From contig JAAXXD010000019.1 in the NCBI GenBank assembly GCA_013334655.1, forward strand, positions 1 to 34,916: a DNA stretch of 34,916 nt. Reading direction: 5' to 3'. Origin of the DNA: Chlorobaculum sp. (GTDB lineage: Bacteria; Bacteroidota; Chlorobiia; Chlorobiales; Chlorobiaceae). Below the pieces are notes generated by a model, which searched no databases, had not been told where the DNA came from, and worked only from the letters and a program-made list of their open reading frames with translations. Positions 1 to 34,916 of this stretch are shown here, piece after piece (position 1 is the stretch's first letter; every line of letters begins with the position of its first letter). Position numbers and translations under genes: made by a program.

Positions 1-756
1 GGCGCTGTTGCCGGGCCGGGAATCGCGTTTCTCGGCTTGCAGATGTTTCACAGCGGCTACCGTCCGCTTTTCTGGCTCTCGATGCTGCCGGGGCTGCTCG
101 CCGTACTGATCATCGCGCTGTTCATAACCGAGCGCAAAAAAGCCGCGCCATCCGGCCCGTCGCAGAGCCTGAAGCTCTCCCTCTCCGGCTTCAGTGGCCG
201 GGCGCGATTCTTTTTTCTGATCGTCGCGCTCTTCGCGCTTGGCAATTCAAGCGATGCATTCCTGATCCTCAGAGCCGGGCAACTCGGCGTTCCGGCAGCG
301 ATGATTCCGGTGGTCTATCTCCTCTTCAATCTCATCTATTCCCTGACCGCAATTCCCGCCGGGATCGCTGCCGACAGATATGGCAAGAAGCGCCTGATTC
401 TGAGCGGTTTTCTGCTGTTCGGAGTGCTTTACGCCGGATTCGCTCTTGCGACGACTCCACATGCCGCCTGGCTGCTGTTCAGCCTGTACGGCGTGTTCAT
501 GGGTCTGACCGAGGGGATTCAGAAAGCGTTTCTCGCAACGCTCGTGCCCGATTCTCTCAAAGGCACGGCCTACGGAATTTATGCTGGAGCGATCGGCATT
601 GCAGCGCTGCCATCGAGCATCATCGCCGGATTGCTGTGGGACAAGGTCTCTCCGGCGGCGACCTTTTGGTTCGGCGCGATTATGGCGGCTTTTTCCGCGC
701 TTCTTTTTCTGATGCTCATCGCCGGAATGCGTGACAGATCATCAGTCACCGGCTAA
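1..756 (+). CDS. MFS transporter, C-terminal part (5' end outside window)
   Basis: The reading frame is open from base 1, so the true start lies upstream; the first visible Met (base 37) is internal. About 250 residues remain, rich in hydrophobic helices, consistent with the last seven or so of 12 transmembrane segments of a major facilitator superfamily carrier in the inner membrane. The loop sequence GIAADRYGKKRLILSG matches the conserved MFS cytoplasmic loop motif (D-R-x-G-[KR]-[KR]) that recurs between TM8 and TM9. A charged stretch around ERKKAA followed by a Ser-rich linker probably represents the central cytoplasmic loop between the two six-helix halves. The substrate cannot be told from this part. 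It ends in TAA and is followed by a long non-coding stretch with hairpins, so it is probably the last gene of its transcription unit. The family call is firm; the specificity is unknown. Confidence 0.85.
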   Translation, partial: GAVAGPGIAFLGLQMFHSGYRPLFWLSMLPGLLAVLIIALFITERKKAAPSGPSQSLKLSLSGFSGRARFFFLIVALFALGNSSDAFLILRAGQLGVPAAMIPVVYLLFNLIYSLTAIPAGIAADRYGKKRLILSGFLLFGVLYAGFALATTPHAAWLLFSLYGVFMGLTEGIQKAFLATLVPDSLKGTAYGIYAGAIGIAALPSSIIAGLLWDKVSPAATFWFGAIMAAFSALLFLMLIAGMRDRSSVTG

Positions 757-969
757 GCGACTGCCGAACAGACTTCGATATTGCGTGAACAACAGAAAAC
801 AGGGAATGAGAAAACGTTTGTCTTCCCCAGTCGAAAAGAATCAGCAGACCAGTGCTTTTTCTCTCCTTCTTTCCATGAACATGGATGATTTTTCTGATAA
901 ATCACTTTATCTGTGACGGCAAACAGCAAAAGATTTGACTGAAGTCCAGATGTTTTTCGGATCGACTCA

Positions 970-989
970 CCCCGGCTTGAAAGCCGGGG
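970..989. repeat. Short GC-rich palindrome
   Basis: Arms CCCCGGCTT and AAGCCGGGG are perfect inverse complements separated by only two bases (GA), giving a stem of about 8 bp with a small loop. There is no poly-T tail on either strand, so a simple intrinsic terminator is unlikely. The form resembles REP-type palindromes. Whether it recurs in the genome cannot be judged from this window. Confidence 0.55.
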
Positions 990-1068
990 CAATATGAAGA
1001 TGCAAGATGAGATGAATGTCCGTCGGGATAAATCCCTCCTGAATATGACAGAGTCCATCGCTCGCTTC

Positions 1069-1106
1069 ATCAACCCCGTCCCGAAAGCTTTCGGGACGGG
1101 GTTGAT
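1069..1106. repeat. Perfect 38-bp palindrome
   Basis: Bases 1069-1106 read the same on both strands, centred on AAGCTT between 1087 and 1088. Each 19-base half contains CCCCGTCCCGAAAG or its complement. It could form a long stem or cruciform between the convergent MFS and glutaredoxin-like genes. It may serve as a bidirectional terminator or be a REP-like repeat. The lack of flanking T-runs argues against a standard terminator. Confidence 0.7.
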
Positions 1107-1122
1107 AAAGAAAGAATAAATC

Positions 1123-1136
1123 TGGGCTTTAGCCCA
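1123..1136. repeat. Third small hairpin of the cluster
   Basis: TGGGCT and AGCCCA flank two bases, giving a stem of about 5 bp with a TTTA-like loop. It is flanked by A-rich sequence on the left and by AATTTCTTTTT on the right, so of the three hairpins it is the one that could most plausibly act as a weak plus-strand terminator for the MFS gene. The stem is short, hence low confidence in that role. Confidence 0.4.
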
Positions 1137-1243
1137 ATTTCTTTTTCAGAGTTGGCTGCGTTCTTCCTCGAACAAATATACACACGGTTCATTGTCCGTG
1201 TGCAGTATGGCACCGGATACGGGCGGCTCGCATGTATGGTGAT

Positions 1244-1486
1244 TTACCGCCCCTTGAGCAGGGCGACGAGGCGATCCTTGTCAACGCGGTGCTTGAAGGC
1301 CATTTTGCCGTCGATCAGGATGACGGGGATGCTCAGGCCGTAGCGCTCCAGGAGGTCGGCGTCACCGGAAATATCCTTTTTCTCGATGTCGAAGGGAATG
1401 CGTTTGCGCACCGCTTCGAGCACTTCGAGCGCGTCGTCGCAGAGGCAGCACTCCGGCTTGCCGTAGATAACGAGTTGTGGCTTCAT
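1244..1486 (-). CDS. Glutaredoxin/thioredoxin-like small redox protein
   Basis: This 80-residue protein has a complete thioredoxin-fold minimal core. An N-terminal beta strand (QLVIYGK) leads into a redox motif, C13-C14-L15-C16, and a cis-proline segment (SIPVILIDG) follows at about residues 52-60. The size and layout fit the glutaredoxin-like DUF836 group of short thiol-disulfide proteins, probably cytoplasmic as no signal peptide is present. Its ATG overlaps the hisS stop codon in an ATGA arrangement (1483-1486), so it is almost certainly translationally coupled to hisS and last in the minus-strand operon. The extra cysteine inside the C-x-x-C motif is notable. The substrate is unknown. Confidence 0.8.
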
Positions 1487-2775
1487 GGCTTCAGCGCCTC
1501 CCGCGCCGCCGGTTCGCGCAGCACTTCGATGATGGCGTCGAGGTCGAGCGCGGTCTGCTCGGAGGTGACGAGATTTTTGAGCGCGTAGATGCCCGATTCG
1601 AACTCCGACTGGCCGACAAAGAGCGCGTAGGCCGATCCAGTGCGGTTGGCTTCGCGCATCTGCGCCTTCATGCTCCGCCCGGCGAGGTCGATTTCCGTGC
1701 GGATGCCCGCCTTGCGCAGCCGGAAAGCGACCTGCATGGCGTGGCTGGCAAGCTCCTGCTGCTGGACAATGACGCAGACAAGCGGCCCGTGCGGGTTGAG
1801 CGTTGCGAACAGCCCCTGCTTCTCCATGACGATCATCAGCCGCTCCATGCCAACGGCGAATCCCACGGCAGGCAGATCGTTCGATGACCCGAGTTCACGC
1901 GCCAGGCCGTCGTAGCGACCGCCGCCGCCGATGGCGTCCTGAGCGCCAAGCTCGGAGCTGGTCACTTCAAAAGCGGTGTGGCAGTAGTAGTCGAGGCCGC
2001 GCACCAGCAGTTGATCGACGTCATAAGCGATCTGGCGGTCGTCGAGGTAGGCAAGCACCGCCTCGAACTCGGCCACGGACTCCGGCTTGAGCGAGGCGTA
2101 GAGGCGCGGCGCTTCGGCGATCATCTCCTTGAGCGCGGGATTTTTCGAGTCGAGAATGCGCAGCGGATTCTTTTCGAGCCGCTCTCTGGACGGCTCGTCG
2201 AGGTCGGCTTCGTAAGGCTGGAAGTAGGCCCGAAGCGCCTCGCGGTAGCGGGCGCGGTCGTCGAGGTCGCCGAGCGAGTTGATGCGCAGCCTGAGACCGT
2301 GCAGGCCGAGCGTTTCGAACACCTGCATCATGAAGGTCAGCGCCTCGGCCACCGCCGCGGGCGACGAAACGCCAAGCAGCTCCGCGCCGAACTGCGTGAA
2401 CTGGCGCTGGCGGCCAGCCTGCGGGCGCTCCTTGCGGAACAGGTCGCTGATGTACCAGAGCTTGTGTACCGGAGCCTGCGAGAGCAAGTTCTTCTGCAAA
2501 CAGGCGCGCATCACGCCAGCGGTCATCTCGGGCCGAAGCGTCAGCGAGCGTCCGTTGGGGTCGGGCAGAAAGGTGAACATCTCCTTGCCAACAATGTCGG
2601 TGGTCGCGCCGATGCCGCGCTGGAACAGCTCGGTGTACTCGAAGGCGGGCGTGCGAATTTCGCTGAATCCGTAAAGCGCCGCTACCGAGTGGACGACCCC
2701 CTCGACATAGTGCCATCTCGAAATCTCGTCCGGGAAAATATCCCGCGTCCCTTTCACTGCCTGCAACTGCGCCAT
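1483..2775 (-). CDS. hisS: Histidine--tRNA ligase
   Basis: HisRS charges tRNA-His with histidine in the cytoplasm, using ATP. The protein has 430 residues from the ATG at 2775, the usual family length. Class II motif 2 is visible as [14 protein letters not shown] (113-126). The histidine-specific signatures are [13 protein letters not shown] (258-270) and GGGGRYDG (283-290). A C-terminal anticodon-binding domain follows, with [12 protein letters not shown]-type strands. An upstream in-frame TTG at 2796 directly follows the stop of the PTS-like gene, but the ATG at 2775 gives the canonical N-terminus [14 protein letters not shown] and has GAGAG about 11 bases upstream, so I prefer it. Its end overlaps the redox gene by four bases. 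Confidence 0.96.
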
Positions 2776-2796
2776 AACTCTATTTTCTCTCGACAA

Positions 2797-3267
2797 TTAA
2801 ATCTGGGGTAAATCCTTCTCCTCTTCACGGAACAACGCCAGCACCTCAGCGGGCGTCGCGGCTTCGATGAGCTTCTGGCGAACATCGTCCTTTCCGGCGA
2901 TTCTCGTGATACGTCCGAGCAGCTTGAGATGCTCGGCGAGCATCGTCTCCGGTGTGGCGAGCAGGAAGACGATCTTGACCGGCTGATTGTCGATGGAGTC
3001 GAAATCGACCTCGCTGGAGAGCGTCACGAACGCCAGCACCGGTGCCAGCACCGCTGTGGTCTTGGCGTGCGGCAGGCCGATATTCTTTCCGATGCCCGTG
3101 GACATCTCCTGCTCGCGCTTCCGCACATCCTCGGCGAGCAGCTTGATGTCCCTGACCTTTTCATGACCGGCCACCATCGCGACCAGCCTGTCGATCACTG
3201 CATCCTTTGAACCCGAATCGAGATTCAGGTAGATGTGCTTTTCCGAGAGAAGGGCTTCGATTTTCAT
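2797..3267 (-). CDS. Stand-alone PTS EIIA (PtsN/fructose-type) domain protein
   Basis: The 156-residue protein is a complete PTS_EIIA type-2 domain. The phosphorylatable histidine lies in IGLPHAKT (His67), preceded by the typical STGIGKNIGLPH stretch. The following AFVTLSSEVDFDSIDNQPVKIVFLLATPE segment is the family core, read here as two adjacent pieces. No EIIB or EIIC gene is nearby, so a regulatory role like that of PtsN (EIIA-Ntr) is more likely than sugar transport; this is inference from context. I chose the ATG at 3267, which gives MKIEALL; ATGs at 3282 and 3300 are possible but add residues not expected in the family. It lies upstream of hisS in the same operon, with its TAA touching the possible TTG of hisS. 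Confidence 0.85.
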   Translation of the reverse strand: MKIEALLSEKHIYLNLDSGSKDAVIDRLVAMVAGHEKVRDIKLLAEDVRKREQEMSTGIGKNIGLPHAKTTAVLAPVLAFVTLSSEVDFDSIDNQPVKIVFLLATPETMLAEHLKLLGRITRIAGKDDVRQKLIEAATPAEVLALFREEEKDLPQI

Positions 3268-3400
3268 GGTCGATAACAGCATTGCAGAGTGTAAACGCAA
3301 GATCGCAAACCCACGCGCACCGGGGAACCATGCCGGTCAGTCCGGCCTCGATGGCGAAACCTGCGACGAGGCGCAGAGCCGGAGTTCACGATTCCATCAA

Positions 3401-3416
3401 CAGAGGAGCACCTCTG
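3401..3416. repeat. 6-bp hairpin next to two A/T runs
   Basis: CAGAGG and CCTCTG flank AGCA. On the plus strand the stem is followed by a run of A. On the minus strand (the direction of cdsA and the EIIA gene) T-runs precede it, so the orientation is wrong for a cdsA terminator. A second small stem, CCGGT/ACCGG near 3458-3471, lies just beyond the cdsA stop and is followed on the minus strand by a T8 run about 15 bases later. Some termination or attenuation between cdsA and the EIIA gene is possible but unproven. Confidence 0.3.
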
Positions 3417-3478
3417 AAAAAAAAGAACGGGAATATAAAAAAAACATCGTTTCCGTCCCGGTTTCAACCGGCGAAAGA

Positions 3479-4294
3479 TCACCAGTGATGCGAAAGAAAA
3501 TAGAGCAGCGGAGAGACGAACATCACCGTGTCGAAGCGGTCGAGCACGCCGCCGTGCCCCGGAATGACGCCGGAGGAGTCCTTCACCCCTGCATCGCGCT
3601 TGAACATCGACTCCAGCAGATCGCCCGCGGGCGCGACCGCGCCGATGAGCAATCCGGCAACCATCGCCCGTCCGTCGGGGCAACCGCCGATATAGGTCGA
3701 GCAGAGCCAGGCGGCCAGAGCGCTTCCGGCAATGCCGACGAGGTAGCCCTCCCAGGTTTTTTTCGGGCTGATGCGGGGAAAGAGCTTCTTTTTGATGAAC
3801 TTGCCGCCAAAGCCGCGTCCGCCGAAATAGGCGAAAATATCCGCCGCCCAGACGCACAGAAACAAGAGCAGCACCAGCGCTTCGCCGGAGCCCGCGCCTT
3901 TGGCCTCGGAAAGCCGGAGCCTGAGCAGCGAACCGAAGCTCAGGTTCACGTAGAGCAGGCCGACCAGGGTCGCGCCCAGGTTCATGAACTGCGAACCCTG
4001 ATTCCGCCACAGCTCAAGCACATAAAGAAGCATGACCACGGCGAGAATCGCTTCCCAGTACTCGATAAACCCGAAATAGAAATCGAGCTGAATGAAAGCG
4101 GTCAGCGGCAAAAGCATGGCGATCGACGGTGGATGCGCACGCTGCGTGGCAAGCCGCCAGAACTCCCAGGTCGCCATGAGCGCGAGCACGAGCACCAACC
4201 CGAGGAAGTACGGGCCACCTTTTATATTGAGCCAGAGAAAGAGCGGAATGCCCACGACGGCCACCGCCACTCTCTGCATGAGATTGCTTTGCAT
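3479..4294 (-). CDS. cdsA: Phosphatidate cytidylyltransferase (CDP-diacylglycerol synthase)
   Basis: CdsA makes CDP-diacylglycerol from CTP and phosphatidic acid in the inner membrane, the branch point for phospholipid synthesis. From the ATG at 4294 it has 271 residues, with many hydrophobic helices beginning at VAVAVVGIPLFLWL. Near the C-terminus is the CDS family signature S-x-[LIVMF]-K-R-x4-K-D, seen as SMFKRDAGVKDSSGVIPGHG, followed by GVLDRFDT. An earlier ATG at 4342 would overlap the upstream protease gene by 35 bases and adds a proline-rich stretch, so I prefer 4294; 4279 is a further possibility. It lies just downstream of the CPBP protease gene on the same strand and is likely co-transcribed with it. 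Confidence 0.93.
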   Translation of the reverse strand: MQSNLMQRVAVAVVGIPLFLWLNIKGGPYFLGLVLVLALMATWEFWRLATQRAHPPSIAMLLPLTAFIQLDFYFGFIEYWEAILAVVMLLYVLELWRNQGSQFMNLGATLVGLLYVNLSFGSLLRLRLSEAKGAGSGEALVLLLFLCVWAADIFAYFGGRGFGGKFIKKKLFPRISPKKTWEGYLVGIAGSALAAWLCSTYIGGCPDGRAMVAGLLIGAVAPAGDLLESMFKRDAGVKDSSGVIPGHGGVLDRFDTVMFVSPLLYFLSHHW

Positions 4295-4307
4295 CGGAAC
4301 AGAAATT

Positions 4308-5261
4308 TCAACGATGCCCGGCGGGCATCGGGTTATCGGCATCCAGCAATGTCGGCCTCACCGGAAAAGAGCGGATCAGCTGAAAAAAGAGAAACAACGA
4401 AACCACCACCAGAACCCACCACTGCCAGGAGTCGAGCATTCCTGACGACGCTTCGCCAGCGCTGCCGGAATCCAGCCCGCTCTTCAGCAAGATGAAGGCT
4501 GCCAGGTTGTTTGTGCCGTGAGCGACGGCGGAAACCAGAAGGTTATCGGATTTCCAGTAAATATAGCCAATATACCACCCGAGCAAAGCGAGCGGCACCA
4601 AATTGAACCACTCAAGGTGAAACATGGCGAACACCGCGCCGGTAATAAACACCCCTTTCCCGGGAGAAAGGCTCAATGCGAGGCTTTTCTGTATGTAACC
4701 GCGAAAAAACAGCTCTTCGCAAAGCGCCGGAGTCAGCACGATCACCAGAAATGACAAAAGGATGCTGTCGAACGACGAGCCGCCAGCAAGCTTTCTGATA
4801 AACAGGTCGAGCGTGGCTTGCTGCTGCATAAGCGATTTTCCGAAAGCGCCCAGATGAGGCAGCAGAAGCATTTGCAATTCGACGATGGTGTACAGCGCGG
4901 GTTGCAGCAACAGCATTCCGGCCCCGGCCATCAGCGCCGTCCGAGCGCCGCTGCGTTTCCCCATGCCGAGCCAGCCAAGCGTCGCCTTGCCGAACACCCC
5001 TTCGCCGGTAAAGCTGCTGACAATCCAGAACACCGGCAGTGCAAGCACCAGAATCTGCCCGACAGCCTGGGCCGCCAGCATCTTCGACACTACCGGGCCG
5101 GTGAAACTCTGGAAACTGTCATCCAGAGAAATGCCACCCGTGACGAGAATGGTCAAAAACGCGCCGACAAGCGGATATGCGGCCAGAACCGAGAGCAACA
5201 CCAGAATCGTGCCGAAAAGAGAAGGTCGTCCCGGATATTCCTTATTGCGAGTGATATTCAT
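4308..5261 (-). CDS. CPBP-family intramembrane glutamic protease
   Basis: This 317-residue protein has several membrane helices and all the catalytic motifs of the CPBP (CAAX protease/bacteriocin-processing, Rce1-like) family. Motif 1 is EELFFRG (E182, E183, R187), motif 2 is FAMFH (211-215, H215), and motif 3 is HGTNN (H248, N251/N252). It is therefore likely an active inner-membrane glutamic protease rather than a degenerate relative. The natural substrate is unknown. It heads the minus-strand run protease-cdsA-EIIA-hisS-redox protein and is divergent from the polysaccharide locus. The ATG at 5261 is the only sensible start; no strong ribosome-binding site precedes it. Confidence 0.88.
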   Translation of the reverse strand: MNITRNKEYPGRPSLFGTILVLLSVLAAYPLVGAFLTILVTGGISLDDSFQSFTGPVVSKMLAAQAVGQILVLALPVFWIVSSFTGEGVFGKATLGWLGMGKRSGARTALMAGAGMLLLQPALYTIVELQMLLLPHLGAFGKSLMQQQATLDLFIRKLAGGSSFDSILLSFLVIVLTPALCEELFFRGYIQKSLALSLSPGKGVFITGAVFAMFHLEWFNLVPLALLGWYIGYIYWKSDNLLVSAVAHGTNNLAAFILLKSGLDSGSAGEASSGMLDSWQWWVLVVVSLFLFFQLIRSFPVRPTLLDADNPMPAGHR

Positions 5262-5499
5262 GAAAAAAGATGCACTTACTGATTGATTGCTCTGCGAGCA
5301 AAACGGGAAGATACCCTATTTCCGGAATTGAGGACAATAAACAAACATGACCTGCGATTTCATCCTGAATTGAACGCATTTTACCGAAAAGCTCATTATC
5401 TTCAGGATCACAAACACTTTCCCTGCGTATGTCTACAGACCAACTGCCGCCTGTTCCCGATAACCGCCCGCTCGACGGGCCTCAATCATAATATTCTGC

Positions 5500-6552
5500 A
5501 TGAAAATTCTCGTTACCGGCGCTGCCGGATTCATCGGTTTCCATCTTTGCGAACGCCTCGCTTCAAGAGGTGACGAAGTGGTCGGCATCGACAACATCAA
5601 TGATTACTACGACCAGCGCGTCAAATACGGACGACTCGCATACTCGGGCATCGATGAATCCGCCATCGAATACGGCAAGCCTGTTCAGTCGTCGAAACAT
5701 CCCGGCTACCGCTTCGTCAAGCTCAATCTTGAAGACAAGGAGGGAATCGACAAGCTGTTCAGGACGGAAAAATTCGATGCGCTCTGCAATCTTGCCGCCC
5801 AGGCTGGCGTGCGGTACTCGCTCACCAATCCAGGCGCTTACGTCAGTTCGAATATCGTCGGCTTTGCCAATCTGCTGGAGGCGGCCCGCCACAACAACCT
5901 CGCCAATTTCTGCTATGCTTCAAGTTCGTCGGTCTATGGCCTGAACGAAAGTCAGCCCTTCTCGGTGCATGATAACGTCGATCACCCGCTCAGCCTCTAC
6001 GCGGCGAGCAAGAAATCGAACGAGCTGATGGCGCACACCTACAGCCACCTGTTCCGCATTCCGACCACCGGCTTGCGCTTCTTCACCGTCTACGGCCCCT
6101 GGGGCAGGCCCGATATGGCGCTCTTTCTCTTCACCAAGGCCGCGCTCGAAGGTCGCCCGATTGACGTATTCAACTACGGCAACATGCAGCGTGATTTCAC
6201 CTACATCGACGACATCGTCGAGGGTGTCGTGCGCGTGCTCGACCATCCGGCGCAGCCGAATCCCGACTGGAGCGGCGCTGATCCCGATCCCGGAACCTCA
6301 TCCGCACCGTACCGGGTCTACAACATCGGTAACAATCAGCCGGTCAGCCTGATGGATTACATCGGAGCTGTCGAAAAGGCGCTCGGCAAAACCATCGAAA
6401 AAAACCTGCTTCCCATGCAACCGGGCGACGTGCCTTCGACCTACGCCGACGTGAGCGACCTGGTGAACGATCTCGGCTACAAACCTGAAACGACGGTGCA
6501 GGAGGGGGTGGATCGCTTCATCACCTGGTACCGTGAATTTTTCAACGTCTGA
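5500..6552 (+). CDS. NAD-dependent epimerase, UDP-glucuronate 4-epimerase-like
   Basis: This 350-residue enzyme is an extended short-chain dehydrogenase. The NAD-binding GAAGFIG motif is at residues 7-13, SSSSVYG is at 141-147, and the catalytic YAASK is at 167-171. The segments IDNINDYYD and [15 protein letters not shown] are typical of the CapI/LpsL type, which interconverts UDP-glucuronate and UDP-galacturonate in the cytoplasm. It is the first gene of the plus-strand polysaccharide cluster, 16 bases upstream of a UDP-sugar dehydrogenase that could supply its uronic acid substrate. A small hairpin (GCCCG/CGGGC, 5466-5480) sits in the leader. Exact sugar specificity (GlcA/GalA versus N-acetylated forms) is inferred from sequence type only. 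Confidence 0.87.
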
Positions 6553-6568
6553 ACCAGCGCCATTTCTA

Positions 6569-7867
6569 ATGAAGAATACAAAAATAGCTGTAATCGGCCT
6601 GGGTTACGTCGGCCTGCCTCTCGCCGTGGAGTTCGCGAAGAAATTCCCGGTGACCGGTTTTGACATCAAACCGGGTCGGATCGAAGAGCTGAAAAAAGGG
6701 TGCGACTCAACCCTCGAAGTCAGTGAGGAGGGGCTCACCTCGGTGCTCGCGGCAAACAACCCGCTGAACGCGGCGGATGACAAAGGGCTCTTCGTCACCT
6801 CCGCAATCGCAGAGATCGCCGGAGCGAACATCTACATCATCACCGTGCCGACGCCGACCGACCGGCACAACCGTCCGGTGCTGACCCCGCTGGTCAGGGC
6901 GAGCGAAACCGTCGGACGGGTGCTGAAAAAGGGGGACATCGTCATCTACGAATCGACCGTCTACCCCGGCGCGACCGAGGAAGATTGCGTGCCGGTGCTC
7001 GAAGAGGTCTCCGGCCTGGTTTTCAACGAGGACTTTTTCGCGGGCTACTCTCCCGAGCGGATCAACCCCGGCGACAAGGAGCATACGGTCACAAAAATCA
7101 AAAAAGTGACCTCCGGCTCGACCCCCGAGGCCGCCCGAAAGGTTGACGATCTCTACCGTTCGATCATCACGGCGGGCACGCACCTGGCCTCGTCGATCAG
7201 AGTAGCCGAGGCAGCCAAGGTGATCGAGAACTCGCAGCGCGACATCAACATCGCCTTCGTCAACGAACTGGCGATGATCTTCAATCGCATGGGCATCGAC
7301 ACCCTCGATGTACTCGAAGCGGCGGGCAGCAAATGGAACTTTCTTCCTTTCCGCCCCGGCCTGGTGGGCGGCCACTGCATCGGCGTCGATCCCTACTACC
7401 TTGCGCAGAAGGCGCAGGAGTATGGCTATCACCCGGAGATCATCCTCGCGGGCCGACGCCTGAACGACAACATGGGCAAATATGTCGCTTCGGAGGTGGT
7501 CAAGCTGATGATTTCGAAAGAGATCAGAATCAAAGGCTCGAAGGTGCTCATGCTTGGCATCACCTTCAAGGAGAACTGCCCCGACATCCGCAACACCCGC
7601 GCCGTCGATATTGTCGCCGAACTGCGCCAGTACGGCGTCGAGGTGCACATCCACGATCCCTGGGCCAACCCGGAGGAGGTGCGGCACGAGTACGGCCTGG
7701 AGTGCATCGACAAACCGTGCGGTGACAAATACGACGCCGTTATCCTCGCCGTCGCCCACAAAGCGTTCGCCGATATGAATATCCGCTCTCTTTGCTCATG
7801 CTCCAACGCCGTGATCTATGACGTGAAGGGGGTGCTGCCAATCGGGGATATTGACGGCAGATTGTAA
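6569..7867 (+). CDS. Nucleotide-sugar 6-dehydrogenase (WbpO/TviB type)
   Basis: The enzyme oxidises C6 of a UDP-hexose or UDP-N-acetylhexosamine to the uronic acid in two NAD-dependent steps. From the ATG at 6569 it has 432 residues. The NAD site [11 protein letters not shown] is at 9-19, and the [15 protein letters not shown] segment of the WbpO/TviB branch is at about 94-108. The conserved [20 protein letters not shown] stretch starts at 215, and the catalytic cysteine lies in [11 protein letters not shown] (C270). The frame can be extended upstream to 6533, but that overlaps the epimerase and adds an unrelated 12 residues. It is co-directional with the epimerase and 3 bases from the next glycosyltransferase. 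The WbpO/TviB features favour a UDP-GlcNAc or UDP-GalNAc substrate, but plain UDP-Glc cannot be excluded. Confidence 0.9.
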
Positions 7868-7870
7868 CGG

Positions 7871-8938
7871 ATGAAGCTTCTCTTCGTCAACTCCGCCAGA
7901 GAGTGGGGCGGCACTGAAAAATGGACGCGGATGGCCGCCCGCAAGCTCTCGGAGAAGCATGAGGTCTCGCTCGTTTACCGGAAAGCGGTGGTGGGCGAGA
8001 ACTTCGACCTGCCAAAATTCCGCCTCCCCTGCTTCAGCCATGTCGATCTTTTTACGCTGTTTCGAATGGTCTCGATCATTCGGCAGCTTGGCATCGAGGT
8101 GATCATCCCGACCAAGCGCAAGGATTACCTCCTCGGCGGCCTGGCCGGGCGGATGACCGGCACGCCGATGATCGTGCGCCTCGGCGCTGACCGCAAGTTG
8201 CGCTGGCCCTGGCAGCGCTTCATGTACCACACTCTCAGCAGTGGAATCATCGTCAACGCGGGCAAGATCAAAAAGACTCTGCTCGAAACCGGCTACATTC
8301 CCGAAGCAAAAATCCGCGTCATCTACAACGGCCTCGACACCGCCGAACTCGACCGTCGGCGCTCGGAGCAGCCCGTCGCCAAGCCCTTTCCTGTCACCAT
8401 CACCGGGCTGGGACGGCTCACCTGGAACAAAGGCTACGACTTTCTTATCCGCAGTTTCGCCCGATTCGTCGAAGAGAGCGGCAACTGCAACGCGGGCCTC
8501 GTCATCATCGGCGACGGAGCGCAGAAGGAGGAGTTCGCGAAGCTGGCGGTGGAGCTGGGGCTGCGGGAGCGCGTGCTCTTTGCCGGCTTCCAGAAGAATC
8601 CCTACCCGTGGCTCGCTGTGAGCGACATTTTCGCCGTCACCTCGACCAACGAGGGGCTGCCCAACGCCCTGCTCGAAGCGATGTACCTCGGCAACGCGCC
8701 CATCAGCACCAGAGCAGGCGGCGTCGATGAGGTGATCGAAGACGGTCTGAACGGCTACCTGCTCGATTACGGCGACGAGGAGGCACTGGCGAAAGCATTG
8801 CAATCGCTCGTCGAGTCGCCGGAGCGCCGGGCGGAGTTCACGAAGAATGCACGGGAACGGATCATCGATCAGTTTTCGTTGGATCGGATGTCGAGCGAAA
8901 TCGCCGGTTTCTGCCGGGATGTGGCGGGAAAAGCATGA
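7871..8938 (+). CDS. GT4-family glycosyltransferase (paralogue 1)
   Basis: This 355-residue protein has a GT-B fold. The N-terminal acceptor domain begins MKLLFVNSAREWGGTEKW and contains the Gly-Gly loop. The C-terminal nucleotide-sugar domain has VTITGLGRLTWNKGYDFLI and the E-x7-E motif EGLPNALLE, followed by GNAPISTRAGGVDEVI. It probably transfers a sugar retaining anomeric configuration, at the cytoplasmic membrane face. It starts 3 bases after the dehydrogenase stop, so the two are tightly coupled. It is closely related to the next gene: both share the DLFTL...VSIIR and PTKRKDY blocks, evidence of a tandem duplication. Donor and acceptor are unknown. Confidence 0.9.
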   Translation: MKLLFVNSAREWGGTEKWTRMAARKLSEKHEVSLVYRKAVVGENFDLPKFRLPCFSHVDLFTLFRMVSIIRQLGIEVIIPTKRKDYLLGGLAGRMTGTPMIVRLGADRKLRWPWQRFMYHTLSSGIIVNAGKIKKTLLETGYIPEAKIRVIYNGLDTAELDRRRSEQPVAKPFPVTITGLGRLTWNKGYDFLIRSFARFVEESGNCNAGLVIIGDGAQKEEFAKLAVELGLRERVLFAGFQKNPYPWLAVSDIFAVTSTNEGLPNALLEAMYLGNAPISTRAGGVDEVIEDGLNGYLLDYGDEEALAKALQSLVESPERRAEFTKNARERIIDQFSLDRMSSEIAGFCRDVAGKA

Positions 8939-9007
8939 GAGGAGCGCGGCCTGAATCATGGGAATGAAGCCGAAGAGGCGATCACAAAAGCCTTTAGCAT
9001 ACCAACC

Positions 9008-9049
9008 TCAGAATAAACGCTCCGCAAGACCGCCAAGCGTTTATTCTGA
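9008..9049. repeat. Perfect 14-bp inverted repeat between two GT genes
   Basis: TCAGAATAAACGCT (9008-9021) and its exact complement AGCGTTTATTCTGA (9036-9049) flank a 14-base GC-rich loop. It lies in the only sizeable gap (163 bases) between the first and second GT4 genes. A T-rich stretch begins 12 bases after the repeat, too far for a textbook terminator. It might be a terminator of the first unit, an RNA stability element or a protein-binding site. The perfection of the arms shows it is not chance. Confidence 0.6.
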
Positions 9050-9101
9050 AAATCGTAACCTGTTTTTTATTTATAGATTCGGCAATCAGTTTCTATGAAA
9101 G

Positions 9102-10154
9102 ATGAATATACTTTTCACCTGCTCCGCGCGAAAATGGGGTGGCAATGAAGCCTGGGTTCTGAACGCGGCGCAAGTGCTCAGCCAGAAGCATCGCGTCATG
9201 CTGGCTTATCGGGCTGATGAGGTGGGAAACCGCTTCACCGTGGATAAATACCGCTTGCCATTCATGAACGAAGCCGACCTGTTTACCCTGAACAGACTGG
9301 TCTCCATCATCAGGCGAAATCGTGTCGATGTTGTCGTTCCGACAAAACGGAAAGACTACTTTCTCGCGGGCGTCGCCTGCAGAATCACCGGCGCGAAAAA
9401 CATCCTGATTCTCGGCATCGTCAGAAATCTTGCGAACACGTTCGTCAATAATCTGGTTTATAACATGCTGGCCGACGGCATCATGGTGAACGCGCAGGTC
9501 ATCAAGGAGGTCCTGCTGCAAAGCCATTTTATGAAACCGGAAAAAATAGCGGTCATCCCCAACGGCATATCGATCAATCGCGGAAGCATCGCTCCCGCGA
9601 AAAAAGCGTTCGATTTCATGGTGACATCGCTGGCGGAGTTGAGCGAAAGAAAAGGGTTTGACTTTCTGATTAGAGGATTCGCCAGATTTCTCAAAGAGAA
9701 TAAAATCACCGATGCCGGTCTGGTCATCATGGGATCAGGCGGCGAGAGAGAAAAACTCGAAGCCCTGACCGAATCACTCGGCGTCAAACGCTTTGTCATC
9801 TTTGCCGGGTTCGTGAAAAATCCATACCCAAACCTTCTGGCCAGCGATGTATTCGCTTTGACCTCCAAAAACGAGGGCATCCCTTATGCCATCATCGAAT
9901 CGGCATTGCTGGATAACGCTATCATCACCACCAGAGCCGGAGGAACCGAAGAACTGCTCAAAGACAATGAACATTGCCTCTATGTCGATTACGGAGACGA
10001 ATCGCTTCTTGCCATGCTGTTCGACCGTTTATATCATGACCGTGATCTGAGGAAACGGCTTTCCGGCAATGCAAGAGAGATAACCCTTGAACGGTTTTCA
10101 TCGGAAAAAATGGAAACGGATATGATCTCCTTCTTTCGAAAAATCAGAAACTGA
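9102..10154 (+). CDS. GT4-family glycosyltransferase (paralogue 2)
   Basis: The 350-residue product is a GT-B retaining glycosyltransferase. It begins MNILFTCSARKWGGNEAW, parallel to the preceding gene, and shares the DLFTLNRLVSIIRR and VVPTKRKDYFLAG blocks with it. The C-terminal domain has LAELSERKGFDFLIRGFARF and the E-x7-E motif EGIPYAIIE followed by ITTRAGGTEEL. Base composition is a little more AT-rich than the first copy, and sequence between the shared blocks has diverged, so the duplication is not recent or one copy came from elsewhere. It is separated from the upstream gene by a gap with a strong inverted repeat and may have its own promoter. Substrates are unknown. Confidence 0.9.
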   Translation: MNILFTCSARKWGGNEAWVLNAAQVLSQKHRVMLAYRADEVGNRFTVDKYRLPFMNEADLFTLNRLVSIIRRNRVDVVVPTKRKDYFLAGVACRITGAKNILILGIVRNLANTFVNNLVYNMLADGIMVNAQVIKEVLLQSHFMKPEKIAVIPNGISINRGSIAPAKKAFDFMVTSLAELSERKGFDFLIRGFARFLKENKITDAGLVIMGSGGEREKLEALTESLGVKRFVIFAGFVKNPYPNLLASDVFALTSKNEGIPYAIIESALLDNAIITTRAGGTEELLKDNEHCLYVDYGDESLLAMLFDRLYHDRDLRKRLSGNAREITLERFSSEKMETDMISFFRKIRN

Positions 10155-10155
10155 C

Positions 10156-10160
10156 AGAGG
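10156..10160 (+). promoter_or_regulatory. Ribosome-binding site deciding a TTG start
   Basis: AGAGG lies five bases upstream of a TTG codon at 10166 whose frame begins with the family-typical NILFINS. There is no ATG near the expected N-terminus. The site therefore supports TTG as the start of the third GT4 gene. Confidence 0.55.
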
Positions 10161-10165
10161 CCCCT

Positions 10166-11275
10166 TTGAACATTCTCTTCATCAACTCCATCAGCCGCAA
10201 CAAATTCGGCGGCGGCGAAAAATGGATGGTTAACGCCGCCAAAGGCCTGACCGACCGCGGCCATAACGTGGTGCTCGCCAGCAAGCGCAACTCCCGGCTT
10301 TTGGAATATGCCGCGGGCAAGGGCGTCCGGACTGAAGTGATGGAGATTCGCGGCGACTTCAGCCCGCTGGCGACCTTGAAGATCGCCTCGTGGATGAAGC
10401 GCCATGAGACCGACATCCTCATCTGCAACCTCAACAAGGATGTGCGCGTCGCGGGCTTCGCCGCGCGGCTCGTCGGGCGGCCCGTGGTGCTGGCGCGTCA
10501 CGGCATGTTGCTGTGCAGCAAGAAGTGGAAGCACAAACTCTCGCTCACGCGCCTCACCGACGGCATCATCACCAACAGCCGCACCATCCGCGAAGCCTAC
10601 GCCGGATACAGCTGGTTCGACCGCGACTTCGTCAAGGTGATCTACAACGGCCTCACCATTCCCGAAAAAGTCACGGCCTTCGACTTCGCCTCGCGCTTTC
10701 CCGGCAAAAAGATCATCTACAGCGCCGGACGCCTCTCGAAACAAAAAGGATTCGAGTACCTGATCGACGCCGCCGCCATGCTGAAACGCAAACGCGACGA
10801 CCTCATCTTCGCCATTTCGGGCGAAGGCAAGCTCGAAGCCGAACTGAAAAGCCGGGTCAAAGCGCTCGGCCTCGAAGAGACGTTCATCTTCCTCGGCTTC
10901 ACGCCGGACATCTACCCGTGCCTCAAAGGGTGCGACCTCTTCGTGCTCGCATCGCTTTTCGAGGGAATGCCGAACGTCGTCATGGAGGCAATGGCGATGC
11001 AAAAGCCGGTTGTCGCCACCGACGTGAACGGCGCGAGAGAGCTGATGGGAGCGAGCGACGAAAGCCTCGTCTGCGACACCGGCCTCATCATCCCGCCAAA
11101 AGATCCGACGGCCATTGCCGAGGCGATTGAAAAGATCATCGACAACCCCGCCCTCCTCGAAGCATACGGCAAAGCCGGACATGAGCGCGTCGAAACGCAA
11201 TTCACCGTGCCGATCATGATCGATAATCTCGAAAAACACCTGCAAGCGAAGCTCGCCGAAAAAAGCGGACGGTGA
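10166..11275 (+). CDS. GT4-family glycosyltransferase (paralogue 3)
   Basis: This 369-residue GT-B enzyme starts at a TTG codon with an AGAGG ribosome-binding site five bases upstream. The N-terminus NILFINSISRNKFGGGEKW keeps the Gly-rich loop and E-K-W seen in paralogue 1. The C-terminal donor domain contains IIYSAGRLSKQKGFEYLIDA and the E-x7-E motif EGMPNVVME followed by KPVVATDVNGARELM. It probably adds one sugar to a growing lipid-linked or LPS-core oligosaccharide. It lies 11 bases after the previous gene and overlaps the next by one base (TGATG), so all are in one operon. The donor sugar is not predictable. Confidence 0.9.
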   Translation: MNILFINSISRNKFGGGEKWMVNAAKGLTDRGHNVVLASKRNSRLLEYAAGKGVRTEVMEIRGDFSPLATLKIASWMKRHETDILICNLNKDVRVAGFAARLVGRPVVLARHGMLLCSKKWKHKLSLTRLTDGIITNSRTIREAYAGYSWFDRDFVKVIYNGLTIPEKVTAFDFASRFPGKKIIYSAGRLSKQKGFEYLIDAAAMLKRKRDDLIFAISGEGKLEAELKSRVKALGLEETFIFLGFTPDIYPCLKGCDLFVLASLFEGMPNVVMEAMAMQKPVVATDVNGARELMGASDESLVCDTGLIIPPKDPTAIAEAIEKIIDNPALLEAYGKAGHERVETQFTVPIMIDNLEKHLQAKLAEKSGR

Positions 11276-12330
11276 TGAAACCCCGAAAAAAGAAAAAAAG
11301 GCAGTTCCGCCAGGCTTTCGCCCGTTTGCTGCAACGCTTTGCGCCGCCGAGAAGCGGCATCGCCGAATTCAGCGGCCCGCTCGACTCCGTCGTCATTCTC
11401 GCTCAGGAGAAGCTCGGCGACTGCGTGTTGCTCACGCCGCTCGTCCGCAATCTGCGCCGCGCCTTTCCCGATCTCGAAATCCACATCATCGCCTTCAGTC
11501 GCGCATCGGCCAGCTTTTTCATGAACGCCCCGGAGGTGACGGCGGTGCACCTCGCCAAGAAGCAGCCCCAGCGCTATTTCCGCGAGGTGCTCGCCCGCGA
11601 GTTCGACCTGCTCTTCAACACCAAGGATCATCCCTCGACCCACTTCCTGCTCCAGTCGGCGCTCATCCGCGCCCGCTTCAAGGTCGGGCACAAAAACCCG
11701 TTTCACGAGGGACTTTACGACCGGCTGCTCGACACGGAGTTCCACCTCCACATGACGCTTAAAAACTGCGCCCTCCTGCCGCTGCTCGGCATCAGTGCGG
11801 ATTTGGAAGCGTGCCGTCCGTCGCTTCCTGCCATGCCGCTTCCTGAGGAGCTGACAGCATTTCTCGGCAAGATCGACTCCGACGCGCCCATCGGCGTCAA
11901 CATCAGCGCGGGCGAGCCGAACCGGCTGTGGACGGAGGAAAAATGGAAAACGCTGATCGGCGGTTTTCCCGACGAGCGATTCGTCGTGCTCTCCGGCCCG
12001 GATGACCTCGACGCAAAGCGCCGCCTCGAAGCGAGCTCCCCGAACGTCATCGCCTCGCCCTCCACGCGGAACCTCTACGAAGCGAGCCGCATCGTCTCGA
12101 AGCTCCGGCTGCTCTTGACGCCGGACACCTCGATGGTACATGTGGCCTCGTCAACCGGCACGCCTGTCGTCGGGCTGTACCGCGAAGCGCCGCAGGACAT
12201 TTCGCGATTCGGCCCCTATGCCATTCCGTACGAGATCGTCATCTCGCCCACGGGCGAAGTGAGTGGCATCGAGCCGGACGAGGTCGCCAGCGCCATGCAG
12301 CGACTCAAGCAGCAAGCCCGACAAGGCTGA
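11275..12330 (+). CDS. GT9-family (heptosyltransferase-like) glycosyltransferase
   Basis: The 351-residue protein begins with a strongly basic stretch (MKPRKKKKRQ). It then shows the GT9 N-terminal signature EKLGDCVLLTPLVRNL (45-60), followed by FPDLEIHII. Near the C-terminus is the family donor-site motif DTSMVHVASSTGTPVVGLY. GT9 enzymes such as WaaC, WaaF and WaaQ transfer ADP-heptose to the LPS inner core at the cytoplasmic face of the inner membrane. That would place this cluster in LPS core rather than exopolysaccharide synthesis. The start ATG overlaps the preceding TGA (TGATG), indicating coupling; a GTG three bases earlier is a possible alternative. The specific heptose or hexose used is unknown. 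Confidence 0.9.
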   Translation: MKPRKKKKRQFRQAFARLLQRFAPPRSGIAEFSGPLDSVVILAQEKLGDCVLLTPLVRNLRRAFPDLEIHIIAFSRASASFFMNAPEVTAVHLAKKQPQRYFREVLAREFDLLFNTKDHPSTHFLLQSALIRARFKVGHKNPFHEGLYDRLLDTEFHLHMTLKNCALLPLLGISADLEACRPSLPAMPLPEELTAFLGKIDSDAPIGVNISAGEPNRLWTEEKWKTLIGGFPDERFVVLSGPDDLDAKRRLEASSPNVIASPSTRNLYEASRIVSKLRLLLTPDTSMVHVASSTGTPVVGLYREAPQDISRFGPYAIPYEIVISPTGEVSGIEPDEVASAMQRLKQQARQG

Positions 12331-12341
12331 TCGCCTTTCCG

Positions 12342-12371
12342 TTGGGAAAGAACTGACGGATCAGCTATATT
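12342..12371 (+). promoter_or_regulatory. Possible internal promoter (TTGGGA / TATATT)
   Basis: TTGGGA at 12342-12347 and TATATT at 12366-12371 are separated by 18 bases. A start site about 7-8 bases downstream would put the message within a few bases of the ATG at 12382, so the transcript would be nearly leaderless. The same TTGG...TATATT pattern precedes tRNA-Val. This is pattern matching only. Confidence 0.35.
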
Positions 12372-12381
12372 AAAATCTTAC

Positions 12382-13377
12382 ATGAATAATACCGTTCATG
12401 GATTTATGACCACTCTTGTTTTTGTCCTGACGTTCATCATCAGCGTCGCTCTGTCGATGCTCATCCGTCAAAGGTTGAAGCGAAAACAGGCAAAAATAGC
12501 GCGCCGTGACAGTCTGATCTGGTCTATCGGACTGTACGAAGGCCCGGATCCGGTTAAGCTCTCCCCTGCTTCGGAAGTCCGCAATCCGATTCTGACTGCG
12601 AAAGATGTAACCGATGTGCCCGCGCGCTTCGTCGCCGATCCATTCATGATAACGCACGACAAGCAGTTCCACCTTTTTTTCGAGGTGCTGAACGCCAAAA
12701 GGGAAAGCGGCGAAATCGGTCACGCTATCAGTGACGATCTTAAAACCTGGCGGTACACCGGCGTAGTGCTCCGGGAGCGTTTCCACCTCTCCTATCCCTA
12801 TGTTTTCGAGCACGATGGCCAGATGTACATGATTCCCGAGTGCGCCAAATCAAAATCGATCCGCCTCTACCGGGCATCCTCGTTTCCGCGAGACTGGCGG
12901 CCAGTCGCAACGCTTCTCAGAGGAAGCAAACGAGAGGTGCCGTTGCTCGACCCGTCTGTCGTTTTTCACGACGGCCACTGGTATTTGTTCAGCTACATGC
13001 GCAAGGTCAACAATCTCCATCTGCATCTCGCCGAATCGCTGACCGGCCCGTGGAGGGAGCACCCGGCAAGCCCCGTCTTCAGGAACAGCGACCACTTCAC
13101 ACGTCCCGGAGGGCGGGTCGTCGAGGAGGGCGCGGTGCTCTATCGCTTCGCACAGGACGGACAGCCGTATTACGGCAGTAAGGCATGGGCATTCCGCATC
13201 ACCGAACTGACGCCAACCACTTATCGCGAGGAGCCGGTTTCCGAAACGCCGGTCATCCAGGCAGGAGATGAGGCATGGAACAACCTTGGAATGCACACGG
13301 TCGATCCGCACCGGATGCCGAATGGCCGCTGGATCGCGCTGGTGGACGGACTTGGAAACTGCATTGAGCTCAAATGA
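12382..13377 (+). CDS. Membrane-anchored beta-propeller protein (GH43/GINT1-N-like)
   Basis: The 331-residue protein has one N-terminal membrane helix (TTLVFVLTFIISVALSML, about residues 10-27). A basic stretch (RQRLKRKQAK) follows, so the rest may lie in the cytoplasm, though topology is uncertain. The remainder has blade-like repeats: FVADPFMI...FHLFFEV, ISDDLKTWRYTGVVL, HLSYPYVFEHDGQMYMIPE and LLDPSVVFHDGHWYLFS. This pattern is typical of the five-bladed propeller of GH43/GH32-like proteins and of the N-terminal domain found in glucosamine inositolphosphorylceramide transferase-like proteins. Such domains occur in polysaccharide loci, often beside a formyltransferase-like partner, which is absent here. 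Its stop overlaps the next GT4 start by four bases (ATGA). Function, enzymatic or carbohydrate-binding, is not known. Confidence 0.7.
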   Translation: MNNTVHGFMTTLVFVLTFIISVALSMLIRQRLKRKQAKIARRDSLIWSIGLYEGPDPVKLSPASEVRNPILTAKDVTDVPARFVADPFMITHDKQFHLFFEVLNAKRESGEIGHAISDDLKTWRYTGVVLRERFHLSYPYVFEHDGQMYMIPECAKSKSIRLYRASSFPRDWRPVATLLRGSKREVPLLDPSVVFHDGHWYLFSYMRKVNNLHLHLAESLTGPWREHPASPVFRNSDHFTRPGGRVVEEGAVLYRFAQDGQPYYGSKAWAFRITELTPTTYREEPVSETPVIQAGDEAWNNLGMHTVDPHRMPNGRWIALVDGLGNCIELK

Positions 13378-14552
13378 AGCACAAAACCTTCGTCATACTC
13401 TGCTCGGAATATCCGCCATTCATGGGAGGCATCGCGCTCTGGGCGGAGAATCTGCTGAAAACGCTGACCGCGAACGGCTACGAGGCCATCGTGCTGACGC
13501 ATCTGACGCGGAGCCACAAGAAAAAGGGGGTGCGCTCGACGCGAGAGGTGCACTACATCGCCGGGCACGACTGGAGAAAATTTCACTGGCTCTATCAATT
13601 GCCAACATTGCTAAAATATATGGCGACGCGGAAAGAGCTTATTCTCGTCGCCGCGACCTGGGACGACCTGCAAGTCATCTACCGCCTCAAGCCGCTTTTC
13701 CGCTTCAAAATCTATTGCGCCTCGCATGGCACGGACGTCACCAAGCACGTCTTTCCGAGAAAACCGAAGGTGATCACAAAAATCAACAAGATTTACAGCT
13801 CGATCGATCTCTTCATGCCGGTCAGCCGTTCCCTCGATAACATAGCCAGATCGATGTATCCGAATCTCCGCTGCCCAAGCCTTGTGCTCGGCTGCAATGT
13901 GCTCACGGACGTTTTCGTTCCGGAGCACGAACCAGAGAGAAAAAAAGCTCTGCGCAAACAATTCGGCATCGAACCGGAATCCAAGCTGCTCATCACCGTG
14001 GGCCGAATGGTTGGCGTCAAAGGGTTCCGGCATGTTCTCATGGCCGTGGCCGCCCTGCGCGACCGGTACCCCGATCTCGCCTATATGATCGTCGCCGACC
14101 GTGATGAACCGGAATGCTTCCTGATCGATGCGCTGCTCAAAGAACTTCGAATCGAAAATCGGGTTATCATCCATCCTTCGGTCGATAACCATGAACTGCC
14201 AAAGCTCCTGCAAGCTGCTGACATCTTCGTGCTGACCTCGGAGCCGGTTTACTTCCCCTCCTATCAGGAGGAGGGATTGCCGAGAGTGATCCCGGAAGCG
14301 AGCGCCTGTGAAATTCCCGTCATTGTCAGCACTACAGGAGGCCTGCCGGAAGGGGTGCGTGACGGCCAAACCGGATTCATCGTCCCGAACGGCGACCAGG
14401 ATGCGCTGAAACGAAGCATCTGCTCGCTCTTCGACGACCCCGCCAAAGCGCGTGATATGGGCAGACGGGGGCGCAGGTACGTCCTCGAACAATTCTCGGA
14501 TACAACAATGATGAGTAAGATATTATCTATGGCAGAAAACACGGTTTTATAA
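13374..14552 (+). CDS. GT4-family glycosyltransferase
   Basis: This 392-residue GT-B enzyme begins MKHKTFVILCSEYPPFMGGIA, with the P-P-x-x-G-G-I/V loop common in GT4 proteins. The donor domain shows LITVGRMVGVKGFRHVL and the E-x7-E motif EGLPRVIPE, followed by IPVIVSTTGGLPEGV and GQTGFIVPNGD. It is a different GT4 subgroup from the three tandem paralogues upstream. It overlaps the propeller gene by four bases, so the two may be translated together and could function together. It is the last gene with the GC-rich composition of the host; AT-rich DNA begins immediately after its stop. The sugar specificity is unknown. Confidence 0.9.
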   Translation: MKHKTFVILCSEYPPFMGGIALWAENLLKTLTANGYEAIVLTHLTRSHKKKGVRSTREVHYIAGHDWRKFHWLYQLPTLLKYMATRKELILVAATWDDLQVIYRLKPLFRFKIYCASHGTDVTKHVFPRKPKVITKINKIYSSIDLFMPVSRSLDNIARSMYPNLRCPSLVLGCNVLTDVFVPEHEPERKKALRKQFGIEPESKLLITVGRMVGVKGFRHVLMAVAALRDRYPDLAYMIVADRDEPECFLIDALLKELRIENRVIIHPSVDNHELPKLLQAADIFVLTSEPVYFPSYQEEGLPRVIPEASACEIPVIVSTTGGLPEGVRDGQTGFIVPNGDQDALKRSICSLFDDPAKARDMGRRGRRYVLEQFSDTTMMSKILSMAENTVL

Positions 14553-14575
14553 TGTAATTCACAATACATCTTATA

Positions 14576-15571
14576 ATGCAAAATCCAAAAGTCAGCATAC
14601 TTATGCCCGTTTACAATGGCGAAAAACATTTACGTGAAGCCATCGACAGTATGTTGTGTCAAAATTTTTCGGATTTCGAGTTCATTATTATTGATGACGG
14701 CTCTTCAGACCATAGTATAGATATAATAAAATCATATACAGACAAACGCATTCAACTTTTTTGCAATCAAAGCAACTGTGGGATAATTAAATCGCTCAAC
14801 AAAGGATTACAAATAGTCCAAGGAGAGTATATCATCCGCATGGATTGCGACGACATAAGCCTCCCCGACAGAATTTCAAAGCAAGTCCACTTTATGGATG
14901 CAAATCAAAATATCGGAATTTCTGGCACGGGGATGCATGTATTCAAAAACGGGAAAAATAAATACATCAGAACACAACCCGTACACGATACAGAGTTAAA
15001 AGTATCCCTTCTTTTTCATACTTGTTTTTTCCACCCGACCGTCATCATAAGGAAATCAGTTATTGAGGGGCATTGGTACCCCGACGATCTCATGCATGTA
15101 GAAGACTACAATTTCTGGGTTTATATGTCAGACAAAACCACATTTGGAAACCTCGAAGATGTTTTACTTTTATATCGCATACACGACAATCAGATAAGCA
15201 CAACAAAGGATTTTATTCAGACAGAAAACACCAGATATATTCGGCTCGCATATCTCAACAAGATATTTTACATATCTGAAAATGTTGACACGAAGACTCA
15301 TAATCTTATAGCCGACAACAACAAACAAATAAATCTGCTCGATGCGAAAGCATGGCTTGAATATCTCGACGCGACAAACCAGAAGCACTGTATTTTTGAT
15401 AAATTAATATTTCAAATTGAATTAGGAAAAAAATGGTGGCATTGCTGTAAAAACAATATTCGGCACAGCAGGAACGCGCTTGATATATATAAATCATCTC
15501 ATCTATCTACCGTTTACAGGCCTAAAAAATCAAAATTTTTTAAAACATATTTAAAGAAATTTTACTTCTAA
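14576..15571 (+). CDS. GT2-family glycosyltransferase
   Basis: This 331-residue GT-A enzyme starts MQNPKVSILMPVYNGEKHLREAI with ATG at 14576. It carries the nucleotide-binding DDGSSD (40-45) and the metal-binding D-x-D-type motif MDCDD (89-93). Typical GT2 segments follow: LPDRISKQV and FFHPTVIIRKSV. It probably transfers a hexose or N-acetylhexosamine with inversion. It is the first gene of the AT-rich block: codon choice (many AAA, ATA, AAT) differs sharply from the upstream genes, pointing to horizontal acquisition. The C-terminal 100 residues are less conserved and give no clue to acceptor. Confidence 0.9.
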   Translation: MQNPKVSILMPVYNGEKHLREAIDSMLCQNFSDFEFIIIDDGSSDHSIDIIKSYTDKRIQLFCNQSNCGIIKSLNKGLQIVQGEYIIRMDCDDISLPDRISKQVHFMDANQNIGISGTGMHVFKNGKNKYIRTQPVHDTELKVSLLFHTCFFHPTVIIRKSVIEGHWYPDDLMHVEDYNFWVYMSDKTTFGNLEDVLLLYRIHDNQISTTKDFIQTENTRYIRLAYLNKIFYISENVDTKTHNLIADNNKQINLLDAKAWLEYLDATNQKHCIFDKLIFQIELGKKWWHCCKNNIRHSRNALDIYKSSHLSTVYRPKKSKFFKTYLKKFYF

Positions 15572-15600
15572 GCATAAAATAATAGCTTAACAAGCTACAC

Positions 15601-16473
15601 ATGATCATAGTCAAAGTTACAGGTGGACTGGGAAACCAGTTATTTCAATATGCGGCAGGCAGGCATCTTGCTTTTATTAACAATTCCGAAGTTGTTCTCG
15701 ATCTTTCATGGTACTCAAAAATACCATCGGCAGATACGGTCAGGAATTATGAACTCGACAAATACCAGATCAAAGCAAGAACAACCTCTTTTACCGAGAA
15801 TATTTTTTGTCAAATCCATAACAATCGCACAATAAAAAAACTCCCCCTACTAAACAAATACATATATAAATACAAAGAAAAATCATTTTTTTTTGACCCA
15901 AACGTATTATCACTTAGAGATAATGTTTATCTGAACGGATATTGGCAAAGTCAACTTTATTTTGAAGGCATCGCCGAAATCATAAAAAATGAATTCACTC
16001 CGATCGCCACACCAAGCGAAGAAGATGCAAAGCTGATAAGCATCATAAAAAAAACGAGTTGCATTGGCGTTCACGTAAGACGCGGTGATTATGTTTCTAA
16101 AATAAACACAGCAAACACTCACGGCACTTGCTCTCCGGAATACTATCAGAATGCGTTCAGTATAATTTGCTCACATATAAACAATCCTCATTTTATTGTA
16201 TTTTCAGACGATATTAAGTGGTCTAAAAATAATATTGATTTCCCTGGAACAGTTTCTTTCGCCTCGCACAACGGAGCCGAGAATGCTTTTCAGGATTTAC
16301 GTTTGATGTCACTCTGCGATCATCAGATTATTGCAAACAGCAGTTTCAGTTGGTGGGCCGCGTGGCTAAACCAAAAAGAAGATAAAATCATAATATCACC
16401 GAAGCAATGGTTTGCTGATAACACAATAAATACAAGCACCTTAATACCCAAAGAATGGATAAAAATCTCATAA
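15601..16473 (+). CDS. GT11 alpha-1,2-fucosyltransferase-like enzyme
   Basis: The 290-residue product has the family GT11 hallmarks. The N-terminus is MIIVKVTGGLGNQLFQYAAG, the GDP-fucose-binding motif HVRRGDYV is at 158-165, HFIVFSDDIKW comes later, and NSSFSWWAAWL lies near the C-terminus. GT11 enzymes transfer L-fucose from GDP-fucose, usually alpha-1,2 to galactose, making an H-antigen-like unit. The donor pathway is encoded by gmd and fcl 2-4 kb away on the other strand. It lies 29 bases after the GT2 gene and 84 bases before the GT6 gene, all in AT-rich DNA. The family call is strong; linkage and acceptor are inferred from the family. Confidence 0.92.
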   Translation: MIIVKVTGGLGNQLFQYAAGRHLAFINNSEVVLDLSWYSKIPSADTVRNYELDKYQIKARTTSFTENIFCQIHNNRTIKKLPLLNKYIYKYKEKSFFFDPNVLSLRDNVYLNGYWQSQLYFEGIAEIIKNEFTPIATPSEEDAKLISIIKKTSCIGVHVRRGDYVSKINTANTHGTCSPEYYQNAFSIICSHINNPHFIVFSDDIKWSKNNIDFPGTVSFASHNGAENAFQDLRLMSLCDHQIIANSSFSWWAAWLNQKEDKIIISPKQWFADNTINTSTLIPKEWIKIS

Positions 16474-16557
16474 ACGACTCTGCGGACATTTTATAGATAC
16501 TGCAGAGCGACATCAATAAAATATTTTTTTGTAAAAACTTTTTATCGAGATCGTATC

Positions 16558-17361
16558 ATGAAAAAAAATACAGCTATTCTTTATATATGCACCGGGAAAT
16601 ACATAATATTCCTGAAAAGCTTCTATAATTCAGCAAAAAAATACCTTTTAAAACACCATAATATAACTTATTTTGTATTTACAGATGCACCTATTCCGAA
16701 AGCATTTAAAAAACATAACAATCTGATATTTATTCCTCAAAAACAGTTGGGATGGCCCCACGACACACTCAACAGATTTGATTTATTTTATTCAATACGG
16801 GAAAAACTTGAAAAATATGATTACATTTACTTTTTCAATGCGAATCTTAGAATAAACTGCGAGATCGGCGACGAAATCCTCCCAGAAAACGAAAATCAGA
16901 TAGTCGTCTGCAAACACCCCGGCTATTTTCATAAAAAACGCCAGGATTTTCCATATGAAAATAACATAAATTCAGCAGCATACGTACCAGATAACAAAGG
17001 AGAATTTTATTTTGCAGGCGGCCTTAATGGAGGAACCTCAACATCTTATATAAAATTAATTAATAACTTAAGAACCGCAATACTTGATGATAGCTCACGC
17101 AATATCATTGCAAAATGGCATGACGAATCGCACCTCAACAGATATGTTATTGACCATGAAAGTGTCAAGACATTATCTCCTGCATACCTCTACCCCGAAG
17201 GCGCAAAACTGCCTTTCGAAAACAAAATAACAATACTAAACAAAAAATATTATGGGGGACACAGCTTACTAAGAAACCAAAATAAGAAACAATACTCCCT
17301 TAAATATTTTAAATATAAAACAATATATCTTATAAGAAATTATTTTAGCAATATTTTTTAA
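16558..17361 (+). CDS. GT6-family (ABO blood-group-type) glycosyltransferase
   Basis: This 267-residue protein matches bacterial GT6 enzymes along its length. The features are ILYICTGKY near the start, LGWPHDTLNRFDLF (64-77), FFNANLRI (92-99), HPGYFH (120-125), FAGGLNGG (152-159), WHDESHLNRY (187-196), PAYLYPEG (208-215) and YGGHSLLR (232-239). GT6 transfers GalNAc or Gal alpha-1,3, classically to Fuc-alpha-1,2-Gal, as in human A and B transferases. The usual D-x-D metal motif is replaced by N94-A95-N96, as in known bacterial members, which act without metal. It directly follows the GT11 gene, so the two probably act in sequence. Donor choice (GalNAc or Gal) cannot be read here. ATG at 16558 is the only good start. 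Confidence 0.9.
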   Translation: MKKNTAILYICTGKYIIFLKSFYNSAKKYLLKHHNITYFVFTDAPIPKAFKKHNNLIFIPQKQLGWPHDTLNRFDLFYSIREKLEKYDYIYFFNANLRINCEIGDEILPENENQIVVCKHPGYFHKKRQDFPYENNINSAAYVPDNKGEFYFAGGLNGGTSTSYIKLINNLRTAILDDSSRNIIAKWHDESHLNRYVIDHESVKTLSPAYLYPEGAKLPFENKITILNKKYYGGHSLLRNQNKKQYSLKYFKYKTIYLIRNYFSNIF

Positions 17362-17471
17362 ACATCTCAGAAAATAAAATATATTTTTTTATTAAATAAT
17401 ATCAATTTTTACAAGAACAAGCTTTTTTAGCTAAGAGACTTAAAACCGAAGGGGAAATTACAAACACTTAA

Positions 17472-18133
17472 AACGTTAATTATGACAATAATATAGCAAA
17501 AATAACCATCGCCTTTAACAACATTCAAGCATTGAACCACCAAATAAGAATTGTCAATAAATATCTATCGGACGATTTCGTTTTTATAATTGTAGATAAC
17601 TATTCGAGAGCAACATAAAACATAAAATAAGAGATTTATGCATTAGCATAAATACTTCTTACCTAAAAATGAAATAAAATCCTTATATAAAATACAAAGG
17701 AAGCTCATCTCATGTAAGAGCTCTCAACTGGACATTAAGAAACTATATCCGCAGAGAACATGCAGCATCATTGAAATCTTACGGGTTAAAGGAATATTTG
17801 GAGAACTTCAATCAAGAGAAAAAATATGGCACCTCTGGCCAGGCTTCTGTTTTTTCGAGTATGATAGAATCCAGAATATGAAAATTGACTTTTTGCCAGG
17901 CATTATCAATGACACTCGCGTCTATATTGGTGGCCTAATATGGAATCCGTAATACCAATATATTAATAAAACAAAAAATATGCACTCCCAGTCACTAAAC
18001 TCATATGATCAATGAAAAAGGCAACTTTCAAAAAGGTAGATATGAAATTATCGGAGATTGAATACATACCTATAATGCATTTCAACGGATAGAAACAGAA
18101 GATAAATATGATATTGTAAACAACCAGTACTGA
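17472..18133 (+). pseudogene. Decayed glycosyltransferase-like gene of a polysaccharide locus
   Basis: No intact frame exists, but conceptual translation in shifting frames gives an ordered, coherent protein. About 17472-17618 encodes KITIAFNN...YLSDDFVFIIVDNYS and ends in TAA. 17678-17770 encodes NPYIKYKGSSSH then RALNWTLRNYIRREHAAS. 17761-17952, in another frame, encodes IWHLWPGFCFFEYDRI then DFLPG and ends in TAA. 17999-18133 encodes GRYEIIGD-stop-IHTYN then EDKYDIVNNQY-stop, where both TGA codons sit where Trp would be expected. The N-terminal strand-helix-strand with VDN resembles a GT-A nucleotide-sugar domain. The overall pattern recalls uncharacterised proteins of O-antigen and capsule loci, recalled and not searched. 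A piece between the second and third segments seems deleted. It is the last remnant of the AT-rich block. Confidence 0.72.
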
Positions 18134-18278
18134 TTGATTACTAAAACCCTCTCAAGCGCTCCATTGCGCAATTGAGATACATAGTATTTTGAACTACTTT
18201 TATTTACTTCTAAATAAAGTTTCAGGCAATGAACTCTTGAACGTTTTATCATAAATAAATAGAAAATCTCAAGAAAGT
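18134..18278. other. Convergent intergenic gap with AT-rich hairpin
   Basis: This gap lies between the decayed plus-strand gene and the end of gmd on the minus strand. It holds an inverted repeat at 18196-18220 (ACTT[T]TATTTA, loop CTTC, TAAATAAAGT; one bulged base). There is also an imperfect stem around 18151-18176 built on CTCAA/TTGAG and GCGC/GCGC. Either could serve as a weak bidirectional terminator. No gene is seen. Confidence 0.35.
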
Positions 18279-19379
18279 TTATTCTGAAAAATCATGAGCA
18301 GTATAACCATGCTTTTTCACGAGAGCGTCACGTTGGGCCCGTTTCAAGTCTTCACGAACCATTTCAACCACCAGTTCATCAAAGCCAACTGTCGGCACCC
18401 ATCCCAAACGATCTCTTGCCTTCGATGCGTCACCAAGCAATGATTCAACTTCGGTAGGTCTGAAATACATCGGATCGACACTGACGATGCACCTGCCATG
18501 ATCATCCATGCCCTTTTCCTCGACTCCTGTGCCCTGCCACCGTATGCTTATGCCAAGTTCATCAGCCGCCGCCGCAATGAAATCTCTTACACTGTGCTGA
18601 ACTCCAGTGGCTATCACATAATCTTCCGGACTTTGCTGCTGGAGCATAAGCCATTGCATCTGTACATAATCCTTGGCATGTCCCCAGTCACGGCGCGCGT
18701 CAAGATTTCCGACATAAAGATGATCCTGAAGTCCAACTTTTATTCGTGCAAGTGCGCGCGTAATCTTGCGTGTAACAAAAGTCTCTCCCCTGACCGGGCT
18801 TTCATGATTGAAGAGTATGCCGTTACAAGCGTAAATGCCATAGGCTTCACGGTAATTGACCGTAATCCAGTAAGCGTACAATTTTGCCACTGCATAAGGG
18901 CTTCTGGGATAAAATGGCGTCGTTTCTTTTTGCGGTGTTTCCTGAACCAAACCGTACAATTCAGAGGTGCTTGCCTGGTAGAAACGGGTTTTTTTCTCCA
19001 TACCCAGTATACGAATCGCTTCAAGCAACCTCAGTGCGCCGAGTGCATCTGAATTTGCCGTGTATTCAGGTTCTTCAAAGCTCACTGCCACATGGCTTTG
19101 CGCTGCAAGATTATAGATTTCATCCGGGCGAGTATGCTGGATAATTCTGATCAAGCTGGAAGAATCGGTCATATCGCCATTATGAAGAAAAAATCTCACA
19201 TTTTTTTCATGGCGATCCTTGTAGAGATGGTCAATTCGAGCGGTATTGAAAAGACTGCTTCTTCTTTTTATTCCATGAACAATATAGCCTTTGTCAAGAA
19301 GGAGCTCTGCAAGATAAGCGCCGTCCTGACCTGTTATTCCCGTAATAAGTGCAATTTTCTGATTTAATTGCATAGTCAT
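18279..19379 (-). CDS. gmd: GDP-mannose 4,6-dehydratase
   Basis: Gmd converts GDP-D-mannose to GDP-4-keto-6-deoxy-D-mannose, the first step to GDP-L-fucose and related deoxysugars, in the cytoplasm. From the ATG at 19379 it has 366 residues. NADP-binding GITGQDG is at 14-20, STSELYG at 137-143 and catalytic YAVAK at 162-166. The Gmd-specific stretches [18 protein letters not shown] and [18 protein letters not shown] are present, and C-terminal [20 protein letters not shown] is typical. A start at 19373 is equally possible; the TTG at 19397 overlaps fcl and is unlikely. It lies directly after fcl in the minus-strand run ABC exporter-fcl-gmd. Its product is used by Fcl and then presumably by the GT11 enzyme nearby. 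Confidence 0.96.
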
Positions 19380-19393
19380 TAGAGTTCTATTAA

Positions 19394-20353
19394 TCAAGAT
19401 AGCTTTTTCAAATAATCTTTATATGCCAACTCAAGGCCATTTTCAAGGCTGACCTTGGCTGTCCACCCAAGAGACTGAAGTTTCGAACTATCCATAAGCT
19501 TTCTTGGCGCACCGTCTGGCTTGGAGACATCATATATAATATTTCCCCGATAACCTGTAATTCGAGCAACAAGCTCCGCCACATCTCGTATGGACAGATC
19601 ATCCCCGAAACCGACATTGATATGACTCTGCATCGGCAAAGTATTGGCGTCATAAACCGCTTTGTCAAGCTGCATGACATGAAGACAAGCTGATGCCAGG
19701 TCATCGACAAAGAGAAATTCACGACGAGGCTTGCCGCTACCCCAAACAATAACAGATTCTTCACGGTTCTGCTTTGCCTCATGGAAACGGCGAATCAAAG
19801 CAGGAATCACATGTGAATTTTCAGGATGATAATTGTCACCCGGGCCATAGAGATTCGTTGGCATCACACTACGGAAATCTGTTCCATGCTGGCGGTTGAA
19901 ACTTTCACAAAGCTTGATACCCGCAATTTTTGCAATGGCATAGGGTTCGTTGGTAGGTTCGAGAGTACCGGTAAGCAAAGCGTCTTCAGCCATCGGTTGA
20001 GCAATGCATTTCGGATAAATACAACTTGACCCAAGAAATAATAATCGTTCCACGCCACTTGTAAAAGCAGAATGAATGACATTAGCCGCTATCATGAGAT
20101 TATCATAGATAAAATCGGCAGGAAACGTGTTATTGGCATGGATCCCCCCAACCTTGGCAGCTGCAAGATACACCAGCTCAGGTCTCTCTTTCTCGAAAAA
20201 CGTCCTGACCTTATGCTGATCGGTTAGATCAAGCTCGCTATGGGAACAGGTAACTATATTACGGCATCCATTCTCTCGAAGCGCTCTTACAATAGCAGCC
20301 CCAACCATCCCGTTATGCCCGGCAACAAATATTTTAGAAAAAGATAGTGTCAT
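19394..20353 (-). CDS. fcl: GDP-L-fucose synthase
   Basis: Fcl epimerises C3 and C5 and reduces C4 of GDP-4-keto-6-deoxymannose with NADPH to give GDP-L-fucose. The 319-residue protein has the cofactor motif GHNGMVG (12-18), GSSCIYP (108-114) with the catalytic Ser/Cys region, and YAIAK (138-142). The family-typical segments [13 protein letters not shown] and [20 protein letters not shown] are also clear. The gene sits 11 bases downstream of the ABC exporter and just upstream of gmd, so the three form one unit. Together with Gmd it completes the pathway to the donor needed for GT11 fucosylation. Composition is intermediate between the AT-rich island and the host core. Confidence 0.96.
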
Positions 20354-20364
20354 TGTAAACGGGT

Positions 20365-22263
20365 TTATTCTTTTTTGCCTTTTTCACTATTCGCCGTGAA
20401 TTGTATATCATAATACATCTTGTATAATCCGTTCTTGGCGATCAGCTCTTCATGCGACCCAGACTCGGCAACCCGTCCCTTGTCGAACACGATGATTCGG
20501 TCGGCGTTCTTGACCGTGGAAAGCCGGTGGGCCACAACGAGAGCCGTTCTGTCGGAGAGCGCATTGTCGATTGCCTCCTGTACAACCTTCTCGGATTCGT
20601 TGTCGAGAGCGCTGGTCGCCTCGTCGAAAATCAGGAGATCGGGGTTGCGCACCATCGCTCTGGCGATAGCGAGCCGCTGGCGCTGGCCTCCCGAAAGTTG
20701 AATGCCGCGATCACCAACAATGGTATCATACCTGTCGGGTTTCTCTTCAATGAAGTTGTGAGCATTGGCCAGCTTTGCCGCATGTTCAACCTGCTCATGC
20801 ATGACTTCGCCATGAACGCCGTAAGCGATATTATGCTCGATCGTATCGTTGAAAAGAATCACCTCCTGACTCACCACACCGATCATGCGGCGCAACTGCT
20901 TGTAATCGAACTCTTTGATATCGACGCCATCAATCGTAATTCGCCCCGAATCCACATCGAAAAACCGAAGCAAGAGATCGACCGCCGTCGATTTACCCGA
21001 ACCCGACTGACCGACCAGCGCCACCATCTCACCTTTACGAATGTCGAAAGAAACATTGTCGAGAACTTTGGGAGTACTCCCATCCTTACGGTAACTGAAG
21101 GTGACCTTCTCAAAACGAATGATGTCGTTGAATCCGGTAATAGTTCTAACACCATTCTTCACCAGAGGTTCAGCATCAATGACTTCAAACAGACGTTCCG
21201 CTGAAGCCATGCCATTCTGAATATTGGTGTTGGCTTCACCGAGCGTTTTGAGCGGGCCCATCACCGAATAGAGACTGAAGGCGAAAACAATCAACTCATT
21301 TGCCGTCATCCTCCCCTCGAAAACCTGAAGTCCGCCAAACCAGAGCACCATCGCAACCGCAAAGACAAGCAATGTTTCATTGAGTGGCCCGATGATATTT
21401 CTCAAACGAAAGATTTTAAGATCCAAACGGCGGAAATCACTGGTGAACGCTTTGAATCGTTCGACTTCGACCTCTTCGAAAGCGCTGGACTTGATTACCT
21501 TGATACCGTTGAATTTCTCTTGCAAGACCGAATTCATATCTCCCATCCGGCTGCGCACAATATGTGACAGATGCTTAACTTTCTTTCCTATCACCCTGAT
21601 GATAACAAAAACAATGCTGGAGACAGAAAGTGCAAACAGGGTCAGTTTCCAGCTCAGAACCAGAAGCACGCCAAGATAAAAAAATATAGTGAACGGGTTC
21701 TGAATAAAATTGATAAAGGTGGAACTGATCGAGGACTGAACATTTTCAACGTCACTATAGACATGGTTCATCAAACTGCCGACACGCTGGTGATTGAAAT
21801 AATCGAGGTGTTTTTCAATGATCGAGTGAAATACGTCGTCCCTCAGTTTTTTGGTCGATTTGGTCTGAATATTGAAAATGATCTGCTTGTTGAGATAGAG
21901 AAACAGATTTTTACATGCAAAGGTCGCTACAAGGAACACGCAGATATTGAACAGGGTGCGCTGTTTTGTTTCCGCATGGAACAACTGCGTCATCACCTGT
22001 TTCACGCTCTCCTGCATTGTCGCAGTATCGATCAGACTTTCCCGGGACAACGAGCCTGGCTTCGGAATACTCGTTAACGCTGTGGATGGCGGAGCTGTGG
22101 CAACTGGTGTTTTGTCGGCATTGAATATCTCATTGAGCAGCGGGAGTACGGAATAGATTGAAACAACGCTGAAAAGTGATGTGAGAATGCTTATCAGAAA
22201 AACCATCGCCACTTTTCCTTTGGATGGCGCGAGATAGGCGAGAACACGTAATATTAACTTCAT
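20365..22263 (-). CDS. MsbA-like ABC exporter (fused membrane and ATPase domains)
   Basis: The 632-residue protein is a half-transporter: an ABC transmembrane domain followed by an ATPase. Walker A is GQSGSGKST (418-426), the signature is LSGGQ (523-527), Walker B is LLIFDE (543-548), and the switch His lies in VVAHRLST. As a homodimer it should export a lipid or lipid-linked glycan across the inner membrane; MsbA-type flippases carry lipid A-core. It is about 50 residues longer than typical MsbA, due to a Pro/Thr/Ala-rich insert between TM1 and TM2 (about residues 50-100, probably periplasmic). Being upstream of fcl and gmd in the same unit suggests that it serves the fucosylated glycan, though export of another lipid is possible. 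Confidence 0.92.
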
Positions 22264-22692
22264 CTACATGGTCATAGGTTGATATACAGAACAAGCGATT
22301 CCAGCTCGCTCACGGAAAGTAAAGCATAAGCGTCTGTTTCTCAAAGAAAACTTTCCCCATCGGGAAACAGGCAGAGTGGTTTCACCCCCGCTTTCAGCGG
22401 TCGGGCCGCCAGAACTACTTTTTGGAACGACGATAGTTCCAGAAATTCCAGCTCTCCCGCGTCAGGAGTAATTCTGGCAGGGATTCGTTTGCGTCGATCA
22501 AGGTTCTTCGCGACTTTATCGGCAAATCCCCGACTTTATTTACCAGTCCAGTTCGACCTTCAGTTGTCCGATTTCCGAATAGAGCTTGTCCGTATCGACA
22601 GACTCGAAGCCTCTTCTTGCAGCTCTTTCTTCCAATTGCCGACCTGAACGTGGTGCACACCGTACTCATCGCCGATTTCGTCCCCCCCTCTT
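22264..22692. other. Gap with an IS3 fossil and a small hairpin
   Basis: This 429-base gap between the ABC exporter and the two-TM protein gene has no intact gene. Most of it (about 22436-22682) is an IS3-family transposase remnant described separately. Nearer the exporter there is a small stem, CCGCT/AGCGG at 22386-22398, resembling the GC-rich hairpins near base 1000. Promoter elements for the exporter must lie here but none is convincing. Confidence 0.5.
22436..22682 (-). pseudogene. IS3-family transposase remnant (orfA end and orfB start)
   Basis: Read on the minus strand in shifting frames, this stretch encodes IGDEYGVHHVQVGNWKKEL, then SEIGQLKVELDW followed by TAA. In another frame it continues KVGDLPIKSRRTLIDANES. 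The first parts match the end of the helix-turn-helix and the leucine-zipper 'QLKVELDWLKK' region of IS3-family OrfA. The last part matches the OrfA-OrfB junction region ('R..LID'). At least two frameshifts and a stop break it, and neither IS end is recognisable. It is a fossil of an element distinct from the one at the right edge of the window, since the two share the motif layout but differ at many residues. Confidence 0.7.
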
Positions 22693-23751
22693 CTAATCCT
22701 TCCCGCTCTCCATGATGATATTCCTAAGCGAGCTGGCCAGGTGCGAGACGATGTCTTGCGCCATGCTGCTGCCGGAGGTGGGGGCGGTGACGGTGTCGAG
22801 GCTTTCGAGGCCTGCTTTCTTGACAGCGTTGCTGATCGTTACGGAGAGAATCGGGTTGCACTCCCTGACGATCTCCCTGAGCATGAACGCCGCTTCGAAC
22901 ATGCTTTGCTGCACGATTTCATCCTTGTCTTCGAGCGAGAGCATCTGACAGTGCTTCGAGGTGATGATGCCTGCGAGGCAAGTCAAATAAGTGTTGGTCG
23001 CGCCCGCCAGAAACAGGTTGAGGAAGAATGGCGTCAAGAGGTTGCCGCCCGGCAGGAGCGACGAGAGGGTGTTGCTGAAGGAGCACTGGATGATCGGCTT
23101 GATGTGCGCCGGAAGCTCATCCTTGTTAAAGTCCGACAGCGGCAGGCACTCGTAGACCGAGTGGAGCAACCGCAGGAACTCCCTGATCGAGTGATTGCGG
23201 TGATATTTTGCGTAGATGCTCCAGACAAGCTTGATGTTGTTCATGAGCGAGGTGGTCGTGCCGTACGAAGTGTTCTGCGCGAAGGCTCCGATGAAGAAGT
23301 TCTTCGTGGCCAGGGTTTTAGTGGCGTTGAGCGCATCGACTTCGTGCAGCTTGAGGTTGGCCTTGACCCACCGCAGGTCATGCTCCTTTTTGCCGCCGTC
23401 GGGGTGGTTGCGATGCACGGCAAGCGATTTGCCCAGCCACGCGATCCAGGCGTCGAAATTGCTGCCGCCAACCCGGTCGGCAAGCGGCGGAACCTTCGGC
23501 ATACTCCAGAGCCGGTAGCCGTAGAGAAGCGTGACGGCAAAAAAAATGCCCCACAAAACGAGGAAAGCGTAGCCGGAATAGGGGATGAAGCTGTTCAGCG
23601 CAAGCGACAGGCTGTAGAGCTGGTTGACGGCGATGGCCGACATGAGCAGGATGATGAACGTGGCCGACAGCCTCAGCCAGGAAAACAGTTGTCTTTTCAT
23701 GGTGGCGGGAACCCGGTTTCTGGCCGTAATCATGTCCCGGAACGAACGCAT
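22693..23751 (-). CDS. Hypothetical protein with two N-terminal membrane helices
   Basis: This 352-residue protein is of unknown function. Two hydrophobic helices lie near the N-terminus (around ATFIILLMSAIAVNQLY and YAFLVLWGIFFAVTLLYGYRL). A mostly helical, soluble C-terminal region of about 250 residues follows. The second half contains small-residue-rich helices (SSLLPGGNLLTPFFLNLFLAG) that might associate with the membrane, faintly like DUF697-type proteins. That resemblance is weak and I do not rely on it. The ATG at 23751 has an excellent ribosome-binding site (AAGGAG at 23767-23762), making the later ATG at 23700 unlikely. It lies 66 bases downstream of the flavoprotein gene on the same strand and may share its transcript. 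Confidence 0.75.
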   Translation of the reverse strand: MRSFRDMITARNRVPATMKRQLFSWLRLSATFIILLMSAIAVNQLYSLSLALNSFIPYSGYAFLVLWGIFFAVTLLYGYRLWSMPKVPPLADRVGGSNFDAWIAWLGKSLAVHRNHPDGGKKEHDLRWVKANLKLHEVDALNATKTLATKNFFIGAFAQNTSYGTTTSLMNNIKLVWSIYAKYHRNHSIREFLRLLHSVYECLPLSDFNKDELPAHIKPIIQCSFSNTLSSLLPGGNLLTPFFLNLFLAGATNTYLTCLAGIITSKHCQMLSLEDKDEIVQQSMFEAAFMLREIVRECNPILSVTISNAVKKAGLESLDTVTAPTSGSSMAQDIVSHLASSLRNIIMESGKD

Positions 23752-23761
23752 GAGGCATCCG

Positions 23762-23767
23762 CTCCTT
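23762..23767 (-). promoter_or_regulatory. Strong ribosome-binding site
   Basis: On the minus strand AAGGAG lies ten bases before the ATG at 23751. Most genes in this window lack such a clear site. It fixes the start of the two-TM hypothetical protein and suggests that the protein is well translated. Confidence 0.65.
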
Positions 23768-23817
23768 TTCAGACAAGGTAAGCTATCTGATCTTCAGAGG
23801 CAAAAAAACGCCCCTTT

Positions 23818-25080
23818 TCAGCTCAGCATCCCGGCTTCGGGCTTTCTGATCGAGTGGTTTTCGCTCAGGAGGTAGTCCATGAAAATATCCTCGGCGGAGG
23901 GCAACTGCCACGAACCATCCGGCAGGCGGTTGGCGGTCTCCTTCAGGCGTGAAACCGTGTGGCCGCAAGTCCAGCAATCGTAACGCGCCATGCCGGTGCA
24001 GAGGCAGGTCTTGCCATTGACGATGAAGCGGCTTTCGGCGGGGTTTCTCGATTCGAGCGTCTTGTAGTAAGCGTCGATATACGAGCACTTGCCGTCGTTG
24101 TCGAGCAGGTATCCGAGTCCCTCGCAGTTCGGCTTCATTCCATACCGAAGAGTCGGCGACTGCCTGAGCATCCGCATTGGGTAGCCGGTGGGGGAAGCGG
24201 TGTTGACCTCCACGTCCTCTTCGCGGGCATTGAGGTAGTGCTGTTTGACATCGTCCGGAAGGCCTGCTTCTCTGGCGATGGTGAAGCGCGTTGCCACCTG
24301 CACTGCGGAAGCTCCCATCTGGAGGTACTCGACTGCATCGGTGCCGGTGAAGATGCCGCCTGCCGCAATGACCGGAATGTCGAGGTTCTCCTTTTTCAGG
24401 AACGCGAGCGTCTCGGCGATGATCGACTCCAGCTTGAACGACTGCCAGTCGTCCGGGCTGAAGCCGAGATGGCCGCCAGCGAGAGGGCCTTCGACCACGA
24501 TATAGTCCGGCAGGCGCTGCAAGCGAACGGCGCGTTTCAGGAAGATCGAGAGCGCCCGAACCGACGAGATGATGATGCCGAGCTTGACGTCACGGAATCT
24601 TTCGTGCTCGCTGATAAGATCGAGGCTTCTGAGATTCAGTCCGGCGGCCAGCGTGATACCGTCGATACCGGCCTCCATTGCGGCCTCCAAGCGCACCTTG
24701 AGCGTGGCCGCGGAGTTGTTCATGGTGAGCTTCTCCATGCAGTTCATGAAGATCGCGCCATTGCCACTCTTCTGGTTGATGGTATATGAGACGAACCGCT
24801 TCTGAGCTTCGGCAAGCTGTTCAAGATCGAACTTCACTGCCGACTTGTCGCGATTATTGATATTGGCGGCATACCTCTGGCGTTTGTCGGCCACATAGGT
24901 GGTGCCGAAAATCTGGTCGCAGACCTGCATCACCTCGGCATCGGAGATATGACCGACTCCTCCCAGCCGTTCCGCCGACAAGGCAAGCTCCGAAGTCGAG
25001 ATGTTGACCCCCATGCCGCCGATAATGATAGGGACGAACTCTTTTCCGCCGAGCTTTAATCTGAAATTGTTGAGGTTCAT
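23818..25080 (-). CDS. Nitronate monooxygenase/FabK-like flavoprotein with Cys-rich tail
   Basis: The 420-residue protein is a TIM-barrel FMN enzyme of the nitronate monooxygenase/2-nitropropane dioxygenase family, which also includes enoyl-ACP reductase FabK and related domains. FMN- and phosphate-binding elements are visible in PIIIGGMGVNIS, VEGPLAGGHLGF and IPVIAAGGIFTGTDAVEYLQ followed by VATRF. The start at 25080 (MNLNNFRLKLGG) fits the family; the frame extends upstream to 25158 without support. Unusual for the family, the C-terminal 64 residues carry CLC...CWTC (C359, C361, C369, C372), with two further cysteines just upstream, suggesting a bound metal or Fe-S cluster. It is divergent from gpmA and upstream of the two-TM protein gene. 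Substrate unknown; fatty acid, polyketide or nitronate chemistry are all possible. Confidence 0.82.
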   Translation of the reverse strand: MNLNNFRLKLGGKEFVPIIIGGMGVNISTSELALSAERLGGVGHISDAEVMQVCDQIFGTTYVADKRQRYAANINNRDKSAVKFDLEQLAEAQKRFVSYTINQKSGNGAIFMNCMEKLTMNNSAATLKVRLEAAMEAGIDGITLAAGLNLRSLDLISEHERFRDVKLGIIISSVRALSIFLKRAVRLQRLPDYIVVEGPLAGGHLGFSPDDWQSFKLESIIAETLAFLKKENLDIPVIAAGGIFTGTDAVEYLQMGASAVQVATRFTIAREAGLPDDVKQHYLNAREEDVEVNTASPTGYPMRMLRQSPTLRYGMKPNCEGLGYLLDNDGKCSYIDAYYKTLESRNPAESRFIVNGKTCLCTGMARYDCWTCGHTVSRLKETANRLPDGSWQLPSAEDIFMDYLLSENHSIRKPEAGMLS

Positions 25081-25345
25081 GGCGTTCAGATACGATACAT
25101 GCTGGTTACTGAGGTGCAGCCCGGAGGGCGCTGGCTTGTTCAGCCTACCGACAGGCAACGGAAGCCGGTGCCAGGGCGTCAGGTTCGGTCGTCAAGCGTC
25201 AAAAAGCATATAAGATATAATATTTCGAACGATAATGCCACAAAGAGGTGACAAGCCCCGGATAAAAAATCCCGGATGTTCGGAAGTGGCGAAGCTTCAC
25301 GAGCATCTGAGAGAAAGTTTGAGATTGGTTTTTCAGAATATTAAA

Positions 25346-25377
25346 TTGACAAGCCTGTAAATGGCGTCCTCTATCCT
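25346..25377 (+). promoter_or_regulatory. Candidate gpmA promoter
   Basis: A perfect TTGACA (25346-25351) is followed 18-20 bases later by weak -10 candidates (TCTATC or TATCCT). It lies 40-70 bases upstream of the gpmA ATG in the divergent gap. The -35 match is strong and the -10 weak, so this is tentative. Confidence 0.35.
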
Positions 25378-25402
25378 TTTTCAAGAATCAATTTACGAGC
25401 AC

Positions 25403-25408
25403 AAGGAG
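25403..25408 (+). promoter_or_regulatory. gpmA ribosome-binding site
   Basis: AAGGAG is eight bases before the ATG at 25417. It decides this start over the in-frame GTG at 25408 and TTG at 25411, which overlap or touch the site. Confidence 0.75.
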
Positions 25409-25416
25409 TGTTGACT

Positions 25417-26160
25417 ATGAAGAAACTTGTCCTGCTGAGGCACGGTGAAAGCCAGTGGAACCGGGAAAACCGTTTTACCGGCTGGGTGGATGTCGATCTT
25501 TCCGAGAAGGGAAGAGAAGAGGCGAAAGCCGCCGGTCAATTACTCAAGGACGAGGGATTCGTGTTCGACGTCGCCTACACGTCGGTGCTCAAGCGGGCCA
25601 TCCGTACCCTCTGGACGGTGCTCGACGAGATGAGTCTCATGTGGATTCCCGTCACCAAGAGCTGGCGTCTCAACGAACGCCACTACGGCGCTCTTCAGGG
25701 CCTCAACAAGGCCGAGACCGCCCAGCGCCACGGCGACGAGCAGGTGCTGGTCTGGCGCCGCAGCTATGATACGCCGCCGCCAGCTCTCACCGAGAGCGAC
25801 GATTTCTGGCCCGGCAAGGATCCTCGTTACGCCTCGCTCTCCCCGGAAGAGCTGCCCGCCACGGAGTGCCTGAAAGATACGGTGGCCCGCTTCCTGCCCT
25901 ACTGGCACGGTACCATTGCGCCCATGATCAATGACGGAAAGAAGGTCATCATCACGGCTCACGGCAACTCGCTCCGGGCGCTGATCAAGTATCTCGACAA
26001 CATCTCCGACGAGGATATCGTCGGCCTGAACATTCCGACCGGCATTCCGCTGGTCTACGAGCTCGACGACGATCTCAAGCCGATCAGGCACTACTATCTG
26101 GGCAACCAGGAGGAGTTGCAGAAAGCGGTCGAGGCTGTCGCCAAACAGGGCAAAGCCTGA
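25417..26160 (+). CDS. gpmA: 2,3-bisphosphoglycerate-dependent phosphoglycerate mutase
   Basis: GpmA interconverts 3- and 2-phosphoglycerate in glycolysis and gluconeogenesis in the cytoplasm. The 247-residue length and sequence fit the dPGM family. The phospho-acceptor histidine lies in [12 protein letters not shown] (H9) and the [13 protein letters not shown] stretch follows. [20 protein letters not shown] forms the substrate region, and the second catalytic His lies in [14 protein letters not shown]. The AAGGAG site eight bases before ATG 25417 fixes the start. In an autotroph using the reverse TCA cycle it would carry carbon between PEP and sugars, including those for the polysaccharide locus; that role is inferred. 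It is followed by a 160-base gap before gltB. Confidence 0.96.
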
Positions 26161-26229
26161 GCTTGAAAGGAGTTCCGGTTTCGCGCCATTTCGTTTGCCG
26201 AGGAGGTTCGGGCGTGAAGGCAAAAGGTC

Positions 26230-26258
26230 GTGAATTTTATGGTTCAATACCTTATATT
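26230..26258 (+). promoter_or_regulatory. Candidate gltB promoter
   Basis: A good -10-like TATATT (26253-26258) is preceded 17 bases upstream by a poor -35 (GTGAAT, 26230-26235). The predicted start point would leave a leader of about 55 bases before the gltB ATG. The -10 sequence is identical to that before tRNA-Val. Low confidence because of the weak -35. Confidence 0.3.
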
Positions 26259-26321
26259 CTGCCCTTCGCACAAGGAAAGTCCTGTTTTTTTGAATTTTTC
26301 TGAATTGATGTGCCTGAAAAT

Positions 26322-29300
26322 ATGAAAGCAAAGCATGAGGGGGGGCTGTACGATCCTCAGTTCGAGCATGATGCCTGTGGCGTTGGTTTCGTCGCCAACA
26401 TCAAGGGCGCAAAGTCCCATCAGATCATCAAGCAGGGCCTGCAGGTCCTGGTGAACATGAAGCATCGTGGCGCCACAGGCTTCGAGAAGAACACCGGCGA
26501 CGGCGCTGGCATCCTGATGCAGATCCCCGACAAGTTCATGCGCAAAGTCTGTGCCGAAAGGAATATCGAGCTGCCCCCGGCGGGGCAGTATGGCGTCGGC
26601 ATGGTGTTTCTGCCGCCCGACCTCTCGCAGCGCCGCGCCATCGAGGATATCTGCCGCCAGATGGTGCAGGCCGAAGGCCAGAAATATCTCGGTCTGCGCA
26701 AGGTGCCGACGAACAACTCCACCCTCGGCGAAACCGCCCGCTCGCAGGAGCCGGTGGTCAAGCAGATTTTCGTCGGTCGCGGCAACGACAACATGACCGA
26801 CATCGAGTTCGAGCGCAAGCTTTTCATCATCCGCCGTCGTATTTTCAAGCGCGTGCGCTTCACCTCAGGCCTTCTCGGCAGCAGTTTTTTCTACGTGTCG
26901 AGCTTTTCGGCCCGCACGATTGTCTATAAAGGAATGCTCAACCCGGAGCAGGTAGAGGAGTTCTATCCCGAGCTGAGCGACCCGGACATGGAGAGCGCCA
27001 TCGCGATGGTGCACTCCCGCTTCAGCACCAACACCTTCCCGAGCTGGGATCGCGCTCATCCCTACCGCTTCCTGAGCCACAACGGCGAGATCAACACCCT
27101 GCGCGGCAACGTGAACTGGATGAAGGCGCGTGAAAAGAACATGCAGTCTCTCATCTTCAAGGACGCGCTCGAAGAGATCAAGCCGATTCTACTCGAAGAG
27201 GGCAGCGATTCGGCCACGCTCGACAACGCTTTTGAGCTGCTCGTCATGTGCGGCCGCTCGATGGCGCACGCGGCCATGATGGTCATTCCCGAGCCGTGGT
27301 CGGGCAACGAATCGATGGACCCGGAGAAGCGCGCGTTCTACGAATATCACAGTTGCCTCATGGAGCCGTGGGACGGCCCGGCGTCGGTCGTCTTCACCGA
27401 CGGCATCCAGATCGGCGCGGTGCTCGACCGTAACGGTCTGCGCCCGTCGCGCTACTATATAACAAGCGACGACCTGGTGGTCATGGCCTCCGAGGTCGGC
27501 GTGCTCGACATCGATCCCGAAAAGATCGTCCGCAAGGATCGTCTCCAGCCGGGCCGCATGTTCCTCGTGGACACCAAAGAAGGGCGCATCATCTCCGACG
27601 AGGAGATCAAGAAGAGCATCGCCGCTGAACAACCCTACAAGGAGTGGATCGATCGCAATGTGATCGACCTCGCCTCCCTGCCGGAGCGTGAGCGCATGAA
27701 GAATCCCGACGAGGATCACTTCAGCATCACCGCCCGCCAGAAAGCGTTCGGCTACACCCAGGAGGATATTACGATGCAGGTCCGCTCGATGGCGCAAAGC
27801 GGTATTGAGCTTATCGCTTCGATGGGTAACGATACGCCGCTTGCCGTACTTTCGAATCGCCCGAGGCTGTTGTACGATTACTTCAAGCAGCTCTTTGCCC
27901 AAGTGACCAATCCTCCGATCGACTCGATCCGCGAGGAGATCGTCACCTCGACCACCGTCATGCTCGGCACCGAAGGCAACCTGCTCGATGCAGGCGAGAT
28001 CAACTGCCGCCGCGTCAGGATTCCTCACCCGATTCTGACCAACGAAGACCTCGAAAAGATTCGCGGCATCGACAAGCCCGGCTTCAAGGCGATCACCCTG
28101 CCGATCTTCTACAATGTCGATGAGGGCGGCAAAGGGATCCGCGAGTCGATGCAGGACTTGTATCGACAGGCTGAAAAGGCGATCAACCAGGACGGCGTGA
28201 ACATCGTCATCCTCTCCGACAAGGGCGAACTTGAAAAGTCACGCGCCCCGATTCCGGCGCTGCTTGCGCTTTCGGGCTTTCATCACTTTCTCATCAGCGC
28301 GGGGCTCAGAACCAAGGTTGGCCTCATCATCGAGTCCGGCGAGCCGCGCACGGTGCACCACTTCGCCATGCTGATCAGCTACGGCGCGGGCGCGATCAAT
28401 CCCTATCTCGCCTTCGAGACCATCAGCCAGCAGGTGGCCGAAAAGCGCATCTCGCACGATGAGAAGAAGGCGATCAAGAATTACGTCAAGGCAATCGTCA
28501 AGGGCGTCGTAAAAACGATGGCCAAGATGGGCATCTCGACGGTGCAGAGCTATCGCGGCGCGCAGATTTTCGAAGCGGTCGGTCTCAACACCGAGGTGGT
28601 GGACAGCTACTTTACCAAGACGCCGTCGCGCATCGAAGGCATCGGTCTCGAAACGCTTGCCGAGGAGGTTAAAAAGCGCCACGAGGCGGCCTTCCCGCCC
28701 GGCGGCAACAAGGTCAATCGCGGCCTCGAAGCTGGCGGCGACCGCAAGTGGCGTCACGACGGAGAGTATCACCTCTTCAATCCCGAGACGCTGCACTATC
28801 TCCAGCGCTCCTGCCGGACGGGCGACTACGAGCTGTTCAAGAAGTACGAGAGGCTCATCGACAACCAGAGCGAGCACTACTGCACGATTCGGGGCCTGAT
28901 GGAGATTCGCTTCTCCGAAAAGCCGATCCCGATTGAAGAGGTCGAGCCGATCGAGGCGATTGTCAGGCGCTTCAAGACCGGAGCCATGTCCTACGGTTCG
29001 ATCAGCAAGGAGGCGCATGAAACGCTCGCCATCGCCATGAACCGCCTCGGCGGCAAGAGCAACACCGGCGAGGGCGGCGAGGATCCTGAGCGCTTTGTGC
29101 GCGACGCCAACGGCGACAGCCGCATGTCGGCGATCAAGCAGGTCGCCTCGGGTCGTTTCGGCGTTACGAGCGAGTACCTCACCAACGCCGAGGAGATTCA
29201 GATCAAGATGGCCCAGGGCGCCAAACCCGGCGAGGGCGGCCAGCTTCCGGGCACCAAAGTCTATCCGTGGGTGGCCAAGACCCGCCACTCGACCCCCGGC

Positions 29301-30926
29301 GTCGGGCTGATTTCGCCGCCGCCGCATCACGATATTTACTCTATCGAGGATCTGGCGCAGCTCATCTTCGATCTCAAGAACGCCAACCGGTCGGCGCGAA
29401 TCAACGTCAAGCTGGTCTCGACGGTCGGCGTCGGCACTATCGCGGCGGGCGTCGCCAAGGCTCATGCCGACGTGGTGCTCATCAGCGGCCACGACGGCGG
29501 CACCGGCGCTTCACCCGTATCGAGCATCATGCACGCCGGTATGCCTTGGGAGCTTGGTCTTGCCGAAACGCACCAGACGCTCATGCTCAACAACCTGCGC
29601 AGCCGGATCGTCATCGAGGCGGACGGCCAGCTCAAGACCGCGCGTGACATCGTCATCGCGGCCATGCTCGGCGCGGAGGAGTTCGGCTTCGCCACCACCG
29701 GCCTCGTTGTCATGGGCTGCATCATGATGCGCTGCTGCCAGGATGACTCCTGCCCGGTCGGCATCGCCACGCAGAACCCCGAACTTCGCAAGAACTTCAA
29801 GGGCAAACCGGAGGATGTGGAGCACTTCATGCGCTTCCTTGCCCAGGGTGTCCGCGAGTACATGGCAAAGCTCGGCATCCGCAAGCTGAACGATCTCGTC
29901 GGTCGCACCGACCTGCTCGCCACTTCGCGCACCATCGATCACTGGAAAGCCAAGGGGGTCGATCTCTCCAAGATGCTGCACCAGATCGATATTGGTGACA
30001 ACGACACCGCTTACTGCACGATGGCGCAGGATCACGGCATCGAGGAGAGTCTTGACATGACGACCCTCATGACCATCTGCGAACCGGCCATCAAGCGCGG
30101 CGAGAAGGTTTCGACCACGCTGCCGATCAAGAATATCAACCGCGTCGCGGGCACCATCGTCGGCCATGCGGTCACGAAAGCCTGGGGCAGCAAAGGACTT
30201 CCGGATGATACCATCCACCTCAGGTTCATCGGTTCGGCGGGCCAGAGCCTCGGCGCGTTTATTCCGAAAGGGATGACCATCGAGCTGGTAGGCGACGCCA
30301 ACGACTATATCGGCAAGGGACTCTCCGGCGGCAGGATCATCGCCTATCCGCACAAGTCCTCAACGTTCAAGCCCGAAGAGAACATCATCGTCGGCAACGT
30401 GGCCTTCTACGGCGCGACCTCCGGCGAAGCGTTCATCCGCGGCATGGCGGGCGAGCGCTTCTGCGTGCGCAACAGCGGCATGGAGGCGGTGGTCGAGTCG
30501 GTGGGCGACCACGGCTGCGAGTACATGACCGGCGGCAAGGTGCTCATTCTCGGCAAAACCGGTCGCAACTTCGCGGCGGGCATGTCAGGCGGCGTGGCTT
30601 ACGTCTACGACGTCGATGGCGCTTTTGCCGGACGCTGCAACCTTGAAATGGTCTCGCTCTCGGCGGTCGAAGGCGAGGATGAGCTCGAATGGCTCCGCTC
30701 GAAGATCGAGCAGCACGTGGCGCTCACCGGCAGCGAACTCGCGGCGCGACTGCTCGCGACCTGGCCGAACGCATCACAGCGCTTCGTGAAAGTGCTGCCG
30801 AACGACTACAAGCGCGCCGTCGAGGCGATGAAAGAGGTCGAGGCGATGGGCATGACCGGCGACGAAGCCGTCATGGCCGCCTTCGAGAAGAACGTGCACG
30901 ATCCGTCCCGGGTCTCGGGGAACTAA
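26322..30926 (+). CDS. gltB: Glutamate synthase, large (alpha) subunit
   Basis: GltB makes glutamate from 2-oxoglutarate and glutamine-derived ammonia, the main nitrogen entry with glutamine synthetase. From the ATG at 26322 it has 1534 residues, a full-length large subunit. The class II amidotransferase domain starts after a short propeptide, with catalytic C19 in [11 protein letters not shown] central domain follows, then the FMN-binding synthase barrel ([20 protein letters not shown] and the [10 protein letters not shown] region). The [3Fe-4S] cysteines are C1133, C1139 and C1144 in [16 protein letters not shown]; an additional C1138 is unusual. A C-terminal GXGXG domain ends the protein ([20 protein letters not shown]). 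An in-frame GTG at 26310 is an alternative start. GltD follows after 21 bases. Confidence 0.97.
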
Positions 30927-30947
30927 ACTGCAACGCATTACGATCAA

Positions 30948-32423
<1,476 letters not shown>

Positions 32424-32487
32424 ACGAATCGGCAAGCGAGAGTGTTGCAAGTTGACTGAAAATGGCTGAATAAACCGGATACGTTGT

Positions 32488-32754
32488 ATGGAACAGCAAA
32501 AACTGAGAGAACTGCTCGAAACCCTGCATGAGGAGCTGGGTCAGCTCGGATCGGTCGATGAAAAGACTGGCGAGGTGCTCGCTACCTTGAAGGATGACAT
32601 CTCGAAGCTCGTCGAGGGTGGCAACGAGGCCGTCGATGAGGAGAGCATGACAGAGCGGCTGAACGACGCCGTCGGCCACTTCGAGGAGAAGCATCCGCGC
32701 CTCAGCATGATGATCCAGCACGTGCTCGACAGCCTCGCCCGCATGGGATTGTGA
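32488..32754 (+). CDS. DUF4404-like small helical protein
   Basis: The 88-residue acidic protein is predicted to be almost wholly alpha-helical: MEQQKLRELLETLHEELGQL, then a heptad-like KTGEVLATLKDDISKLVE, and ending HPRLSMMIQHVLDSLARMGL. This layout matches the DUF4404 family of short uncharacterised proteins. The C-terminal 'HP.L...I..V...L..MGI/L' ending is characteristic. It has no signal peptide or cysteines. It lies 64 bases after gltD and 24 bases before clpX, on the same strand, so it may be co-expressed with the protease unfoldase. Function is unknown; an adaptor or regulatory role would be speculation. Confidence 0.75.
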   Translation: MEQQKLRELLETLHEELGQLGSVDEKTGEVLATLKDDISKLVEGGNEAVDEESMTERLNDAVGHFEEKHPRLSMMIQHVLDSLARMGL

Positions 32755-32778
32755 AGCAAGAGAATTTAACGCTACCCA

Positions 32779-34098
<1,320 letters not shown>

Positions 34099-34103
34099 AC
34101 TGT

Positions 34104-34131
34104 TTGGATTCAAACGGGAAAGTCCTATATT
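34104..34131 (+). promoter_or_regulatory. Candidate tRNA-Val promoter
   Basis: TTGGAT (34104-34109) and TATATT (34126-34131) are 16 bases apart, and the mature tRNA begins 15 bases after the -10. This spacing is what a dedicated tRNA promoter should show. It lies just after the clpX stop codon. Confidence 0.5.
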
Positions 34132-34146
34132 AGGGCCTTCTCAGAC

Positions 34147-34220
34147 GGGCGGTTAGCTCAGTTGGTTAGAGCGCTACCTTGACACGGTAGAGGTCAGAAG
34201 TTCGAATCTTCTACCGCCCA
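34147..34220 (+). tRNA. tRNA-Val (anticodon GAC)
   Basis: A full cloverleaf of 74 bases can be drawn. The acceptor stem is GGGCGGT/ACCGCCC, the D arm is GCTC/GAGC and the anticodon stem is CTACC/GGTAG with loop TTGACAC, giving anticodon GAC for Val codons GUC and GUU. The variable loop is AGGTC and the T arm is AGAAG-TTCGAAT-CTTCT. The discriminator base is A. The CCA end is not encoded. A strong terminator follows 10 bases later. Confidence 0.95.
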
Positions 34221-34230
34221 CATCCCTCCT

Positions 34231-34270
34231 AAAGCCCTGTAAGAAAACAACTTACAGGGCTTTTTCTTTT
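34231..34270 (+). terminator. Rho-independent terminator after tRNA-Val
   Basis: A perfect 13-bp stem (AAAGCCCTGTAAG at 34231-34243, CTTACAGGGCTTT at 34251-34263) with loop AAAACAA runs into a T-rich tail, TTCTTTT. It is the clearest intrinsic terminator in the window and should end transcripts of tRNA-Val and any read-through from clpX. Confidence 0.9.
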
Positions 34271-34509
34271 CCTGAAAATCCCCCGAAAAAGCCCCGTTTT
34301 CCGCGTTTTTGAGCTTTTTTAAACCATTTTTATATTGTTTTTGCGACGTATGTATGACGCACGAAATCAGGTTGGTACACATTTTGAAGAGGCAAAAATG
34401 AGACTCCCTTTTGTAAAATTGGACGAACGGCCCTGAAGCATTGATACCACCATAGCATTCGGTGAAATGGTCATTACAATCTTTACTACAATTTTACAGT
34501 TTGAGAGAC
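34271..34509. other. AT-rich non-coding stretch between tRNA and IS element
   Basis: No convincing gene or repeat is seen. Short open frames on the minus strand run through the terminator and the tRNA and are artefacts. The position just 3' of a tRNA gene and next to an IS element is typical of integration-prone sites, but no copy of the tRNA 3' end was found to mark an att site. Confidence 0.4.
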
Positions 34510-34916
34510 TGAAATACTCCCCCCAAAAAAGACAGCCAGTTACATTGGAATAACCTAACCCCAGCTGTCTCAATGAAACAGACACGCTGCAAATTTACGC
34601 CTTAATTCAAAACCAGGATACTCCTTGATGCCATCAGCGAACGGCTTTCCCTGAACGAACTGGCCCAGAAGCATGAGCTGCATCCGAACCAGATCGCCCA
34701 GTGGAAATGCGAGTTTCTCGACAAGGCTCCTGAGATTTTCTCCAAAGGCGAAACGGCCCAAAAAACCGAGCGCGATTGCCTGCTTGAGAACGAACAACGC
34801 TACAAAACCATCGGTCAACTCAAGGTCGGAGTCGATTGGCTCAAAAAAAATTGCACTCGTAAGCTCTTTATCTGAAAGGCGTTCCATGATCTACAAAGCA
34901 CATCCGAACCTCAGCC
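34510..34916 (+). mobile_element. IS3-family insertion sequence, left part (cut by window end)
   Basis: The likely left end begins TG at 34510 with TGAAATACTCCCCCCAAAAA, the C-run/A-run form common at IS3-family termini. Downstream is a broken orfA (34573-34875), then the start of orfB in another frame (ATG at 34886, MIYKAHPNLS), which continues past the window. The A8 run in GGCTCAAAAAAAATTGC near the orfA-orfB junction is where IS3 elements usually place their programmed frameshift. The early stop in orfA makes this copy probably inactive. Its right end is not visible. Confidence 0.75.
34573..34875 (+). pseudogene. IS3-family orfA with premature stop at codon 11
   Basis: The frame starts ATG at 34573 (MKQTRCKFTP) and meets TAA at 34603-34605, where IS3 OrfA proteins usually have Glu (G to T change of GAA). 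Past the stop it continues intact: FKTRILLDAISERLSLNELA, QKHELHPNQIAQWKCEFL (helix-turn-helix), then QRYKTIGQLKVGVDWLKK (leucine zipper), and ends TGA at 34873. No downstream ATG lies before the helix-turn-helix, so a functional OrfA is unlikely. Confidence 0.75.

Follow-up and report, generated by a model that had tools for sequence, protein, structure and literature searches.

The enzyme-family pair used in human ABO sugar synthesis, GT11 and GT6, is present in a variable chromosomal surface-sugar locus of a green sulfur bacterium, and the pairing of the two families across genomes is not due to chance. The window, i.e., the entire stretch of DNA that was analyzed, spans 34,916 nucleotides of contig JAAXXD010000019.1 of Chlorobaculum sp. 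(GCA_013334655.1), a draft genome in 146 contigs (84.5% complete, 4.0% contamination). Within it, GT2, GT11, and GT6 form one contiguous block of 32 to 37% G+C in the surface-polysaccharide locus of the genus (Table 1). We consider it probable, as judged from the encoded proteins and their relatives, that this side-branch module, itself probably acquired, would add Gal, then Fuc, and then GalNAc (or Gal) to a surface glycan.

Table 1. Features of the surface-polysaccharide locus in the window
Feature	Coordinates	Strand	Match or remark
Epimerase, TviB-like nucleotide-sugar dehydrogenase, GT4	5500..8938	+	Further genes of the surface-polysaccharide locus
GT4, GT9, GINT1N-domain protein, GT4	10166..14552	+	Left border; part of the locus common to the genus
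GT2 glycosyltransferase, 331 aa	14576..15571	+	PF00535, E 1.4e-31
GT11, alpha-1,2-fucosyltransferase family, 290 aa	15601..16473	+	PF01531, E 2.9e-35, 122.4 bits (cut-off 23.9)
GT6, blood-group A/B transferase family, 267 aa	16558..17361	+	PF03414, E 2.7e-41, 141.8 bits (cut-off 25); NF041524, 280.7 bits (cut-off 250)
Probable decayed coding remnant, 917 bp	17362..18278	.	30% G+C, short broken frames only
gmd, GDP-mannose 4,6-dehydratase	18279..19397	-	TIGR01472, 592.7 bits (cut-off 415)
fcl, GDP-L-fucose synthase	19394..20353	-	NF047922, 510.6 bits (cut-off 500)
MsbA-like ABC exporter	20365..22263	-	TIGR02203, 516 bits, under the cut-off of 602; right border of the variable stretch

The open frames of GT11, GT6, gmd, and fcl lie where the first-pass annotation had placed them, and its description of GT6 as directly following GT11, with gmd and fcl converging on the pair, is borne out: the intergenic gap is 84 bp, and both GDP-fucose genes are on the opposite strand. 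GT2 lies upstream of GT11 across a gap of 29 bp. The fcl and gmd genes share the strand of the ABC transporter gene and read on from it, and the TTG start of gmd was set mechanically, the family match starting at residue 14. GT2, the low G+C of the block, the remnant next to GT6, and the continuation from the ABC gene had escaped the first-pass annotation. That the host is a probable green sulfur bacterium, as had been proposed, is supported by an FMO protein in the genome (PF02327, 725.7 bits), which we take to be a marker of these bacteria, and the contig assignment is backed by flanking genes common to same-genus genomes.

The block stands out in base composition: G+C fractions are 0.356 for GT2, 0.365 for GT11, and 0.318 for GT6, versus 49.5 to 63.7% in the 16 other window genes measured (with gmd, fcl, and the ABC gene set apart), and the step from GT4b (54.6%) to GT2 (35.6%) is abrupt. 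Such a sharp change in a fragmentary assembly of 146 contigs could mean that low-G+C DNA of another origin was attached to a green sulfur bacterial contig during assembly or binning, but we hold this very unlikely: the block is flanked, on a single contig, by genus genes to the left and the ABC gene of the genus to the right, in two relatives the position after GT4b is likewise taken by a GT2 (46 to 47% identity), and gmd has a same-genus counterpart of 79% identity. The ABC exporter gene is found at E ≤ 1e-120 in 17 of 21 genomes of the genus, its own included (64 to 70% identity in the other 16), and genes 64 to 79% identical to gmd occur in 7 of the 20 other same-genus genomes; none of these 20 contains GT6. 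The GT2–GT11–GT6 block was probably acquired horizontally as a side-branch module of the surface polysaccharide.

Alternatively, the low-G+C genes may have arrived recently and be silent or decaying, not or no longer used by the host. Their composition, the absence of GT6 from the 20 other same-genus genomes, and the probable remnant adjoining GT6 (two pieces of which, 17647–17952 and 17472–17618, had no Pfam match) fit this reading; on the other hand, GT2, GT11, and GT6 are full length and stop-free, catalytic residues of GT6 are kept, and GDP-fucose genes adjoin the block, such that we think silence improbable. It is also compatible with our best explanation, since the pair could have the proposed function elsewhere. 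The confidences that we attach to the alternatives overlap, and their total is not one.

GT6 enzymes of vertebrates and bacteria were reportedly reviewed in the J Biol Chem in 2010, and the structure of BoGT6a is said to have been described in 2012. GT6 of the window matches this Bacteroides ovatus enzyme (PDB 4ayj, 4cj8) at E 3.2e-68 and about 46% identity, and its predicted model superposes on the GT-A fold of 4cj8 with an rmsd of 1.3 and a TMq of 0.86. It carries NAN in place of DXD and is, by its sequence, predicted to be of the metal-independent type; at the positions aligned with BoGT6a Glu192, Lys231, and the NXN motif of bacterial enzymes (DXD in vertebrates), it has E, K, and NAN. From the set of 17 BoGT6a residues named in excerpts of PMC3961637, 15 are kept, among them N95-A96-N97, H122, G157, W189-H190-D191-E192, K231, and R243 (BoGT6a numbering). 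The exceptions, N69D and T134P, recur in relatives (D in 31 and P in 33 of the best 80 of at least 184 bacterial sequences), and 19 of 25 aligned BoGT6a positions compared are identical.

The donor-site triplet (human positions 266 to 268) is Ala-Gly-Gly, as in BoGT6a, an A-antigen synthase that, according to excerpts of PMC3961637, uses UDP-GalNAc as donor and acts on 2′-fucosyl-lactose. Since the triplet matches that of a UDP-GalNAc-using enzyme, the "A- or B-like" product of the first-pass annotation can be narrowed towards A: GalNAc is the favored predicted donor, and a B-type (Gal) donor is less likely, a call for which BoGT6a and human GTA/GTB were the only characterized reference points. 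Among the best 80 of at least 184 bacterial relatives, MGG is the commonest triplet (25/80), and AGG occurs in 17. At the sensitivity of the search, the GT6 gene had no DNA match in 5,426 Escherichia coli genomes.

The GT11 frame contains GVHVRRGDY, which fits the HxRRGDY-type motif that we take to be a mark of GT11 alpha-1,2-fucosyltransferases, and R160 and D163 are invariant across an alignment of 27 rows, the window included. Its AlphaFold2 model (pLDDT 90.2) retrieves GDP-fucose transferases, enzymes of GT-B fold (AtFUT1, FUT8, NodZ, POFUT1/2), in 49 of the 50 Foldseek matches listed (row 47 is a heptosyltransferase); the superpositions are loose, the best match having an E of 1.6e-7, yet a TMq of 0.50 and an rmsd of 7.2. 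The adjoining gmd and fcl genes agree with GDP-fucose as donor. GT2 probably adds the sugar that would subsequently be fucosylated by GT11. Of the 42 adjacent pairs found among the best 80 of at least 184 bacterial relatives, 18 have a GT2 of this kind next to GT11/GT6; the closest solved relatives of the window GT2, chondroitin synthase and other GT2 enzymes, are uninformative on function.

In the proposed pathway, Gmd and Fcl would convert GDP-mannose to GDP-L-fucose, and GT2 would place a sugar, probably beta-Gal, on the growing glycan. GT11 would then attach L-fucose to this galactose, probably in alpha-1,2 linkage (H-like), and GT6 would place GalNAc (favored) or Gal on that galactose by retaining alpha-1,3 transfer, yielding an A-like (or B-like) trisaccharide that may be displayed on LPS or on a different surface glycan. 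A GalE over the family cut-off is encoded in the genome, and UDP-Gal is therefore probably available.

The coupling of GT6 and GT11 was examined in the best 80 of at least 184 confirmed bacterial relatives and the best 80 of 353 viral ones, and, because only the best-matching relatives were kept, these samples are biased towards GT6 proteins like that of the window. The GT11 search profile was built from eight sequences, seven of them out of GT6-containing loci. GT11 is present in the flanks examined at 62 of the best 80 of at least 184 bacterial loci and lies within 300 bp of GT6 at 42 of them, versus a positional null with a mean of 3.5 and a maximum of 12 (5,000 draws); with one representative per 60%-identity cluster of this sample, GT11 is linked in 44 of 59 and within 300 bp in 27 of 59. 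By comparison, GT11 occurs in 41 of 394 sampled genomes of the phylum, and both GT6-bearing genomes in that sample have a GT11 within 1 kb. Distances among GT6 and among GT11 proteins are correlated (r = 0.606, n = 43; null maximum of 0.217 in 2,000 permutations), a correlation that either joint transfer or shared descent could produce; in 2 of the 43 rows (L084 and L089), a single fused frame represented both proteins. These two loci, from two lineages, encode in-frame fusions of opposite order, GT6–GT11 in L084 and GT11–GT6 in L089. GT2–GT11 fusions occur in L052 and L056, the latter with GT6 immediately after, and L107 has a Galactosyl_T–methyltransferase–GT11 fusion followed by GT6. Within the 42 adjacent pairs (best 80 of at least 184), 5 are on opposite strands, and in 1 (L070) GT11 is split in two, the piece tested being without a Pfam-level match. 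By titles and abstract starts in the open-licence literature, we found no paper on genome-wide GT6–GT11 coupling or GT6/GT11 fusions and, by title, none on green sulfur bacterial LPS.

The two enzymes could also act on the same glycan without an H-then-A/B order, with GT6 producing a linear B- or Forssman-like structure by adding alpha-Gal or alpha-GalNAc to a nonfucosylated sugar, and GT11 fucosylating another residue or making another linkage. No GT11 was found in the flanks examined of 18 of the best 80 of at least 184 bacterial loci and 11 of the best 80 of 353 viral loci; many loci have short flanks, so such a gene may have been missed, but none was found either in 12 of the 49 bacterial loci (same best 80 of at least 184) whose flanks exceed 8 kb on each side, and GT6 may therefore work without a linked GT11. 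The window GT6 and BoGT6a fall into different clades of a tree with unsettled bootstrap values, and the GT11 family includes, in excerpts of PMC4202792, the alpha-1,3-fucosyltransferase HhFT2. Against this stand the fusions in both orders, adjacency far over the positional null, the correlated divergence, and the large share of named residues kept from 2′-fucosyl-lactose-using BoGT6a (a set apart from its acceptor contacts with fucosyl-lactose; excerpts of PMC3961637). Adjacency, fusions, and correlated divergence give strong if indirect support to the proposal that the GT11 product would be the acceptor of GT6. We regard the alternative as unlikely, if less so than silence of the genes, and consider the H-then-A/B order more probable.

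Several known systems resemble that of the window. Escherichia coli O86 pairs the GT6 WbnI with the alpha-1,2-fucosyltransferase WbwK in building a blood-group determinant, and the B determinant has been assembled with these enzymes, both of which are treated in excerpts of PMC4202792; its donor is Gal (B), whereas the Ala-Gly-Gly triplet of the window GT6 points to GalNAc (A), and its host is not an anoxygenic phototroph. BoGT6a shares NAN, Ala-Gly-Gly, and the fold with the window GT6 but lies in a different clade, and its closest relative among those compared (best 80 of at least 184), from Bacteroides sp. GM023, carries a divergent gene of the GT11 family in opposite orientation. In Synechococcus phages S-8S53, S-CAM9, and B23, the GT11 gene runs 4 bp into the start of GT6, the first two phages having an annotated epimerase immediately upstream, and the genes are about 1.5 kb apart in Prochlorococcus phage P-SSM2. 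Unlike the window GT6 with its NAN, viral GT6 proteins have DXD rather than NXN in 78 of the best 80 of 353 loci, and the cyanophage rows fall into other clades (bootstrap likewise unsettled). If our reading is right, the CAZy families and their order of action would be those of human ABO synthesis (FUT1/FUT2, then GTA/GTB); the human GT6 enzymes are about 26 to 28% identical to the window GT6 over the aligned fold and use DXD and a metal (excerpts of PMC4202792 and PMC3961637). Common descent of the pathways is not claimed.

The first-pass annotation had read the locus as an A- or B-like pathway that would be unexpected without a vertebrate host. Recurrent adjacency, the fusions, the BoGT6a-like active site, and the adjoining GDP-fucose genes support the two steps, H-like and then A/B-like, by comparison. 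The oddness is not supported: many of the best 80 of at least 184 bacterial loci are from gut-type bacteria, but GT6 with a linked GT11 also occurs in the cyanophages and in genomes that look free-living by record names alone, adjacent in Chitinophagaceae (L046, L054) and 0.7 to 1.6 kb apart in Sulfurospirillaceae (L120), Nomurabacteria (L061, L118), and Pelagibacter (L087). Because such pairs occur without an evident vertebrate link, the pair is less odd than claimed, and vertebrate mimicry is unnecessary as an explanation. Whether the H-then-A/B line (a beta-galactosyl- or GT2 transferase, GT11, and GT6) is more generally a mobile module long present in environmental bacteria and their viruses rather than a device for mimicry by vertebrate-associated germs seems to us an even bet; it would have moved as a unit, been fused repeatedly into bifunctional enzymes, and been swapped here into a chromosomal surface-glycan slot, with vertebrate ABO as one late user of widespread chemistry.

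The GT6/GT11 fusions could possibly serve as one-pot enzymes for blood-group sugar synthesis. For green sulfur bacteria, the comparison shows which part of the surface-polysaccharide locus varies among species of one genus, and, if the above is true, a module in this slot may alter partner recognition or the receptors for phages. Discussion of blood-group-like antigens in bacteria usually centers on vertebrate hosts; should the pair act as proposed both here and in cyanophages, A/B-like trisaccharides would be part of the ordinary environmental variation in surface glycans.

Comparison with related loci gives good support to a two-step pathway, in which GT11 (the alpha-1,2-fucosyltransferase family) would add fucose to a surface glycan, producing an H-like structure, and GT6 (the blood-group A/B transferase family) would then add GalNAc or Gal. 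The GT11, GT6, gmd and fcl genes named in the first-pass annotation are all present as open frames and score above curated cut-offs, as does a GalE in the genome. The gaps between GT2 and GT11 and between GT11 and GT6 are 29 bp and 84 bp; on the opposite strand, fcl begins 11 bp downstream of the MsbA-like ABC gene and overlaps gmd (at its mechanical start) by 4 bp. The 917 bp between GT6 and gmd have a G+C content of 30% and no intact frame, two pieces of the stretch found no Pfam match, and it probably represents a decayed low-G+C coding remnant. The window is one contig of a draft assembly (2.43 Mb, 146 contigs, 84.5% complete, 4.0% contamination) that encodes an FMO protein (725.7 bits), a mark of green sulfur bacteria.

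Coordinates of features in the window and in related loci
Feature	Coordinates	Remark
Window, GT2 gene	14576-15571	Directly upstream of GT11
Window, probable coding remnant	17362-18278	Between GT6 and gmd
L084, Planctomycetota	9992-11623	Single 544-aa frame, order GT6-GT11
L089, Gastranaerophilales	3774-5363	Single 530-aa frame, order GT11-GT6
L107, Akkermansia muciniphila CSUN-56	1168-5838	Galactosyl_T-methyltransferase-GT11 frame; GT6 frame 4 bp on
L217, same-genus genome G173	9850-17000	Slot corresponding to the block site

The solved protein nearest to the window GT6 is BoGT6a, the A-antigen synthase of Bacteroides ovatus (E 3.2e-68), onto which the AlphaFold2 model (pLDDT 93.4) superposes with an rmsd of 1.3 and a TMq of 0.86; the human GTA and GTB chains listed rank after it (rmsd 2.1-3.1). 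The window enzyme has the motif NAN, of the metal-independent type, and is identical to BoGT6a at 15 of the 17 positions named in an excerpt of PMC3961637. At the other two, N69 is replaced by D and T134 by P, changes that recur in 31 and 33, respectively, of 80 bacterial relatives (the best 80 of 184). The donor triplet, Ala-Gly-Gly, is also that of BoGT6a, whose donor is UDP-GalNAc according to the same excerpt, and GalNAc is therefore the favored prediction from sequence for the window GT6; the human enzymes carry Leu266/Gly268 (GTA) and Met266/Ala268 (GTB), as stated in an excerpt of PMC4202792. For GT11, a PDB sequence search produced no convincing match (best E 0.79), and a Foldseek search with its model (pLDDT 90.2) returned fucosyltransferases in 49 of the 50 rows listed, the best being AtFUT1 (E 1.6e-7), with a loose superposition (TMq 0.50, rmsd 7.2).

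The pairing of the two families recurs across bacteria. Scanning 84,980 species genomes with a GT6 alignment yielded at least 184 confirmed loci, and among the best 80, GT11 (detected with a profile built from eight sequences) is present in 62, of which 42 have it no more than 300 bp from GT6. When a GT11-sized gene was placed randomly in the same 62 loci, adjacent pairs averaged 3.5 and reached at most 12 in 5000 draws. Reducing the set to a single locus for each GT6 cluster at 60% identity leaves 59, of which 44 have GT11 and 27 have it adjacent; where both flanks exceed 8 kb (49 loci), GT11 is present in 37 (23 adjacent) and missing from 12. Adjacent pairs are mostly on the same strand (35, versus 5 on opposite strands and 2 fused). 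Pfam verified GT11 in each of the 33 members of one alignment (A2) and in six of seven weak or odd cases, the failure being a piece from one locus (L070). GT6 and GT11 distances are correlated (r = 0.606, n = 43; null maximum, 0.217), which could derive partly from shared descent. Within the phylum sample, both genomes with GT6 (2/394, including our own) have GT11 within 1 kb, for which we calculated by hand a chance of about 0.011 at the GT11 base rate of 41/394; one of these GT11 genes (in G091) contains a stop. Two of 72,556 plasmid records matched, from Phocaeicola and Prevotella, and in both GT6 and GT11 overlap and are followed by GT2 (GT11 passed Pfam; GT2 was judged by eye).

Gene fusions extend this coupling. 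Two loci (L084 and L089 in the table) join both domains, each passing its Pfam cut-off, in one frame, and are from their sequences candidate one-enzyme blood-group trisaccharide synthases from two unrelated lineages. Every fusion, these two and those below, was found in one assembly, and an error in the sequence might in principle explain it; an error common to L084 and L089 is unlikely, because the domain orders are opposite in the two lineages. GT2 and GT11 are fused in two further loci, with GT6 either directly following (L056), as in the window gene order, or 2.3 kb beyond (L052), and the GT6 frame of the Akkermansia locus encodes 791 aa with the GT6 domain C-terminal. A window-type GT2 adjoins the pair in 18 of the 42 adjacent loci. 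Together, the fusions and GT2 neighbors suggest that galactose (or another GT2 sugar) would be added first, then fucose, then the GT6 sugar.

The pair also occurs in phages. Among 50,697 phage records, 71 match the window GT6 and 102 match GT11 at E ≤ 1e-3, with records duplicated between GenBank and RefSeq included in these counts; 64 and 89 of them, respectively, are named as Synechococcus or Prochlorococcus phages. In phages S-8S53, S-CAM9 and B23, the two genes overlap by 4 bp. Among the best 80 of 353 GT6 loci on viral contigs, GT11 is present in 69 and adjacent in 37 (positional null: mean 4.2, maximum 12). Of 24 viral 60% clusters, GT11 occurs in 21 (11 adjacent) when any member is counted and in 19 (9 adjacent) with one representative. 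The viral enzymes have the motif DXD in 78 of these 80 loci, as in vertebrate GT6, whereas bacterial GT6 is of the NXN type, with N at the first position in all of the best 80 of 184 loci. Most of the viral GT6 sequences included in the tree are placed in two separate clades, although the bootstrap had not settled.

In the window, base composition points to import of the GT2-GT11-GT6 block: G+C contents are 35.6%, 36.5% and 31.8%, versus 45-47% for gmd, fcl and the ABC gene and 49.5-63.7% for 16 other window genes. None of the other 20 genomes of the genus has GT6, and two of all 21 have GT11. In the GT6 tree, whose bootstrap had not settled, the window gene groups with a Dysgonomonadaceae GT6 (L042; 99/87, 52% identity) and outside the clade that holds BoGT6a, and no recent donor is visible. 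The epimerase, TviB-like dehydrogenase, GT4a, GT9, GINT1N-domain and ABC genes of the window have counterparts in 11 same-genus stretches; those that are present share about 46-93% identity with them, the first five mostly in the window order and the ABC gene on a variable strand relative to the others. Counting our own genome, the ABC gene is found in 17 (E ≤ 1e-120) and the GINT1N gene in 13 (E ≤ 1e-20) of 21 genus genomes. Two relatives (G173 and G036) have, after GT4b as in the window, a GT2 of 46-47% identity with a G+C content of 56-58%. The corresponding slot in G173, a genome with neither GT6 nor GT11, holds two transposase-like frames (judged by eye) and other frames, and is perhaps a hot spot for exchange. 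The block thus appears to occupy a variable slot within a surface-polysaccharide locus. Seven of the 20 other genus genomes have a gmd homologue (64-79% identity). Contig 55 of G157, also of this genus, groups a distant GT11 (32% identity) with fcl and gmd, and that genome lacks GT6. A sister genus contributes 10 listed genomes with GT11; fucosylation may thus be widespread in this family.

The first-pass annotation considered such a pathway unexpected in a bacterium with no vertebrate host. The finding is less surprising than that, since the pair is widespread in other organisms and its carriers are not limited to vertebrate-associated germs. A search of titles and abstract openings in the open-license literature found no paper on GT6-GT11 coupling across bacteria and phages or on the fusions, and it is this coupling, with the fusions, that deserves a second look.
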